Below, one piece after another: positions 1-64,000 of a stretch of 64,000 bases of DNA; within the stretch, counting starts at the first letter, position 1; every line of letters begins with the position of its first letter. The stretch comes from Longibacter salinarum (GTDB taxonomy: Bacteria > Bacteroidota > Rhodothermia > Rhodothermales > Salinibacteraceae): positions 496,001-560,000 of the forward strand of contig NZ_PDEQ01000002.1 of assembly GCF_002554795.1 (NCBI RefSeq), given 5' to 3'. Below the pieces are notes generated by a model. That model was not told the DNA's origin, ran no database searches, and worked only from the letters and a program-made list of their open reading frames with translations. The position numbers and the translations under genes were made by a program.

Positions 1-1
1 C

Positions 2-2125
2 ACGGGACAGACCGAAACGATTGCACCCGGTGAAGACGCTCGGTCAACGGGCCGTGTCGATGTAGCACCGAGCGAAGACGCTGCATCGGACGATGCTCAC
101 GTCAGCAAAGAGCAAGACGAAGAACAAGAGTCTTCGGCTTCGTCCAAGGATGCGAACGGGCAGGCGGTTGAAGAGTCTGGAGATGAAGAGACGGAATCAG
201 AGGACGATTCCCCAGCGGAGCCCGGTGAGACCACAACGGACGAGCCGGAGCGCTCTCTGTCACGGGTGCAGGTCGAATATTCGGCTGACGATGACACGAC
301 CGCCCAGTCCGACATCGAGGTCGCACTTCATCACGCGTCCCGGGCCGCCCGCAAGGTGAGCAAGCGCGTCGCTACGGAAGCCTCGGAGGCCATTGGGCGG
401 ACGCGAGATGCGACGACCACGGTGGCGCGCTCGATGTCCGACCGCATGAAGAAGGTCGATTTCTCAGATTACTGGGCGCGCATCGGTCGGAGCATGTCGA
501 GTGGTGGCACAGCCGATGGTGACGACGGGGACGCGGATACGACGACCGATGAGGCCGCCAAATCGTCTGATGTTGGTGGCATGGCGTTCGGGTCCACGGA
601 TTCGAAGCGCGCACTACAGATCGGCGGGGTCGCGGCCATCGCGCTATTCCTGATCGTCGGAGGCTGGTGGGCGGTGCTCGGCAGCAGCGCCCCGAAACAG
701 CCAGTGAACAAGGCCCCGGTCACGGGAGATGATCTTGCGACGACACAGTCTGATGTCGTTCAGGTCAACGTGATAGCGAATGACCGAGACCCGGAAGGCC
801 GGTCTCTCCGGCTTGCATCGGTGATGGCGCTGCCCGGAAGCGTGGGGGCGGTATCTCAGCTCGACAGTGCACGTATTCAGTTCCGGCCGGCAGACGGGTT
901 CGCGGGGGTTGCGGAGATTCATCACACCGTGATGGATGCAGATAGCAATTTCTCCGATGGCATTTTGCGAATCCACGTTCCGTTTTCCAAAGAGCCGTCT
1001 CGCACATTCGTTGCTCCCCGGGACCCGCAGGTGCTGACTCCGGCCGACGTCGACGGGGATGGAACGCTCGATCTCCTCACGGCCACATACGCCGGCAATC
1101 GGATCCTGCTCTTTTCGCTGGGTCGCGATGAACCGGTTGAAGTGATGGACGGGGCAACCGGGGCGATCGACGCATCGGCTGCAGACATGGATGGTGATGG
1201 AGACGTGGACGTTCTCGCGGCCGCCTTTCGGAACGATGCCGTCTACATCGTACAGAACGTATCGACAGGGGAGGAGCTTGCGTTCTCCGAACCGATTGCC
1301 CTGCCGACGCCCGTTGAAGGTGCATTGCTCGCACAACCTGCGGACGTAAATGGTGACGGCCAACCGGATGTCGTCGCGGTGTCGCAGATCAGTGGGCGAA
1401 TCGTCTGGTTTGAGAATCGAAGCGCATCGGGCGGTTTCAAGTTCTCCGAGGCGAAGACGATCGCGACGGGTTTTGGGAGTCTGGAAGCCGCCGTCGTAGC
1501 TGACATCGATGGTGATGGCGATCCGGATGTTGCGTCCGCGGATTATCAGGAGGACACCGTTTCGTGGCACGAGAACGATGGGACTGGCACATTCGTCACG
1601 CACCGCATCGACGAGTCGGCGCGAGGCGTCATCGCTGTCGCAGCAGCCGATGTGGATGGTGACGGGCGGCGTGACGTGCTGGCCAGCACCGCTACGGATG
1701 ATCGAGTGGTCTGGTATCGCCGTCAGCCCACCGACTCGCTAAGCAGCGGATCCGCTTCGTTTAGTGACCCGATTCTCGTTTCCGATAGCGTCGATGAACC
1801 AGAGTCGATTGCGGTTGCCGATGTCGATATGGACGGCGATAACGACGTCATGACGGCGTCCTTCCGGTCCGGTGTGGTTGCGTGGCACGAAAATCTCGGT
1901 GACCGGACGTTCGGAGCGGTCCACGTCATCACGCGCGATGCGCCGGAAGCGCTCGCCGTGTTGCCGATCGACTTCGATGCCGATGGTGATGTCGATATCA
2001 CCGTCGCTTCGCAGGGCAATGACCGGATTACCTGGTTTGAGAACGCCATCATTTCTGATGAGACGCCAGGCGCCTCGACCGCATCGCCTGACACGTCTCA
2101 GTCTCCTGAATCCGCGGGGTCGTAG
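2..2125 (+). CDS. Membrane-anchored FG-GAP/VCBS repeat protein, 5' end outside window
   Basis: The reading frame is open from the left edge, so the true start is upstream; the first in-window start-like codon (GTG 266) lies inside the acidic region and is probably not the start. The visible product begins with a long Glu/Asp/Ser-rich hydrophilic segment. A stretch with Arg/Lys and an amphipathic look follows, then one hydrophobic membrane segment at about nt 608-685 (IGGVAAIALFLIVGGWW). After the membrane comes a cadherin-like Ig-type domain (VIANDRDPEG; nt about 715-990). The rest is seven or so VCBS/FG-GAP repeats, each carrying a calcium-binding-loop motif such as DVDGDGTLD, DMDGDGDVD, DVNGDGQPD, DIDGDGDPD. 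The architecture suggests a cytoplasmic acidic tail with an extracytoplasmic beta-propeller, possibly for adhesion or ligand binding; no enzymatic motif is seen. The 3' end overlaps the convergent lipoprotein gene by 28 bp. Confidence 0.85.
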   Translation, partial: TGQTETIAPGEDARSTGRVDVAPSEDAASDDAHVSKEQDEEQESSASSKDANGQAVEESGDEETESEDDSPAEPGETTTDEPERSLSRVQVEYSADDDTTAQSDIEVALHHASRAARKVSKRVATEASEAIGRTRDATTTVARSMSDRMKKVDFSDYWARIGRSMSSGGTADGDDGDADTTTDEAAKSSDVGGMAFGSTDSKRALQIGGVAAIALFLIVGGWWAVLGSSAPKQPVNKAPVTGDDLATTQSDVVQVNVIANDRDPEGRSLRLASVMALPGSVGAVSQLDSARIQFRPADGFAGVAEIHHTVMDADSNFSDGILRIHVPFSKEPSRTFVAPRDPQVLTPADVDGDGTLDLLTATYAGNRILLFSLGRDEPVEVMDGATGAIDASAADMDGDGDVDVLAAAFRNDAVYIVQNVSTGEELAFSEPIALPTPVEGALLAQPADVNGDGQPDVVAVSQISGRIVWFENRSASGGFKFSEAKTIATGFGSLEAAVVADIDGDGDPDVASADYQEDTVSWHENDGTGTFVTHRIDESARGVIAVAAADVDGDGRRDVLASTATDDRVVWYRRQPTDSLSSGSASFSDPILVSDSVDEPESIAVADVDMDGDNDVMTASFRSGVVAWHENLGDRTFGAVHVITRDAPEALAVLPIDFDADGDVDITVASQGNDRITWFENAIISDETPGASTASPDTSQSPESAGS

Positions 2126-2667
2126 TCTCCCTCGTGAATGCTCGTCGCGGGGGGCGTGTCTGTTCTCTCCTTCGAGTGCTCGAACACCCACGTTCGTCGG
2201 TGCTTGCGGACGACTCCGATCACTGCTCCGACCGGAACGCCGAGTACACCCAGTATCGTTCCCCCCAGAGCTGCACTGGCAGCGGGCGACATGATCGTCA
2301 TGCCCGAACCGCCGGAGGAGAGTCCAATCAGGAATCCGCCGCCGAACCCGGAGAGAAAGCCAATCCCGGCTCCGTCCAGGGCTCCCCGTATAGCTTTTTC
2401 GCGGACAACGGCTTTGATCGACCGGAGGGAATATGCTTGTTGCGGGGCGTGCATCGTTAGGGAGTCGGCACCTACATAGTTGACCGTGCCTTCTACAGCG
2501 CTGTCATTTAGAAAAACAACGCGTACACGCTTTCCCTGTACGTCTTCTCGGAAGGAGTCGAGGCCGCGAGGGGCCGCGATCGTCGCTGCACGATGCTCCG
2601 GAAAACGTACCGTCGAGGTGCTGGTGCAACCGGAGAGAACAAGAAGCAGCCCTGTAACCACGAACAT
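2098..2667 (-). CDS. Small lipoprotein with possible LSm-like beta domain and glycine-rich hydrophobic segments
   Basis: From ATG 2667 the product is 189 residues. It begins with a hydrophobic signal and an LSGC lipobox, so it is probably a lipoprotein. After the lipid anchor comes a short beta-rich stretch (GKRVRVVFLNDSAVEGTV) reminiscent of LSm-type folds. Two Gly-rich hydrophobic segments follow (GAGIGFLSGFGGGFLIG and ALGGTILGVLGVPVGAVIGVV), which could associate with membrane. The frame stays open upstream: ATG 2766 would add 33 residues including basic ones ahead of the hydrophobic core, so the start is uncertain. I do not recognise the family. The gene is convergent with the preceding FG-GAP protein (28 bp overlap) and divergent from the M19 dipeptidase. 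Confidence 0.7.
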   Translation of the reverse strand: MFVVTGLLLVLSGCTSTSTVRFPEHRAATIAAPRGLDSFREDVQGKRVRVVFLNDSAVEGTVNYVGADSLTMHAPQQAYSLRSIKAVVREKAIRGALDGAGIGFLSGFGGGFLIGLSSGGSGMTIMSPAASAALGGTILGVLGVPVGAVIGVVRKHRRTWVFEHSKERTDTPPATSIHEGDYDPADSGD

Positions 2668-3084
2668 GGCGCGTCGTGCGATGGGCTTTGACCAACGGAC
2701 AGGGCGGGCGTCGACACCTGGAGTTGCAGGCCTGTCAATCAGGAGGATCTCAACGAGGGAGAACATCATGGAACCGGTCGGACATAGAGGAGACAGGCGG
2801 GTGGCGCCTCTGCAGAGGCGCATACATCCAACATCCAAATCGGATTTGAGACGGATGCAGGTTTTTGACCCACCATGCCATTCTGGATTCCTTCCCGTAC
2901 AGTAGGGGCTTTTGGGTGTTGATTCGGTGGGTCTGACCGTACAGCGTACACATTCGACGCCACGTTCCGTGTCCTTGGCCGTCCGAAGAACAGCGGTGAC
3001 GTGTTGTTGATGCATGTGCAACCGTGATCTCGGTTGTGCTTATCCTCTGTTGTCGTTGCTTCTGGTCTCGTCCCAAAGAAGATC
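2668..3084. other. Divergent intergenic region with two palindromes
   Basis: About 417 bases separate the small lipoprotein gene (minus) from the dipeptidase gene (plus). No convincing ORF is seen. The region carries an 18-bp perfect palindrome and a second shorter one, listed separately. It presumably holds the promoters of both genes. Confidence 0.6.
2804..2821. promoter_or_regulatory. Perfect 18-bp palindrome, candidate operator
   Basis: GCGCCTCTGCAGAGGCGC reads identically on both strands with no spacer. It lies between divergent genes, where a dimeric regulator could bind. A second palindrome, CAAATC-G-GATTTG, lies 14 bases downstream at 2836-2848. Function is inferred from symmetry and position only. 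Confidence 0.4.
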
Positions 3085-4419
3085 ATGCTGTTCCCGGTTC
3101 GTTTCGTCGTCGCGATTTTTTTGGTCGCAGTGTCCATGCCCGTATCGGGATGCCGTGGGCAGAGCAGTGAACCGGACTCGGCGAATACACTGCCGACCGA
3201 CTCCGTCGTGGACACCTCAATCGTTCGTCTCTTGCCTCCGACTCTAGCTACCGACGGAGACACAATAGCCTGGGCGAGCGGACGCGTTGCATCCCTGGTA
3301 GCTGACGACTCCCTCTGGGCGAAAGCGATGCAGATTCATTTCAACGCGATCGTTCTCGACGGTCACGTGGATGTCCCCACGCTCATGGTTGACGATGAGT
3401 ACGACATCACGCAACGGCACTCGTCGAACCGGAGTCACGTCGATCTTCCGAGAATGCACGAAGGCGGACTGGACGGCGCGATCTTCTCGATTTACGTCGC
3501 ACCGTACTACGGAGAGGGAGCGAGAGCTGTCGCCCGGGCTCGTGCTCAGATCGAAACCGTTCGTCGTCAACTGGGTGACGCGCCAGGTGACATCGTACTG
3601 GCGACACGTGCCGAGGACGTACGAGATGTCGCGAGGCGCGGGGGAACGCCCATTGTACTTGGGCTCGAAGGAGGACACGCGATCGCTGGTTCGCCCGATA
3701 CGCTTCGTGCACTTGCGGCTGAAGGGATTCGCTACGTTACGCTCACGCACGTGAACACCAATGGCTGGGCGGATAGCTCGCAGGATGAGGCGAAGCACGG
3801 CGGGCTCAGTCCGCTCGGGGAAAAGATGGTGCGCACCATGAATAATCTTGGTGTGCTCGTCGACCTTGCGCACGTTTCGGACTCCACGTTCGCAGATGCT
3901 GTCCGCGTGTCGCGTGCTCCCGTCATCGTGAGCCATTCATCGTGTCGGGCTCTCACGCCGACTGTGCGAAACGTAAGTGACGAACAGCTGCGGGCCGTGG
4001 CGGAAAACGGCGGTGTTGTGATGATTAACTTTTTCGACGCGATGGTCAATCCGCATCTTGACGCCGATCTTTTTGCCGAAGCTCGGCGTCGGGTGCGGTC
4101 GTCTGGACGTGGAATGGCGTATCTCTGGTCGGCCGTTTACGACCTCCGACGTGAACGGAAGCGATCGGGTGCGACGTGGGGCGACGTGGTCAAACACATT
4201 GATCACGCCGTCAGGGTCGCGGGGATTGACCACGTCGGGCTGGGGTCTGATTTCGATGGCGTCTTCGATCTGCCGCGCGGTCTTTCAGATGTGACAGCCC
4301 TGCCTCGAATCACGTACGGTCTGCTTCGCCGGGGGTATTCGGAGAAGGACGTTCGGAAAATCCTCGGCGGGAATGTTCTTCGTGTGCTCGATCAAGCAGA
4401 GAGGCACGCTGAAAGGTAA
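3085..4419 (+). CDS. Membrane dipeptidase, peptidase family M19 lipoprotein
   Basis: Predicted zinc-dependent dipeptidase of the renal dipeptidase (M19) family, 444 residues, hydrolysing dipeptides at the cell envelope. ATG 3085 is chosen because it is preceded by AAAGAAG and gives a clean signal peptide ending in VSGC with the lipidated Cys at residue 23. The amidohydrolase-type motif HVD (H94, D96, in LDGHVDVP) supplies metal ligands. Further family hallmarks are GLEGGHAI, the TLTHVNTNGWADS region, LVDLAHVSD, VIVSHSSCRAL and VGLGSDFDGV near the C-terminus. All expected conserved blocks are present and length is normal. The gene appears monocistronic, with 463 bases before the next gene. Confidence 0.92.
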   Translation: MLFPVRFVVAIFLVAVSMPVSGCRGQSSEPDSANTLPTDSVVDTSIVRLLPPTLATDGDTIAWASGRVASLVADDSLWAKAMQIHFNAIVLDGHVDVPTLMVDDEYDITQRHSSNRSHVDLPRMHEGGLDGAIFSIYVAPYYGEGARAVARARAQIETVRRQLGDAPGDIVLATRAEDVRDVARRGGTPIVLGLEGGHAIAGSPDTLRALAAEGIRYVTLTHVNTNGWADSSQDEAKHGGLSPLGEKMVRTMNNLGVLVDLAHVSDSTFADAVRVSRAPVIVSHSSCRALTPTVRNVSDEQLRAVAENGGVVMINFFDAMVNPHLDADLFAEARRRVRSSGRGMAYLWSAVYDLRRERKRSGATWGDVVKHIDHAVRVAGIDHVGLGSDFDGVFDLPRGLSDVTALPRITYGLLRRGYSEKDVRKILGGNVLRVLDQAERHAER

Positions 4420-4882
4420 GAGTACGCGGGGGCGGCGTCGCTGTAGGGAATATCCTACGAGCATTCGGGCACTTATCGTGCAATAAAAACCGGCCGAGCA
4501 CCAGAGGCCAAGCGTATTCGGTCCGTTCGTGAAATACGTCGGCGGCCTTCGTTTTCAGCGGATGAGACATCGATGTTTAAAATGTCAATCCTAAATGCAT
4601 CGGGCTTGCAACGATCATATTGGGTTACTGCAATCGCAACATCAACAAATAGTTATACATCTTCCGTTCATTGAAGAGGCCCGAAGAAACAGAGTATGTT
4701 CTGTATCGCACTCGCATTTGCACGGCGAGAACGGTTGCACTGGCGCCACGTGCACCGGCCTGTTGGAGATGATGCAGGGTCGTCTGGACCAATCGATGGA
4801 CGACAAGTGATGGGCCGGTCTTTGTGCAACTGGTGGTGACTCGACTTGCTGGAGTGCATGCCCGCCACTCAACTCACATACC
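4420..4882. other. Intergenic region upstream of first TonB receptor
   Basis: No supported gene. A 10-bp perfect palindrome (ACATCGATGT, 4567-4576) is visible, and the sequence around 4565-4620 is locally more AT-rich. The promoter of the TonB-dependent receptor must lie here. Short ORFs on both strands lack recognisable features. Confidence 0.5.
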
Positions 4883-7800
4883 ATGCACGATCCCATGAAA
4901 CGATGGGCTACAATCCCAATCTTGCTCGCTATTTTTCTGGTGGTGTCCGCCATACCAGCGATGGGGCAGGGGGTAACGACAGCGACCATGCGTGGTCAGG
5001 TCACGGACGACACCGGTGAACCCCTTCCCGGGGCGAACGTCATCGCGGTACACGAACCATCTGGGACTCAGTATGGCACGACCAGCAACCCCAACGGTCG
5101 ATTTACGCTTCCCAATATGCGCGTCGGCGGTCCGTATCGTCTCCGCGTCACGTTTGTCGGATACGAACCGTACACGCAGACCGGTTTAACGCTCGATCTG
5201 AATCAGGTATACGAGCTCGATGTCGAGCTGCGTCCTGGGACGGAGGAGTTGGAAGGTGTCGAAGTGACGGCCGAACGGGGAGGCATTTTCAATGCCGAGC
5301 GAACCGGCATTGAGCGGAGCATCGGTGCGGATGAAATCGACTCCGCTCCCACGCTCGGACGCGACCTCGCTGACTACACGCGTCTGACCCCTCAGGCGTA
5401 CGTCGAGAATGACGACGATGACGGCCCGGCCATTTCGATTGCCGGACAGAACAACCGTTTCAACTCGATCTTTATCGATGGCGCCGTCAATAACGATGTC
5501 TTCGGCTTGTCCGCTCAGGGGACGAACGGCGGGCAAACGGGCGTTACGCCGATCAGCCTCGACGCGATCGAACAGTTTCAGGTCTCGCTTTCGCCGTTCG
5601 ATGTCACACAGTCCGGGTTTACCGGTGGCGCGATCAACGCCGTGACGCGGTCCGGTACCAACCAGCTGGAAGGATCGTTTTACTACTTCGGCCGGCGCGA
5701 CTGGCTCACCGGGCGTGACCCGATTGCGGGGCCGGACGGCGTGCGTGGACGGCTGAATCAGTTCTCCGATAATCGCTTTGGCTTCCGCCTCGGCGGCCCG
5801 ATCGTACAAGACGAGTTGTTCTTCTTCGTGAACGCGGAATACCTCGATCGCGCAATTCCGCAGCCGTATGCTCCAAGCACGTACATCGGCGACTCCGGAG
5901 ACGATACATTCGAGACGATCCAGTCCGTGCTTCAGCAGGAGCTAAACTTCGATCCAGGCAGCTTCCGCGACAAGACGACGACCGTGGAGAGTCCGAAGGT
6001 GTTCGCCAAGCTCAACTGGAACGTCAGCCAGAATCACAAGCTGATGCTTCGGCACAGCTACACGAAGGGCGAGAACACCGACCAATTCAGAAGCGCCAGC
6101 GGCGAGATCAATTACACGTCCTCCGCGGAGGTCTTCCCGAGCACGACCAACTCTACGGCGTTTGAGGTGAACTCGACGTTCGGCGACAACATGTCGAACA
6201 AATTTATCCTCGGGTATACCCGTGTTCGCGACGATCGGAACGCTGCGGCCATTTTCCCAACGATCAATATCACCGATGGACAGGGAGAAATTAACCTCGG
6301 AGCGGAGCCCTTCTCGACGGCCAACATCCTTGAGCAGGATGTCTTCACCGTGACGAATAATTTCAGCTACTTCGTCGGTGATCACACCCTCACCGTCGGG
6401 ACGCACAACGAGTTCTACTCCATCTTCAATAACTTCATTCCGTTTAACTACGGCTGGTACTTCTACGACAGTCCCGAGCAATTCCTCGAAGGCGTTTGTG
6501 CTGCCGGTGGAGGCCAGAGTAGTTTCTGCCAGAACAACTACCCGAACGCGCAGGATGCGGTCATTTTTGCGCAGCGCGGCTTCTCCATCCCGGATCTGCG
6601 TGATGGCACGGGACAGTTCGGCGACAATGCCAACAGCTCGGAGACGTTCAACGCTTTCCAACTCGGCCTATATGCACAAGACGAATGGCGGATCAGCGAC
6701 AACTTCCGCCTGACCTTCGGTCTTCGTCTCGATGTGCCGAAGATCACGACGGAGCCGCCGTTCTACGGTGAAAACTTTGACGGCCGAGACGACGGAGACG
6801 GGGTATTTAACTCGACGCTCCGCGCGATCCGGGAAGGAGAGGAGATCGACGTGCAGGCGGACCCGAACGACCCGCTCCAGACAGACGTCACGTTCACAAA
6901 TGTAAGTGGGTTCGACGGGTACGATCTGAAAGGGGCCGAGCCGGGCAAGACGCCTGCTGCGCAGTTCCTGCTCTCGCCGCGTGCCGGCTTTAACTGGGAC
7001 GTGCAGGGAGACAACGCCACGCAAATCCGTGGGGGTGTTGGTATCTTCACTGGCCGCGTTCCCTATGTGTGGCCCGGTGGCATGTTCTTGAACAACGGCG
7101 TGTCCAACGGAATCTACGCGCGTTTCGGTGAGAATCCGCTGCGCCCCGATCCAGCGAATGGCCTGACGCCACTCGACTTCCCGAGTGATTTCGGCGGGGT
7201 AACGTCAGCTGAGGCCCTCGCACCGAGCGGTCGCCTTGAGATTTTCGAGGACGACTTCAAGTATCCGCAGGTCGTTCGAACCAATCTGGGCATCGACCAG
7301 CGACTGCCGTACGGTTTTGTGGCGACGTTGGAAGGACAGTACACGAAGACCCTCAGCAACCTGACGGTCTTCAATATGAACATTAAACCGGCTAACGCGA
7401 CGCTGAACGGTCCCGACGATCGTCCCATATGGGCATACGGCACGCCGGATGATGGCGAGTGGGATATCAGCGAGGCCTTGATCGACCCGCGGTACGAGGC
7501 GATTCATCGCGTCGGCAGCACCAGCAAAGGCTACACGTACGATATTACCGGTCGACTGCAGAATACGGTTGACACGCAGTACGGTCTGTTCAACTCGAGC
7601 GTATCGTACACCTACGGCGATGCGTTTGCCGTCAACGATGGCACCTCCTCGCAGATTAACTCCAACTGGGAGGATGTCGAAAACGTGAACGGGCTCAATG
7701 GTGTCGGCCGGTCTCGATCCGACTTTTCGATTGGTCACCGTGTGCTGGCTTCGTTCCGGTACAAGGTCGGTGGCACTGAGCTGTCCGTCCTGTATAATGG

Positions 7801-8488
7801 GGAATCGGGTCGTCCCTTCTCCTATATCATCGGCGGTAGCGGCGATGGATTCATGGTCGGCGCCGGTGGTGGGGGAGATGACCGTGCACTGTTCTACGTC
7901 CCGGAGAATGCGAGCAATCTCGTTTTCGAGGATATCACGGTTCGTGGTCAGCTCGACGTAACGGCCGAACAGCAGGCGCAGGCGCTGGATGCCTTTATCA
8001 ACGGCATCGACGCGCTGTCCGAGACCCGTGGCGGCTACATGGAGCGCAACGACGACCGGACACCGTTCGAACACGTGGTCGACCTACGCTTCCGCCAGGA
8101 AATCTTCGGCGAGTTCTTCGACGAGACGTTCGAGCGTCAGCAGTCGCTCGAGTTCACGTTGGATATCTTCAACTTCACGAACCTCCTCAACGAGAAGTGG
8201 GGGCGCCGATACTTTGGCGTCGGGGACTTCAGCGTCACCGAGTTCGAGAACTTCGTCGATGGCCCGAACGGCGATTACACGCCAGTTTACTCGTTCACTC
8301 GGCCGTTTACCAATTTCCTGAATGAGAACCCGCAGTTCGACGGAACGAGCCTCACGCAGGACGAGCTGGAGCGCGCGATCGAAGCGTACGATAGCAAAGA
8401 CGACGTCTTCCGTGACCAGATTATCGACTCGGGAAGCAATTATGGGTCCCGCTGGCAGATCCAGATCGGCTTCCGATACACCTTCTAA
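4883..8488 (+). CDS. Oar-like TonB-dependent outer-membrane receptor (paralogue 1)
   Basis: 1201-residue outer-membrane protein. The N-terminus has a signal peptide (hydrophobic core then AIPAMGQG). A CarboxypepD_reg beta-sandwich follows (about residues 35-120; RGQVTDDTGEPLPGANV, GRFTLPNMRVGGPY). A plug domain comes next (IERSIGADEIDSAPT, SIAGQNNRFNSIFIDGAV, GFTGGAINAVTRSGTNQLEG), and then a large beta-barrel ending in the typical terminal aromatic residue (GFRYTF). The arrangement matches the Oar/OmpA-like TonB-dependent receptors of Bacteroidota and Myxococcota. Such proteins import or display large ligands; the ligand here is unknown. Either ATG 4883 or ATG 4895 could start it. It is strongly similar in its N-terminal part to the receptor at 9235-12480. 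An intrinsic terminator follows at 8558. Confidence 0.93.
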   Translation: MHDPMKRWATIPILLAIFLVVSAIPAMGQGVTTATMRGQVTDDTGEPLPGANVIAVHEPSGTQYGTTSNPNGRFTLPNMRVGGPYRLRVTFVGYEPYTQTGLTLDLNQVYELDVELRPGTEELEGVEVTAERGGIFNAERTGIERSIGADEIDSAPTLGRDLADYTRLTPQAYVENDDDDGPAISIAGQNNRFNSIFIDGAVNNDVFGLSAQGTNGGQTGVTPISLDAIEQFQVSLSPFDVTQSGFTGGAINAVTRSGTNQLEGSFYYFGRRDWLTGRDPIAGPDGVRGRLNQFSDNRFGFRLGGPIVQDELFFFVNAEYLDRAIPQPYAPSTYIGDSGDDTFETIQSVLQQELNFDPGSFRDKTTTVESPKVFAKLNWNVSQNHKLMLRHSYTKGENTDQFRSASGEINYTSSAEVFPSTTNSTAFEVNSTFGDNMSNKFILGYTRVRDDRNAAAIFPTINITDGQGEINLGAEPFSTANILEQDVFTVTNNFSYFVGDHTLTVGTHNEFYSIFNNFIPFNYGWYFYDSPEQFLEGVCAAGGGQSSFCQNNYPNAQDAVIFAQRGFSIPDLRDGTGQFGDNANSSETFNAFQLGLYAQDEWRISDNFRLTFGLRLDVPKITTEPPFYGENFDGRDDGDGVFNSTLRAIREGEEIDVQADPNDPLQTDVTFTNVSGFDGYDLKGAEPGKTPAAQFLLSPRAGFNWDVQGDNATQIRGGVGIFTGRVPYVWPGGMFLNNGVSNGIYARFGENPLRPDPANGLTPLDFPSDFGGVTSAEALAPSGRLEIFEDDFKYPQVVRTNLGIDQRLPYGFVATLEGQYTKTLSNLTVFNMNIKPANATLNGPDDRPIWAYGTPDDGEWDISEALIDPRYEAIHRVGSTSKGYTYDITGRLQNTVDTQYGLFNSSVSYTYGDAFAVNDGTSSQINSNWEDVENVNGLNGVGRSRSDFSIGHRVLASFRYKVGGTELSVLYNGESGRPFSYIIGGSGDGFMVGAGGGGDDRALFYVPENASNLVFEDITVRGQLDVTAEQQAQALDAFINGIDALSETRGGYMERNDDRTPFEHVVDLRFRQEIFGEFFDETFERQQSLEFTLDIFNFTNLLNEKWGRRYFGVGDFSVTEFENFVDGPNGDYTPVYSFTRPFTNFLNENPQFDGTSLTQDELERAIEAYDSKDDVFRDQIIDSGSNYGSRWQIQIGFRYTF

Positions 8489-8491
8489 GCG

Positions 8492-8525
8492 AGTGCGAAG
8501 TTCGTAATTCGACGTGCGAAGTGTT
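8492..8525 (+). repeat. Dispersed intergenic repeat (TGCGAAG family), copy 1
   Basis: TGCGAAGTTCGTAATTCGAC followed by GTGCGAAGTGT lies just after the receptor stop codon. Related sequence occurs twice, in opposite orientations, between cysD and cysN (61113-61239). The shared unit is TGCGAAGTT plus GTGCGAA plus GTGT. It looks like a small non-coding repeat family. Confidence 0.4.
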
Positions 8526-8557
8526 TGTGTCACGTTTTCTGCTCCGCATATCATCTA

Positions 8558-8593
8558 GCGGGCGGTCGTTTATACGCGGCCGTCCGCTTTTTT
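8558..8593 (+). terminator. Intrinsic terminator after Oar-like receptor 1
   Basis: An 11-bp stem (8558-8568 with 8577-8587, two G-U pairs), an 8-base loop and six T residues directly after the stem. Confidence 0.85.
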
Positions 8594-8748
8594 ACTGCTC
8601 AACGCATTCCATCGACTTTGCACTGCATATTTAAACCGTTGACACGGCGGAACGGCAGGTCTTGAGAGATGCAACTTTGGATCGCGAACATCGCTTTAGT
8701 TTCGCCTGAAATCGGCGTGTGTGCGATGTGTCTGCAGATTATCGTTTT

Positions 8749-8779
8749 GTAAACCTGGTTCTTTAAACAGGATCTTTAC
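8749..8779. promoter_or_regulatory. Interrupted inverted repeat upstream of Oar-like receptor 2
   Basis: GTAAA-CCTG at 8749-8757 is mirrored by CAGG at 8768-8771 and TTTAC at 8775-8779. The arms are short and separated, so this may be an operator or a weak RNA structure; it could also be chance. Confidence 0.2.
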
Positions 8780-9234
8780 CATGCCCAAGTGCCGCCACGT
8801 TACTATGAAGCCGTGTTGTTGAGACACGCTCCGCGCGCTGCATAAATCGCCCCCTGGGTCTGCGCGGATGCCCTCCCCATTCCTGTCACGCTGGCTTCGC
8901 GAGTTGCTCGCTTCGACCTTTCGGTGTCAGATATCGAGGTCGGACGAGTCGCCTACCGTCATGCGTCTCTCCTCTTTGACCGGTCTCTCGTCAATGACTG
9001 GCTGCTCGTCGCCGAGCAGGCAGAAGCGACCGGTTTTTTCTATGCCCGATTGTTTCGTGGGCATCGGGCGAACCGAGGATATGCGTTTGGCTCGGTGGTC
9101 GAAGGCAAACCGCTCGTGTCGAACCCTGCAGGACCGCTCCGGCGGGGCAAATCGTCTCCTGACGTCCTGATATGGACCAGGGTGACCCCTCGACAGCACA
9201 CGGCCTCTTTTTGAACACACCAACACCCCTCGAT

Positions 9235-12200
9235 ATGAAGCTTACGGCTACACGGTGGCTATCGCTGATATGCCTCCTCCTCGTGCTTCCGGTGGCTCCC
9301 GCCCTCGGTCAGAGTACGACGGCGTCGATCACCGGATCGGTGGTTGATCAGTCTGGAGAAACGATTCCAGGTGCGAACGTCGTCGCCATCCACCAGCCGA
9401 CCGGCACGCAGTACGGAACGGCAACGAATGCACAGGGTCGGTTTTCGATTCTTAATATGCGCGTGGGAGGTCCGTACCTCGTACGCGCTTCTTTCGTCGG
9501 GTACCAGACGGTTGAGAAGACCGGCGTGATGCTCGACCTGAACGAGAAAGCAACCATTGACTTCCAGCTCCGCCCGAAGACGGAAGAGCTTGAAGGCGTG
9601 GAAGTGATCGCGGAGCGAGAGGGCGTCATCGACGCCAATCGCACCGGTGCTGCGACGAATATTCGTCAGGAGCAGATCGACGCGCTGCCGTCGATCAGCC
9701 GTAGCATCACGGATTACGCACGCCTCACGCCTCAGTACACTGGAGGTGGAAGCCTTGCCGGTAACAACGACCGGTACAACAGCATCTCGGTCGACGGCGC
9801 CACGCTCGACGACGTATTTGGCCTCGGCGATGCCGTGCCCGGCAGCCAGGCGGGAACGCAGCCGATCAGCCTCGACGCGATCGAGGAGTTTCAGATCGAC
9901 ATCGCCCCGTATGACGTTCGGAAGAGCGGCTTCACGGGTGGTCAAATCAACGCCGTCACGAAGAGTGGCTCCAACGAGTTCGAAGGACTCGTTCGCTACT
10001 TCGGTCGGAATGAGAGCTTCACCGGCGATCTTCAGGGCGAAGGTACAGGAGAGTTCAGCCGTCAGTACTTCATCGGCAACGTCGGCGGCCCAATTATCGA
10101 AGACGAGCTTTTCTTCTTCGTGAACGCGGAGTACGTCACGCAGAAGAATCCGCAGAACACGGGGATCGGGCCGGGACCGAATAATTTCCAGATCTCCGGT
10201 GTGGACACGCGAGACTACATCGACCAGGTCGCTGACATCTCGCAAAACGTCTATGGCTACAATCCTGGTGGAACATCCGTGATCTCGGAGAACCAGGATA
10301 GCTATAAGTTTCTGGCGAAGCTCGACTGGAACCTGAACGACAATAACCGCCTGACGCTTCGCCACAACTACGTGAAGGGTCTTGACGATAGTGGGCTTGG
10401 GCGAGGCGAGAACAGCTTCGATTTCTCGAGCCAGCTCTATCAGTTTTCGAGTGTGCAAAACTCGACGGTGCTCCAGCTCAACACGACGCTGGGTGACAAC
10501 ATGTTTAACGAGGCACGCGTCGTCTACACGCGCATTCGTGATTCGCGAGACATCGGCGACGAAACATTCTCCGATGTCACGCTCGTGCCGTCATCGGACT
10601 CACAGATCCAGCTAGGACCTGGCCGGTTCAATCAGGCGAACCGCCTCGATCAGGACCTTGTCGAAATCACCAACGACTTCTCGTACGTGCGTGGCAATCA
10701 TACCTTCACGCTCGGCACGAACAATCAGATCTGGAGCTTTAGCAACCTGTTCATCCAGGACTTCTACGGACAGTTTGAGTTTGAGCCGCTCGAGAGTGAT
10801 GGTGACCGTGTGATCTCGGCTCTGGACGCGTATGAGCGAGGTCAGCCGACCGTGTATCGTTACAGCTACGCCACGGAGGCAGCCGGCACGGAAAAACCGA
10901 TCGCCGAATTTACGGCCTTCCAGGTAGGACTCTACGCTCAGGATGAGTGGCAAGCACTTGAAAATCTACGCCTGACGTTCGGACTGCGTGCAGACATGCC
11001 GATCATCCCAGACAACCCAACGTTCAATCCAACAGCATACGAGGCGTTTGGGGTTAGCACATCGAGCGTTGCGACGGGGAATCCAATCTGGTCACCGCGC
11101 TTCGGCTTTAACTACAGCAACGACTACCTCGGTGAAGACTTCGAGACGCAGGTCCGAGGTGGTATCGGCCTGTTCGCCGGAGACCCACCATTTGTCTGGA
11201 TCTCGAACCAGTTCAGCAACACAGGGGCCGACTTTGTTCGCATCGAAGAGCGTTTTGGGTACGATGATTATTACGACGGCCCGAACGACACCCCTGGTCG
11301 TCGATTCGTCCCGACGGATCTCGGTGAGAACACGCGCGAGAAGCTTCCGCGTGCCGGTGACAACGCGCTGATTACCCCGGTTGCTACGACCGAGATCAAC
11401 GTGATTTCGGATGATTTCAAGTACCCGCAGGTCTTCCGGACCAACCTTGCGATTGACCAGCAGCTACCAAATGGCTTCGCTGTTACGCTTGAGGGACTCT
11501 ATTCCAGCACGGTGAATGGCGTCACCTTCACCAACCTCAATTACGAGCAGACGGACGAATCGAAGTACGGTCGTCCGATTTACGGCCAGACGGTGAGCCC
11601 CCGGTTCACGAACGCCCTTCTTCTCAAGAATACAAACAAGGGCTACTCATACAGCGGGACGATTCAGCTTCAGCGCCAGGTGCGTGAAGGCCTGAGCGGG
11701 TCGCTCTCGTATACACTCAACGAAGCTCGCTCGGTAAATACCGGCTCCTCGAGCCGTGCGATCTCTAACTGGCAGTTCAACGAGAACGTGGACGTGAATA
11801 ACCCGCGTCTCGGTCGGACGGATCAGGCCCTGCGTCACCGTGTGCTCGGTACGCTGAACTATCGTCTGGAGTACTTGGATCGCTTCGCTACGACCGTTGG
11901 CCTAATTTACGATGGTCGCTCCGGACAGCCGTTTAGCTGGATTTACGCCGGTAATGCCAATGGCGACACGCAGAGCTTTAACGATCTCGTGTACGTTCCC
12001 GAGGGGCCGAACGATGTTGTTCTCGAGTCGGAGAACTGGGAGTCGATGAACGCCTTCATCAATGCCTGGGATGGCCTTGATGATTACCGTGGCGGCTTTA
12101 CAAAGCGAAACATCGACATGGGTCCCTGGAGCCATCAGATCGATCTGCAGATTTCGCAAAACATCGTGACGTATCAACAGCAGAAGCTGGAGATTACAGC

Positions 12201-12480
12201 CACGATGGAGAACGTCCTGAACTGGATCAACGACGACTGGGGCCGTCAGCAGTTCGTGCAGTTCCAGAACAGTGTTGCCTGGGACTTCAGCGGCTACGTT
12301 GAATCGGCGGATGTCGGAAGTGAACTCGGTGGCCGCATCCTTACGCAAGATGACGTTGGCAAGCCGATCGTTAGCTTCGACGAGTCGAATCTTCAGGAAA
12401 CGGCTTCGGATGAGCTTTTCCAGACGTCGAACATCGGGTCGCGCTGGCAGGTGCAGCTTGGCCTACGCTACACGTTCTAA
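9235..12480 (+). CDS. Oar-like TonB-dependent outer-membrane receptor (paralogue 2)
   Basis: 1081-residue outer-membrane receptor. ATG 9235 is chosen because it gives a clean signal peptide (MKLTATRW, hydrophobic core, PALGQ); an upstream in-frame ATG at 9172 would add 21 residues ahead of it. Domain order is CarboxypepD_reg (GSVVDQSGETIPGANVVAIH, GRFSILNMRVGGPY), plug (NIRQEQIDALPS, SLAGNNDRYNSISVDGATL, GFTGGQINAVTKSGSNEFEG), and a beta-barrel ending in LGLRYTF. The N-terminal third closely tracks the receptor at 4883-8488, whereas barrel loops differ, which suggests tandem duplication and different ligand specificity. The OB-fold lipoproteins and endonuclease I follow on the same strand. 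Confidence 0.93.
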   Translation: MKLTATRWLSLICLLLVLPVAPALGQSTTASITGSVVDQSGETIPGANVVAIHQPTGTQYGTATNAQGRFSILNMRVGGPYLVRASFVGYQTVEKTGVMLDLNEKATIDFQLRPKTEELEGVEVIAEREGVIDANRTGAATNIRQEQIDALPSISRSITDYARLTPQYTGGGSLAGNNDRYNSISVDGATLDDVFGLGDAVPGSQAGTQPISLDAIEEFQIDIAPYDVRKSGFTGGQINAVTKSGSNEFEGLVRYFGRNESFTGDLQGEGTGEFSRQYFIGNVGGPIIEDELFFFVNAEYVTQKNPQNTGIGPGPNNFQISGVDTRDYIDQVADISQNVYGYNPGGTSVISENQDSYKFLAKLDWNLNDNNRLTLRHNYVKGLDDSGLGRGENSFDFSSQLYQFSSVQNSTVLQLNTTLGDNMFNEARVVYTRIRDSRDIGDETFSDVTLVPSSDSQIQLGPGRFNQANRLDQDLVEITNDFSYVRGNHTFTLGTNNQIWSFSNLFIQDFYGQFEFEPLESDGDRVISALDAYERGQPTVYRYSYATEAAGTEKPIAEFTAFQVGLYAQDEWQALENLRLTFGLRADMPIIPDNPTFNPTAYEAFGVSTSSVATGNPIWSPRFGFNYSNDYLGEDFETQVRGGIGLFAGDPPFVWISNQFSNTGADFVRIEERFGYDDYYDGPNDTPGRRFVPTDLGENTREKLPRAGDNALITPVATTEINVISDDFKYPQVFRTNLAIDQQLPNGFAVTLEGLYSSTVNGVTFTNLNYEQTDESKYGRPIYGQTVSPRFTNALLLKNTNKGYSYSGTIQLQRQVREGLSGSLSYTLNEARSVNTGSSSRAISNWQFNENVDVNNPRLGRTDQALRHRVLGTLNYRLEYLDRFATTVGLIYDGRSGQPFSWIYAGNANGDTQSFNDLVYVPEGPNDVVLESENWESMNAFINAWDGLDDYRGGFTKRNIDMGPWSHQIDLQISQNIVTYQQQKLEITATMENVLNWINDDWGRQQFVQFQNSVAWDFSGYVESADVGSELGGRILTQDDVGKPIVSFDESNLQETASDELFQTSNIGSRWQVQLGLRYTF

Positions 12481-12495
12481 CGCAGCCGCCGCCGC

Positions 12496-12522
12496 GCCTG
12501 CCCCGTTTTTTTCGGGGTGGGC
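12496..12522 (+). terminator. GC hairpin with poly-T loop after receptor 2
   Basis: A 10-bp stem (12496-12505 with 12513-12522, two G-U pairs) encloses a loop of seven T residues and starts 16 bases after the receptor stop. There is no T-run after the stem, so it may act as an RNA-stabilising or partial terminating hairpin that lets the lipoprotein genes be transcribed at a lower level. Confidence 0.4.
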
Positions 12523-12609
12523 TCGGCTGGCTTGATGCACTGCACCGGCTGCGGTACCCCAACCGTAGCACATGACTCCCTAACGTTGCTACAACGCTCT
12601 ACTAACCCT

Positions 12610-13653
12610 ATGTATCGATTGCGAACGCTTTTCTTCTCGATTCTGACGCTCGTCGCGTTCAGCCTTACGGCGTGCGACAGCGGCACGGCGCCCGGACAGG
12701 AATCCGGACCGGGAGCGCCGACTCTATCCATCTCAAGCAGCACAGTCGCAGCACCGGAGATTGACACGACGATCTCCTTCGACGTGGAACTCCGAAACCC
12801 GATCGGCGCAGAGGTCACGGCCGAACTTATTTACGCCGCCGGTGCTAGCTCGGCGGGACCGGAAGATCTTGGGTTTTCGACGGACGGGCTCCCGCAAATT
12901 GGTGATGCTTTCGTCGTCGAGACGCTCACGTTCCCGGCGGGGACAACTGACGACGTCACCCGGACGTTCACGTACAACATTCTCGACACCCTCGACGCAG
13001 AAGCACGAGAATCGGCCTTCTTTGCCCTGCAGAACGTTTCTTCACCAGAGCAGATTGCAGTCGGCAACAACCAGATCGAGGTTTCCATCGGATTTCGCCC
13101 CATTCGGGAGATTCGGCAGTTCGACGATGGACGGACCGTTGCTGCCAATGGCATTGTGACGCGCTATGACGATCGAAATGTTTACTTCCAAGACGAGACA
13201 GCCGGCATCGTCGCGTTCGAATTTGCCGGCGAAATCGCTGACGGGACGAGCATTGGCGACGAGATTGTCGTGAACGGAGAGCTCGGTGAGTTCAACGGTC
13301 TCCGCCAGGTTGGTCCGACGGTGAACAGCTTCTCAGTGATATCCACCGGCAATGATCTCCCCGATCCGCTCAACGTCACGATCGACGATATCACGAGCGC
13401 GGGCGAAAGCTACGAAGGTCGTCTTGTGCGCGTCGAGAACATCACGACGAATGCGCAGGGCACCTTCTCGTCGGGTACTACCTACGAGGCGACCGACGCA
13501 AGCGGCTCCATGGCCTTCCGGGTTCAGGGAAGCAGTCCTGTGGGCGGCGCCGACGTCCCGAGTGGCGAGTTCACGTTTGAGGGAGTTGTTGGTGAGTTCC
13601 AGGGCGAATATCAACTCCTTCCGCTTCGCGAGACCGACATCATCACGCAGTAG
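12610..13653 (+). CDS. Secreted lipoprotein with Calx-beta-like and OB-fold (DUF5689-like) domains
   Basis: 347-residue lipoprotein. ATG 12610 gives a signal peptide with lipobox LTAC. The first part (about residues 35-155) is a Calx-beta/cadherin-like beta-sandwich (LSISSSTVAAPEIDTTISF). The second (about 160-345) is an OB-fold module as found beside bacterial extracellular nucleases (GIVTRYDDRNVYFQDETAG, GELGEFNGLRQVGPT, LLPLRETDI). OB folds of this class bind oligonucleotides or sugars; I infer a substrate-binding role at the outer membrane and see no catalytic motif. The module is nearly duplicated in the next gene. The gene sits 129 bases behind a TonB receptor and is followed by a hairpin at 13664. 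Confidence 0.85.
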   Translation: MYRLRTLFFSILTLVAFSLTACDSGTAPGQESGPGAPTLSISSSTVAAPEIDTTISFDVELRNPIGAEVTAELIYAAGASSAGPEDLGFSTDGLPQIGDAFVVETLTFPAGTTDDVTRTFTYNILDTLDAEARESAFFALQNVSSPEQIAVGNNQIEVSIGFRPIREIRQFDDGRTVAANGIVTRYDDRNVYFQDETAGIVAFEFAGEIADGTSIGDEIVVNGELGEFNGLRQVGPTVNSFSVISTGNDLPDPLNVTIDDITSAGESYEGRLVRVENITTNAQGTFSSGTTYEATDASGSMAFRVQGSSPVGGADVPSGEFTFEGVVGEFQGEYQLLPLRETDIITQ

Positions 13654-13663
13654 CTCGCATGGC

Positions 13664-13693
13664 GCGGAGGCCTCGCCTCGGTGAGGCCTCCGC
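13664..13693 (+). terminator. Strong hairpin between the two OB-fold lipoprotein genes
   Basis: An 11-bp perfect stem (GCGGAGGCCTC with its complement; 13664-13674 and 13683-13693) with an 8-base loop. No T-run follows, so it is more likely a processing or stability structure than a full terminator. Confidence 0.45.
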
Positions 13694-13740
13694 TGCCTTC
13701 GCGGCATGACCCCAAGCGCATCCCCCGTCAGACTCTATTT

Positions 13741-15354
13741 ATGATCTGCAAGCCTATGCTACGGTTTCTTTCTATCCCTTTTGCGCTCCTGCTTTTTGCA
13801 GCGGTGCTCGCCGGATGCGACAGCAATTCCGGCATTCCGTCCGACGTCGGCGACGACTCTACCATTGCGTTCGCCAAAGAAAGCGATACGGCTCCAGAAG
13901 ATACGTCCACGTACTCGGTTGACGTTGTCGTCAATGATCCAGGGTACAAGGAATTGACGGTCGATGTCGTTCTGTCCCAGGCCAGCACAATTGATCCCTC
14001 GGAGATTGAGCTCCCGGAGAACACGACGCTGTCGTTCCCGAAGAGCACGACCGGCGGGGAATCGAAAACGTTCACGTTTGAGGTCGTTGATGATGATACG
14101 TTCCTGGAAGGGGATGAAACCATCATTCTCGAACTCCAAAACGCAACAGGCGCGTCAACGGACGAGGTTCTGTCGACATTTACGCTGACGGTAACGGAGG
14201 ATGATGTTACTCTCACGACCATGGAAGCGAAGGCCCTTCCGGAAGGCGAGCGAGCGATCGTTGATGGGATTGTGACCCGCGTCGAGAGCGACGGCTTTTA
14301 TCTCCAAGACGACACCGGCGCGTTGTTCGTCTTCGACAGCTCCATTTCAAGTGAGGTCACTCAAGGCGACGAGGTTCGTGTCGATGGCTCGACAACATAC
14401 TTCAGCGGTCTCTTTCAGATCGAAAGCGTTGGAACGGATGGCCTGACGGCTCTTTCTTCTGGAAATAGTCTGCCGGATGTTCAGGTCGTAACGCTTGGAG
14501 AACTCGAGAGCAATGGCGAAGAATATGAAAGCGAGTTGATCCGCGTCGAAGGATTCGATATTGACGACGGTGGGGATGCAACGTTCGCCGGCGGGTCCAA
14601 CTACCCGGTTAGCAACACCTCTGGTTCGCTCACTCTCCGGATTCCAGGCGGCTCCGAACTTGAGGGAGACCCGATTCCTGCTACGGCCAATTTCCAGGGC
14701 GTACTCGGCCAGTTTAACAACTTTGGCGAGCCGGATGATAACACCGGCTACCAGCTGCTCGGCCTCCTTGATTCTGACGTACAGGACGCCAGTGCTCCAG
14801 CTATTACTATTGCTGAGGCTCGGGCAGCCAGCGACGGTACAAACGTCATAGTGGAGGGCATCATCACGCGCTACGATGGTGAAAATGTGTTCTTCCAGGA
14901 CGATACCGCTGGCATTGTGGCCTTTGAGTTTGATGGTAATATCGCCTCAGGTACAGCAATCGGCGATGAGCTCCGTGTTGAAGGCGAAGTTGGTGAATTC
15001 AACGGCCTCCGTCAGGTCGGACCAACCATAACCAGTTTCGAAGTGCTCTCGAGCAACAACACACTGCCAACGCCGGTTGATGCCACCATCAACGAAATCA
15101 CGAGCGATGGCGAAGCGTACGAAGGCGAGTTAGTGCGCGTCACCGGTCTCTCAGTGGATGCCACAGGTACATTTTCGGGAGGCACAACGTATACCGCGAC
15201 CGACGCGTCAGGTAGCATGGCCTTCCGTATCCAGGGCGATAGCTTCTACGCGGGTGAATCTGTTCCAGGACAGCCCTTCACCTTTCAGGGCGTAGTCGGA
15301 GAGTATCAGGGCGCTTATCAGCTCCTTCCGCTTCGCGACGGCGATCTGCAGTAA
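13741..15354 (+). CDS. Secreted lipoprotein with Calx-beta domain and two OB-fold modules
   Basis: 537 residues from ATG 13741 (ATG 13756 is equally possible). The signal peptide ends in LAGC. A Calx-beta domain follows (TIAFAKESDTAPEDTSTYSV ... DDDTFLEGDETIILEL). Two OB-fold modules come next. The first spans about residues 160-345 (GIVTRVESDGFYLQDDTGA), the second about 355-537 (GIITRYDGENVFFQDDTAG, GEFNGLRQVGPT). The second is clearly homologous to the single OB module of the preceding gene, with long identical stretches (TAGIVAFEF, GEFNGLRQVGPT, TDASGSMAFR, YQLLPLR), so one arose from the other. Predicted to lie on the cell surface or periplasmic face and bind nucleic acid or glycan; no catalytic residues seen. 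A strong terminator follows. Confidence 0.85.
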   Translation: MICKPMLRFLSIPFALLLFAAVLAGCDSNSGIPSDVGDDSTIAFAKESDTAPEDTSTYSVDVVVNDPGYKELTVDVVLSQASTIDPSEIELPENTTLSFPKSTTGGESKTFTFEVVDDDTFLEGDETIILELQNATGASTDEVLSTFTLTVTEDDVTLTTMEAKALPEGERAIVDGIVTRVESDGFYLQDDTGALFVFDSSISSEVTQGDEVRVDGSTTYFSGLFQIESVGTDGLTALSSGNSLPDVQVVTLGELESNGEEYESELIRVEGFDIDDGGDATFAGGSNYPVSNTSGSLTLRIPGGSELEGDPIPATANFQGVLGQFNNFGEPDDNTGYQLLGLLDSDVQDASAPAITIAEARAASDGTNVIVEGIITRYDGENVFFQDDTAGIVAFEFDGNIASGTAIGDELRVEGEVGEFNGLRQVGPTITSFEVLSSNNTLPTPVDATINEITSDGEAYEGELVRVTGLSVDATGTFSGGTTYTATDASGSMAFRIQGDSFYAGESVPGQPFTFQGVVGEYQGAYQLLPLRDGDLQ

Positions 15355-15420
15355 GCCGGTAGGTAGCTGATTTGAGAGCGCACAGTCTGGCCAAAACGGC
15401 GGAGGCTGTGAGAAATCACC

Positions 15421-15459
15421 GAACGGAGACGGTTTTCTAACCGTCTCCGTTCGTTTTTT
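15421..15459 (+). terminator. Intrinsic terminator after OB-fold lipoprotein
   Basis: A perfect 14-bp stem (15421-15434 with 15439-15452), TTCT loop, then G and six T residues. It separates the lipoprotein pair from the endonuclease gene. Confidence 0.93.
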
Positions 15460-15543
15460 GATATTCGTACCTGTACGTTACGGAGCGTGGCCAGACGTAG
15501 ATCTGCCGCGTCCATACATTCGTCTCCTCGTATTTGCTTTTTT

Positions 15544-18500
15544 ATGCGAACGCAACCGCTACTACGCTTTCTCACGTTCCTGGCGCTATTGGTCGTTGCC
15601 AGCACATCGGGCACAGTCGCCCAGTCAGTGGTCACGATTGCTGAGGCGCGGAGCCAGGGTGTCGATGCGACGGTGACGGTGGAAGGGACGGTGACCCGTG
15701 CCTTCGGTTCGTTCGTCCGCCTTCAAGATGATAGCGGTACGACGGGAGCGAGTGCTCTCGTCATCCGCCAGACCAGCGGGCCGTTCAACACAGATGTGAC
15801 TAGTGGTGTCATCACGGCAGGCACGCAGCTCCAGGTGACCGGTACGCTGTCCGAGTTTAATGGACTGCTACAAATCAATGAGAGCGACCTGGGTGATTAC
15901 CAGGTGTTAGGTCAGGGATCCGTTCCAGCCCCCCAGTCTGTGTCGATTGATGACTTGGCGTCAGCCGGAGAGGATTACGAATCGGAACTGGTGTCCATTT
16001 CGAGCCTCAGTTTTCAAAGCGCGAGTGGCGTCTTTGCGAATGGCGAAGACTACACTGTTGTAGGAGAAACAGGATCATTCCCATTCCGCGTTCAACAAGC
16101 GGATGAGACGCAACTCGCCGGCACTACAATTCCGGCAGGTGCGTTCGAATATGAAGGCGTCGTTGGTCAGTTTATCAATGATTATCAGTTGATTCCGGTA
16201 CTGGAAAGCGACGTGCAGTCGTCTCGCTCATTCCGGTTCAATCGCATTTTTGCCAACGTCGAAGAAGGGACGGGTACGGTATCGGTTGACGTTTCCGCCC
16301 TTAACGTGGCAGATGGCGAGACCGTATCCGTTACCGTAGACGCTGGAGCGGGGAGCACGGCTGAGGTGGGTACGGATGTAACCGGCCTGACGGTACCCCA
16401 AACGCTGACATTTACAGATGCGGACCCTGCGCCACAGTCCATTTCAGTTAATGTCTCTGACGATACGGAAACGGAGGGGCTCGAGCGCCTGGAACTCGTT
16501 CTCTCGTCCGCGGATGGTGCCATTGCGGTGCCTGGTCGGTTTACGATTTGGATTCGTGACGACGCAACGGCGCAGGGGACCGTCGCTAGTGGGGAGACGG
16601 GTGATATACTGGTCGAGACTCTTCAGGCTACATTTGGGTCGGCACCGACACTCGGATACGACATCGCTCGGGATTCGCTCTACCGTACCATCTACAACGA
16701 CGGTGGCATCGTAGAGGGCATTTACACTGGTTTTCAGGCAACGGTCGATCCGAACGGAGGTGATGCCAGTCAGCAGGCCGGTGATGATGGAGTGAATACG
16801 GAGCACATCTGGCCGCGTAGTCAGGGAGCAGAGGAGGAGCCGGCGCTGAGCGACATGCACATCCTGGCACCGGCCTTCGGGAGTGTTAACTCCGCGCGAA
16901 GCAACTACGCGTATGGTGAGATTCCGAATACGGAGACAGACACGTGGTTCTTTGAGGATCAGTCGCAATCCACCATCCCGGCGTCGAATATCGACGCGTG
17001 GAGTGAGCTTGACGATAGTCCCACCCGAACCGACCGGCGGTTTGAGCCGCGCGAGGCTGTAAAGGGTGATGTGGCACGAGCCGCCTTCTACTTCGTCACG
17101 ATGTATCCCAATCGCGCGAACCTGCAGTTTTACGAGCAGCAGCGAGAGACACTGTTTCAGTGGCACCAAGACGACCCCGTCGATGCGGCAGAGGTCCGCC
17201 GTAACATCATCCAGGCCAGTTACCAGGGTAATAAGGTGAACCCGTTTATCGTCGATCCTACGCTGATCGACCGGGCTTACTTCAGTGGTGGGGGTTCGCC
17301 GTCGCCGACGGTTATTTCCATTCGTGAGGCTCGACAGCTAGGCGGGGGAGCGACCGTAACAGTCGAAGGTACCGTTACTCGTCTAACAGATGATGGGCCG
17401 TACATCCAGGATGCCACGGCCGGCCTCTACGTATTCGAGTCACAGGGGGCGTTCGGGAGCGATCTTGGCAACACCATCCAGGTCGGCACGGAGCTCTGCG
17501 TTACGGGTTCGTTAGAATACTACAACGGACTCCTCGAGCTCACGGATGTGGCTGACGGTCAGTATGAGGCTGTCTCACAGGGAAATACGCTTCCGACTCC
17601 ACCGGTCGTCACGCTGAGTGATATCGTCTCGAACGGTGAGGACTATGAGGCTGAACTTGTTCGCGTTGAAGATATTCAGATCGAGGCCAACGGGGACGCA
17701 ACGTTTCAGGCAAGCACAAATTATGCGGTCACCGATGCCTCTCTTGGGACCCCCACAGACGCCGTTTCGATGCGCATTCCGGATGGATCACCGCTTGTCG
17801 GCGTCGAAATTCCCGTCACCACCACGTTTGCCGGTGCGCTTGGGCAGTTTAATGGGGAAGGCTTCGAAAGCGACGAACCAGACACTGGTTATCAACTTCT
17901 TGGATTAGCTACGAGCGATCTACAGGGTGCAGGGGGGACGATCCCCGACGAAACAAAGCTAGATGTGTCACTCTCTTTCGGAAGTACAGGGGAGACGGCC
18001 AGTTATCGTCTCGTCGGCCTTGCTGGACAAGTTGATCGGTCGATCGCTACGACCCTGTCCGGAGCACCAGAAGTTTCTTGGACGGCATTCCACGATACGG
18101 GTGCGTCGCAGGACTACCTGCAAACGTACGATGGTTCTGATACGTTCAACTTCAGGCCGGGGCGAGGATTCTGGCTTCTTAGCACGAGCGATTGGACCGT
18201 GTCCGAAACGGTGTCGAACGTCAATGTCTCGAATAACACGACCACGGTCCCGCTTCATGACGGATGGAATATCATCTCGAACCCGCTTCCGCTAGACGTT
18301 TCCTGGAGTGCGGTCGTTAGCGCGAATGGCGGTTCCCTGCAACCGATTTGGCAATGGGACGGGAGCTTCCAGCAGACAGCATCATTTACGGCTGCAACCG
18401 GAGGGGAAGCGTTTTACTTCCTGAACGACCAGGGTTTAACCGAACTAACGATTCCGACCGGGGCTTCCTCGACCCCCACTACACTTGCGACACACAGTAT

Positions 18501-19239
18501 AGATATGACCCGCCATGTGGAGCTTGAGGTCACGGATAGAAGCGGAAACGTCTCCCGGATCCAAGTCGGGGAGATGAAGAACGCTCACCGTGGGATTGAT
18601 CCGTACGATCACGTCGCTCCACCAACGGGATTCGCGCGGACGGCGCTTCGTGTCCAAGCACCAGGGGCTGACAACAAACGGGAGAAATATCTGGCGCGAG
18701 ATCTACGCGCACCCGCGAATGGGGGTCAGACATACCCGTTGCGTCTACTTTCGAAAGATGCCCGTGCTGTGACGCTTGGGGTGCAATCGCTGCCGGCGCA
18801 GGCTGGCACGCGAGTCATTCTTGTCAACGACGAAAGCGGCGTACGTCATGATCTGACTTCTACATCTTCGCTGTCCGTAAATCCGTCCCAAACGTCGACC
18901 TCGTGGACGCTACTGGTTGGCACCGAAGCGTACGTGAGCTCGGAGCTAAATGCATCTCCCGATCAGGTCGTTGTTGAACCGCCAGCCCCGAACCCGTTCC
19001 GGGATGCCACCACGATTCGCTACGTGCTCCCTGAATCGAAGGACGTCAAAGTTGAAGTGTATGACCTTCTCGGGCGTCGCTTGCACACGCTGGTTAATAA
19101 GCGCCAATCAGCCGGAGAACACACGATTCGGTGGAACGGCACGAGAGGTAACGGTGCGTCCTTGTCGAGCGGGATGTATTTTGTCCGCATGAATCTGGGG
19201 GCTGTTCAGCACGTCCACAAAGTCGTGCACGTGCGCTGA
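15544..19239 (+). CDS. Multidomain secreted endonuclease I with OB-fold modules and T9SS-type C-terminal domain
   Basis: 1231 residues from ATG 15544, chosen for its signal peptide (MRTQPLLRFLTFLALL ... GTVAQS). Domain order: OB-fold module (about 30-225); Calx-beta (about 230-340; DDTETEGLERLELVL); endonuclease I domain (about 350-580); second OB-fold (about 588-720); beta-rich region with GRGFWLL and DGWNIISNPL; C-terminal sorting-like domain beginning at about residue 1146 (PAPNPFRDATTIRY, VEVYDLLGRRL, SGMYFVRM). The nuclease core carries the metal-dependent motif NTEHIWPRS (418-426), DMHIL (437-441) and N449/R452/N454 (NSARSNYAYG), all expected for an active DNA/RNA endonuclease. It should be exported across the inner membrane by Sec and across the outer membrane by T9SS, then degrade extracellular nucleic acid. 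Flanking terminators suggest its own transcript. Confidence 0.9.
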   Translation: MRTQPLLRFLTFLALLVVASTSGTVAQSVVTIAEARSQGVDATVTVEGTVTRAFGSFVRLQDDSGTTGASALVIRQTSGPFNTDVTSGVITAGTQLQVTGTLSEFNGLLQINESDLGDYQVLGQGSVPAPQSVSIDDLASAGEDYESELVSISSLSFQSASGVFANGEDYTVVGETGSFPFRVQQADETQLAGTTIPAGAFEYEGVVGQFINDYQLIPVLESDVQSSRSFRFNRIFANVEEGTGTVSVDVSALNVADGETVSVTVDAGAGSTAEVGTDVTGLTVPQTLTFTDADPAPQSISVNVSDDTETEGLERLELVLSSADGAIAVPGRFTIWIRDDATAQGTVASGETGDILVETLQATFGSAPTLGYDIARDSLYRTIYNDGGIVEGIYTGFQATVDPNGGDASQQAGDDGVNTEHIWPRSQGAEEEPALSDMHILAPAFGSVNSARSNYAYGEIPNTETDTWFFEDQSQSTIPASNIDAWSELDDSPTRTDRRFEPREAVKGDVARAAFYFVTMYPNRANLQFYEQQRETLFQWHQDDPVDAAEVRRNIIQASYQGNKVNPFIVDPTLIDRAYFSGGGSPSPTVISIREARQLGGGATVTVEGTVTRLTDDGPYIQDATAGLYVFESQGAFGSDLGNTIQVGTELCVTGSLEYYNGLLELTDVADGQYEAVSQGNTLPTPPVVTLSDIVSNGEDYEAELVRVEDIQIEANGDATFQASTNYAVTDASLGTPTDAVSMRIPDGSPLVGVEIPVTTTFAGALGQFNGEGFESDEPDTGYQLLGLATSDLQGAGGTIPDETKLDVSLSFGSTGETASYRLVGLAGQVDRSIATTLSGAPEVSWTAFHDTGASQDYLQTYDGSDTFNFRPGRGFWLLSTSDWTVSETVSNVNVSNNTTTVPLHDGWNIISNPLPLDVSWSAVVSANGGSLQPIWQWDGSFQQTASFTAATGGEAFYFLNDQGLTELTIPTGASSTPTTLATHSIDMTRHVELEVTDRSGNVSRIQVGEMKNAHRGIDPYDHVAPPTGFARTALRVQAPGADNKREKYLARDLRAPANGGQTYPLRLLSKDARAVTLGVQSLPAQAGTRVILVNDESGVRHDLTSTSSLSVNPSQTSTSWTLLVGTEAYVSSELNASPDQVVVEPPAPNPFRDATTIRYVLPESKDVKVEVYDLLGRRLHTLVNKRQSAGEHTIRWNGTRGNGASLSSGMYFVRMNLGAVQHVHKVVHVR

Positions 19240-19289
19240 TTGTCTATCATACCCGACTGTTTTCTTTGCTTCCTTATAGATCGAATCCG

Positions 19290-19721
19290 ATGATACCGCT
19301 CTGCCGAATTGTAATTAATCCATTGCGCCGTCTGACAGCAACGGGGCTCGTAGTCGTACTTCTGTTCGCTGCAGGTTGTGATTCAGGCGGGGATAGCGGT
19401 CCTTCGGGTGAGGCCCCCTCTGTACCGACCGGGATTGATGCTGTGCAGCAGGGCGCAGCCGTAGATGTGACATGGAAAGCGTCTAATCGTGCAGACGGGT
19501 ACAACGTTTATCGTGCACGTGGAGATGCAGAGGTTAATGTGTCGGGCACGCCCGTGAACGGGGAGTCATCTATTAGTGATACACAGTTCTCAGATTCGTC
19601 CGTGCAAAGCGGGACCGTTTATTCCTATCGGGTAACCGCCGTTGGTGCAGGGGGGGCGGAAAGCAACCCGTCCGCATCCATTCAAATACGTGTATTCGCA
19701 GATCCGCCTGCACGTCCGTAA
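19290..19721 (+). CDS. Small FN3-domain lipoprotein
   Basis: 143 residues from ATG 19290. The signal peptide ends with lipobox AAGC; a Ser/Gly/Asp spacer follows, then one fibronectin type III domain (GIDAVQQGAAVDVTWKAS, GYNVYRARGD, SGTVYSYRVTAV) reaching nearly to the C-terminus. It lies 50 bases after the endonuclease gene on the same strand, before a terminator, so the two are probably co-transcribed. It may be an anchoring or binding accessory; nothing catalytic is seen. Confidence 0.8.
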   Translation: MIPLCRIVINPLRRLTATGLVVVLLFAAGCDSGGDSGPSGEAPSVPTGIDAVQQGAAVDVTWKASNRADGYNVYRARGDAEVNVSGTPVNGESSISDTQFSDSSVQSGTVYSYRVTAVGAGGAESNPSASIQIRVFADPPARP

Positions 19722-19751
19722 GCTGATCTGAAAAGACTTACAGCGACTGTG

Positions 19752-19785
19752 AGGCGGCACCTTCTCCGGAGGGTGTCGCCTTTTT
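19752..19785 (+). terminator. Intrinsic terminator after FN3 lipoprotein
   Basis: A 10-bp stem (19752-19761 with 19772-19781, one G-U pair), 10-base loop and a five-T tract. Confidence 0.85.
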
Positions 19786-20031
19786 ACGTGGATTACTTCT
19801 GTGGCCTGAGTAATACCGTTTCAACTTTGAAATGTCGGTGTCTCCAACGGATTCGATTCGGCAAACGCACCACACCCAGGCAGAAGAATGTTTGAACGTG
19901 TATTGTTGAATCGTTTCTCTTCCCAAATCGGGGCTGCTGCTAGGTCACGGTTTGGGCGGTCCCGACAATATCATTCGGAAAACTTATGAGGCGGTTTACC
20001 AACGGCCCGTCGGTTTGTGTTTTACACAACC

Positions 20032-20071
20032 AAAAAAGCAGGCCGCCCGCAAAGTGCGAGACGGCCTGCTT
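20032..20071 (-). terminator. Intrinsic terminator of S9 peptidase gene
   Basis: Read on the minus strand, AAGCAGGCCG pairs with CGGCCTGCTT (20062-20071 and 20036-20045), followed by a run of T residues (A 20032-20037 on the plus strand). It lies about 30 bases beyond the peptidase stop codon. Confidence 0.85.
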
Positions 20072-20099
20072 CCTCAGACACAGCGTAAGTGTTGATGTG

Positions 20100-22538
20100 C
20101 TATGGCGCGGATGAGTCCGCGTGTTCGGACATCGGGCCCACCGACTCCTGGATGAGCTCGAAGATGCGCCGGTATTCGTCTGTCCAGCTTGACGGTTTCT
20201 CGAAGCTGTGCGGCTCGACGGGGTACATCGCAAGCTCCCAGTCTTCCTTGCCCAGTTCGATCAGGCGTTGCGAGAGCCGGAAGATGTCCTGCGGCTGCAC
20301 GTTGGCATCGACCAGGCCGTGCGGCATCAGCAGTGGGTCCTCGAGGCCCTCGGCGAAGTAAATCGGTGAAGAACGAGCGTATGCGATTGAGTCCGTCGCC
20401 GGCGTGTTCAGGATGTTCGACGTGTAAATGTCGTTGTAGTGTGCCCAGTCCGTGACAGAGCGCAGGGCGGCGCCGCCACCGAACGACTCTGGCGCGGTAA
20501 AGAGCCCCATCAGCGTCATGAAGCCGCCGTACGAGCCGCCGTAGATGAAGGTGCGTTCGGGATTGATGCCGAACTCGTCCTGGAGGTAGGCAGAGCCGTC
20601 CACGTAATCGCCGAGATCGCGACCGCCCATGTGCCGGTAGATCGCCGTCCGCCAGTCGCGGCCGTACCCGGCAGATCCACGATAGTCGATGTCGATGACG
20701 GTGTAGCCGAGGTCCGCGAGCATGTTGTGAAACATCATTTCGCGGAAGTAATACGGCCAGCCTTTGATCACATTCTGGGTGTATCCGGCGCCGTGGACGA
20801 ACATGACGGCCGCGCCGTTCGAATCGTCCGGACGGTAGAGATGGGCCGGCACATCGACCCCGTCTGACGCTTCAAACGTGATGATTTTGGGATCGCGCCA
20901 GTCGTACGCCAGCCACTCGTCGGTGGGAGAAGAGGTGACGCGTTCGGCTTCAGCCGTTTCCGAACGATCCTGAACGTAGATGTCCGGAGGCCGATTGCTG
21001 TACTCGTAAAGCGTTGCGAGCGTGCCGGTCGGGGAGGGCGGCGTGAAGTGCTGTCCGCTTCGGTCGGTCAGGCGGGTTCGGTCTCCGCCATCCGCGTCCA
21101 TTTCGTAGACGTGGAGCTCGTGGGCCGACTCTTCTGTCGATTGGAAGGTCCAGGTCGAGCCGTCTTCGGAGAGCCGTGGATCGGAGACTTCGAATTCGCC
21201 CGTCGTCAACTGCGTGATCTCTCCAGACGACACGTCCACGGTATACAGATGGCTCCAGCCGGTGGCTTCGCTCTGGAAGTAGACGGTTTCCCCGTCCGGC
21301 ATCCAGCCGATTGTACCGGGACCGCCATAGGCACTGATGCCGGGGCCTCCGACCCAGGCGTCGTCCTGCTGGCGGTCGAGAACGGTAAGATCACCCGTTG
21401 CCGCGTCGAGGCGTGCGATCCATCGGTCTTTGTTGTCGTCCGCCCGAACGACGAGGACCGCGTTGCTCCCCTCGGAATTCCAGTACGGCCCATACGCGTA
21501 GAGAGAGCGCTTAGCTTCTGACGAATCCATCTCGACGCCTTGCTCCTGCTGGTACGCCGGAATGTCGTAGGCACCAGGCAGCTGATGCAGGTCAACTTCG
21601 TACGTCGTGTCCCGCTGAACGTCCTGCACGTAGAGAGCAAATGCACCCGGCTGGATGCCGACTTTCGGACGCGCCTCGATCGCCTCCGCGAAACCGGAGA
21701 GCGTTACGTAATCGGCGAGGAGGGTTTCCTCCGCATCCGGCGATTCTTCCTGCACGGTGAACGATACGAATCGCTCGGACGGGTCAATCTGAAGTTGGCG
21801 AAGCGAGCCATCTCCATAGTAATACGTCGGAGGATCGTTGTCCGCCGCGCGCTCCCGTTCGCGGGCAGCTTTTGCTTTTTCCTGCTTTTCGTGCTCTTCC
21901 CTGAGTGTTTCGAAAAGGGCCGTCTGTTGCTCGTAGAGAAAGGCATCCTGAGCGGTCGTGTCGGGCGCTGGACCGCGTCCGGATCGGAGATCCGTGAGCT
22001 GTCGCGTCAGACCCGTTGTGAGGGAGAGGGAAAAGAGCTCATTGGCGCGTCGGTACACCACACGACGTCCGTCGGGCGAAAACCGCGGGCTGGATTCTGT
22101 GTCGGGCGTATCCGTCAGACGCGTGATCCGGTCGGCAGAGCGGTCGTACAGGTACAGGTCGCCATCGCGAGTGTACACCTTGCGCTGCTGGTCGAGGTCG
22201 TAGACGTGTTCGCCGTGGTGCCAGCCCGAGAACGTGGGTGGGGCGGCACGTCGGGCTTCAGGAGAGACCTTCGCAGGGCGCTCGCCCGTCTCCACATTGT
22301 AGGAGAAGAGGGAGTCGGAGGGGAATTCGCCACCGGGATTCCAGTCGAAGTAAACGATCCGTCCGTTGTCGTGCCAGCGGAGGTTCTCCGGCCAGTCACC
22401 GACCCAACGTTCCGGGTCCTGCATGATCTGCTCGACAGAGAGCTCAGACGTTCTGGCGTTCGCGTCGGCGGCAGGTTGGGCGTGCGTGATGGTACCGCCG
22501 AGGAGGGCGAGCGTACAGAGTAAAGCTAAAAATCGCAT
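20100..22538 (-). CDS. S9 family peptidase (prolyl oligopeptidase / dipeptidyl-peptidase type)
   Basis: 812-residue exported serine peptidase. ATG 22538 gives a good signal peptide (MRFLALLCTLALLGG ... HAQ); a longer frame to 22634 exists but adds a non-signal tail. The N-terminal half is a WD40/beta-propeller-like region with repeated (S/T)PRFSPDGRRVV-type blades and a charged Lys/Glu/Arg insertion (about residues 205-250). The C-terminal alpha/beta hydrolase domain has the triad Ser669 (GGSYGG), Asp744 (GLVDANV) and His777 (EPHSF). Family members cleave small peptides, often after proline, in the periplasm or at the surface. All catalytic residues are present and length is typical. It is divergent from the DUF2752 gene and ends at its own terminator. 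Confidence 0.93.
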   Translation of the reverse strand: MRFLALLCTLALLGGTITHAQPAADANARTSELSVEQIMQDPERWVGDWPENLRWHDNGRIVYFDWNPGGEFPSDSLFSYNVETGERPAKVSPEARRAAPPTFSGWHHGEHVYDLDQQRKVYTRDGDLYLYDRSADRITRLTDTPDTESSPRFSPDGRRVVYRRANELFSLSLTTGLTRQLTDLRSGRGPAPDTTAQDAFLYEQQTALFETLREEHEKQEKAKAARERERAADNDPPTYYYGDGSLRQLQIDPSERFVSFTVQEESPDAEETLLADYVTLSGFAEAIEARPKVGIQPGAFALYVQDVQRDTTYEVDLHQLPGAYDIPAYQQEQGVEMDSSEAKRSLYAYGPYWNSEGSNAVLVVRADDNKDRWIARLDAATGDLTVLDRQQDDAWVGGPGISAYGGPGTIGWMPDGETVYFQSEATGWSHLYTVDVSSGEITQLTTGEFEVSDPRLSEDGSTWTFQSTEESAHELHVYEMDADGGDRTRLTDRSGQHFTPPSPTGTLATLYEYSNRPPDIYVQDRSETAEAERVTSSPTDEWLAYDWRDPKIITFEASDGVDVPAHLYRPDDSNGAAVMFVHGAGYTQNVIKGWPYYFREMMFHNMLADLGYTVIDIDYRGSAGYGRDWRTAIYRHMGGRDLGDYVDGSAYLQDEFGINPERTFIYGGSYGGFMTLMGLFTAPESFGGGAALRSVTDWAHYNDIYTSNILNTPATDSIAYARSSPIYFAEGLEDPLLMPHGLVDANVQPQDIFRLSQRLIELGKEDWELAMYPVEPHSFEKPSSWTDEYRRIFELIQESVGPMSEHADSSAP

Positions 22539-22743
22539 ACCGAGGAGGGGCGTGGAGAGGTCGGTCGGGGTGGCCGTCGAGACCAGATTTCGAGCGTCGA
22601 GAGAGACAGCCGCTGAAAAGATACGAGTCGACATGCTCCGTCACAACCATCAGCGTTCCGCTTACCACATTTCCGGAGCCGTGCGTAACAAACATACGGG
22701 CGAGCACGTGCTGTGGGTGAATTGAGAGGAGACAATCACTGCC

Positions 22744-23088
22744 ATGACGACGCGACACATACTTACACGGGCGATGGGCGGGCATATGCGCCGCTTTCCC
22801 GTCGAAGCCGGTCTCTGGACGGCGGGCCTTGTGCTCATGGCCTTCATGAATCCGTCGGCTGAAGGCGAAACGTGGTGCCTCTTTGCCCGCCTAGGTATTG
22901 AATGGTGTCCGGGCTGTGGTCTCGGTCATGCGATTGCTTTTATGGCGCGCGGAGAGTGGGCAGCTTCCTTCGCTGCTCATCCGTTCGGCGCGGTGGTCGT
23001 CGCAGGACTCTTCGTTCGAATTGTTCGCCTCCTTCGCGAAGCATACGGAAGACGCCGACCGGTCTTCTCCACTTTCTCCCGTCGGTAA
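22744..23088 (+). CDS. DUF2752 family small membrane protein
   Basis: 114-residue protein with the DUF2752 signature: a first hydrophobic helix, the CPGCGLGHA motif (two cysteines in CPGC), then an AHPFG motif followed by a second helix and a basic tail. Function of the family is unknown. A TM2 protein gene follows on the same strand 75 bases downstream; DUF2752 and TM2 genes commonly neighbour each other in Bacteroidota, which supports a two-gene operon. Confidence 0.85.
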   Translation: MTTRHILTRAMGGHMRRFPVEAGLWTAGLVLMAFMNPSAEGETWCLFARLGIEWCPGCGLGHAIAFMARGEWAASFAAHPFGAVVVAGLFVRIVRLLREAYGRRRPVFSTFSRR

Positions 23089-23163
23089 TCGCCGCCTGCC
23101 CGGGGCCGACCGATGATGACGCGGCACCTCGCATTCACGTTTTCACCAGAGTCAGCGCCTACA

Positions 23164-23544
23164 ATGTCAAAAGTACTGAAGTATCTTCCCGAACTGGAGG
23201 GCGACGAGCAGGTCTTCGTCGCGCAGATGATCAAGCAGATGAGTGAAGACCAGGCGCTTCAGTTCGCCAATTTGTACCGGGCGCGTCGTCGCGATCCGAT
23301 GACGATCCTGTTGATGAACCTGCTGGGATTCGTTGCCATCGCGGGCGTGCACCGATTCTACCTCGGTCAGGTCGGCATGGGGCTACTGTACCTCTTTACG
23401 GGCGGATTCTGCCTGGTCGGGACGGTGATCGACTGCTTTCGCTACGAAACGTTGACGTTCGATTACAACGCGAATAAGGCGCAGGAGTGCGCGAGGATCG
23501 TGATGGAGACGATGCCGTCACAAGCCTCACCGTCAGACCATTAG
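23164..23544 (+). CDS. TM2 domain-containing membrane protein
   Basis: 126 residues from ATG 23164 (an in-frame ATG at 23113 would add 17 unlikely residues). A soluble N-terminus of about 40 residues precedes a TM2 domain: two membrane helices joined by the short turn GVHRFYLGQVGMG, the family hallmark, ending GTVIDCFRY. Role unknown. Probably co-transcribed with the DUF2752 gene. Confidence 0.85.
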   Translation: MSKVLKYLPELEGDEQVFVAQMIKQMSEDQALQFANLYRARRRDPMTILLMNLLGFVAIAGVHRFYLGQVGMGLLYLFTGGFCLVGTVIDCFRYETLTFDYNANKAQECARIVMETMPSQASPSDH

Positions 23545-23582
23545 GCACCGACGGTCGGATTCCGGTCGGGTAGCATCGCGAT

Positions 23583-23626
23583 AAAAAAAGAACGGCCTGC
23601 TCCGTCTCGGTACGGGGCAGGCCGTT
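23583..23626 (-). terminator. Intrinsic terminator of lytic transglycosylase gene, possibly bidirectional
   Basis: A 15-bp stem with one G-U pair (23591-23605 with 23612-23626) and a 6-base loop. On the minus strand it is followed by seven T residues (A 23583-23589). It is placed between convergent genes and may also slow plus-strand transcripts. Confidence 0.85.
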
Positions 23627-23675
23627 GCTTTATAGTCTGGGCATTATGAGCCGGCGATCCGGCCTCAACCTTGCG

Positions 23676-25937
23676 TTAGTTGGTTTCAATCTTCAGCTTC
23701 TGCCCGGGGTAGATCCGGCTTCCGCGAAGCTCGTTTATCATGCGCAATTCGCCGACCGATGTGCCGTAGCTCTTTGCGATCGTGCTGAGCGTATCGCCTC
23801 GCTGAACGGTGTAGATGATTGGTCGATCGCCCCCGCCGTCCCGAATTTCCAGCGTCTGTCCCGGATAGATTCGCGAACCGCGGAGATCGTTCCAATCGCG
23901 AAGCTGGCGGATCGTGACGCCGTGAGTGCGGGCGATGCGATCGAGGGAGTCGCCGCGACGAACCGTGTAGGTCGATGTGCCGGCGGGCGGAGCGGTCAGG
24001 CGCAGCGTCTGACCGGGATGGATACGGGAGGAGCCAAGCCGATTCCAGCGCTGGAGGTTGCGCGTGCTTACGCCGTGACGAGCGGCGATGTCGGACAGCG
24101 TATCTCCGCGCCGTACGGTGACAATCGACGCAGACGAGGACGAGCTTGATGCTTTCTGCGACGCCGACGACGAGGACTCCGACGTACTAGATGACGATTC
24201 CGTCGACGCAGTCGCTTCAGAAGAAGACGATTTGGCCTTCGTCGAGACGGTCTCCGATGTTGACGATGACGACGCGGAGGAAGAGCTGGTTTGCTCGGAG
24301 GAACGCGTCGAAGCCGTGCGGACCGGCGGACTCTGCTGCTCGGCTGGCGAGCGCTGCAGGCCACGGTCTGTGATTACGATGCGGTCGAGCGGACGGACGG
24401 GTGTGACGGCGCCGTACTGAACGCGCATCGGCTGCTGCGGGCTCGCGTTTTGGATCGCGCTGTCGTAGTTGCGGACGGGCACGACGAGCGTCTGCCCGAT
24501 ATTGATCATGGATCCGCGGATGCCATTCGTGCGGCGCAACCGGTTGGTCGAGGTGCCGAAACGGTCCGCAATCTCCGAGAGGGTGTCACCCGAGCGGACG
24601 CGGTAGCTGGTCGCCGGACGCTTTTTTGATTCTGGAAGATCTGCGTAGCCCCAGGCGAACGTTGGGTAGCTTCCAACCGGGATGCGGATGTAGTATTTCT
24701 CACGAGAGGGAGGAAGCGTACGCTGACGCAGCTCCGGATTCAGTGCCCGGATGACATCCGCATCGGTTTCGGCGAGCCTAGCAATCTCGTAGACCGTCAG
24801 CATGGAGCCATGCACGGCCACGTAATCGTAGGCGTATGCCGGTGCTGCTTTTGGGGGCTCGATGTTGTGCTTCTCAGGCTGCGATGCGAGGATCGTGGCG
24901 GCAATGAACATTGGGACGTAGCCGCGAGTCTCGCGGGGAAGCCGGTCGTAGACCTCCCAATAGTTCGGATCCTCGATGTCGTCATATCGCTCCGTACGGC
25001 GAACGGCCCGGCGGACGCAGCCCTCCCCGCAGTTGTACGCGGCAAGGACGAGATGCCAGTCGCCCAGCGAATCGTACAGGTCACTGAGGTGACGGGCGGC
25101 GGCGCGCGTTGCCTTTTCTGGGTCGCGTCGCTCGTCGATCCAGCCATCGACCTTCAGGTCGTACATGCGACCTGTGCCGCGCATGAACTGCCACATTCCC
25201 ACGGCACCCGCCCAACTGCGCGCCCGCGGATTCAGGCCGCTCTCGATCATGGCCAAGTAGCGGAGCTCGTGCGGAACGCCCTCCTGCGCGAGGATGTGGT
25301 CGATCATCGGGCCGTACGTCTGCTCCCGCTGAAGCCAGCTGTCGACGTGCTTGCTGGGATCGCTCTTCAGGTAGTCGAGACTCTGTTTCACCAGCCGGTT
25401 CATTGTCAGCGGGATTTCCGTCTCAATGTTCTGAATGGCTTCGGGAGCCATCACGTCCTCGAGAAGCGGCTCGTCGACCTGTTCGAGCGACGCGAAGAGA
25501 CCGGCGCGCACCGAGAATATGTCTCCTTTTGCCGTCTCCATCGAGTCGGCGGAGCCTTCGTAGCGATGGTATCGCCGGTATTCTTTCGTTAGGCCGCGAT
25601 ACACGTCGCGAACGGCATCGCGCTCGATGACCGACGGGTCACGGTCGAGCAGGGCAGACAGTTCGCCCATCGCCTGATTGAGCAATCGCCCTGTGTGAAG
25701 GCTATCCGCAGCTGTGCTATCTGGCGCAGCAAGGATCCGGGCCTCAAGAACGAACAGCCGCCGGACCTGCTCGTTGATCGGCGTCTTTTGTTCAGATAAC
25801 GTGTCTGCCTCCGCGACGGCTTCCGAATTGGTTGGTGCGTCTTCGTTCGAATCCGACAGCGATTCTGTGCTGCTGCAACCGGCGAGAAGAAAGGTTGTGA
25901 GGACGGCAAGTACGGTGAGACGGAGGGATCCCTGCAT
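23676..25937 (-). CDS. Membrane-bound lytic murein transglycosylase with four LysM domains (MltD-like)
   Basis: 753-residue lipoprotein; ATG 25937 gives a signal peptide with lipobox LAGC (Cys21). The SLT/GH23 domain spans about residues 200-330. Its catalytic glutamate is E232 (IESGLNPRARS), and the downstream motifs are GMWQFMRGTG and AAYNCGEG. The C-terminal part contains four LysM repeats, each with the pattern (Y/T)xVRxGDTLxxIA ... GQxLxI. A long Ser/Thr/Glu-rich linker separates the first repeat from the last three. It should cleave the glycan strands of peptidoglycan, producing 1,6-anhydro ends, while the LysM modules hold it on the wall. MltD of E. coli has two LysM repeats, so four is on the high side. 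Confidence 0.93.
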   Translation of the reverse strand: MQGSLRLTVLAVLTTFLLAGCSSTESLSDSNEDAPTNSEAVAEADTLSEQKTPINEQVRRLFVLEARILAAPDSTAADSLHTGRLLNQAMGELSALLDRDPSVIERDAVRDVYRGLTKEYRRYHRYEGSADSMETAKGDIFSVRAGLFASLEQVDEPLLEDVMAPEAIQNIETEIPLTMNRLVKQSLDYLKSDPSKHVDSWLQREQTYGPMIDHILAQEGVPHELRYLAMIESGLNPRARSWAGAVGMWQFMRGTGRMYDLKVDGWIDERRDPEKATRAAARHLSDLYDSLGDWHLVLAAYNCGEGCVRRAVRRTERYDDIEDPNYWEVYDRLPRETRGYVPMFIAATILASQPEKHNIEPPKAAPAYAYDYVAVHGSMLTVYEIARLAETDADVIRALNPELRQRTLPPSREKYYIRIPVGSYPTFAWGYADLPESKKRPATSYRVRSGDTLSEIADRFGTSTNRLRRTNGIRGSMINIGQTLVVPVRNYDSAIQNASPQQPMRVQYGAVTPVRPLDRIVITDRGLQRSPAEQQSPPVRTASTRSSEQTSSSSASSSSTSETVSTKAKSSSSEATASTESSSSTSESSSSASQKASSSSSSASIVTVRRGDTLSDIAARHGVSTRNLQRWNRLGSSRIHPGQTLRLTAPPAGTSTYTVRRGDSLDRIARTHGVTIRQLRDWNDLRGSRIYPGQTLEIRDGGGDRPIIYTVQRGDTLSTIAKSYGTSVGELRMINELRGSRIYPGQKLKIETN

Positions 25938-26190
25938 AGGATGGGACGAGTGAAGCGTGCGTGGGGGCATTCGCGCGGGTTACTCCGATGTAACGCAAAA
26001 ATCGGGCGCTACTCGGTTGCGTATCTAAATTAAAACCAAGCGCGATGGGAATGTCACGCAGATCGTTGCAAACCGGTCAAATTTTTTATTGGACGGTTCC
26101 CTCGACCTCGGTTCGAGGCGTTTCCCCTGCTTATGTCATGCGGCACGCTGTTACATCACGGTACAGGGTGGTTGTCTCAATGAAACGACC

Positions 26191-27159
26191 TTATGCCGAC
26201 GCTGAAGGGCTTTTCTTGCGCTTTGTGATCGAATCCGCCTCGATAAAGATATATTTGACCTGAGGGTGTCTCTCACGGATTTTCTTTTCGAGATCATCGA
26301 TTGCGACCTCGACCTCATCAGCGGATAGGTCGTCGCGAAATTCGAGGTCCATGTTGAGAACCAGTGTGTTCGGTCCCATGTGGACGGTCAGGATGCGACC
26401 GACTGCTTCAACCGGGCCTCCGTTATGTACAATATCGTAAACCCCGTCTCGAATTTCGGGATCTGCAGCCTCGCCGATGAGAAGCTGTTTGCTCTCCCAG
26501 ATCAAGAAGACGGCCACACCGCACAGGATCAGACCGATGACGATAGAGGCAATGCCGTCGATGATCGGCATGTGGAGCGCGGACGCGAGATGAACACCCA
26601 GCAGTGCGACGACCAAACCAGCCAGCGCTGCGCTATCTTCGAAGACGACAGTAAACGTCGTTGGGTCTTTCGCCTCCTTGATGGCCGAGAAAAACGGTTT
26701 ATCGCCCCGTTGTTTTTTGAACTCTTGTAGTGCGGTCCGTAGAGCCAGACTCTCAAATACGATCGCGGCCGTCAAGACGATCGTATTGAGCGTGAGGCCC
26801 GACATGGTGATACCAGCGACCGTCACCGTTCCCGATCCCCCATGGCCAGGATCAAGGGCATGCATCAAGCCTTCGTAGATGGAAAAGCCTCCGCCGAGGC
26901 CGAAGATCAAGACCGCCACGATCAACGTGTAGAAGTATAGCGACTTCCCGTATCCAAACGGGTGGTTCGCATCGGGCGGACGTTGGCTCCGCTTGATGCC
27001 GAGTAGCAGCAAGCCCCCGTTTCCGGTATCCACGAGCGAGTGGATGCCCTCCGCCAGCATGGCGCTACTTCCGCTAATCGCAGCACCGATAAACTTCGTG
27101 ATGGCGATGGCTGTGTTGCCGGCAATTGCGGCGTAGATCGCTTTTTTCGAGGAAGCCAT
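26191..27159 (-). CDS. Cation diffusion facilitator (CDF) family transporter
   Basis: 322-residue inner-membrane protein with about six membrane segments and a cytoplasmic C-terminal domain. The first metal-site motif HSLVD (H40, D44) is intact, with DTGNGGLLLLG following; the partner motif in the later helices is EDSAALAGLVVALLG. HPFGYGKSLYFY is also typical of the family. It probably exports Zn2+, Fe2+, Co2+ or related ions in exchange for protons. The acidic EDS instead of HxxxD in the second site places it near the SLC30A9-type branch, so specificity is uncertain. It appears monocistronic and divergent from recQ. Confidence 0.88.
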   Translation of the reverse strand: MASSKKAIYAAIAGNTAIAITKFIGAAISGSSAMLAEGIHSLVDTGNGGLLLLGIKRSQRPPDANHPFGYGKSLYFYTLIVAVLIFGLGGGFSIYEGLMHALDPGHGGSGTVTVAGITMSGLTLNTIVLTAAIVFESLALRTALQEFKKQRGDKPFFSAIKEAKDPTTFTVVFEDSAALAGLVVALLGVHLASALHMPIIDGIASIVIGLILCGVAVFLIWESKQLLIGEAADPEIRDGVYDIVHNGGPVEAVGRILTVHMGPNTLVLNMDLEFRDDLSADEVEVAIDDLEKKIRERHPQVKYIFIEADSITKRKKSPSASA

Positions 27160-27432
27160 GGACGCGGAGCGTGATCATTGAAGAACATGTTCGGGCGAAT
27201 AATACTCATTATATACCAGCCGTCCGCGTGAGTCGAAAGTCGCCACCTGTTCCAATCGTGCGAATCCTCTTTTTATTTCTGAGATCATGCCGCTCAGTGA
27301 GCCCTCATCAAAAGAGTGACGTATCGTCCTGGTGAGCGTCCCACAGCCGCTTGAAGGTAGCAGATCCTTTTTCGACCGCGACCGTAGGTGAAACGCGCCG
27401 CTACCGTTTTTTGCCTGTCGCTCGTTTGTTCG

Positions 27433-29283
27433 ATGGATGTCACTTCCGCCGATCCCCGGCACGTACTGCAATCCGTTTTCGGCTACGATTCCTTCCGCCC
27501 GCATCAGGGGGAGATTATCGAGCGGATAACTCGAGGCCGGAACGCGCTCGTCATTATGCCGACCGGTGGAGGAAAGTCGCTCTGCTATCAGATTCCGGCA
27601 CTTGTTCGAGACGGTGTCGGCATCGTTGTCTCGCCGCTCATCTCGCTGATGCAGGATCAGGTCGACGCGCTGCAGCAGCTCGGCATCCGTGCCGCTGTCC
27701 TAAACTCGAGCCTGTCGGCCAGTGAACGCCGAATCGTGGAAGCGCAGTTCGCCCACGGTGAACTCGATCTCTGCTACGTTGCCCCCGAACGCGTGATGCG
27801 CGACCGCTTCATCGCAGCCATGAAGCAGACGAATGTGGCTCTAATCGCGATCGACGAGGCGCACTGCATCTCTCAGTGGGGACACGACTTTCGGCCGGAG
27901 TACCTGCAGCTCAGCACGCTTCGGGAGACGTTTCCCCACGTCCCGACCATCGGCGTGACGGCGACGGCCGATCCACCGACGCAGGAGGTGATCCTGGAGC
28001 GTTTGCATATGTCGGAGGACGACCTTTTCGTCACGGGTTTCGACCGACCGAATATTAACTACCGCGTCGTCCCGAAGAAGCGAAACCCCAAGCAGCAGCT
28101 GCTCCAGTTCATTGAGTCTGAGCATCGGAACGATGACTCCGAGCATCGGCACGACAGCGGCATCGTCTACTGCCTGTCACGGAAGCGCGTCGAGTCAACC
28201 GCAAAATTTCTTGCGGACCAGGGCTACGAAGCTTTACCATATCACGCTGGACTTTCGGGCACAAAGCGAGAAGAGCATCAGGACCGCTTTCTCCGTGAGC
28301 CGGGACTCATCATGGTGGCAACCGTCGCGTTCGGGATGGGCATTGACAAGCCGGACGTGAGGTTTGTTGCGCATCTCGACGTGCCGAAGACGATGGAGTC
28401 GTATTACCAGGAAACGGGGCGTGCCGGGCGGGACGGGCATCCGTCGAATGCGTGGATGGCGTATCGCCTGTCCGACATCGTACGCATGCGGAAAATCATT
28501 CAGTCGTCGACCGACAACGAGGAGTATCGCTGGGCGCAGCATCACAAACTGAATGCGCTTTTCGGGTACTGCGAGACGACGGATTGCCGCCGTCGCGTCA
28601 TCCTCAACTACTTTGGCGAAACCGATCTACCGGTCGATTGCGGCAATTGCGACAATTGTCTCCGCTCGATCGACACGTGGGACGGCACCGTTGCTGCGCA
28701 AAAGGTGCTGTCATGCATTGCGCGGACCGGTCAGCGATTCGGCGCCTCTCACATCACCGACGTGATTCGAGGAGCCGATACGGAGAAAGTGCGCAAGTTC
28801 GGCCACAACGACATTTCCACGTACGGAATAGGCTCGGAACGCTCGAAGCAAGCCTGGCGCTCCATCATCCGTCAGCTCGTGGCCAAGGGAATGGTGCACG
28901 TCGACATCACGGGATATGGCTCCCTGAAACTGGACGAGTCGTGCCGTCCGGTGCTGCGCGGGAATCGGGACGTCGAGTTTCGCCACGAACCGGAACCGGT
29001 GAGCAAGCGCTCATCGACGAAAACAGCGAAACGGTCCAATGCACCGGAGAGCGGGGAGGCGCGCGATCTGTTCGACGCACTACGAGAGGTCCGAACGAAG
29101 CTCGCCCGTGAACAGGACGTTCCGCCGTATGTCGTTTTTGGGGATAAAACGCTGCTTGCGATGGTTGAACATCGCCCGACGACCCCGAAAGAGTTTCGGC
29201 AATTGCACGGAGTCGGCGATGTCAAACTTGAACGATACGCCGATGCATTCCTTGACGTTGTGCGCACATTTCAAGAGAGCTGA
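27433..29283 (+). CDS. recQ: ATP-dependent DNA helicase RecQ
   Basis: 616-residue superfamily 2 3'-5' DNA helicase acting in recombination and fork repair. ATG 27433 is chosen because homology begins there; the frame is open to 27388 upstream. Motifs in order: FRPHQGEII (Q-type motif 0), TGGGKS (Walker A, K48), [28 protein letters not shown] (Walker B and aromatic-rich loop), [13 protein letters not shown], and [15 protein letters not shown] / [10 protein letters not shown] (motifs V and VI). The RQC zinc cluster cysteines are in [11 protein letters not shown] and CGNCDNC. A winged-helix region and a C-terminal HRDC domain (about the last 75 residues) complete a full-length RecQ. Confidence 0.97.
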
Positions 29284-29457
29284 TGGGGCCGGAGGCGAGG
29301 CTGCGATCGGTCGGCCCGTTGTTCACCCGAGGAGGTTTGTCTCCCTGCGTAGGACCTGTGACTTTTCTTGATCTGTAGGCGGCTATACGCATAGGACTTG
29401 TGCTTCACGTCTCTGTATCCACCGCACCGCGGTCTCTCTCTTTCCGTACAGAATCAG

Positions 29458-30978
29458 ATGTTCGCAATGGCACGCGTTTATTCCCTTCTCTTGGCGGGCG
29501 TGTTGATCTTGCTTTCAGCGGGTACACCTGCTCTTGCCCAGCAAATTCCCACCGATACGTCCCAGGCTCAACAGCAAGAGTCCACGTCTTCTGCTGTCGA
29601 CACCGTTGAGTCAGGCGATGCCGCTACTGACATGGCACGCGACCGGGGTCGCTTCGCTCAGCAGGCTCAGGTCGATGGGTCCGGAACGGCCATTCTTGCC
29701 GACTGGCCTCCGTCGCTCCCGGATTTGATCCAGCGGATGGGGCGGAGGGCTCCGCGTCTTTTGCCGAAAATAGACACCCTGAGCATCGACTATGACTATG
29801 TCACCGGCGAGGACATGGTCGACATGCGATTCGGGATTCAGTGGCAGGCGGGAGAGTCGGTACTATATGAGGGGAGTGTGGTGACGAGGCGCGAAGGCCC
29901 TCGGGACATACGGATGTCGTCGTTCGAGATCATCCTTGATGTCGTGAAGGGGGGGCAGAAGGTTGCCGAAACGGTTGTTGCCGTCGACAGCATGGCGCTA
30001 CCTCAAGCGCCGGGATACTACGAGTTTTCGGTCCAGGTGCCGTATGAGCGAGTGTTTCTCGATAGCGACGCGCAGGAAGCGGAGTTGTATCTACGACAGG
30101 GCGTGACGTTCGAGCGACCGTTGATCGAGGTCGTCGGGTTTCGTGAGTATCGCAATGGCCAACCATACGGGGCCGTCCAAACCTCGCGTCAGGACAGAGA
30201 GCCGCAGGCTCGCCCTGCTCCCGGCGCTGATCCACCACGGGTTGTCTATCGACCCGGAACGCGCGTGCTGATCGGGTGGCGCGTCGGTCCACAACCTTAT
30301 TATGTCGGACCGTCTCAGACACGTCGCACCATTGCAGACTCCGAAGACGATCGGGTCGTTAGTCGTGCGGGAGACGCCGAACGTACGGGTCGTGCCGCCA
30401 CTGCGGGGCGAAGCAATGGGGCGGCAGACAACGGCGCCGGACGTACCGGACGGACATCGGGGACGGCCTCCTCCGGTGACGACGGAAAGGCGACCGACGC
30501 AGACGAAAAGGATACGTCCTCTGGACGCGATGACGATGACGACGACGATGACCTCGCGACTGCAGCACTCGGAGCCGCTGCCGTCGTGGCGGGCGTCGCG
30601 TATTTCGGAGGAACGGTTGGTATCTACGGCACGGGCGAGACGCCCCTCGGGCTCACAGCTGGTGTGACAAAACCTCGCGGAGGCGTGCATCTCCAGGCAG
30701 CGGTCAACTCCGAAGTGATCGAACAGGAAGGCGTCCAGCGACTGAACGCGAAGCTCATGGGATTCTACGACGTGGTCGGGACCAGCCCGGTCCAACCGGC
30801 GGCTGCCGTCGGTGTGCAGGCCGTTGCGATTGGAGACAACACCGAGATTAAGCCGGCCGTTTCCCTTGGGCTCGTGCTAAACACCGGTCGGTTCGTCGTC
30901 TTCAGCGGGTATGACATGGTGCGCACGACACCGGAGATAAGTTTGACGTACAACTTTCGCTATTCCCCGAAGGATTGA
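29458..30978 (+). CDS. Secreted protein of unknown function with acidic linker and beta-rich C-terminus
   Basis: 506 residues from ATG 29458 (ATG 29467 also possible). The signal peptide ends near PALAQQ. The N-terminal half (about 75-250) is a predicted beta-rich globular region with LSIDYDYV and YYEFSVQVPYERVFLDS. The middle is a Ser/Thr/Gly-rich region followed by a run of Asp residues. The last 120 residues start with a Gly/Ala-rich hydrophobic stretch (ALGAAAVVAGVAYFGG) and end in alternating hydrophobic strands (ISLTYNFRYSPKD), as in an outer-membrane beta structure. I do not recognise the family. The gene is downstream of recQ by 174 bases with no clear functional link. Confidence 0.75.
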   Translation: MFAMARVYSLLLAGVLILLSAGTPALAQQIPTDTSQAQQQESTSSAVDTVESGDAATDMARDRGRFAQQAQVDGSGTAILADWPPSLPDLIQRMGRRAPRLLPKIDTLSIDYDYVTGEDMVDMRFGIQWQAGESVLYEGSVVTRREGPRDIRMSSFEIILDVVKGGQKVAETVVAVDSMALPQAPGYYEFSVQVPYERVFLDSDAQEAELYLRQGVTFERPLIEVVGFREYRNGQPYGAVQTSRQDREPQARPAPGADPPRVVYRPGTRVLIGWRVGPQPYYVGPSQTRRTIADSEDDRVVSRAGDAERTGRAATAGRSNGAADNGAGRTGRTSGTASSGDDGKATDADEKDTSSGRDDDDDDDDLATAALGAAAVVAGVAYFGGTVGIYGTGETPLGLTAGVTKPRGGVHLQAAVNSEVIEQEGVQRLNAKLMGFYDVVGTSPVQPAAAVGVQAVAIGDNTEIKPAVSLGLVLNTGRFVVFSGYDMVRTTPEISLTYNFRYSPKD

Positions 30979-31027
30979 CAGCAGAGGGGTCGTTGGGGGC
31001 GGATGTCGGCCGTGTTTCCTGTAAAGC

Positions 31028-31059
31028 AAAAAGCCGAGCCCCCAATGAGGCCCGGCTTT
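31028..31059. terminator. Bidirectional terminator between convergent genes
   Basis: An 11-bp stem with one mismatch (31030-31040 and 31049-31059), flanked by an A-run before and T residues at the end, so it can serve both the plus-strand secreted protein gene and the minus-strand small gene. Confidence 0.65.
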
Positions 31060-31117
31060 CGCGGAGTTGCGCAACGGTACCGATGACCGACGCACCGCTT
31101 TGTCTTGACGTAGCACG

Positions 31118-31402
31118 TTACGGCTTCTCGGTTGCGATGAAGTCCGCGCGATCACCAGAAGGAGTACTGATTACGTCTGTAATCTCCACGGAGAACGTTT
31201 TCTCCCGCTCGCGGCTCCGATCGTAGAGGATGCCCTGAAACTCGGCATCATCTTCCTTTTCAGCCAGGTCGTCGATACTCACACCGTCTTCTGCGAAAAA
31301 GACACCTTTGTAGGCTTTTCCATAGACCGTTTTCTGAGAGTAGGCGAAGCCTTCCCCCTCAAAGTCATTCAGCTGCGCGTCGTGGAGGTCGTAGAGGCTC
31401 AT
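31118..31402 (-). CDS. Small acidic hypothetical protein
   Basis: 94 residues, strongly acidic (many Asp/Glu), no signal peptide or membrane segment. It contains YGKAYKGVFFAEDGVSIDD and EREKTFSVEITDV, with a regular alternation suggestive of a small beta fold. Not recognised. Supported by uninterrupted frame, biased composition and a terminator at the correct side. Confidence 0.55.
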   Translation of the reverse strand: MSLYDLHDAQLNDFEGEGFAYSQKTVYGKAYKGVFFAEDGVSIDDLAEKEDDAEFQGILYDRSREREKTFSVEITDVISTPSGDRADFIATEKP

Positions 31403-31711
31403 GATGTGCTCGAAACAGTGTGTGTAGAGTGTCTACCATGGACAAGGACACCCATGAAGTCCAACTCACAGGGTGTTTCGTCCTTATAACCATACGTTTC
31501 ATACGGAACGAACAGGCATCAGTTCACATCTAGAGTACAGAGTCATTAGAATTGCCGGTTCACTCTCGATCAAGACTCTCGCTTCCGTTGTACGTGACGA
31601 TAAGAGCATGCTGCCGGACGCTCGCTCGTCTCACTTAATCGAGATTTAGTCACCCGCGTCCGTTTTGACGGTCCGGTTTCACAACTGTCTTCCAAGTCTG
31701 TTTTCTCGCTG
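31403..31711. other. Divergent intergenic region upstream of ECF sigma gene
   Basis: 309 bases between the small acidic protein (minus) and the sigma factor (plus). I see no gene and no strong repeat. It probably holds both promoters. Confidence 0.5.
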
Positions 31712-32266
31712 ATGGCCTCTCCTTCCATCGATCCCGATACCGTTCGCCAGGCGCAGAACGGGGATGACCGTGCACGGTCGTCACTTCTTTCTGCTATTGA
31801 ACCGATTCTGCGCGGCTACTTCGTCAAGCGGATCGGGAAAAGCACAGATGTGGACGACCTTGTGCAGAATACGCTGATTCGAGTGCACGAGGGTCTCGCT
31901 GACCTGGAGAAGCCAGGAAGCTTGAAGCCGTTCGCTATGAAGGCGGCGCTATTTGAGTTGCAGGATTTTTATCGCGGGCGGTACGACATGAAGGAACGCC
32001 TCTACGATCCCGAGCTCCCGCTGGACCGGACGACCGCAGCGGATGACGGGAGCGATCGCGTGGATGTGGAAACCGCCCTCGAGCAATTATCCCCGAAGGC
32101 GCGGCGAATCATTGAATTGCGCGAATATGGATACAAGTATCGAGAGATCGCGCAGATGATTGACACGACGGAAGCAGCAATCAAGATGCAGGTCAAACGC
32201 GCATTTGACAAAATGCGTGACGCAATTACCATGCTGCTCGCGCTCATTTTGATTCCGAGCTTGTAG
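31712..32266 (+). CDS. ECF-type RNA polymerase sigma factor
   Basis: 184 residues. Region 2 covers about residues 25-95 (ILRGYFVKRIGKSTDVDDLVQ with NTLIRVHEG). Region 4 covers about 120-175 (ALEQLSPKARRIIELREYGY, then the helix-turn-helix YREIAQMIDTTEAAIKMQVKRAF). This directs RNA polymerase to specific promoters in response to a surface signal. Unusually, the protein ends in a hydrophobic tail (MLLALILIPSL) after region 4. It is followed by the FecR-like anti-sigma gene, 362 bases downstream, and an STN receptor, the usual set for Fec-type signalling. Confidence 0.9.
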   Translation: MASPSIDPDTVRQAQNGDDRARSSLLSAIEPILRGYFVKRIGKSTDVDDLVQNTLIRVHEGLADLEKPGSLKPFAMKAALFELQDFYRGRYDMKERLYDPELPLDRTTAADDGSDRVDVETALEQLSPKARRIIELREYGYKYREIAQMIDTTEAAIKMQVKRAFDKMRDAITMLLALILIPSL

Positions 32267-32628
32267 TTGATGTGGCCCGTTCGGGTGGCGGAGAGAATCG
32301 ATGGAATGCTGTGTTACCTTCTCCGCGCTGTCTGCGGCTATATGAATGAGCGATGGTCCTCAAGGCCATACTCGAAAATACTCACCCATCTATCCACCTG
32401 GAGTGCAAACCGTTGTGGCTGGAGTTCCATCCTCCTTTCTTCACCCATGAACGTTACTGCGCCGCCTCGGGAAAAACACTCTTGACTGGATAAATACACT
32501 CCGAATCTGATCCGTTATGCAGGGTCAAATCACCCCCAGAATCTGACCTCGGCTGCATTCCGGGAGGCGCCGCTCGAAAGCGCTTGGCGACGGAGTGGAC
32601 AATTTAAAGACGTAACGACTTGATACCT
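32267..32628. other. Intergenic region between sigma and FecR genes
   Basis: 362 bases, unusually long for a sigma/anti-sigma pair. A direct repeat GAATCTGA occurs twice (starting near 32502 and 32542). No gene supported; a promoter for fecR-like expression is likely. Confidence 0.45.
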
Positions 32629-33879
32629 ATGAACGACCTGCACGAGGCCATCTTGTTTTTTGAGGATCTGCCTCCGAGTCAGCGGGAGGATGTTCTCGAG
32701 CGTCTCGAAACCGATCCTGATGCCGCGAAGACGTTTCACCAGTGGCGTACGATCGAACGTCGCATCGCAGAGGACTTCCACAACGATCTGCCGGAGCGTC
32801 ATCTGCTGGTGCTGTTTGCCCTGGAAGATCGGGGTGATCGCGGTCTGCTGTCGACGCAGGAGCAGATGGCGCTCGATGAGGCTCGCGGAGATATCGAGCG
32901 GGCAATGAAACGCCATCCCTCGTTGAGTGATGTGGTCGACAACATCCAGGACGCCCGCGCTGATTTTGACGATGTGTGGGAGAAAGGATGGAGCGAGAGT
33001 GCCGCCAGCAAATCCACTCGGTCAGTCAACGGCCCGCTCGATACTGACCCGAACATCGATCTCGATGTCGCACCGTCGGCTCTAGACCCGTCCACGGGGC
33101 GGCAGGATCGAAGCGCTCGAGCGTCATCTGGTTCGGCGAGTCGTACATGGCGCCGAATCGGGGCAACGGCTCTCGTTGCGGCGATGGCCGTTCTGGTGGT
33201 CTTCCTCTGGCCAACGGAGCCGGAGCGGACCGTTATCACGGTGGCGGAAGGGGAGACGCAGGTTGTCGATCTTGCAGACGGGTCGACGGTTCGTCTTGCG
33301 GGAGCAACACAACTCAGTTTCAACGACGCGACGAATAGTACGTTTGACCGACAAGTCACTCTGGACTTCGGCCGGGCGTTCTTCGAGGTGGCAGAAAAGC
33401 CGCGTCCCCAGCCGTTCATCGTCGAAACGCCGACGTCTCGCACGACGGTACTCGGCACTCAGTTTGGCGTTGAAGCAGAAGAGGATGTGACGGATGTGAC
33501 GCTGGCCAGCGGTAAGGTCAAGGTTCAGTCCATCTCTGATACGAGTCGAGAGGTTGACCTTGCACCGGGGCAGCAGAGCCGCGTGGAGAAAGATGCTGCA
33601 CCTTCCGCGCCGAAAAATGTGAATCTGATCGCGGAGCTCGGTTGGAGCGGGCTCTATATCTTCAACCGGACGCCTGTAGAAGAGATTGCGTCTCAACTTG
33701 AGAACCGACACAACATTTCGGTTTCTATCGCACCTGCACTTCAGGGTGAACCGGTCACAGGTACTTTCGAGCAGTCGATGGCTCCGGAGGAGATTCTGTC
33801 CGTCGTCGCTACCGCTCTCGGTGCTAATCTCGAACAGGACGAGTCGGGCTACACTCTCGTGCTCGACGATCAAGGATAG
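32629..33879 (+). CDS. FecR-like anti-sigma factor with DUF4974/STN-like C-terminus
   Basis: 416 residues from ATG 32629 (a TTG three codons earlier is less likely). The N-terminal cytoplasmic part (about 1-180) would hold the sigma factor. A single membrane helix follows (TALVAAMAVLVVFLWP, about 187-202). The periplasmic FecR domain runs from about 205 to 325 (GETQVVDLADGSTVRLAG, VTLDFGRAFFEVA, VLGTQFGV, LASGKVKV). The last ~80 residues (LIFNRTPVEEIASQL-type, TGTFEQSMAPEEIL) form the DUF4974/STN-like domain that contacts the TonB receptor signalling domain. It should convert receptor occupancy into release or activation of the ECF sigma encoded just upstream. Confidence 0.92.
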   Translation: MNDLHEAILFFEDLPPSQREDVLERLETDPDAAKTFHQWRTIERRIAEDFHNDLPERHLLVLFALEDRGDRGLLSTQEQMALDEARGDIERAMKRHPSLSDVVDNIQDARADFDDVWEKGWSESAASKSTRSVNGPLDTDPNIDLDVAPSALDPSTGRQDRSARASSGSASRTWRRIGATALVAAMAVLVVFLWPTEPERTVITVAEGETQVVDLADGSTVRLAGATQLSFNDATNSTFDRQVTLDFGRAFFEVAEKPRPQPFIVETPTSRTTVLGTQFGVEAEEDVTDVTLASGKVKVQSISDTSREVDLAPGQQSRVEKDAAPSAPKNVNLIAELGWSGLYIFNRTPVEEIASQLENRHNISVSIAPALQGEPVTGTFEQSMAPEEILSVVATALGANLEQDESGYTLVLDDQG

Positions 33880-33923
33880 CCGCTGACAACGGTGTCTCGA
33901 CGGTCGGACGCAATGGCGGATGT

Positions 33924-33961
33924 ATGGCCCTCTCGCCCTCATGATGAGGCGAGGGGGCCAT
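33924..33961 (+). terminator. Long hairpin after FecR gene
   Basis: A 14-bp stem with one G-U pair (33924-33937 with 33948-33961); inner bases can extend it. No T-run follows directly, so it may be an attenuating or stabilising hairpin between anti-sigma and receptor genes. Confidence 0.5.
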
Positions 33962-34146
33962 CGTATTTCGGGGTCAGGTAGACGAACGACCAAGAAAACT
34001 CTCGGGAGAGCCCCGTTGCGAGGGAGGCGAACAGGAGACCGTTGACCGGGTACACTGTGCTGTTGCTACCGCGCAGTCATCTGGATCGCGCGGTGGATGC
34101 TTGTGCTCGCGTAATCCCCGTGACCGTCTCTGCCTCTATCGCACGC

Positions 34147-36792
34147 GTGCTGCATCGATTCGTCTCTCTTTTTATCGCCATGCTCGTCTGCGCGGGGGCC
34201 TGTACCCCTGTTTTCGGGCAATCGTCCATCCGGCTCAACCTTGACGCCGTGCCCCTCATCGAGGCGGTGGATGTCGTTCGAAATCAGACGGGTTTCGACA
34301 TTGTGTACGCCCAGCGTCTGGTGGAGGATAAAATCGCATCGTGTCAGTACGCAGGCACATCGCGGCGAGCAGCGCTTGAGTGCGTGTTGCAGGGCACGGG
34401 GCTACGAGCAGAGCGCGTTCGACGCGGGCAATACGTACTCGTTCGAGGAGAGCGGGGGCCGTCGTCCCGGAACGGAGTGCAGCGGGTCACCCTTTCGGGC
34501 CGCGTAATCGACGGGACTTCCGGTGAAACTCTTCCAGGAGCACATATCTATCTGACGACGCTCCGGGTTGGGGCAACGACGAACTCGGCCGGCTTCTTCG
34601 CCATCTCGTCTCTGCCGGCTGGGACGTACAACGTGCGCATCTCTTATCTTGGCTACAACACGGTCGATACGACACTCGTAGCCGGTACGGATCCGGTTCG
34701 GATTCTGCTCTCGCCCTCGACAATTGAGTCCGAAGGCGTCACCGTGCAGGAAAAAGCAGACGAGCAGCCGGAGAATCGCCGTCTTCCGGGGATGATGGCT
34801 CTCTCGCTCGAACAGCTCGAACAGCTGCCGTCGCTTGGTGAACCCGATCTGTTTAAGGCACTCCAGTGGACGCCGGGAATCAGGAAATCCGGTGCCGTCT
34901 CAGGCGGGCTGAGTGTCCGTGGTGCGGATCCGGATCAGAATCTCTATCTGTTGGACGGCGCCCCGGTCTACCATCCATGGCACGCATTCAGTCTGATCTC
35001 GACGTTTCAGACCGGCACTCTGAAGAGCACGAACCTGTACCGCGGGGCATTTCCCGCGGAGCACGGTGGACGGCTTGCGTCGATTCTGGATGCGCAGATG
35101 AAGGACGGCAATCGGACCGAGCCTGAAGCCGTGGTTTCCCTCAGCGCTTTGAGCGCCCGTTACCGAATCGAGAGCCCCGTCACTCGGTCGACGTCCTTCA
35201 TGCTCTCGGGACGTCGATCATACGTCGACAAGCTTCTCGGTCGAGAACATCCGGTACGTGATACCGACACAGGCCGGCTCGACACACTCCGCACGGGGTA
35301 CTATTTCTACGATTTGAGCGCAAAAATAACGACTCGCTTCAACGAGCGACATCGACTGTCCGTTAGTCACTACCGTGGCCGAGACAATCTGGATCTTCGA
35401 CTGCCGTTCGATCTGTCTTTGAACTTTTCGCAGTGGCTCCGGCCGGCGGATCTGTTTTTTGAGGTCGCGCAAAACTGGGAGAACCAGATGACAAGCGCGC
35501 GGCACCAGTGGCTGGTGTTCGACGATGCCTTCCTCACGACGACGCTGTTTTCATCACGATACAGCGCTCGGGAGGCCTCCTTCGTACAGCCTACGACGAC
35601 AGCTTCTCTCGAGTCTGACTACGACGTGAAGCTACGGGACCTGGGAGCGAAGGTAGATCTTGACTACTACGCCAGCGTCGCGCACCAGATACGTGCCGGA
35701 ATTCAGGTTTCGAACCTGGATTTTCGCAGCACCCTTGAGAGTAATATTCGACGTTCCGCGAGAGCGGTAGACGTACAGGCGGATTCGAGCGATCAGTCGT
35801 CTTGGGAGGTGACGGGCTACCTGCAGGATATCTGGCAACCGTCGCCTCGTTGGACCCTGCAGCCTGGCGTGCGGGCGACCTACTTCTCCCGCGGCAATTA
35901 CATGCACGTCCGTCCGCGCTTTAGTGCACGATACACCGTCCATCCGCGGTACCTGGTGCTCCGGGGCGGACTTGGAATGCACGTACAGTATCTACACCGC
36001 ATACGGGATCGGTACTCACTCGCCTATGATCTGGTGTCAAGTCGCTGGGTGCCTGCGAGTGAGCGCGTGTCGCCCGCAACCGGAGCCCAGGTGAGCCTCA
36101 GTGGCCGAAGTCAGCCGACGCGCTGGCTGACTCTTGAGCTGAGTACGTACGGCCGCTCTGCGGAAAAGACCCTTATTCCCGCTGACGTGTTCGTGACCAA
36201 AGACGGTCTCGAAGGGCCGGGCATCGAGGTGGGCGCGCTGCTGGGTCAATACGTCGAGGCGGACGAACGAGCGTTTGGGGTGGAGCTGACCGGCCTGATT
36301 GAAGTCGGGCAGTTCGATGCCCGACTTGGTGTGGCGAGCGGGCGCACCTTCGTACGCAGTTTGAACGACGACGCGTCGGCCTGGAGGCCGGCAGATCTGG
36401 ACGTTCCCTTTTCTTTGCGCGCTGCGTTGAGTTGGACCGGTACGAGATGGGAATCATCGATTGCTACCGAGATCCGGAGCGGCTACCCATTGACGACGCC
36501 CGTAACCCGCTATCGCCTCGGCGATCCGGTCGACGACAGTCCGACGTCATACCTCTACCGCCCGCAGATTAACAACGGCCGTTTGCCGACCTACCTCCGC
36601 GTTGATGCAACAGTTGGATATCGGTTCTCGCTCCTCAGTGCCCGATGGAAGGCGAAGCTCAATCTGTATAATGCGACCAACCAGGCGAACGTCATCGATC
36701 GTCAGTTTGCACCCACGGATACCGGGGTCAGGATCGACGATCGGCGCGGTCTACCGATTCTCCCCCTGCTCGAGCTAGAGATGACGCTTTGA
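34147..36792 (+). CDS. STN-domain TonB-dependent receptor (Fec-type transducer)
   Basis: About 881 residues from GTG 34147, which gives a signal peptide (LHRFVSLFIAMLVCAGACTP then VFGQ). The frame stays open to TTG 34042 and other GTGs, so the start is uncertain. Domain order: STN signalling domain (about 28-95; IRLNLDAVPLIEAVDVVRNQ), CarboxypepD_reg (about 115-200; SGRVIDGTSGETLPGAHIYL), plug (LEQLPSLGEPDLFKALQWTP, GGLSVRGADPDQNLYLLDG), and a beta-barrel ending in a hydrophobic final strand (LLELEMTL). It should bind a surface ligand and signal through the FecR and ECF proteins encoded upstream. A DUF4249-like lipoprotein follows and may be its surface partner. Confidence 0.92.
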   Translation: MLHRFVSLFIAMLVCAGACTPVFGQSSIRLNLDAVPLIEAVDVVRNQTGFDIVYAQRLVEDKIASCQYAGTSRRAALECVLQGTGLRAERVRRGQYVLVRGERGPSSRNGVQRVTLSGRVIDGTSGETLPGAHIYLTTLRVGATTNSAGFFAISSLPAGTYNVRISYLGYNTVDTTLVAGTDPVRILLSPSTIESEGVTVQEKADEQPENRRLPGMMALSLEQLEQLPSLGEPDLFKALQWTPGIRKSGAVSGGLSVRGADPDQNLYLLDGAPVYHPWHAFSLISTFQTGTLKSTNLYRGAFPAEHGGRLASILDAQMKDGNRTEPEAVVSLSALSARYRIESPVTRSTSFMLSGRRSYVDKLLGREHPVRDTDTGRLDTLRTGYYFYDLSAKITTRFNERHRLSVSHYRGRDNLDLRLPFDLSLNFSQWLRPADLFFEVAQNWENQMTSARHQWLVFDDAFLTTTLFSSRYSAREASFVQPTTTASLESDYDVKLRDLGAKVDLDYYASVAHQIRAGIQVSNLDFRSTLESNIRRSARAVDVQADSSDQSSWEVTGYLQDIWQPSPRWTLQPGVRATYFSRGNYMHVRPRFSARYTVHPRYLVLRGGLGMHVQYLHRIRDRYSLAYDLVSSRWVPASERVSPATGAQVSLSGRSQPTRWLTLELSTYGRSAEKTLIPADVFVTKDGLEGPGIEVGALLGQYVEADERAFGVELTGLIEVGQFDARLGVASGRTFVRSLNDDASAWRPADLDVPFSLRAALSWTGTRWESSIATEIRSGYPLTTPVTRYRLGDPVDDSPTSYLYRPQINNGRLPTYLRVDATVGYRFSLLSARWKAKLNLYNATNQANVIDRQFAPTDTGVRIDDRRGLPILPLLELEMTL

Positions 36793-37113
36793 TAACCTGT
36801 TTGGCGGATGGATTGCGAAAAGTAAGCGCAGCCGTTCATGTCTATTGTAGTCCGGACGGTTATTCTTTCACAATAGCGCCGTAGACGCGGTGTGTGAGAT
36901 GAACCAGGCCTCGTCTTAGGCGTGTCGCGAGGACCGACCACCGGAAGGTCCGTACGTCCAGATCGCCGAAGGCTGTCCGCCAAACAGGTTCTGCGCAGAT
37001 CGCCATGCGCTTCTGTTGATCTGCCAGCCCGGCCCGGCTCTTTCCTCTCACACGCCGCAGCATACTTCTTTCCATCCTCCCGCGATCGCGTGAAGTCGTC
37101 TCATTCTGATCAC
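36793..37113. other. Intergenic region between receptor and DUF4249-like gene
   Basis: 321 bases. The plus frame is open upstream of the chosen lipoprotein start, but its translation is Arg/Pro-rich and unlike a protein N-terminus. Nothing else is seen. Confidence 0.4.
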
Positions 37114-38070
37114 ATGCATGCATATCGGCCGCCATCATCTGCTCGGGTTGGCCAGTCGGTTCGTCGCGCCGCTGTATTCTTGGCCGTGGTCCTCTTCGTG
37201 GCGAGATGTGATTTTGTCGATGATCCGTCGCCGTCCAGACTTGTCGTCGAGGCCTTCCTCTTGTCTGGAGAACCACTGCCCGAAATTGTGCTTCGCCAAA
37301 CCAGAGGGTTGCGGAATCCAGTGCCTCCGCAGGACTCAACCGCGGACGCTGCTACGGGCGCCGTAGTCACCGTTGCGATCGGCAGCGATACCGTGGCGTA
37401 CCTGCCGGGCACGACGCCTGGGCGATATCGTCCGGCACGGCCCGTCATCGCCAAGCCGGGAGAATCCTTTTCCGTTCGCGTGCAGTGGAAGGGCGAGGTT
37501 GTAACCGCTGCGGGAACAGTACCGGAACCCATCGGGATCGGGGAGGCCTGCGTGCGTGTGCCGGACGACCCGGTGGAGGCAATTCTCGTCGACTCTCTGC
37601 GGCGCGACTCTCTCGACATTCCCGCCGAACAGGGATACATTTTCCCGATCGATGTATCCGTGGACTGGCAGGATTCCACCGATGATGATAGCTGGGTCCG
37701 AACCGGAATTCGCCCGTCATCGGACTTCTCCTCTGGTGTTGTCGAGCTCTTTCTTCAGCCTGTCGAGGTGGATCGCGAATCCGACTTTTCTTTTGCGTCG
37801 GGGTCAGCCTCACGCCGTCAGTGGGTCGGCGTATATGCCGTTTCCGCCGAGGATTCCACGGCGCCCGTTCCGGCGCACGAGATTACCGTGAGTCTGACGC
37901 GCGGAGATTCTGCTTTCGCCTCATTTGCGTCGAGTCGAACCGATCCTGAACGTCGAGAGCCGGTGTCGAACGTGGATGGGGGCATCGGTGTCGCCACTGC
38001 TGTCGCGCTCGATACGCTACGCCTCGCTGTGTCCGAAGCCACGTCTGGTGAGCAGTGTGAGTTGCCCTGA
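37114..38070 (+). CDS. DUF4249-like surface lipoprotein
   Basis: 318 residues from ATG 37114, which gives a basic n-region and hydrophobic core ending VARC; Arg before the Cys is unusual for a lipobox. The mature start (DDPSPSRLVVEAFLLSGEPLPEIVLRQT) resembles DUF4249 proteins, which are encoded with STN/CarboxypepD TonB receptors in Bacteroidota. The rest is beta-rich (GAVVTVAIGSDTVAYLPG, GRYRPARPVIAKPGESFSVRV). Likely a surface partner of the receptor at 34147-36792; function of the family is not established. Confidence 0.75.
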   Translation: MHAYRPPSSARVGQSVRRAAVFLAVVLFVARCDFVDDPSPSRLVVEAFLLSGEPLPEIVLRQTRGLRNPVPPQDSTADAATGAVVTVAIGSDTVAYLPGTTPGRYRPARPVIAKPGESFSVRVQWKGEVVTAAGTVPEPIGIGEACVRVPDDPVEAILVDSLRRDSLDIPAEQGYIFPIDVSVDWQDSTDDDSWVRTGIRPSSDFSSGVVELFLQPVEVDRESDFSFASGSASRRQWVGVYAVSAEDSTAPVPAHEITVSLTRGDSAFASFASSRTDPERREPVSNVDGGIGVATAVALDTLRLAVSEATSGEQCELP

Positions 38071-38155
38071 TCCGGGACGCGATCGATGAACTCTCATTTT
38101 CGAGAGACGTAGCCTAACCCTCCTCCTGGCTGCCTTTTATTTTCCGTGCTGCACC

Positions 38156-38953
38156 ATGCCTGACTCTGCTGACGAGCGTTCATCGCGAGACATTTTCCAA
38201 GAAGCGGCGGCCGAAACAGCGGCTCGAGAGGCGGAGACAGGTACGAGCGAATCCCCCGAGTCGGCGTCCACAGGGGAGGAGGCGCTTCCGTTCGAAGAAT
38301 CGGTACCTGAGGGGCCGGACACGCGGCGTATCACAGATATCCAGACGCAGAAGAAGGACGACGCGCGCGTTTCCGTGTTCGTCGACGGCGAGTTTGCGTT
38401 CGGTTGCCATCAGGATGTCGCGGCCAAGCACGGGCTGCATCAAGGACAGACGTTGACGCCAGAGATGCAGCAAGAGGTTGAGGTCGATGAGGAGATCGTC
38501 CGAGCCAAGCAACGGGCATTCAAGTATCTTGCCCACAAGCCAAGGACGGAAACCGAGGTGCGACGGAAGCTCCGTGGACTCGACCTGGGACGTCGCGTCA
38601 TCGATCGGGTGATCGAACGGCTGTACGAACTGGATTATCTGGACGACGAGCAGTACGCTCGCGATTATACACACAACCGGTTTTCAAATAAGGGATACGG
38701 GCCGATTCGCATCGAGCGTGAATTGACCGAGCGCGGCATCGACCGTCACCTTGCCGAGCGGACGGTTGCACGATTTTTCGAGGAGGCGAGTGAGCTCGAC
38801 GCCGCGCGTGAGCAGGCGCGAAAGCGATGGCCGCGCGTCGCCGGCGAGCAGGATGTCCGAAAGCAGAAGAGAAAGCTATTAGGGTACCTGCAGCGTCGGG
38901 GATTTACTCCGGATGTCGTTTATAGAGTTGTCGACGAGTTCGTAGATCCATAG
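38156..38953 (+). CDS. recX: RecX family regulatory protein with acidic N-terminal extension
   Basis: 265 residues, longer than usual RecX (about 150-200). The first ~60 residues are Glu/Ser/Ala-rich and disordered-looking. The remainder holds RecX three-helix repeats: RAFKYLAHKPRTETEVRRKL, LDYLDDEQYARDY, NKGYGPIRIERELTERGI, and a C-terminal repeat LGYLQRRGFTPDVVYRVVDEF. RecX binds RecA filaments and limits recombination. It is preceded by a DITDIQ-like beta segment (DARVSVFVDGEFAFG) common in Bacteroidota RecX. recA is not in the window. Confidence 0.88.
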   Translation: MPDSADERSSRDIFQEAAAETAAREAETGTSESPESASTGEEALPFEESVPEGPDTRRITDIQTQKKDDARVSVFVDGEFAFGCHQDVAAKHGLHQGQTLTPEMQQEVEVDEEIVRAKQRAFKYLAHKPRTETEVRRKLRGLDLGRRVIDRVIERLYELDYLDDEQYARDYTHNRFSNKGYGPIRIERELTERGIDRHLAERTVARFFEEASELDAAREQARKRWPRVAGEQDVRKQKRKLLGYLQRRGFTPDVVYRVVDEFVDP

Positions 38954-39103
38954 AGTAGTGGTCTGCCCTGTACGCAATTGTCGTACAGAGACGTATTGGC
39001 GTTACCGCTTCCCTCTCGGGACCTTCGAGAGAACGTTCGAAGTCATAGGGCATACTTAAATTTGTGTGTCCTTCCTTCCCCCGCTTGTTTCGGCTCTTCG
39101 TCT

Positions 39104-40567
39104 ATGGCTGACGAGACAAACGTACCGGCATCGCCCCCCGATCGGTCGCAGCCTCGCTCCGATGATGAAGGAGCAGAGGCCTCTGCTCCCGGTAATGGAG
39201 CCGTGCAGTCGCAGCATGCGTCGGCACCCACTCCGTCTAATCCCGCGTCTCCCTCGTCCCCCTCGTCGGCGGCGTCGCGAGATCGTGCATCGAGTGGTGG
39301 AATGAGAACAGGAGGCTCCGGCGCTTCGGCTTCGTCATCGGAGTCGCCGCAATTTCCGTCAGCTCCACGTCAGGATCCAGAGCCATCCGGTGGTGCCGGC
39401 CCGAAGCGTCGCCGATCGATAGCTCATTCGCCGCTAGGATCCGACCCGAAGGTTGTTGCCTCCACACCGGCACCATCGGGAGGCAGGGATGACCGGTCGA
39501 TTTTCACCGCCGACCGTATCATCCGGTTTATCCTCGGAGCAGCGGCCCTGGGTGCCGCCGGGTGGGTGCTGTGGTACTTCATGGGACTGGTCGTGTATCT
39601 CGTCGTGGGCGGCATTTTCGCGTACCTGCTGCGCCCCGTAGTCGATCGGCTCCAGGGGCTCGGTCTTGGACGCGTGCCAGCGATCCTGATCACGTTCGTC
39701 CTGCTTTTTCTTGTCGCCTCCGTTCTGGTGACGTCAATCGTTCCGTTCGTTGCTACACAGCTGCGAGATATCTCCCAGCTCGTGTCGGTAGAGGCAGCAA
39801 CGGACGTAGCCGACTATATCGAGACGCGCGTACGAGAGGTCGTACCCATCGAGGAGGGCGTTCTCGTGAAGAACATTCGGCAGATCGCGAATGCCCTCGT
39901 CAGTGCCGACCTTGTGGAAGGGGATCGCGTGGCCGAGACGGTGACCTCGGTGGTCTCGGTGTTCACCAATATCCTCTACGCGGTGATCATCATTCCATTC
40001 ATCACCTTTTTCCTGCTGAAGGACGGCGTCCAGATTCGTCGAAGTATGCTTCAGCTGGTACCCAATCGGTACTTTGAGGTCACGCTTGCTATTCTCGCTA
40101 AGGTAGAAGCGAATATCGGCCGATACTTTCGAGCCCTGCTTGTGCAATGCACCTCCATAGCGATTATTGCCTCATCGCTGCTCTGGCTCGTCGGTCTAGA
40201 AAGTCCGATTGCGATCGGCATCTTCACGGGCCTCGCGAACACGATTCCCTATTTCGGTCCGTTTCTGGGCTTCCTCGGTGGTAGTCTTGTCGGCATCGCT
40301 CAAACCGGTACCTTTTCGCTTGTCCCGGGTGTGGCTATTGCCATGGGATTGACGCAGCTGGCTGACAATGTCCTGTTGCAACCCATCATTTTCTCTCGAG
40401 CAGCGCAGGCTCACCCACTGATTATCCTGTTTGTGGTCCTAATTGGAGCGCAACTCGGCGGCATCGTGGGCATGCTCATTGCGATTCCCCTGGCGACGAC
40501 GATCCGCGTTATGGCCGAGCAGGTAATCTGGAGCATTCGTAATTATCGGATTCTGCGCTCGACATGA
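39104..40567 (+). CDS. AI-2E family transporter (PerM/TqsA-like permease)
   Basis: 487 residues from ATG 39104. The first ~125 residues are Ser/Pro/Ala-rich and hydrophilic. Seven or eight membrane segments follow in the AI-2E exporter family layout: AGWVLWYFMGLVVYLVVGGI, ILITFVLLFLVASVLVTS, a central amphipathic region, IPFITFFLLKDG, ALLVQCTSIAIIASSLLWLVG, GLANTIPYFGPFLG and the C-terminal VLLQPIIFSRAAQAHPL ... LIGAQLGGIVGMLIAIPLA. Members export autoinducer-2 or act as ion/solute exporters; the substrate cannot be told from sequence. The long N-terminal extension is not typical of the family. Confidence 0.88.
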   Translation: MADETNVPASPPDRSQPRSDDEGAEASAPGNGAVQSQHASAPTPSNPASPSSPSSAASRDRASSGGMRTGGSGASASSSESPQFPSAPRQDPEPSGGAGPKRRRSIAHSPLGSDPKVVASTPAPSGGRDDRSIFTADRIIRFILGAAALGAAGWVLWYFMGLVVYLVVGGIFAYLLRPVVDRLQGLGLGRVPAILITFVLLFLVASVLVTSIVPFVATQLRDISQLVSVEAATDVADYIETRVREVVPIEEGVLVKNIRQIANALVSADLVEGDRVAETVTSVVSVFTNILYAVIIIPFITFFLLKDGVQIRRSMLQLVPNRYFEVTLAILAKVEANIGRYFRALLVQCTSIAIIASSLLWLVGLESPIAIGIFTGLANTIPYFGPFLGFLGGSLVGIAQTGTFSLVPGVAIAMGLTQLADNVLLQPIIFSRAAQAHPLIILFVVLIGAQLGGIVGMLIAIPLATTIRVMAEQVIWSIRNYRILRST

Positions 40568-40675
40568 TCGAGTCGTGGTCGTGGACGGACGGCTCGGATC
40601 CTCTGAGTCCGCCAAGGGTACAGGCGAGGCAGCATGCATTCGTCTCTCCTCGCATCACCGCCTCGCGTCCCATAC

Positions 40676-41527
40676 ATGTCCGTTGCTCCCGATCCCGCTA
40701 CGTCTGACGCTCGTCTCAATGCCGCTGTCGAAGCGGTGCGAAAGAAGGTCGATATTGAGCCGGAGATTGCTCTGATTCTAGGCTCGGGACTTGGCGACCT
40801 CGCGGACGCCGCGGAAGGATCAGTCAATGTCGAGGCCGTGGATATTCCCGGTTATCCAACGTCCACGGTCGAGGGTCACCACGGACGGCTCGTCTTCGGG
40901 CAACTCGAAGGGACCCCCGTTGTCTTCGTCCAGGGACGCGTGCATGCATACGAAGGCTACAATATGCGGCGCCTGGCTTTCCCGGTACGTCTTGTCCATG
41001 CACTCGGCGCAAACAAGCTCCTTGTGACCAACAGTGCGGGCGGGATCCATCGCGACTTCTCGCCGGGGACGCTCATGTTTATCACCGACCACATCAACTT
41101 TGCGTTCGCGAGCCCGCTTGTGGGGAGTTGCCACGCGCCGCGTCAGGCCGTGCCGGGAGAGCGTTCAGACCGTCACCTCCCGTTCTACGACAAAGAGTGG
41201 ACAAAGCGCGCCAAGTCGGTCGCTCGTGATATGGGCATCGCGACGCGCGAAGGAACGTACATCTGGGTGCAGGGGCCGACGTACGAGACGAAAGCCGAGA
41301 TTCGAGCATTCGAGAAGCTTGGTGCCGATGCCGTGGGGATGAGCACCGTGCCGGAAGTTATCCAGGCTCAGCATCTCGGCATGTCGGTCCTCGGTGTGTC
41401 GACCATCACGAACCCGGCGGCCGGCATGGGAGCGGAATCGCTCGACCACGAGGAAGTGCTCGAGGTAGGCCGCCAGGTACGGGAGGACCTGACCAATCTC
41501 GTGCGTGGCATCGTGCGGGAGGCTTGA
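40676..41527 (+). CDS. punA: Purine nucleoside phosphorylase (trimeric, PunA-like)
   Basis: 283 residues from ATG 40676. Catalyses phosphorolysis of inosine/guanosine and deoxy forms for purine salvage in the cytoplasm. Family motifs: LILGSGLGDLA (phosphate-binding), GYPTSTVEGHHGRLVFG, GRVHAYEGYNM, LLVTNSAGGIH, GPTYETKAEIRAF, GADAVGMSTVPEV and STITNPAAGMG with the base-binding Asn. Length and motifs fit the low-molecular-mass trimeric class (PunA) rather than DeoD. Convergent with the flippase gene; its substrates could include nucleosides released by the extracellular nuclease. Confidence 0.94.
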   Translation: MSVAPDPATSDARLNAAVEAVRKKVDIEPEIALILGSGLGDLADAAEGSVNVEAVDIPGYPTSTVEGHHGRLVFGQLEGTPVVFVQGRVHAYEGYNMRRLAFPVRLVHALGANKLLVTNSAGGIHRDFSPGTLMFITDHINFAFASPLVGSCHAPRQAVPGERSDRHLPFYDKEWTKRAKSVARDMGIATREGTYIWVQGPTYETKAEIRAFEKLGADAVGMSTVPEVIQAQHLGMSVLGVSTITNPAAGMGAESLDHEEVLEVGRQVREDLTNLVRGIVREA

Positions 41528-41557
41528 CCGGGCGGCACATGGCGTTCCCCTGAAAGA

Positions 41558-42889
41558 TCAGCGACCCGTTGATAGGAGTGCAAGAAGTGAGGGGTCGACG
41601 CCGAGGCGTTGACGCGCGAGTCGTACAAAGGCAACATTCCACCCGACCATGCACACGGCTGATGCTACGGCGGCACCGACGAGGCCATACAGAAGCAGAC
41701 CGGCGACGCTGAGCAAGAGGTTCGCGGCCACGCTGGTGACGATGATTCGGGCTGCCGTACGCTGATGCCCGGTCATGTACAGAAGGGTGTCGACCGGCCC
41801 GCAGCACGCGCTGAACAGGTGACCGCCTGCCAGAATCAAGAGAGGCACGTAGCTATTCTGAAATGATGGGGCGAAAAAAGAAAGCAGGAACGGGCCGCTA
41901 GCGGCAAGAATCAGAAATGCCGCCGTGGAGAGACTGGTGATCCAGGGTAGGACGCGGCGGATCGTCTTTCGGAGAGCATCGGCGTTACCCTGGACGTGGT
42001 CGGCGGCAAATCGAGGGGCGGCCACGGTATTTACGGCGGCGAGTACGAAGCTCACCCCGGCCGCCGTGTTCATCGCGATGCGGTAGTGGCCGACATCTTC
42101 AACGGGAGCGAAAAGACCGACGAGTAGAAGGTCGGTCTGGCGGAAAAGCGCAAAAAAGCCGTGAGTGAAGAAGAAGGGGAGTGCAAACCGAATCCAGCCG
42201 CGGACTTCGGCGGGAGACGACCCATCAGCATTGCTGTGCGGTAGGCTAGTCCGTGCATGAGTCCGCTGGATTATGCTGATCACGAAAATGCTCCCGGTGA
42301 CCATCAGTAGAAGTGCGACGCCGTCGAGCCAGCGGACGTGGAGATAAGCAATTGCTCCGGTCCCTCCGATTATCAAGAGCTGCCGCCCAACCCGGCCGAG
42401 ACCGTAGGCCGTCAAGAACTGATGCTGCGCGCGACAGACGTTGGTGTAGAGCGTGAAGAGCACAAGCGCGGGAGCCGTGATCCAGCTGCCAAGCAGCGTC
42501 GCGCCGGCGGGAGAAGATAGCGCAGGCCATGCGCCATGGTAGATGACGATCCCCGCTGTGGCCAGAAGAGCGAGCCCGAGAGTAGAGACCAGGACGACGC
42601 GCTCAGAGGCGGAGACGAGCCGTCGAAGGGTCGCAAGCTCCTCGTTGACGCGATACTCGGAAACGAGTCGGACGAGGGCGTCGGGTAGGCCGATGCCGCC
42701 AGTGATAGCGAGAACGGAGGCGCTTGCGAACGCCATACTGAATAGTCCGAATGCCTCCGCTCCTGCCCATCGAACCATGAGGATTTGGGCCAGATACGCG
42801 AGTATGACGCCGGCAATCTGCGTTGCGAAAACCAGCACCGCGCCGCGAGCGAGAGGAAGCCGATCCAGAAAGGAAAGGGGGAGAGGCAC
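41558..42889 (-). CDS. Wzx-like polysaccharide flippase
   Basis: 443 residues with about 12-14 hydrophobic segments, in the MATE/MVF-type oligosaccharide flippase superfamily. N-terminal FATQIAGVILAYLAQILMVRW and EAFGLFSMAFASASVLAI are characteristic of the family, as is the LVRLVSEYR loop. It should move lipid-linked oligosaccharide across the inner membrane. It is the last gene of a minus-strand set, 48 bases after the C25 peptidase, which itself follows a glycosyltransferase by 46 bases. Confidence 0.88.
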   Translation of the reverse strand: MPLPLSFLDRLPLARGAVLVFATQIAGVILAYLAQILMVRWAGAEAFGLFSMAFASASVLAITGGIGLPDALVRLVSEYRVNEELATLRRLVSASERVVLVSTLGLALLATAGIVIYHGAWPALSSPAGATLLGSWITAPALVLFTLYTNVCRAQHQFLTAYGLGRVGRQLLIIGGTGAIAYLHVRWLDGVALLLMVTGSIFVISIIQRTHARTSLPHSNADGSSPAEVRGWIRFALPFFFTHGFFALFRQTDLLLVGLFAPVEDVGHYRIAMNTAAGVSFVLAAVNTVAAPRFAADHVQGNADALRKTIRRVLPWITSLSTAAFLILAASGPFLLSFFAPSFQNSYVPLLILAGGHLFSACCGPVDTLLYMTGHQRTAARIIVTSVAANLLLSVAGLLLYGLVGAAVASAVCMVGWNVAFVRLARQRLGVDPSLLALLSTGR

Positions 42890-42937
42890 AGAGGCGGAAG
42901 AAGCTAAGCGAAGAGTCGAAGTGACGCAGTCCCGGGG

Positions 42938-45900
42938 TTAGCGGATGACGGCAACCTTCTCGACATCTCCGGTGAAGGTCCCGTCTGCCCCTTCTACAGC
43001 CACCCGATAAAGATATACACCGGTGGCGACCCGGTCGCCATCCTCATCCCGTCCGTCCCACGGCAACATATTCCAGCCGACGCGGAGCGACCCTGTCTGC
43101 AGATCTCGCTCGTCGAACTCACGAATGAGGCGGCCGGCGACCGTATAGATGCGGAGCCGGAAGTTGCGGAGATCCTGAGTCTGGCCCCCTTCCACCCGAA
43201 ACGCGAACGTCGTGTTCGTGCTCATCGGATTCGGATATGGATAAACATCACGGATTCGCTGCTCCGTCGTTACCCGAAAGCTGACTTCGTACGGGTCGAT
43301 TTCATTGTCAGAACCATCTTTCGCCTCCACTCGAAGCGTGTAGGTCGAGTCGCGCCCAGTGAAATCTGGGGTGTAGGTGACGGTCGCCTCCTGCACGCCT
43401 TCATTCGGATTCGATGGGGAAAACTCAAGGAGATTTGTGGCGAAGCCAACCTGCTCATAGGTCGAGAGAAATCCAGTGTCTGTGGACGGGAGGCCTTCGC
43501 TGATATACACCTCGACGTGCGAGGTGTCGTCAATGGCAAAGAACGGGTTCTCATCCTCGATGCGGATTTCAAGGGTGGGCTGCAGAGGAACGAACGGCAG
43601 ACGGGCGTCCTTGAGGTTTAGGTCGTCCACCGTGGGGCGTGCCTGAAGCTGGCGGCCATCCGAAAAAACGCTGAGGACAGGAGGAGTGTCGTCCGTTACG
43701 ACACGAAGGTTGCGGACGGCCGTGTTGTTGAACGTGAGCCGTTCAACAGTTGGGATAGATGCGGTCGCGTCGAGAAGCGTGAGGCCGTCCACGTCTTGGG
43801 TCGAAAGTTGAAGCTGGCTTTGCGACTGTTCGTTCGGAGCGAGGCCCGTGAGGGTATCGCGCCGAACAACGCGCTGAATGTTGTTAGACCCGGTGAACCG
43901 GTATGTAACGACAACATCGGAGGATGCGATATCGCCCAGGTTGATGACGGGGAGGTCAATGGGAAGGTTGTCGCCCTGCTGAACTGTATCGGCAATCGTA
44001 GCCAGTGTTGCTGGGTCGACGGCAATTTCGGGGACACCGGTGAAATCAACTTCCCAACGATCAAGCTGTGGGGCGTCTCGCTGGACCGTGTCAGAAAGCG
44101 TACCTCGAAGGCGCAGGTAGGGATAGGTGTCGGCATCCAGAGAGGAGAGCGCCTCGGTGCCATTATCTCCGGAAAACGGACCGAGGAGGCGAGTCGAGTC
44201 GGGGGCGAGGACTTCAACCTCGATGTTCGAGGAGGCGGATGTGGATCCCTTCCAGCGGAGTTCCGTCCAGTCGGAGGCAGGCCCAATAAGCGGTGTAACG
44301 GTTGTTCCTGACGCACGCCGAAACGGTAGATTTCGCTCAAGCATGATTTGTCGAGTCGCCCCTGCTGTGCCCGCGGGAAGTACCTGTTCACGGGTGAACG
44401 ACGGGTCGCCTTTCCGAGCACTCAGGGTCCATGCGTCTGTGTACTCCAGCGTATCGATGTAGGTGGTGTAGGGGGTGGGAGTGGTTCCTGATCCGAGACT
44501 TTTGAAAAGATCCTTAACCTCCTGCTGAATGTCGACGCCGAAGGAAGATTCTCGCCCGAGGTGGCGGGTCTGCACGAACACGTAGTCTCCTGCGTCTACA
44601 TTGGTGTCTAAGAAGGCGCGAAGCGCGTCGATTGCTTCCTGCATTTCCCCATTTTCCAGAGCATACTCAAACTGGGTCTGCAGGTCATAGGTCGTGAACT
44701 CGTCAACCGCTTTCACCTCTCCAGACGTGCCATCGATCACGAGAACCCCATACCCGAGGCCGAGAAAGATGTAGCTGTCTGATCCACCGACATTAAACCC
44801 GTAATCGCTTGGCGAGGAACTCCGTTGACCGTACGATTTCACGTTCAGGGAGAAGGTCGAGAACGACCAAGTGTTGTTCTCTCGGACGACCCGTTGGTTG
44901 CCGTTTACATCGAACAGATTGCTGAACTGTCGCCAGTCGGCCGGCTGGTTTGGAGCTACGGAAAATGCCGCGGATTTCCACACTCCGGGCGAGTTTCCTC
45001 CGATTCGTGCTCGCCAGTAATAGGGTTGGTCCTGGATCAGCGGTTCGGGGGGCGTCCAGTCGAGATAGACGTTTGAAGTAGATTGTGATGTGGATTGCAA
45101 CGCCGGGGAAGAGAAGGAGGCCGTGGTGTCCACCTGAATATCGACGGAGAGATCCCCTGGCGTTTGTCGTACCAGGTTGACCCGAAAGGTTGGCGACGTC
45201 TTTGACACGGTCTCCTGGCGCACCGGCGAGACCAGTTCGAGGCCCTGCGAGAAAACAACAATTGAGTTTTCCGCACGGTTGTCGCTCTCGACCATCTCTG
45301 GAATCTGACCGAGCGGATCTGCCGTTAGTTCGAGTGTGTTCGTTCCGATCGTTGCCTCGCTGAGATCCAGGGAGAAATACTCCTCCGTCTGGAGGGCAAA
45401 TCGGGGAAGACGCCGGGATGTCTCCTCGACGCTTCCGTCGGGCTTCGACCACTGAAGGTAGAGGTCGACGCTATCTGACGGTACGAGACCACGGTTTTGA
45501 AGCGAGACCTCAAGCTGGAGCGAGTTGGAGGGGGTTGGTGCGGACGGAGACGTTCGAATCTGAGATGCTTCAAGATGGAAGTCGGGCTGATCGGGAAGTG
45601 ACAGCCGCGTCGCGGGGTCACCGAGCAGGCTGTATTGAAGCAGATGGCGGACATACGTCGGGCTTCCGCCATAACTGGCTGCGACGTCTGCCTTTGCTTG
45701 CTGGATCGCCACTCCTAGGACGCGCATGGTATCCCGGAAAACACGATTGATCAGGGCGTCATTTAGAATGGCCGAGGGGCGAAGGTTGCCGAGCGCAGAA
45801 GAGCCCCAGTGTGCGATGCTTCCGTTTTCTGCACCCGGTTCCACTTGACCGGACGCGTTCACGGATCCGACCACAAGTTGTTCGCCAAGGGATGGGGCAG

Positions 45901-48076
45901 AGCGAACCTCGTAGCGCCCTCCAGCAAACGAACCGGTTCGGCACCCGAGTGAAACAACCATTGGCAGGCGTCCGGCATTGTCGAATTCGGACGGCGGATC
46001 GGTGACGATTTCCCAGGTCTGCGCCGCCGAGTGACCGAAATAGTTGAGCCAGCCGACGCCCTGACGAAGATCTTGGGCGAGGGAGTCCTGAAAGGATACG
46101 TCGAGTGGATCGTTGATGCTTTTGTAATAGCGAATCGAGTCCATGCCCGCGGGGTAGAGCGTGTCGCCCTGCGGCGTGGAGCGGCGCGTGGCACGCTCCC
46201 CCCAGCGATTGGAGCTCGACTGCAGTTGCTGTTGTTCGAAGCTACTCGTTCCGCCAGCCAGCAGGAGCATCCGCTGCTGCCACCGGTCGCGAGGTGCGGA
46301 TTCGTACGTGGTCAGCTTATCCAGATAGGTGCGTCCATGCTCGTTAGATCGGATGGGCACCCGGCCGACCGCCAGCAACTCGGACCAGTCCGTGGGGCCG
46401 TTCTGCTGCATGGCAAACCACCCGTCGGACGGCGGAAACCCGAACGAGCTGACGCTCCACGACGGTCGAACTTCGTCAATCTCGTCATCGGTATATATCG
46501 GGTATTGTGCGTCGCCCCAGATGGTTAAAAACCGTGGCGCTCCCCCGGTCCAGGATTGGCTTGCACGTACAAATCGTCGGATCGCAATGGGCGTAGGGCG
46601 CCCGTAGTCGAACTCATCGTACACATCCTGAACTTCGACAACGGCCACATCAAATCCGTTCTGAGTTCGGCGATAATTAGCGAGGTCATCCGCGGATGGA
46701 CGAAGACTCTTCGTCGTTAAAATCACGTAGTCAGCCCCGTTTGCCTGCGGGTCTGACCAGTTGGAGGGGGAATCCGAGAGTACGGCTGCAGGCGCACGTT
46801 CGGCGCCCGCAGCGATGGCCTCATACCGGCTGTTGACGGAGGACGGAGCGTCGGAAAACGAGGCGCTTCCATTTGTGACCGGAATCGACCAGATTCGACG
46901 CGATTCTGGGTGGAAAATGCGGACAGGACCCGACGTGTAGCCGCCAAGCTCGAAGGTGGTGGCATTCGTCGTGGGTGCGTCGAAGCGTTGCGCGTTGCCG
47001 GACGCCGTCAACTGCCGCGTGTAATCCGCCTCTATGTAGTCGATGAGGACATAGTTTGGGTTGCGCGTCGGGTCTGGGCAGCTGGAACTGGTGAAGGAAC
47101 CGTTGCTCGACTCAAGGCGGACACGAAGCCCCGACGCTGGTACCTGATCTTGAGGAATGGAGGCAGTCAGCGTCTTTTCACTGTACCCCTGCCACTCGAT
47201 GACATCCAGGGAGGTAAATGTGGGCGACCCGGATTGAAGAATTTCAGCAAACAATTCGACCCGATGACACGACGCCGACGAAGAGTTGACCTTGATGCGC
47301 AGGTCAAGCGTCTCAGCAGACGAGGCGACGCGCCGGCCGACATCCAGTGTTGTCTCAAACTGTTTTGTCCCGACGTTCGAGTGCCGAATTTCTTCCCAGT
47401 AGTATCCTTCGGTAGAGAGGTAGAGCGGATGCTCCGATTCGAAGGGGCGGCCGAGGTAAAAAACCTCGTCCTGTTCTGCGTGTGATTCTTCTCGAACCGT
47501 TGCTCGTGGTGTGGGAGAGGTTGGGGCAGAGGGTGTCTCGTATCGGAGTCCGTTCGCTCCGCCCCACGTGAGCCAGTAGTACGTCGTGTCGGTGTAGAGG
47601 CTTCGCTCATTACTGCTCTGGTAGGCAGCGTTCCCATTGTAGGCCCACAGTTCGTCTGTACCTCGATTGCGGCTCCCGACAAATTCCACGCGACCGGATC
47701 CGTCAACGACGATTGGAATTTCGGTGCCGTTTTCGATCAGGCGAAAGGAGGCCGGATCTGCGCTTGCAGGAAGGCCTGCTTTTTCCAGCGAGGACCGGGG
47801 GACGCTGTACACGCCATCCTCTACGACGGCGATACGGACGTACTCTGCGGAGCCATCGTGCCAGTCGCTGACAGCAAACGGGTCAAGAGCCAGACGTGCT
47901 GCGTTCGTTGGGGAGGTTACGATCCGGGGAGAAGCGGACGACCGGGACGGCGACGACCACGCTGCATCGGAAGCCGGAGCAACGGCGTTCCGATCGGACG
48001 AATCTGCGCCGAGGACAGCAAGAACCAGAAGAGTCGCGGTCCACGCGAGAATGCCGCGAAGGATGGGGGAAGGCAT
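42938..48076 (-). CDS. C25 (gingipain/PorU-like) cysteine peptidase with T9SS-type C-terminus
   Basis: 1712 residues from ATG 48076, which gives a signal peptide (MPSPILRGILAWTATLLVLAV). The peptidase C25 domain spans about residues 445-850. Its catalytic dyad is present: His682 in LNYFGHSAAQTW and Cys712 in SLGCRTGSFAGG. After it come a CARDB-like domain (QLEVSLQNRGLVPSDS), further beta-sandwich repeats and a C-terminal FlgD/T9SS sorting-like domain from about residue 1612 (YPYPNPMSTN, LRIYTVAGRLIREF, ATGVYLYRV). It could be PorU, the T9SS sortase that removes cargo C-terminal domains and links cargo to anionic LPS, or a gingipain-like cargo. PorU is usually shorter (about 1100-1300), so the assignment is open. 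It lies between a glycosyltransferase and a flippase in one operon. Confidence 0.88.
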   Translation of the reverse strand: MPSPILRGILAWTATLLVLAVLGADSSDRNAVAPASDAAWSSPSRSSASPRIVTSPTNAARLALDPFAVSDWHDGSAEYVRIAVVEDGVYSVPRSSLEKAGLPASADPASFRLIENGTEIPIVVDGSGRVEFVGSRNRGTDELWAYNGNAAYQSSNERSLYTDTTYYWLTWGGANGLRYETPSAPTSPTPRATVREESHAEQDEVFYLGRPFESEHPLYLSTEGYYWEEIRHSNVGTKQFETTLDVGRRVASSAETLDLRIKVNSSSASCHRVELFAEILQSGSPTFTSLDVIEWQGYSEKTLTASIPQDQVPASGLRVRLESSNGSFTSSSCPDPTRNPNYVLIDYIEADYTRQLTASGNAQRFDAPTTNATTFELGGYTSGPVRIFHPESRRIWSIPVTNGSASFSDAPSSVNSRYEAIAAGAERAPAAVLSDSPSNWSDPQANGADYVILTTKSLRPSADDLANYRRTQNGFDVAVVEVQDVYDEFDYGRPTPIAIRRFVRASQSWTGGAPRFLTIWGDAQYPIYTDDEIDEVRPSWSVSSFGFPPSDGWFAMQQNGPTDWSELLAVGRVPIRSNEHGRTYLDKLTTYESAPRDRWQQRMLLLAGGTSSFEQQQLQSSSNRWGERATRRSTPQGDTLYPAGMDSIRYYKSINDPLDVSFQDSLAQDLRQGVGWLNYFGHSAAQTWEIVTDPPSEFDNAGRLPMVVSLGCRTGSFAGGRYEVRSAPSLGEQLVVGSVNASGQVEPGAENGSIAHWGSSALGNLRPSAILNDALINRVFRDTMRVLGVAIQQAKADVAASYGGSPTYVRHLLQYSLLGDPATRLSLPDQPDFHLEASQIRTSPSAPTPSNSLQLEVSLQNRGLVPSDSVDLYLQWSKPDGSVEETSRRLPRFALQTEEYFSLDLSEATIGTNTLELTADPLGQIPEMVESDNRAENSIVVFSQGLELVSPVRQETVSKTSPTFRVNLVRQTPGDLSVDIQVDTTASFSSPALQSTSQSTSNVYLDWTPPEPLIQDQPYYWRARIGGNSPGVWKSAAFSVAPNQPADWRQFSNLFDVNGNQRVVRENNTWSFSTFSLNVKSYGQRSSSPSDYGFNVGGSDSYIFLGLGYGVLVIDGTSGEVKAVDEFTTYDLQTQFEYALENGEMQEAIDALRAFLDTNVDAGDYVFVQTRHLGRESSFGVDIQQEVKDLFKSLGSGTTPTPYTTYIDTLEYTDAWTLSARKGDPSFTREQVLPAGTAGATRQIMLERNLPFRRASGTTVTPLIGPASDWTELRWKGSTSASSNIEVEVLAPDSTRLLGPFSGDNGTEALSSLDADTYPYLRLRGTLSDTVQRDAPQLDRWEVDFTGVPEIAVDPATLATIADTVQQGDNLPIDLPVINLGDIASSDVVVTYRFTGSNNIQRVVRRDTLTGLAPNEQSQSQLQLSTQDVDGLTLLDATASIPTVERLTFNNTAVRNLRVVTDDTPPVLSVFSDGRQLQARPTVDDLNLKDARLPFVPLQPTLEIRIEDENPFFAIDDTSHVEVYISEGLPSTDTGFLSTYEQVGFATNLLEFSPSNPNEGVQEATVTYTPDFTGRDSTYTLRVEAKDGSDNEIDPYEVSFRVTTEQRIRDVYPYPNPMSTNTTFAFRVEGGQTQDLRNFRLRIYTVAGRLIREFDERDLQTGSLRVGWNMLPWDGRDEDGDRVATGVYLYRVAVEGADGTFTGDVEKVAVIR

Positions 48077-48122
48077 ACGTACTACGTTGGGGTGAGGCGA
48101 AATAAGAAAGGATCCGGTCCGG

Positions 48123-49367
48123 TTAGGCGGGATCGGCCGGGGTGTTCGGCATACAGCGCTCGTACAACGTCTCGGTACGTTGAGCAAACACGTCGGGTCC
48201 GAATCGGGATACAACATCGCGGCGGAGAGCGGCCGGGTCGAAGCGATGCGCGGTTTGATGGAGCGTACGCAGTCCGGCGGCGAGATCGGCTACGGAGCCG
48301 GGAGGAACGAGATAACCGTTCGCTTCAGTGATGATAGACGACGGGCCTCCACTATCGGTTGCAAGGATGGGGAGACCGCACGCGAGGGCTTCCAGCAGCA
48401 CAACCCCGAACGTCTCACGTCGGCTCGGGAGGACGAACGCATGGGCAGCGTGCATGTGCTTGATCACAGAAAGTTGCGACAGCGCGCCCACGAGCCGAAC
48501 CCGACGGCCAACATCTAACCGGTCAATCGTTTGTTCGATGTGCGTTCGCGCCGGTCCCTCCCCGCCGATGACGAGCTCGACGCCTCCATCGGTGGGTCTT
48601 CCGGTGTCCTGCCGGGACATTGCCGCGGGGCTGTCGCCGGCTTTTGGGAACGCCCGGGCAAAGGCATGAACGAGCTCGCCAATACGTTTATTCGCGTACA
48701 GATGACTCAGCGTGAAAAAACGGAACGTAGCTCCTGGATCCGTGTGCGATGACCGAGGGCGAAGAGGATACGAGCCCGGGAAAATAGGGTTTGGGATGAC
48801 CGAGGCGGCGTCGGTAAGCCCACTGGCGATCAGCGATTCTTGAAGGGCAGGACTCACGCAGGAGACGGCGTCCGCTTCTCGAAACGCTCGGGTGGCGTGC
48901 GCGCGCCGCCGACGAGACAGCGAGTCGGGCGACAGAAACTGTTCGTGGTGTTCGGTAATCACAACCCGTCGGTTGAACCGTTTCCCAATCTGAACGGCGG
49001 CGCTTCCCGCCCACCACGCACTATGTGCATGAATGATGTCCGGTCGTCCTCGCTCCTTCACGTAGTGCTGCATCAAGTTGACCGCGCTTCGAACGCGCCA
49101 GGCGATACTTCCTGGGAGACGCCACGCAAAATTCCAGCCGTGCCGGCGCACCGTGTACACACCGCCTTCCCGACCGGACGTAATCTGAAATCGATTCTGC
49201 CAGAGACGCTCTGGCGTCGCGTGGCGGAGCGACTCGTGTTCGGGGTAGACCACGCCAACGGTGTGCCCGTGCTCTTGTAGACATCGGGCCTGATCAACGA
49301 AATATCTTCCCCGGTTCGGTACGGCCTGAGTCGGGTACCAAGAGGGAAGGAAGACAACGTGCGCCAT
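48123..49367 (-). CDS. GT4 family glycosyltransferase
   Basis: 414 residues, GT-B fold. N-terminal acceptor domain: FLPSWYPTQAVPNRGRYFVDQA, DIIHAHSAWWAGSAA, ITEHHEQF. C-terminal nucleotide-sugar domain: FFTLSHLYANKRIGELVHAF, LVIGGEGPARTHIEQ, and the EX7E motif (SRRETFGVVLLEALACGLPILATDSGG, with E at both ends). Transfers a sugar from a nucleotide donor to a lipid-linked or surface glycan in the cytoplasm. First gene of the glycosyltransferase, C25 peptidase and flippase operon; divergent from the GT2 gene. Confidence 0.9.
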   Translation of the reverse strand: MAHVVFLPSWYPTQAVPNRGRYFVDQARCLQEHGHTVGVVYPEHESLRHATPERLWQNRFQITSGREGGVYTVRRHGWNFAWRLPGSIAWRVRSAVNLMQHYVKERGRPDIIHAHSAWWAGSAAVQIGKRFNRRVVITEHHEQFLSPDSLSRRRRAHATRAFREADAVSCVSPALQESLIASGLTDAASVIPNPIFPGSYPLRPRSSHTDPGATFRFFTLSHLYANKRIGELVHAFARAFPKAGDSPAAMSRQDTGRPTDGGVELVIGGEGPARTHIEQTIDRLDVGRRVRLVGALSQLSVIKHMHAAHAFVLPSRRETFGVVLLEALACGLPILATDSGGPSSIITEANGYLVPPGSVADLAAGLRTLHQTAHRFDPAALRRDVVSRFGPDVFAQRTETLYERCMPNTPADPA

Positions 49368-49558
49368 AAATGAAAAACCTCTTTTCGATACGCAGTTTCG
49401 TTTTCTATGCGTAGCGATTAATGGATGCGATTCAGCCGGTCAATGCGTACATTCCCGTCGCCGGTGTGCGAGAAGAAGATCTCGCGGTGATCTGTACTCA
49501 CCAACACATTTTTCAAACACCGTCCGAGGCGCAATTTCCGACCAATAATTCATCGTGA

Positions 49559-50467
49559 ATGACGAAGTCGACACATTTAGCAGAGGATTCAGGTACCTAT
49601 GCAGGCGATCAGAGGGCTGGACGCGTTGTCGCCATCATCTTGAACTGGAACGGCGCCGACGACACGATTCAGTGTGTGCGGTCTGTCCAGGCACGAAGCG
49701 ACGCGTCTTGCACATGCTTGGTGGTCGATAATGGGTCGACGGATGGGTCGGCCGCGACGATCCGCGCTGCCTGTCCGGAGGTGCGGGTGCACGAAACCGG
49801 GGCCAACCTGGGTTTTGCCGGGGGGTGCAATGCGGGTATTCGAATCGCGATACGGGACGGTGCGGAGTACGTGTGGTTGATAAACAACGACGCCATCCCG
49901 GCAGATGGAGCGTATCGTGCTCTCCGCGATGTGGCTGATGCCCACCCCGCCGTTGGCGGTGTCGGCGCGGTGCTCCGCTACATGGCAGACCCGAACCACG
50001 TGCAGACCTGGGGCGGTGGTTGGCATGCACCGTGGCTCGGTGCGGCTGTGAACTGGACCCGTCCGGTCCCGGACTCGCTTATTACCTATCTGGTGGGTGC
50101 GTGTCTGTTGCTACGCATTGACGCATTGTCCGAGATCGGGTTACTTGACGAGGCGTATTTCATGTATCGAGAAGATGTCGATCTGTGTGTTCGGATGCAG
50201 CGTGCCGGGTGGCAGGTCGCCGTGGCCAAAGATGCGACCGTCTATCACGCGGTGGGCGGCAGCTCAACGAGTGCCGAGCAGCGAGACCGCTGGATTGCAA
50301 GTTCCGCTGTTCGTTACTACCGAAAGCATGCGCCGTGGCCCGAATTTGCGCTTGCCGTCGAAACGGCAGGGAAGATCGGTGCGCGTCTCATGCGTAGCGA
50401 GTGGTCGCGCGCTCGGACTGTCTGGACAGCCACGAGGAGAGCCTGGCGGTCTCAGTCTGGCAATTAA
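49559..50467 (+). CDS. GT2 family glycosyltransferase (rhamnosyltransferase-like)
   Basis: 302 residues, GT-A fold. Motifs: VAIILNWNGADDTIQCVRSV, VVDNGSTDGS, NLGFAGGCNAGI, LINNDAIP (DXD-type site NND), LVGACLLLRIDAL and YREDVDLCVRMQRAG. Members add rhamnose or other sugars to surface glycans. It is the only complete plus-strand gene between two minus-strand operons. A glycosyltransferase remnant follows at 50665. Confidence 0.9.
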   Translation: MTKSTHLAEDSGTYAGDQRAGRVVAIILNWNGADDTIQCVRSVQARSDASCTCLVVDNGSTDGSAATIRAACPEVRVHETGANLGFAGGCNAGIRIAIRDGAEYVWLINNDAIPADGAYRALRDVADAHPAVGGVGAVLRYMADPNHVQTWGGGWHAPWLGAAVNWTRPVPDSLITYLVGACLLLRIDALSEIGLLDEAYFMYREDVDLCVRMQRAGWQVAVAKDATVYHAVGGSSTSAEQRDRWIASSAVRYYRKHAPWPEFALAVETAGKIGARLMRSEWSRARTVWTATRRAWRSQSGN

Positions 50468-50909
50468 AGGGACGGACAGTCGGCTTTTCCATGCATGCCG
50501 GATACGGGGAAGGCGGTAGAGAGGTTATTCCGTCTCCCCAACCGGGATGGCGCAGGTTGAGCACGGCCGCGTACGGGTTTTCCCGTGTCGGCGCGGAGTT
50601 TTGCAATTGCTCACGGATTCGGTCGAAGGTGCGCCGCAGATCTCCTCGAAACCATTGAAACGGAGAGGTCATGCCGAGGGTGCTCCCGTGGTCGGTGGCT
50701 TGTATTTCTTCGCTGGTGCGAGATCAATTGACGGGACGTGTCATCCCAACAGACGATACCACGGCGCTCGCCGACGCTCTCAAAGACATACTTATCGACT
50801 ACGATGCCAGTTTGGCGTGGGCGGAAGCGTCTCAGGCCGAAGTGGTAGAGCGATTTGATCTGAGCCGTGAGGTGACCAGACTCGTCCGGTCCATTCGATC
50901 CGCGTCGAA
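50468..50909. other. Degenerate region between GT2 and dehydratase genes
   Basis: 442 bases. The right half is the C-terminal remnant of a glycosyltransferase, listed separately. The left half carries a minus-strand frame from 50672 (beginning TSPFQWFRGDLRRTFDRI) that looks protein-like at its start but is not recognised; it may be another broken gene. Confidence 0.5.
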
Positions 50910-50916
50910 TCACTGA
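50665..50916 (+). pseudogene. C-terminal remnant of a GT4 glycosyltransferase, frameshifted
   Basis: The plus frame from about 50700 reads SSLVRDQLTGRVIPTDD, ALADALKDILIDYD, EVVERFDLSREVTRLVRSI and stops at 50916. This is the usual end of GT4 enzymes (loop after the EX7E motif, then the last helices). In the neighbouring +1 frame just upstream (50668-50700) the sequence reads HAEGAPVVGG, the piece expected immediately before it, so a one- or two-base indel around 50690-50705 seems to separate them. Nothing GT-like precedes 50660. The stop codon lies inside the 3' end of the convergent dehydratase gene (7 bp overlap). It points to past deletion or gene exchange in the polysaccharide locus. Confidence 0.6.
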
Positions 50917-52496
50917 GTGTCGGACGATGAGGGGAACGGTTTGGTGCCCAACTGTCCGTCTCCCCCGGGAAGACGGGCTGCGTCAAAGAGCAGTTCGTGG
51001 AGCGTAGATGGGTCGACGTGTGGTTCCCGGCTAAGCTTCTTAAACGTCTCGAACTGATGCTGTAGCTCCGACCACGAATAGGGCGGATGGCTCTTCACGC
51101 CGACGACGTTGGGATGATCGCTGTCTTCCATCGTTTCGGTCGGGGTGACCAGACACTCGCTGAGCTTTTCCCCCGGTCGCTTCCCAATGTATTCGATCAT
51201 GCGGTCCGTGACGACATCGGGAAAATACGTTTCGACCATCTTGCGAGCGAGCCACTCAATTCGAACGGGATCTCCCATTCGGAGCAGGTACACCGAGTGC
51301 GAGTCGTGGAGCAGGGTCTGCAGAATCAGGCTGCAGGCCTCGTGGCCGGTCATGAAGTAGCGCTCCATGTCGGGATGAGTCACCGGCACGGGTTCGCCTT
51401 CACGGAGTCGCTCTTCGAATAGTGGGACGACACTTCCCTGACTCCCGAAGACATTTCCAAAGCGGACAATCTTACATCGGGTGTTCGTTGAGGTGCTCTG
51501 GACGTACCATTCGCCGAGCCGCTTCGTTGCGCCGAGCACACTCTTCGGCTCAACCGCCTTATCTGTCGACACGAACACGAACTGGTCGACCTCGAACGTG
51601 TCGCACAGGTCGACGAGGTGGACGGTGGTCATCGTATTGTTGTCGAATGCCGCCTCCGGATGGTACTCCATCAGCGGAACGTGCTTGTACGCCGCCGTGT
51701 GGATGACGATGCCCGGGTTGTACCGCTGGAACAGGCGTTCGAGCGCGGACCGATCTCTCACGTCTGTGATCGAGTAGACCATCTCGACGCTATGCTGGCG
51801 ACGACCCAAGCGGGTCTGAATGCGGTACAAGTTGTACTCGCACATATCGACCAGGATCAGACGCTCGGGATGAAGCCGAACCAGTTGCTCGCATAGTTCG
51901 GCTCCAATCGAGCCGCCGGCGCCGGTCACGAGAACCGTCTCGTCCGAGAGCACGTCCTGCAGGTTGGCGATGTCGATTTCGACGGGCGGACGATCCACGA
52001 ACTCGTCAAGGGTAACCGGTTCGCGCTCGGTCGGCGGGGTCGATGGTGCGCCCGACCGATGCCACTCGTTGATGAGGCGCAGGCCCGACCGGCTGCCGAG
52101 GAGCCCGATCACGCAAAGCAATGCGTGAATCACGGCGGTACCGCGCGGCACAAGGGACGACGGTGCAACGAGGTATGCAGCGGCAATCGAAAGAAGGAAC
52201 GCGCCAGCGAGCCCCCCGGCAAGACGGGCGAATTCAGAAAAGCGGAGGGCGTGCGGCCGCTGATAAGCCCCACCCCAGATCATCGCCAGAAGGTAAATCG
52301 AGGTAAGCAGCAGAACGAGACCGGTCGGCAGCATGTCCTGCGGCCATTCCCAGATGCCGACACGGACGTAATTCGCAAGGGCGAGTGCCACGTAGACCCA
52401 GACCCCGTCAACAGCGAAAAGAGCGATCTGCCCAAGTCTGAGCGCAGAAGTCATCTGCTCTAGCGAGAAGTTGGAATCCGTGTCGCGCACGAACAA
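50910..52496 (-). CDS. UDP-sugar 4,6-dehydratase, membrane type (PglF/WbpM/CapD-like)
   Basis: 528 residues. Four membrane segments fill about residues 22-135. The SDR domain begins with TGAGGSIG (191-198). Further motifs: TDVRD, HTAAYKHVPLMEYHPEAA, VSTDKAVEPKS (310-319), RFGNVFGSQGSVVPLF, GKRPGEKLSE. The family converts UDP-GlcNAc to UDP-4-keto-6-deoxy-GlcNAc. The position that is Tyr in most SDR enzymes and Met in WbpM/PglF appears to be Leu321 (LGATK, Lys325). The Rossmann-like domain between the membrane part and the SDR in WbpM is missing, since only about 45 residues separate them. Start could be 52496 or ATG 52454. Last gene of the amino-sugar cassette. Confidence 0.88.
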   Translation of the reverse strand: MFVRDTDSNFSLEQMTSALRLGQIALFAVDGVWVYVALALANYVRVGIWEWPQDMLPTGLVLLLTSIYLLAMIWGGAYQRPHALRFSEFARLAGGLAGAFLLSIAAAYLVAPSSLVPRGTAVIHALLCVIGLLGSRSGLRLINEWHRSGAPSTPPTEREPVTLDEFVDRPPVEIDIANLQDVLSDETVLVTGAGGSIGAELCEQLVRLHPERLILVDMCEYNLYRIQTRLGRRQHSVEMVYSITDVRDRSALERLFQRYNPGIVIHTAAYKHVPLMEYHPEAAFDNNTMTTVHLVDLCDTFEVDQFVFVSTDKAVEPKSVLGATKRLGEWYVQSTSTNTRCKIVRFGNVFGSQGSVVPLFEERLREGEPVPVTHPDMERYFMTGHEACSLILQTLLHDSHSVYLLRMGDPVRIEWLARKMVETYFPDVVTDRMIEYIGKRPGEKLSECLVTPTETMEDSDHPNVVGVKSHPPYSWSELQHQFETFKKLSREPHVDPSTLHELLFDAARLPGGDGQLGTKPFPSSSDTQ

Positions 52497-52654
52497 GCGG
52501 GACAGTGTGGGATGGGAGCGATAGAGGGAAAGGAGCGCCCTGCGTGGGGCAGCGATTCGGCCCTCAGATAGAGCAATAGCAGTACGTTAAGAGACGAACC
52601 GCAGAACAGGAATGCAATAGCAATCGATCATGAAAGGATCAGTCATCGATTCGA

Positions 52655-53860
52655 TTACGATATTTCGTTCACGACGCTTGTGAGCAAAACGCGTTCAATT
52701 TCTTTTACTGCCTGTGATCGTTGCAAACGTTTGCGGCCGATTTCCAAAGCGTTCGTGCTTGCTTCTTGCAAGGTCTGCGGTCGGTCGCGAAGTTCAACGA
52801 GCGTTTTCGCCATCGCACTGACATCTTCTGGTGGAACGACCCAGCCGCATCGATTTTCTCGAACGACGTCGGCCGTCCATCCGGGGTTGGTGACAACGAC
52901 AGGGGTTCCGGCTGCAAGGCTGTCAAATAGTTTGCCAGGTGAGTTCGACGATAAAACAGGTACGTCGGCAAATGAAACGAGGGAAACATCGGCTGCAGCA
53001 AAGAGAGCGACCGCTTGGTGGTGCGGAAGCGGCGGGATCCGAGTCAAGTTGTCGAGTGCACGTTCGGCTTGACGAACCGTTTCGGCATGATAGCCTTCAC
53101 CCGTCATCACAAAGCGGATGTCCGAACGATGTTGAAGCTTGCGGGCCACTTCTATTAGCGAAGGAATTGCATTCGCCCGGCCAAAACTTCCAGCGTAAAG
53201 TACAGTCATCGGGGCGTCCTTCCCTGCGATGGCGCGCATGCGAGCCACGTCCTCGTCTGAAACCGCACGGTGGAAATCCAGGTCGCTACCGTATAGAACG
53301 GTCGATGCGGCCGTTTGTGGAGCAATCTGCTGGACGTGATCCGTCATGTCCGGAGAGAGACCGATCACGTGCGATGCATTCCGATAGAGGAAGCTCTCGA
53401 GACGGTAAAGAAGCGAGCGAAGTACAGGCGAGCGAAGAGCGCCCATCTGGATCGGGAAGTCGGGCCAGAGGTCGCGAACCTCGAAGACCCACGGCACGCG
53501 ATGCCATCGTGCAACGAGCGCGCCCACCAGACCTGTGCTGAGTGGTGTAGATGTGGCGAAGATAACATCGGGCTTTGTTCCCCGAATGCCGTCCGCGAGC
53601 GCTCGTGCAGCGAATTTCGCAAATGCAATTACGCGTTCACTCGTCCCCATCGCGTTGCGATACGTTACGTCGTACTCGATAAGTCGGACATTGTCCGGGA
53701 CCCACTGGAACTCGTCCGTGTGTCTGCGGCTGCGCCACGCATCCGTCGTGATCAGCGTCACGTCGTGATTGCGCGCGAGATGCCGCACGAGAGAATAGGG
53801 TCGAACGGCGGTGGCACAGTCTGGTGTATGATAATGGTGGATAAAGGCGAGGATGTGCAT
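52655..53860 (-). CDS. GT4 family glycosyltransferase (WbuB-like)
   Basis: 401 residues from ATG 53860, where homology begins (MHILAFIHHYHTP); the open frame continues to 54067 without support. Motifs: SLVRHLARNHDVTLIT, KPDVIFATSTPLSTGLVGAL, PWVFEVRDLWPDFPIQMG, VLYAGSFGRANAIPSLIEVA, RFVMTGEGYH and the donor-site segment SNSPGKLFDSLAAGTPVV. Resembles WbuB-type enzymes that add amino sugars during O-antigen or capsule repeat assembly. Lies 109 bases after the PglD-like gene in the same orientation. Confidence 0.9.
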   Translation of the reverse strand: MHILAFIHHYHTPDCATAVRPYSLVRHLARNHDVTLITTDAWRSRRHTDEFQWVPDNVRLIEYDVTYRNAMGTSERVIAFAKFAARALADGIRGTKPDVIFATSTPLSTGLVGALVARWHRVPWVFEVRDLWPDFPIQMGALRSPVLRSLLYRLESFLYRNASHVIGLSPDMTDHVQQIAPQTAASTVLYGSDLDFHRAVSDEDVARMRAIAGKDAPMTVLYAGSFGRANAIPSLIEVARKLQHRSDIRFVMTGEGYHAETVRQAERALDNLTRIPPLPHHQAVALFAAADVSLVSFADVPVLSSNSPGKLFDSLAAGTPVVVTNPGWTADVVRENRCGWVVPPEDVSAMAKTLVELRDRPQTLQEASTNALEIGRKRLQRSQAVKEIERVLLTSVVNEIS

Positions 53861-53969
53861 CAAGGCAGGGCCGAGTCCCGGGAAGGTAGACAGTTGAGAC
53901 GGTGAGAAAACGAAGAGGTAGACACAGGAGCGAAGGCTGCCCACGATGACGCATACGTGCATTGCGCCG

Positions 53970-54635
53970 TCAGTGCATTGTCGCGCGGGCTGGCACTCCA
54001 ACGACGGTTTCGCCATCTGGAACGTCGGATGTGACAACAGCGCCCGCCCCCACTCGCACGTTCGCACCGACGGTTACCCCCGGAAGAAGTACGGCACCCG
54101 TACCGATCTCCGTCGCTTCCCCGATCACGACGTGACCAGAGACATGGACGCCAGGGTGAAGCGTGACGAAGTCGCCCAGCACGGCGTCGTGCCCAATGGT
54201 AGCGTGCAGGTTCACGATCACGTGGCACCCGATTCTGACATTGACCGTTGGTGTCACACGAGCGCAGAGAATCGTGCCGGCACCGATGTCCACCGTCGGG
54301 TCCGGAGCAACGCTGGGATGGAGGAGACAGACGGGTGAAACAGCAGCCTCCGTGAGCGTATCGGCTATTTGCCGCCGCAGCACGGACGTGCCGATTGTGA
54401 TCGCGAAGCTGCCTCCGCTCGCTGTCGTAAGATCGGCAATGGTTCCATCGATCGGTACGCCGAGTCGGTTCTGACCGACGAGGTCCGGGTCATCATCGAT
54501 AAATGCTAGTCGGGCGGCGTCTGTCGGTCCACTGGTAGCGTTTTGTGCCCAAGACGCGACCTCTCGCCCGAAGCCACCAGCCCCAACAAGCCAGCATGAA
54601 GGGGCCTTATCAGCGTTTGCGAAAGAATCCTTCAC
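53970..54635 (-). CDS. Sugar O/N-acetyltransferase of the NeuD/PglD family
   Basis: 221 residues. The N-terminal Rossmann-like half binds the UDP-sugar (CWLVGAGGFGREVASW, LAFIDDDPDLVGQ). The C-terminal half is a left-handed beta-helix of hexapeptide repeats (IGAGTILCARVTPTVNV, IGHDAVLGDFVTLHPGVHVSG, IGTGAVLLPGVTVGANVRVGAGAVV). His residues in NLHATIGHDA fit the catalytic His of PglD, which uses acetyl-CoA to N-acetylate the 4-amino group of UDP-amino sugar. Cassette neighbours support this role. Confidence 0.9.
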   Translation of the reverse strand: MKDSFANADKAPSCWLVGAGGFGREVASWAQNATSGPTDAARLAFIDDDPDLVGQNRLGVPIDGTIADLTTASGGSFAITIGTSVLRRQIADTLTEAAVSPVCLLHPSVAPDPTVDIGAGTILCARVTPTVNVRIGCHVIVNLHATIGHDAVLGDFVTLHPGVHVSGHVVIGEATEIGTGAVLLPGVTVGANVRVGAGAVVTSDVPDGETVVGVPARATMH

Positions 54636-55155
54636 TTCAGTTGGAAATCTGGAGAGGAAGAGGGCGAACCGAGAGACGTAGGCATGTCCGAGAACGACAT
54701 GTTGGGTAGATTATCCGGCTTCTCCGTTCGCTCGTTCGTTTTCGGATGGGAAATCTGGGTTCACGCGCTTTGTTGCGGGTTGAATAAACGCATCCAACGC
54801 CTCTGAGGTCGGAGGCGCTAAACACTGTTCGGCCGGATTCGGCTTTGTTAGTTAATTTCGTGGCGAGAGAATGGCAATTCGCTCTTATACTGAATCCAAA
54901 TGACGCTGTCCGGATGCCATGCCTCGGCCGCTAGGGACGGTTCGGTCGAGTAAGGGTAAAAAGACGTCGCTAGGAACGATCCATGCTTGTTTCTGCCGTT
55001 TGAATCACCCGGGCGAACGAAGCAGACCCGGACATTAGAATTTGGATTTGGTATTAGAACGGGGATCACCATGCAAGATGAGGTGAACAGGCGCGACACC
55101 GGAGAATCGTCGGCGTGACGGTTCGGCCGATATGAGTAATAAGCGCGTTCCCGTC
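54636..55155. other. Gap in the amino-sugar cassette, locally lower GC
   Basis: About 520 bases separate the acetyltransferase and phosphoglycosyltransferase genes. The right part holds the coupled small frame listed separately. The left part (54636-54847) shows no gene. Lower GC than neighbours suggests inserted or decaying sequence. Confidence 0.45.
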
Positions 55156-55159
55156 TCAC
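54848..55159 (-). CDS. Doubtful 103-codon ORF coupled to the phosphoglycosyltransferase gene
   Basis: The frame starts at a GTG that overlaps the TGA stop of the preceding gene in a GTGA arrangement, typical of translational coupling. The product has no recognised domain; it has scattered segments such as NGRNKHGSFLATSFYPYS and DSVIWIQYKSELPF. Codon use shows weaker third-position GC than neighbouring genes. It could be a decayed gene or non-coding. Confidence 0.25.
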   Translation of the reverse strand: MRRERAYYSYRPNRHADDSPVSRLFTSSCMVIPVLIPNPNSNVRVCFVRPGDSNGRNKHGSFLATSFYPYSTEPSLAAEAWHPDSVIWIQYKSELPFSRHEIN

Positions 55160-55776
55160 GAGTCGACCGAAAGCAGCGGCCGGCGACGACGCTCGCGTCG
55201 GGCTACATCGAGATCGGAAAGGGTCATGTTTGAAGAAGGAACGACGCCGCGCTGTGAGAGAACGGTGCCAGCCGTCCGCAAGAGAATGTTCAGGTCCAGG
55301 GCAAGCGATCTATTCTTGACGTAATAGATGTCCAACTGAAATCGCTTATCCCAGTCGAGGTTATTTCTCCCATGCACCTGAGCCCAGCCTGTGAGTCCCG
55401 GGCGAATGCTGTGTCGGAGACGTTCTGTTTCCGTGTAAAATGGGAGGTATTTCATAAGCAGCGGTCGCGGGCCGACGAGGCTCATGTCTCCCCGAAGAAC
55501 GTTAATGAGGGATGGAAGCTCGTCAATACTTGTTCGCCGAAGCCAGCGTCCAACCGGAGTGAGACGGTCGGCATCGGACACTTCGCCGTTGTCCTCGCGC
55601 ATCGTCCGAAGCTTGATAAGGATAAACGGGACCTCGTTTTTACCGGGACGAATCTGGCGGAAGAGGATCGGGCGTCCGAGAGACAGGTAGACTGCCAGTG
55701 CTGCACCGGCGAGGACGGGAAAAGTGAGTGTGAGAAGCGCAAGGCTTCCGACAATGTCGATTGATCGTTTGATCAT
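55156..55776 (-). CDS. Monotopic phosphoglycosyltransferase (PglC/bacterial sugar transferase)
   Basis: 206 residues, the size of PglC. A membrane re-entrant N-terminal helix (SIDIVGSLALLTLTFPVLAG) is followed by FRQIRPGKNEVPFILIKLRTM and the catalytic Asp-Glu dyad D85-E86 (SIDELPSLINVL). Then GDMSLVGPRPLL and IRPGLTGWAQVHGRN. It transfers a phospho-sugar from UDP to undecaprenyl phosphate, starting repeat-unit assembly. Start overlaps the aminotransferase stop by four bases (ATGA), so both are translationally coupled. Confidence 0.94.
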   Translation of the reverse strand: MIKRSIDIVGSLALLTLTFPVLAGAALAVYLSLGRPILFRQIRPGKNEVPFILIKLRTMREDNGEVSDADRLTPVGRWLRRTSIDELPSLINVLRGDMSLVGPRPLLMKYLPFYTETERLRHSIRPGLTGWAQVHGRNNLDWDKRFQLDIYYVKNRSLALDLNILLRTAGTVLSQRGVVPSSNMTLSDLDVARRERRRRPLLSVDS

Positions 55777-56954
55777 GACGACGTAGCACGTTGGGAGGGG
55801 GCCGGGTCCAGGATGGGCGGCAGCACGCGGCTTATCGTTTCAGCGACACGTTCGATCTGGGCGGACGTGATCGCAGGGAAGAACGGAAGAGCGAGCGTTC
55901 GCGCAGCGACACGTTCGGCAATGGGGAGGGACCCGGAGGTGAAGCCGAAACGGTCGCGGTAATACGGTTGTAGATGGATGCTCGGGAAGTACGGTGCGGC
56001 GCCGATACCCGCATTATGGAGAGCATCGACCAATCGGTCCCGTGCATCGGGGGGAGCACTGTCGTGAAGTCGGACAACGTATACGAACCAGCTTCGCTGC
56101 CCCAACGGGGCCGATGTCGGCCGATGCAACATGTGGTGTAATGGGGCGAGAGCTTCACTGTACGCTTCAGCTGCCTGAGAGCGGCGGTCGAGAAGATCAT
56201 CGAGGCGGTCCAGCTGTGCACAACCCAACGCTGCCTGCATTTCACTCAGCCGGTAGTTGAAGCCGAGTCGAACGTGGCGCATTTCTGCGGTCGTGGCACG
56301 TCCTTGATTTCGAAGCGATTGGCAGATTGCGGCGAGGTCCGCATCGTTTGTCGTGATGCATCCACCTTCGCCGGTTGTCATCTGTTTGTTCGGATAGAAA
56401 CCGAACGACGCCGCATCGCCCCATGCACCGATCGGGCGGTCGCCGATGGAGGCACCAAGCGCTTCACATGCATCGTCAATCAGAGCGAGGTCATGCGTTT
56501 CAGCAAATTCCGTAAGTGCGGGCCAGTCGGCCGGCACGCCGAAAACATCGACGGCAAGTATGCCTTTCGTTCTGGCAGTCAGAGCAGCCTTCGCCTTCTC
56601 AATGTCGATATTATACGTATCGGGATCGATGTCCACAAACACTGGCTCAAGATCCTCGAATAGTAGCGCGTTCGACGACGCGACGAAGCTATATGGCGTG
56701 GTTAGGATCTCATCCCCGGGTTGGAGATGCAGGCTGCGGACGATGCAGTGCAGCGCTGCCGTCCCGCTGCTCACGGCAATAGCGTGACTCGTTCCACATC
56801 GGTCGGCCATTTGCCTCTCGAAGCGTTTCAGATACGGACCGAAAGAGAGTCGCGTCGACTCGAGCACATCGGACACATACGACCGCTCCATCTCGCTAAT
56901 GTCGGGTTGCGAGAGCGGAATCGGATCCATATCCGAACTAGGTGATTCGTCCAC
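55773..56954 (-). CDS. DegT/DnrJ/EryC1/StrS aminotransferase (PglE-like)
   Basis: 393 residues. PLP-dependent sugar aminotransferase; the PLP lysine is K190 (GFYPNKQMTTGEGG). Other motifs: AVSSGTAALHCIV, TTPYSFVASSNALLF, LIDDACEALGA, NYRLSEMQAALGCAQL. It converts a 4-keto sugar nucleotide to the 4-amino form, the PglE step between dehydratase and acetyltransferase. First gene of the minus-strand cassette, four-base overlap with the sugar transferase gene. Confidence 0.92.
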   Translation of the reverse strand: MDESPSSDMDPIPLSQPDISEMERSYVSDVLESTRLSFGPYLKRFERQMADRCGTSHAIAVSSGTAALHCIVRSLHLQPGDEILTTPYSFVASSNALLFEDLEPVFVDIDPDTYNIDIEKAKAALTARTKGILAVDVFGVPADWPALTEFAETHDLALIDDACEALGASIGDRPIGAWGDAASFGFYPNKQMTTGEGGCITTNDADLAAICQSLRNQGRATTAEMRHVRLGFNYRLSEMQAALGCAQLDRLDDLLDRRSQAAEAYSEALAPLHHMLHRPTSAPLGQRSWFVYVVRLHDSAPPDARDRLVDALHNAGIGAAPYFPSIHLQPYYRDRFGFTSGSLPIAERVAARTLALPFFPAITSAQIERVAETISRVLPPILDPAPSQRATSS

Positions 56955-57604
56955 GACGGTTCGATGCGACGATGAAAGAAGAAGGCCTGCTGAAAACGAG
57001 TGTTGGTTCAGGGAAACCTAGGCAGTTCGATGACAAACCGAAAGGTTTCCCGGAATGGGTGGGGAGACAGATCGACACATCCACCAGATCGTGCGGGTGA
57101 AACCAGGACGTTCGTCGTGTTGTGGAAAAGCGAAGGTCGCAAGAAAAAGGCCGGAATCCGTCGTTCGGCGTGTTTTAGAGGGAGTCAGAACGGTCGGGGC
57201 ACGCGTTGTCGCATTGCTTTTGCGTACCTTAGTTGAGACGTTGGTTACTGAAAATACCAACACATCAATTTGGATCGAACACACCGTTAAAAACTTTACA
57301 TACAGAGATGGGGTCCAATCTGGACTGTCTCATCGGTGGTCGATCTGAAACATACCGGAGGTGAGGATGACTCCATCCGGATCCAAAGGGGCGGAAGGAT
57401 GACGCTCGTTGATCCGGTATTGCCCGACGGATGCCCCCGGAAGTTGGCAGGGCATCGCCAGCGAGACCGTACCTTCAGCACCGCGTGAATTCATTGAAAG
57501 GGCTTGCCGTGCTCCCATTTTTCCGGTTCAATACGAGTCGATCCGAGTAGCATGCTCGACTCCGCCCTTTTCCGACCTATTCGTGTGAACGCACTACTCA
57601 CTCT
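56955..57604. other. Divergent intergenic region, 650 bases
   Basis: It separates the minus-strand amino-sugar cassette from the plus-strand nucleotide-sugar genes. No convincing gene; several 60-100 codon frames on both strands lack features. A short inverted repeat GTTGGT/ACCAAC lies at 57240-57261. Both promoters must be here. Confidence 0.5.
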
Positions 57605-58993
57605 ATGAATATCGCAATTATCGGGACCGGCTATGTCGGTCTTGTTTCTGGAACCTGTTTCGCTGAAATGGGCAACCAGGTAACCTGTGTAGACATCGAC
57701 GAAGACAAGGTTGACATGCTTCGTAGCGGCAAACTGCCGATCTATGAGCCCGACCTGGAACACTATTTCGCCCGCAACCGGAAAGAAGAGCGGCTGTCTT
57801 TTACGACCGATTATGAGGATGCCGTTCTCGATGCGGAGGTGATTTTCCTCGCATTGCCGACCCCTCCTGGCGAAGACGGTTCCGCAGACCTGAGTTATGT
57901 TCTTCAGGCGGCCGGCACCATCGCCGATCTCCTGGTTGAGCAGGACGATCCCGGATACCGCATCATCGTCAACAAGAGCACGGTCCCGGTCGGAACGGCG
58001 GATCGCGTGTCGGAAACGATGGCCGACCGAGGTCTCACCACGGGTGAGCACTACGATGTGGTATCGAACCCGGAGTTTCTCCGCGAGGGCGCGGCTGTCG
58101 ATGACTTCATGAAGCCGGACCGTGTCGTGATCGGTACGTCCAGCGAGAAGGCCGCAAACAAGATGACGCGACTGTACGAGCCGTTCGTCCGTCAGGGGAA
58201 TCCGATCCTGGTCGTGGATGAGCGCTCGGCGGAGATGATCAAGTATACCGCCAACTCGATTCTGGCGACGCGCATCTCGTTCATGAATGAGATCGCCAAC
58301 CTGTGCGAGCGCGTGGGAGCGGACGTAGACAAGGTCCGACTCGGCATCAGCAAGGATCATCGTATCGGGCGCCACTTCCTTTACGCAGGCATCGGCTTCG
58401 GCGGAAGCTGCTTCCCGAAAGATGTCCAGGCCCTTCATCGCACCGGCCGCCAGCACGGATACGACTTTCAGATTCTGGACTCCGTGCTGAGTGTGAACGA
58501 TCAGCAGCGCGAGCTGATGGTTCACCGCCTCGATGAGTACTTCGACGGGGATCTCGAAGGCAAGAAGATCGCCATGTGGGGGCTCGCGTTCAAACCAAAT
58601 ACCGATGACGTACGTGAAGCGCCTTCCCACGTGATTATCGAGGGACTACTTGAGCGCGGGGCGGAGGTCACGGCGTTCGATCCGGAAGCGATCGAGACGA
58701 CCAAAGTCAACTTTGGCGACAGCATTTCTTACGCCGAAGACATGTACGCGCCGCTCGAGAATGCGGATGCACTGGTCATTTGTACTGAGTGGCACGAATT
58801 CCGCCGCCCCGACCTCGCTCGGGTCCACGACACGCTTGGTACCCCGGTTGTCTTCGACGGTCGGAATCTTTACGACCCGTCGCGGATGGCAGAAATGGGC
58901 TTTGAATACTTCAGCATTGGACGGCCGCACGTGGCCCCACAGGAAGACGCTGAGGCAATTAAAGCCGCGCTGTCCGAGAACGGACAGGCATAA
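57605..58993 (+). CDS. ugd: UDP-glucose 6-dehydrogenase
   Basis: 462 residues, oxidises UDP-glucose to UDP-glucuronate with two NAD+. Rossmann motif IGTGYVG at the N-terminus, then VDIDEDKVDMLRSG, PTPPGEDGSADLSYV, NKSTVPVGTADRV, NPEFLREGAAVDDF and the catalytic Cys269 (GFGGSCFPKD). Final motif LAFKPNTDDVREAPS is intact. Immediately upstream of the UDP-glucuronate decarboxylase gene, so UDP-xylose is the likely end product, with UDP-glucuronate also available for glycan assembly. Confidence 0.96.
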   Translation: MNIAIIGTGYVGLVSGTCFAEMGNQVTCVDIDEDKVDMLRSGKLPIYEPDLEHYFARNRKEERLSFTTDYEDAVLDAEVIFLALPTPPGEDGSADLSYVLQAAGTIADLLVEQDDPGYRIIVNKSTVPVGTADRVSETMADRGLTTGEHYDVVSNPEFLREGAAVDDFMKPDRVVIGTSSEKAANKMTRLYEPFVRQGNPILVVDERSAEMIKYTANSILATRISFMNEIANLCERVGADVDKVRLGISKDHRIGRHFLYAGIGFGGSCFPKDVQALHRTGRQHGYDFQILDSVLSVNDQQRELMVHRLDEYFDGDLEGKKIAMWGLAFKPNTDDVREAPSHVIIEGLLERGAEVTAFDPEAIETTKVNFGDSISYAEDMYAPLENADALVICTEWHEFRRPDLARVHDTLGTPVVFDGRNLYDPSRMAEMGFEYFSIGRPHVAPQEDAEAIKAALSENGQA

Positions 58994-58996
58994 CGG

Positions 58997-59052
58997 CCCG
59001 ACGGCGCTCATCGCCGGGGATGAAGGTCTCCGGCGGTGGGTGCCGGGTTTTT
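58997..59052 (+). terminator. Possible terminator/attenuator between ugd and decarboxylase gene
   Basis: A 9-bp stem with one G-U pair (59009-59017 with 59030-59038) inside a short outer CCCG/CGGG pairing (58997-59000, 59044-59047), followed by five T residues. The interior mismatches make it weaker than the other terminators; partial read-through into the next gene is plausible. Confidence 0.45.
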
Positions 59053-59086
59053 CCCTTGCCCTCGCTCTACAACTGATTTCCTGAAT

Positions 59087-60046
59087 ATGCCTCGTACACT
59101 TATAACAGGAGGCGCCGGCTTCCTAGGGTCGCACCTCTGTGATCGGTTCATCGACGAGGGGCACGAGGTTATCTGTATGGATAACCTGATCACCGGCGAT
59201 ACCCAAAACATCGAGCATCTTTTCGAGCTCGGTAACGATCGGTTCCGTTTCGTTAAACACGACGTCACGGACTTCATCCACGTCGGTGGCGAGCTGGACT
59301 ACGTTCTCCACTTTGCAAGTCCGGCCTCCCCAATCGACTATCTGGAACTCCCAATCCAGACGTTGAAGGTCGGAGCGCTCGGAACGCATAAGGCGCTCGG
59401 GCTCGCGAAAGCGAAAGACGCACGCCTTCTCCTTGCTTCGACGAGCGAGGTGTACGGCGATCCCGAAATTCATCCACAGAAAGAGGACTACTGGGGCAAC
59501 GTGAATCCCATCGGGCCGCGCGGCGTCTATGACGAGGCGAAGCGGTTTGCCGAAGCAATGACGATGGCGTATCACCGGTACCACGGCGTCGAGACGCGCA
59601 TCGTCCGGATCTTTAACACCTACGGTCCGCGGATGCGAATCGACGATGGCCGCGCCCTACCGACGTTTATGTCGCAGGCGTTGAACGGGGAGCCGCTCAC
59701 CGTGTACGGCGATGGAAGCCAGACGCGAAGCTTTTGCTTCGTAGACGACCTGGTGGATGGTATTTTTCGCCTTCTGATGAGTGATGAATCCGATCCCGTC
59801 AATATTGGAAACCCTGACGAGATCACCATCAAAGAATTTGCCGAGGAGATCATCGAGCTTACAGGTTCCGATAGCTCGCTGACGTTTGAGCCGCTTCCGA
59901 AAGACGACCCACAGGTGCGTCAACCAGACATTACCCGCGCTCGGGAGGTTCTTGGATGGACACCCGCCGTGGACCGGAAAGATGGACTGAAACGGACCCT
60001 TGACTACTTCCGGAAGGAAATGGGGCTTGCCCCAGTGGAAGCTTAG
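59087..60046 (+). CDS. uxs: UDP-glucuronate decarboxylase (UDP-xylose synthase)
   Basis: 319 residues from ATG 59087. Extended SDR enzyme converting UDP-glucuronate to UDP-xylose. Motifs: [15 protein letters not shown] (NAD+ binding), [22 protein letters not shown] (UXS signature), [15 protein letters not shown] (catalytic Tyr/Lys), [28 protein letters not shown]. Lacks the membrane anchor of animal UXS and matches bacterial length. Follows ugd by 93 bases. Confidence 0.94.
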
Positions 60047-60200
60047 AACGTCTAAGATCGTCTTTATTTGATGCGTCCAGTTTTCCAATCCTCGGTTCGA
60101 TAGTGGCTTCGTTCGCGTTCTCGGTACGCGACGAACGGTCATCCGCTGAAGCGAGCCGATGATGGTGCGGACTCTTTGCTTTTCCTGAATACAACGACCC

Positions 60201-61112
60201 ATGGTTTTTTCGAACGATACCTCGAAGCACCTAGCCTGGCTTGAGTCCGAGGCGGTTCACCTGATGCGTGAGGCTGCGGCCCAGTTTGAACGGCCCGTGC
60301 TCATGTTTTCGGGTGGAAAGGATTCCCTTTTGATGGTTCACCTCGCCCGAAAGGCGTTTCATCCCGGACCCATCCCGTTTCCGCTGCTCCACGTCGACAC
60401 CGGGCACAACTTTCCGGAGACGATCCGCTTTCGCGATGACCTGGTCGACCGACTGGGAGTGGACTTGATCGTGCGAAGCGTGGAGGAGACGATTAAGAAA
60501 GGCCTTGCGAAGGAGGAGAAGGGAATTACTCCAAGCCGAAATAAGGCGCAGATTCCAACGCTCCTCGCCGCGATTCAAGAGCACAAGTTCGATGTTGCCC
60601 TCGGTGGTGCGCGTCGTGACGAAGAGAAGGCCCGCGCCAAAGAACGTTTCTTCTCCCACCGCGACCGGTTCGGTCAGTGGGACCCGAAGAACCAACGGCC
60701 CGAACTCTGGAACCTGTACAACGGTCGCAGCGAAAAGGGAGAGCACTTCCGTGCCTTTCCTCTGTCGAACTGGACGGAACTGGATGTCTGGCAGTACATC
60801 CTGCAGCAGGACCTGGAGATTCCGAGCCTCTACCTCGCGCATAAACGTGACGTGGTGGAGCGGGAAGGGGTCTTTCTTTCCAAGTCCCCCTACATCGAAC
60901 TGCAGGAGGGCGAAGTCTACGTTGAAAAGATGGTTCGCTTCCGTACCATCGGCGATATGACGTGCACAGGTGCCGTGGAGTCGACGGCGACAACGCTTGA
61001 GGAAGTGGTTGAAGAGGTAGCGACTGCACAACGGGCCGAGCGTGGTGCACGCGCAGATGACAAGCGGTCTGAGGCCGCGATGGAGGACCGCAAACGGCAG
61101 GGATATTTCTAA
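60201..61112 (+). CDS. cysD: Sulfate adenylyltransferase small subunit CysD
   Basis: 303 residues. PP-loop motif SGGKDS (37-42) binds ATP; GGARRDEEKARAKERFFS and WDPKNQRPELW are typical of CysD. With CysN it forms adenosine 5'-phosphosulfate from sulfate and ATP. C-terminus RKRQGYF is standard. The gene for CysN-CysC follows after a 127-base gap that carries an inverted repeat. Confidence 0.96.
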   Translation: MVFSNDTSKHLAWLESEAVHLMREAAAQFERPVLMFSGGKDSLLMVHLARKAFHPGPIPFPLLHVDTGHNFPETIRFRDDLVDRLGVDLIVRSVEETIKKGLAKEEKGITPSRNKAQIPTLLAAIQEHKFDVALGGARRDEEKARAKERFFSHRDRFGQWDPKNQRPELWNLYNGRSEKGEHFRAFPLSNWTELDVWQYILQQDLEIPSLYLAHKRDVVEREGVFLSKSPYIELQEGEVYVEKMVRFRTIGDMTCTGAVESTATTLEEVVEEVATAQRAERGARADDKRSEAAMEDRKRQGYF

Positions 61113-61239
61113 ATGCGAAGGCCGAAATTCTAAATTCGAATTGGGATGTTCGACTGCCGGACATAATCCGCGTCGCCCGTCTCCTTCGACTCTGTGCATC
61201 ACACTTCGCCTTTCGCACTTCAAACTTCGCATTGACAGA
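61113..61239. repeat. Inverted-repeat element between cysD and cysNC (TGCGAAG family, copies 2 and 3)
   Basis: The gap starts with ATGCGAAGGCCGAAATTC and ends with the reverse complement of ATGCGAAGTTTGAAGTGCG, so TGCGAAG units face each other across the spacer. Related sequence lies at 8492-8525. The element looks like a small non-coding repeat inserted into what is usually a tightly spaced operon. Confidence 0.45.
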
Positions 61240-63117
61240 ATGGACGTTCTTCGATTTACCACCGCCGGCAGTGTTGACGACGGCAAGAGCACGCTCATTG
61301 GCCGGCTCATGTACGACACGCAGCAGATCTTTGAGGAGAAGCTGGAGGAAATCCAGCGAAACACGCAGCGGGAAGACGAAGATCTAGAGCTGGCGCTTCT
61401 GACGGATGGTCTCCGTGCCGAGCGTGAGCAGGGCATTACGATCGACGTCGCCTACCGCTACTTCGCGACGCCGAAGCGGAAGTTTATCATCGCGGACACG
61501 CCGGGCCATGAGCAGTACACGCGCAACATGGTGACCGGTGCATCCACGGCGGAGCTGGCCGTGGTGTTGATCGACGCGACCAATGGCGTACTGCAGCAGA
61601 GCCGGCGGCACGGCTTCATCGCCTCGCTCCTGCAGATCCCGCACATGATCGTGGCGGTGAACAAGATGGACCTCGTGGATTACGACGAGTCCGTCTTCCG
61701 CGAGATTGAGGAGGAGTATCGAGCATTCGCCGAGAAGCTCGATATGGACGACATCACGTTCATCCCGATTTCGGCGCTAAAAGGCGACAACGTCGTTGAA
61801 TCGTCGGACAACACGCCGTGGTACAACGGAAGCACGCTGCTCCATAAGCTGGAGACCGTCAAGACGCAGAGCGACCGGAACCAGGTCGATTTCCGCTATC
61901 CGGTGCAGCACGTCATCCGGCCGAACCAGGACTTCCGTGGCTATGCGGGGCAGATTGCGTCGGGTAAAATTCGCCCGGGTGAAGAAGTCATCGTCCTCCC
62001 GTCCGAGCGGTCTACGTCGGTTGAGTCGATCGTCACGCTTGACGGCGATCAGGAAGAAGCCGGACCGGGCGAGTCCATCGTCATGACGCTGGAGGATGAG
62101 ATTGACGTGAGCCGGGGCTCGATGATCGTTCGGGCGCGCAACCGTCCGGAGGTGACCCGTTCCATCGATGCCGATCTGTGTTGGATGGACGAAGAGGCGA
62201 TGCGGACCGACCGTCCGTACATCATCCAGCATACGACGCGCCGTACGCAGGCGTACGTGTCCAAGGTGGTGTATCGCATGAACATCAACTCGCTCCACCG
62301 CGAGGAGGCCGATACCTTCCGCTTGAACGAACTCGGACGCGTCGAACTGGAAACGGCGGATCCGCTCTTCATCGATCCGTACAAGGTGAACCGCTCAACC
62401 GGCGCGTTCATCCTGATCGATCCCGACACGAATGCTACGGTTGGAGCTGGAATGATCCGTGGTGTAGCCGAGAACGTGGCGCCGTACGGAACGGAGTCCG
62501 AAACGGGCATGGAGCGAGCGACCTCGCCGAATGTCGTCTGGGAAGAGCTGAACGTCCCGCGCGAAGAGCGCGAGTCTCGCAATGGCCATAAGGCAGCCGT
62601 CATGTGGCTGACCGGTCTCTCCGGTTCCGGCAAATCGACCATTGCGAAGGAACTGGAGCGCCGCCTCTACGACCTCGGATGCCAGACCATGATGCTTGAT
62701 GGCGACAATGTGCGCCACGGCCTCTCCGGCGATCTTGGCTTCTCCGCTCGCGACCGGAAGGAAAACATCCGGCGCGTTGGTGAGGTCGCACGCCTCTTCT
62801 TTGAGCAAGGCAATGTGACGCTGTGCACCTTCGTTTCGCCGTACCAGGAGGATCGGGACCGTGTCCGGGAATTGCTTCCCGACGACCGGTTCTTCGAAGT
62901 CCACGTCGACTGCGACATCGAGGTTTGCAAAGAGCGCGATCCGAAAGGCCTCTACGCCAAAGCCGAGAGCGGTGAGATCGCGAACTTTACGGGTGTGACG
63001 GCTCCGTACGAAGAGCCCGAATCGCCTGAGGTCGTGGTCCACAGCGACACGGATGATGTCGAAGCCTGCGTTGACCAGCTGGTTGAAGCGCTGAAGCAAC
63101 GTGGCATCATCGAGTAA
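61240..63117 (+). CDS. cysNC: Bifunctional sulfate adenylyltransferase GTPase subunit / APS kinase (CysN-CysC fusion)
   Basis: 625 residues from ATG 61240; the frame is open upstream but reads through repeat sequence. The GTPase domain has G1 AGSVDDGKST, G3 DTPGHEQY and G4 NKMD, followed by two EF-Tu-like beta-barrels. The APS kinase domain starts at about residue 450, with P-loop GLSGSGKST (459-467), DGDNVRHGLSGDLGFS and ENIRRVGEVA. Together with CysD it makes PAPS, the donor for sulfation and for sulfate reduction. The fusion is the NodQ type. No reductase genes are in view, so sulfation of polysaccharide is possible. Confidence 0.96.
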   Translation: MDVLRFTTAGSVDDGKSTLIGRLMYDTQQIFEEKLEEIQRNTQREDEDLELALLTDGLRAEREQGITIDVAYRYFATPKRKFIIADTPGHEQYTRNMVTGASTAELAVVLIDATNGVLQQSRRHGFIASLLQIPHMIVAVNKMDLVDYDESVFREIEEEYRAFAEKLDMDDITFIPISALKGDNVVESSDNTPWYNGSTLLHKLETVKTQSDRNQVDFRYPVQHVIRPNQDFRGYAGQIASGKIRPGEEVIVLPSERSTSVESIVTLDGDQEEAGPGESIVMTLEDEIDVSRGSMIVRARNRPEVTRSIDADLCWMDEEAMRTDRPYIIQHTTRRTQAYVSKVVYRMNINSLHREEADTFRLNELGRVELETADPLFIDPYKVNRSTGAFILIDPDTNATVGAGMIRGVAENVAPYGTESETGMERATSPNVVWEELNVPREERESRNGHKAAVMWLTGLSGSGKSTIAKELERRLYDLGCQTMMLDGDNVRHGLSGDLGFSARDRKENIRRVGEVARLFFEQGNVTLCTFVSPYQEDRDRVRELLPDDRFFEVHVDCDIEVCKERDPKGLYAKAESGEIANFTGVTAPYEEPESPEVVVHSDTDDVEACVDQLVEALKQRGIIE

Positions 63118-63140
63118 GCTTGTTTCCCGCAGTTGGGTGC

Positions 63141-63175
63141 AGCCCGGACCCGCTTTCGTAGCGGTCGTCCGGGCT
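63141..63175 (+). terminator. Strong hairpin after cysNC
   Basis: A 9-bp outer stem (AGCCCGGAC 63141-63149 with 63167-63175) and 5-bp inner stem (CCGCT/AGCGG). No T-run follows closely, so it may be a terminator of reduced efficiency or an mRNA end structure. Confidence 0.5.
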
Positions 63176-63219
63176 GTGCTGTTTCCCCGCACCCTCTCCA
63201 CGCATTGACTCTGTCTCGC

Positions 63220-64000
63220 ATGTCTGAGCCCATCATCGTCACCGGCGGCGCCGGATTTATCGGTTCTGCCGTCGTTCGTCAGCTTATTCGCGATACGAAT
63301 GCTGAAGTCGTTACGGTCGATCGGCTGACGTACGCTGGCCATCGTGCCAATCTCGGCCCGGTTCTGAACAGTCCGCGGCATACGCTCGTCGTGGAAGATA
63401 TCGCGGATGCCGGAGCCATGAAGGATGTGTTCGAGGAATTTCAGCCGGGCGCGGTCATGCATCTGGCCGCGGAGTCGCACGTGGACCGATCGATCGATGG
63501 GCCGGCTGCGTTCATCGAGACGAACATTCTCGGGACGTACACGCTCCTCGAGGCTGCACGGCACCACTGGCGCTCGCTTGACGATGATGCCGCGGATGCC
63601 TTCCGTTTCCTCCACGTGTCGACCGACGAGGTGTACGGTGAACTCGGGGACGAGGGCGCGTTCCACGAAACGACGCCCTACGATCCCAGCTCGCCGTATT
63701 CTGCGAGTAAGGCCTCGGCCGACCATCTGGCCCGTGCGTGGCACCGAACGTACGGTTTGCCGGTCCTGGTAACGAACTGTTCGAATAACTACGGCCCGTA
63801 TCAGTACCCGGAAAAGCTGATTCCGGTGATTCTGCTCAAAGCGCTCGCCGGCGATGCCATTCCCGTTTATGGTACCGGCGAAAATGTTCGGGACTGGTTG
63901 TACGTTGAAGATCACGCAACTGCGCTTCGCGCCGTCCTCGAAAAGGGGGAGCTGGGTGAGACGTACAACATCGGGGGACGCGCCGAACGCCAGAATATTG
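63220..64000 (+). CDS. rfbB: dTDP-glucose 4,6-dehydratase, 3' end outside window
   Basis: ATG 63220 opens a frame that runs off the right edge (about 260 of the usual ~340-350 residues). Motifs: [77 protein letters not shown] (catalytic Tyr/Lys), [18 protein letters not shown] and [15 protein letters not shown]. It dehydrates dTDP-glucose to dTDP-4-keto-6-deoxyglucose, precursor of dTDP-rhamnose. The remaining rml genes may lie beyond the window. Confidence 0.95.

What the first reader, a model, noticed from the sequence alone, without database searches (positions are those of the whole stretch)
4883..19721. Candidate extracellular nucleic-acid capture and degradation locus
Seen: six same-strand genes. 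Two are Oar-like TonB-dependent receptors. Two are Calx-beta/OB-fold lipoproteins. One is a 1231-residue endonuclease I with two OB-fold modules and a T9SS-type C-terminal domain, and the last is an FN3 lipoprotein. Known: OB folds of this type accompany extracellular nucleases and bind oligonucleotides; endonuclease I degrades DNA/RNA; TonB receptors import large ligands. Inference: surface lipoproteins bind DNA, the secreted nuclease cuts it, and the receptors take up fragments, giving phosphate or nucleotides. Purine nucleoside phosphorylase at 40676 could use released nucleosides. I do not know of a described system with this exact composition.
Basis: partly seen in the sequence, partly recalled or inferred. 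Interest (0 to 1): 0.72.

Follow-up and report, generated by a model that had tools for sequence, protein, structure and literature searches.

The report
Nuclease-linked outer-membrane receptor gene cluster
A salt-loving bacterium and its relatives carry a conserved set of surface genes (a large TonB-type receptor, OB-fold lipoproteins and a secreted DNA/RNA-cutting enzyme), and the same receptor lineage sits beside two other kinds of nucleic-acid or phosphodiester-cutting enzyme in other bacteria, so it probably serves the feeding on, and perhaps the import of, extracellular DNA.

Summary
The six same-strand genes are real and at the stated coordinates. The order receptor A - receptor B - lipoprotein 1 - lipoprotein 2 - endonuclease I - fn3 lipoprotein recurs in Salinivenus and related halophilic Rhodothermales. 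The core (receptor B onward) is wider; receptor A moves around.

The strongest new evidence is outside the window. The receptor-B clade, sampled across Bacteroidota, sits beside one of three unrelated hydrolases in 42 of 62 loci: endonuclease I; a DUF5689-EEP nuclease fusion; or a type I phosphodiesterase/nucleotide pyrophosphatase. For A-type receptors at other loci it is 2 of 25. The OB modules model as OB folds, whose best solved matches are HIN, RPA and tRNA-synthetase domains. A DUF5689 lipoprotein plus a receptor (not homologous to receptor B) is essential for natural transformation in Riemerella.

Best reading: a surface nucleic-acid capture and degradation locus feeding a TonB-type importer, probably for phosphorus. 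Degradation is well supported; import is inferred. Two strong terminators argue against one operon, and the purine nucleoside phosphorylase 21 kb away is not linked. It resembles Flavobacterium PUS loci but lacks SusD: a new variant, not categorically new.

The parts
4883..8488 (+). Receptor A: Oar-like TonB-dependent receptor (CarboxypepD_reg + PF25183 barrel, weak Plug)
   Evidence: accompanies receptor B in Salinivenus, GSL bins and other family members; looser partner than the rest of the block
8557..8588 (+). Terminator-like 13-bp stem with T-run between receptor A and receptor B
   Evidence: pattern match; clearly longer than the other stems listed there
9172..12480 (+). Receptor B: Oar-like TonB-dependent receptor; likely start inside the ORF (ATG of MKLTATRW)
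   Evidence: its clade is repeatedly linked with phosphodiester hydrolases
12517..13653 (+). Lipoprotein 1 (lipobox ..LTAC; likely start at MYRLRTLF), DUF5689/OB module; C-terminal domain replaced by choice-of-anchor J in some relatives
   Evidence: lipobox read from the sequence
13681..15354 (+). Lipoprotein 2 (lipobox ..LAGC; likely start at MICKPMLRF): Calx-beta + two DUF5689/OB modules
   Evidence: mean pLDDT 82; OB and Calx-beta matches Z about 12-13
15420..15453 (.). Perfect 15-bp inverted repeat with T-run: terminator-like site between lipoprotein 2 and the nuclease
15487..19239 (+). Secreted nuclease: signal peptide, OB module, Calx-beta, Endonuclease_1 (about aa 400-600), second OB module, T9SS type A C-terminal domain; 1231 aa from ATG
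   Evidence: active-site motifs E439-H440 and N468..R-S-N seen in the sequence
19266..19721 (+). Small fn3 lipoprotein (lipobox ..AAGC), follows the nuclease in relatives

Best explanation
A surface nucleic-acid scavenging locus of halophilic Rhodothermales. The endonuclease I is exported by the Sec and type IX routes and, with its OB modules, binds and cuts extracellular DNA/RNA (supported by families and motifs, not assayed). Lipoproteins 1 and 2 display OB modules at the cell surface and hold or hand over the strand or its fragments (inferred from fold). Receptor B, a TonB-type Oar-like outer-membrane channel, imports the oligonucleotides or nucleotides (inferred from its repeated linkage with phosphodiester hydrolases), most likely for phosphorus. 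Receptor A is an optional second receptor.
For: Conserved order of receptor B - Lp1 - Lp2 - nuclease - fn3 in many family members, and the full six-gene order in Salinivenus lutea and S. iranica (L191, L192) and L260. Receptor B and the endonuclease occur together or are absent together in 23 of 27 family genomes (Fisher 0.0012), including near-complete genomes of one genus that lack both. Across Bacteroidota the receptor-B clade lies by EndoI, DUF5689-EEP nuclease or PF01663 phosphodiesterase in 42 of 62 loci, against 2 of 25 for A-type receptors at other loci (35 of 55 without the loci fetched through EndoI). The three kinds fall in separate parts of the tree: the labels need at least 5 PDE, 2 EEP and 2 EndoI changes (gains or losses). 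The linked PF01663 gene is usually the only strong one in its genome, and it is adjacent in 19 of 23 genomes that have one. One locus (L203) has PDE + receptor B + a DUF5689 lipoprotein together. OB modules resemble HIN, RPA and tRNA-synthetase OB folds. A T9SS protein (SprA) is present. DUF5689 lipoprotein + receptor essential for transformation in Riemerella, and TonB mutants there transform less. EndA nucleases and TonB-linked loci are induced by low phosphate in F. johnsoniae. DNA is a phosphorus source in salterns (PMC8443641).
Against: No substrate data for any of these proteins. The window's OB modules are very acidic (pI 4.05, 3-4% K+R), which is usual for halophiles but gives no positive face. 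The catalytic domain did not model well. 19 of 62 receptor-B loci have no such hydrolase nearby, and in Longimonas receptor B and the OB-nuclease are unlinked. Part of the PDE linkage may be inherited from one ancestor, and sampled rows are not independent. Neighbouring peptidases (M19 dipeptidase; S9 peptidase, the latter also in relatives) point to peptides, if anything.
Confidence: 0.6

Rival explanations
1. Degradation without import of polymer fragments: the secreted nuclease and OB lipoproteins degrade extracellular DNA (phosphorus feeding or clearing of slime), small products pass through porins, and the Oar-like receptors carry some other ligand and are neighbours only by shared regulation.
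For: No receptor here has a known ligand; terminators separate the nuclease from receptor B; some relatives have the OB-nuclease without adjacent receptor B (L036, L037, L042).
Against: Three non-homologous hydrolase types by the same receptor clade and joint presence/absence are hard to explain if the ligand is unrelated.
Confidence: 0.2
2. A DNA-uptake route for natural transformation: receptor B plus DUF5689 lipoproteins bring DNA through the outer membrane to ComEC, as proposed for RA0C_RS04915/04920 of Riemerella.
For: The Riemerella pair is essential for transformation (PMC8459023); lipoprotein-2 homologues L034 and L041 have the same architecture, DUF5689 + choice-of-anchor J, and match the family NF052645. 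ComEC is present in the genome.
Against: The Riemerella-type receptor (proxy L170) has no detectable similarity to receptor B; a nuclease beside the receptor suits feeding better than transformation; ComEC lies on another contig.
Confidence: 0.1
3. Receptor B is an exporter for its neighbour hydrolase, as the Oar receptor of Myxococcus is needed for secretion of the protease PopC.
For: Oar-type receptors can act in secretion (PMC6434023); the linked hydrolases look secreted.
Against: The nuclease and the EEP fusion carry T9SS sorting domains and the genome has SprA; a general exporter would not choose only phosphodiester hydrolases.
Confidence: 0.05

Closest known systems
PUS (phosphate utilisation system) loci and low-phosphate EndA nucleases of Flavobacterium johnsoniae (PMC8115612)
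   Same: TonB-linked outer-membrane receptor and surface lipoprotein beside phosphodiester hydrolases; PF04231 extracellular nucleases in the same low-phosphate response; proposed to scavenge phosphodiesters including nucleic acids
   Different: PUS uses SusC/SusD pairs; here there is no SusD domain but DUF5689/OB lipoproteins and Oar-like receptors, and the nuclease is inside the locus. Regulation here is unknown.
RA0C_RS04915/RA0C_RS04920 natural-transformation pair of Riemerella anatipestifer (PMC8459023)
   Same: CarboxypepD_reg outer-membrane barrel next to a DUF5689 lipoprotein; lipoprotein-2 homologues in two relatives share the DUF5689 + choice-of-anchor J layout
   Different: Receptor not detectably homologous to receptor B in a proxy; no endonuclease I in the pair (an EEP_3 gene lies beside some proxies); function there is genetic uptake
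ExeM/NucH extracellular nucleases (NF033681)
   Same: OB module fused or adjacent to a secreted nuclease; the OB parts of lipoprotein 2 and the nuclease match this model's N-terminal region
   Different: Catalytic domain here is endonuclease I, not EEP; the full model's cutoff is not reached
Oar of Myxococcus xanthus (PMC6434023)
   Same: Oar-type domain layout: CarboxypepD_reg extension on a large TonB-type barrel
   Different: Oar is required for export of a protease and lies by its own Ton genes, not by nucleases

Membership tests
Endonuclease I (PF04231) | Whole-family HMM above curated cutoff | tested here: met
   99.1 bits against 25, aa 425-591; also aligns with Vibrio nuclease 1OUP, E 8e-4
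Endonuclease I (PF04231) | Catalytic Glu-His and the Mg-binding Asn of the beta-beta-alpha-Me site | tested here: met
   Motifs TEHIWP (E439, H440) and VNSARSN (N468) present; residue roles from memory of the Vvn structure; the domain model itself was poor
T9SS type A cargo | Por_Secre_tail at the C-terminus and a T9SS in the genome | tested here: met
   TIGR04183 38.1 bits against 23; SprA_N match 1.5e-76 in the same genome; other T9SS parts not searched
Oar-type TonB-dependent receptor | N-terminal CarboxypepD_reg and outer-membrane barrel | tested here: met
   PF13620 and PF25183 over cutoff in both receptors
Oar-type TonB-dependent receptor | Plug domain and dependence on TonB | tested here: inconclusive
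   Receptor A has Plug at 23.1 bits, just under the 23.9 cutoff; receptor B has no Plug hit by Pfam; TonB dependence needs experiment
PUS / SusCD-type locus | SusD-family lipoprotein next to SusC-type receptor | tested here: not met
   No SusD family in any lipoprotein; they are DUF5689/OB proteins
PUS / SusCD-type locus | Induction by phosphate limitation | not testable with these tools
   No expression data for this organism
Riemerella-type transformation pair | Homologous receptor | tested here: not met
   Proxy receptor L170 (beside an NF052645 lipoprotein) shows no significant similarity to receptor B; the Riemerella sequence itself was not available
Riemerella-type transformation pair | DUF5689 + choice-of-anchor J lipoprotein | tested here: inconclusive
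   Met in relatives L034 and L041; the window's own lipoprotein 2 has two DUF5689 modules and no choice-of-anchor J
Riemerella-type transformation pair | Requirement for transformation | not testable with these tools
   Needs a knock-out

The most novel reading that the evidence does not exclude
The receptor-B clade is a widespread family of Oar-type outer-membrane transporters dedicated to nucleic-acid fragments or nucleotides, which has been paired again and again with whichever phosphodiester hydrolase its lineage had (endonuclease I, DUF5689-EEP nuclease, nucleotide pyrophosphatase). As far as I know it would be the first TonB-type importer assigned to nucleic acids as food.
Probability: 0.4. 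Interest if true: 0.8.

Novelty: new variant of a known kind. Interest (0 to 1): 0.6.

Why it matters
Extracellular DNA is an important phosphorus pool in brines, sediments and sea water, yet how Gram-negative bacteria carry its fragments through the outer membrane is largely open. A receptor clade tied to three unrelated phosphodiester hydrolases gives a concrete, testable candidate in cultivable genera (Salinivenus, Salinibacter, Fodinibius), and it would link feeding on DNA with the DUF5689 lipoproteins needed for DNA uptake in Riemerella.

Tried and rejected
Linkage to the PNP at 40.6 kb: real gene but 21 kb away with unrelated genes between; dropped. One six-gene operon: rejected because of two strong terminator-like sites. 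Direct homology of receptor B with the Riemerella-type transformation receptor: tested with a proxy, no significant similarity. My first gene calls picked wrong-strand ORFs in GC-rich relatives, corrected by homology-first picking. Structure of the nuclease catalytic domain: confidence too low with 8 sequences, so no structural claim is made for it. Promoter scan: 6 hits against 6.6 expected, no information. No paper in the library mentions DUF5689 apart from PMC8459023, and a search linking Oar-like receptors with nucleotide pyrophosphatase gave nothing relevant. In the Rhodothermales genomes checked, the PF01663 gene, where present, is not beside receptor B, so that linkage is a feature of other lineages.
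Full report
What is there. The window is G000:C2:496001-560000 of a 4.4-Mb genome. Its closest relative in the collection is a Great Salt Lake bin (receptor B 83% identical, L185), and named relatives are Salinivenus and Longimonas. G008 has a contig of 3,551,823 bases, which I remember as the chromosome length of Salinibacter ruber DSM 13855. All six reported genes are present on the + strand at the given coordinates. Domain searches confirm two Oar-type receptors (CarboxypepD_reg + PF25183 barrel), two lipoproteins with DUF5689/OB modules, an endonuclease I with OB modules, Calx-beta and a T9SS sorting domain, and an fn3 lipoprotein. Lipoboxes (LTAC, LAGC, AAGC) are visible in the sequence. 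The nuclease keeps the Glu-His (E439, H440) and Asn (N468) motifs that, from my knowledge of the Vibrio enzyme, form the active site, and it aligns with 1OUP over the Asn region. The genome has the T9SS protein SprA. Strong terminator-like stems at 8557-8588 and 15420-15453 divide the set into receptor A; receptor B + lipoproteins 1 and 2; and nuclease + fn3 lipoprotein.

Conservation. Of the genomes searched with PF04231, many of the family have the block receptor B - Lp1 - Lp2 - nuclease - fn3 in the same order (L034, L035, L038, L040, L041, L044). With named records the full six-gene order including receptor A is seen in Salinivenus lutea (L191), Salinivenus iranica (L192) and in L260. L187 has receptor A on the other side; L194 has two A-type receptors. 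In the family, receptor B and the endonuclease are both present in 16 genomes, both absent in 7, and only one is found in 4, of which one is a contig edge (Fisher 0.0012; genomes are related, so this is a guide). In some relatives they are unlinked (G003 Longimonas). There receptor B still has a small lipoprotein behind it whose start looks like lipoprotein 1 (L189:13494-14516), so receptor B + lipoprotein 1 looks like the core pair. The C-terminal half of lipoproteins 1 and 2 swaps between an OB module and a choice-of-anchor J domain among relatives. The G000 genome has DUF5689 only in these three proteins.

Receptor B beyond the family. A search of 394 Bacteroidota genomes found receptor-B homologues in about half. 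I fetched about 100 neighbourhoods and annotated them with profiles built here and checked by Pfam on samples. In a tree of 95 receptors the clade holding receptor B has 62 rows. Eight lie by endonuclease I, 13 by a protein that fuses DUF5689 with an EEP nuclease (Pfam-confirmed in L116, with a T9SS-like tail), and 21 by a PF01663 type I phosphodiesterase/nucleotide pyrophosphatase of about 410 aa (Pfam-confirmed in L090, L091, L119). For A-type receptors at loci without a receptor-B row it is 2 of 25 (Fisher 2e-7, rows not independent). Leaving out the loci fetched through endonuclease I, it is still 35 of 55. On a second tree of 48 rows the labels need 10 changes (25 when shuffled), and the PDE, EEP and EndoI groups are not explained by one event each. 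The strong PF01663 gene is adjacent to receptor B in 19 of the 23 genomes that have one, while in Rhodothermales it is elsewhere or absent. Locus L203 joins the versions: phosphodiesterase, receptor B and a DUF5689 lipoprotein. This is the main reason why I think the receptor's ligand is a product of phosphodiester cleavage. It is association, not proof.

OB modules. Lipoprotein 2 models well (mean pLDDT 82) as Calx-beta (Z 12.9, 2.2 A over 109 residues to CALX CBD1) and OB folds (Z about 12, 1.8 A over 84 residues to p204 HINa; also archaeal RPA, asparaginyl-tRNA synthetase, YgiW). The OB modules of the nuclease give the same kind of matches. A shared fold does not show function. The modules are very acidic (pI 4.05, 3-4% Lys+Arg), like the other exported proteins of this locus in a halophile, whereas DUF5689 modules in EEP fusions from other lineages have pI 5.6-8.4.

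Independent link of DUF5689 to DNA. The only paper in the library that mentions DUF5689 reports that in Riemerella anatipestifer a DUF5689/DUF5017 lipoprotein and the CarboxypepD_reg barrel protein of the same predicted operon are each essential for natural transformation (PMC8459023). tonB mutants there transform less (PMC8383284; the authors ascribe one of the two effects to iron). In Flavobacteriales genomes I found a pair of this kind, in several cases next to an EEP-family gene. Their receptor is not detectably similar to receptor B, but the lipoproteins belong to the same domain family, and two lipoprotein-2 homologues here share the DUF5689 + choice-of-anchor J layout and match NF052645.

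Comparison with the known. Flavobacterium johnsoniae induces TonB-linked PusCD loci with phosphodiesterases, and two PF04231 extracellular nucleases, under phosphate depletion (PMC8115612). The present locus works on the same plan but has no SusD, so it is not a member of PUS as defined. In salterns DNA serves as a phosphorus source (PMC8443641). Steps shown: gene content, order, conservation, linkage, predicted folds. Steps inferred: surface display of lipoproteins, DNA binding, import by receptor B, role in phosphorus supply.

Verdict. Observation confirmed. Interpretation partly supported: degradation of extracellular nucleic acids likely, import plausible and now better grounded, PNP link dropped, single operon rejected.

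Noticed in passing
window 34042-38070: A second receptor/lipoprotein pair: TonB-dependent receptor followed by a DUF4249 lipoprotein, unrelated to the finding.
   Followed up: partly
window 42938-48217 (-): 1759-aa Peptidase_C25 protein with CARDB and FlgD-like tail (PorU/gingipain-like).
   Followed up: partly
L087/L088 against L161: In one genus (g11) the same site beside an S9 peptidase and two large proteins (one with a T9SS tail, the other of no known family) holds receptor B in some species and an A-type receptor in another, as if the receptor had been exchanged.
   Followed up: no
window 20100-22634 (-): An S9 (DPP-IV-like) peptidase lies next to the block in several relatives too (L040, L041, L048), facing it; a possible hint at peptides or plain synteny.
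   Followed up: partly
L116, L117, L149, L150 and others: A protein of about 230 aa (DUF4397 in L116) lies between receptor B and the DUF5689-EEP nuclease in the EEP-type loci; a possible counterpart of the lipoproteins here.
   Followed up: no
L038:13257-14915: One relative has a second OB/endonuclease I-type gene directly after the fn3 lipoprotein.
   Followed up: no
L228-L240: Receptor-B homologues of about 40% identity occur in MAGs labelled Aminicenantes, Acidobacteria and Gemmatimonadales, without a recognised hydrolase nearby.
   Followed up: no
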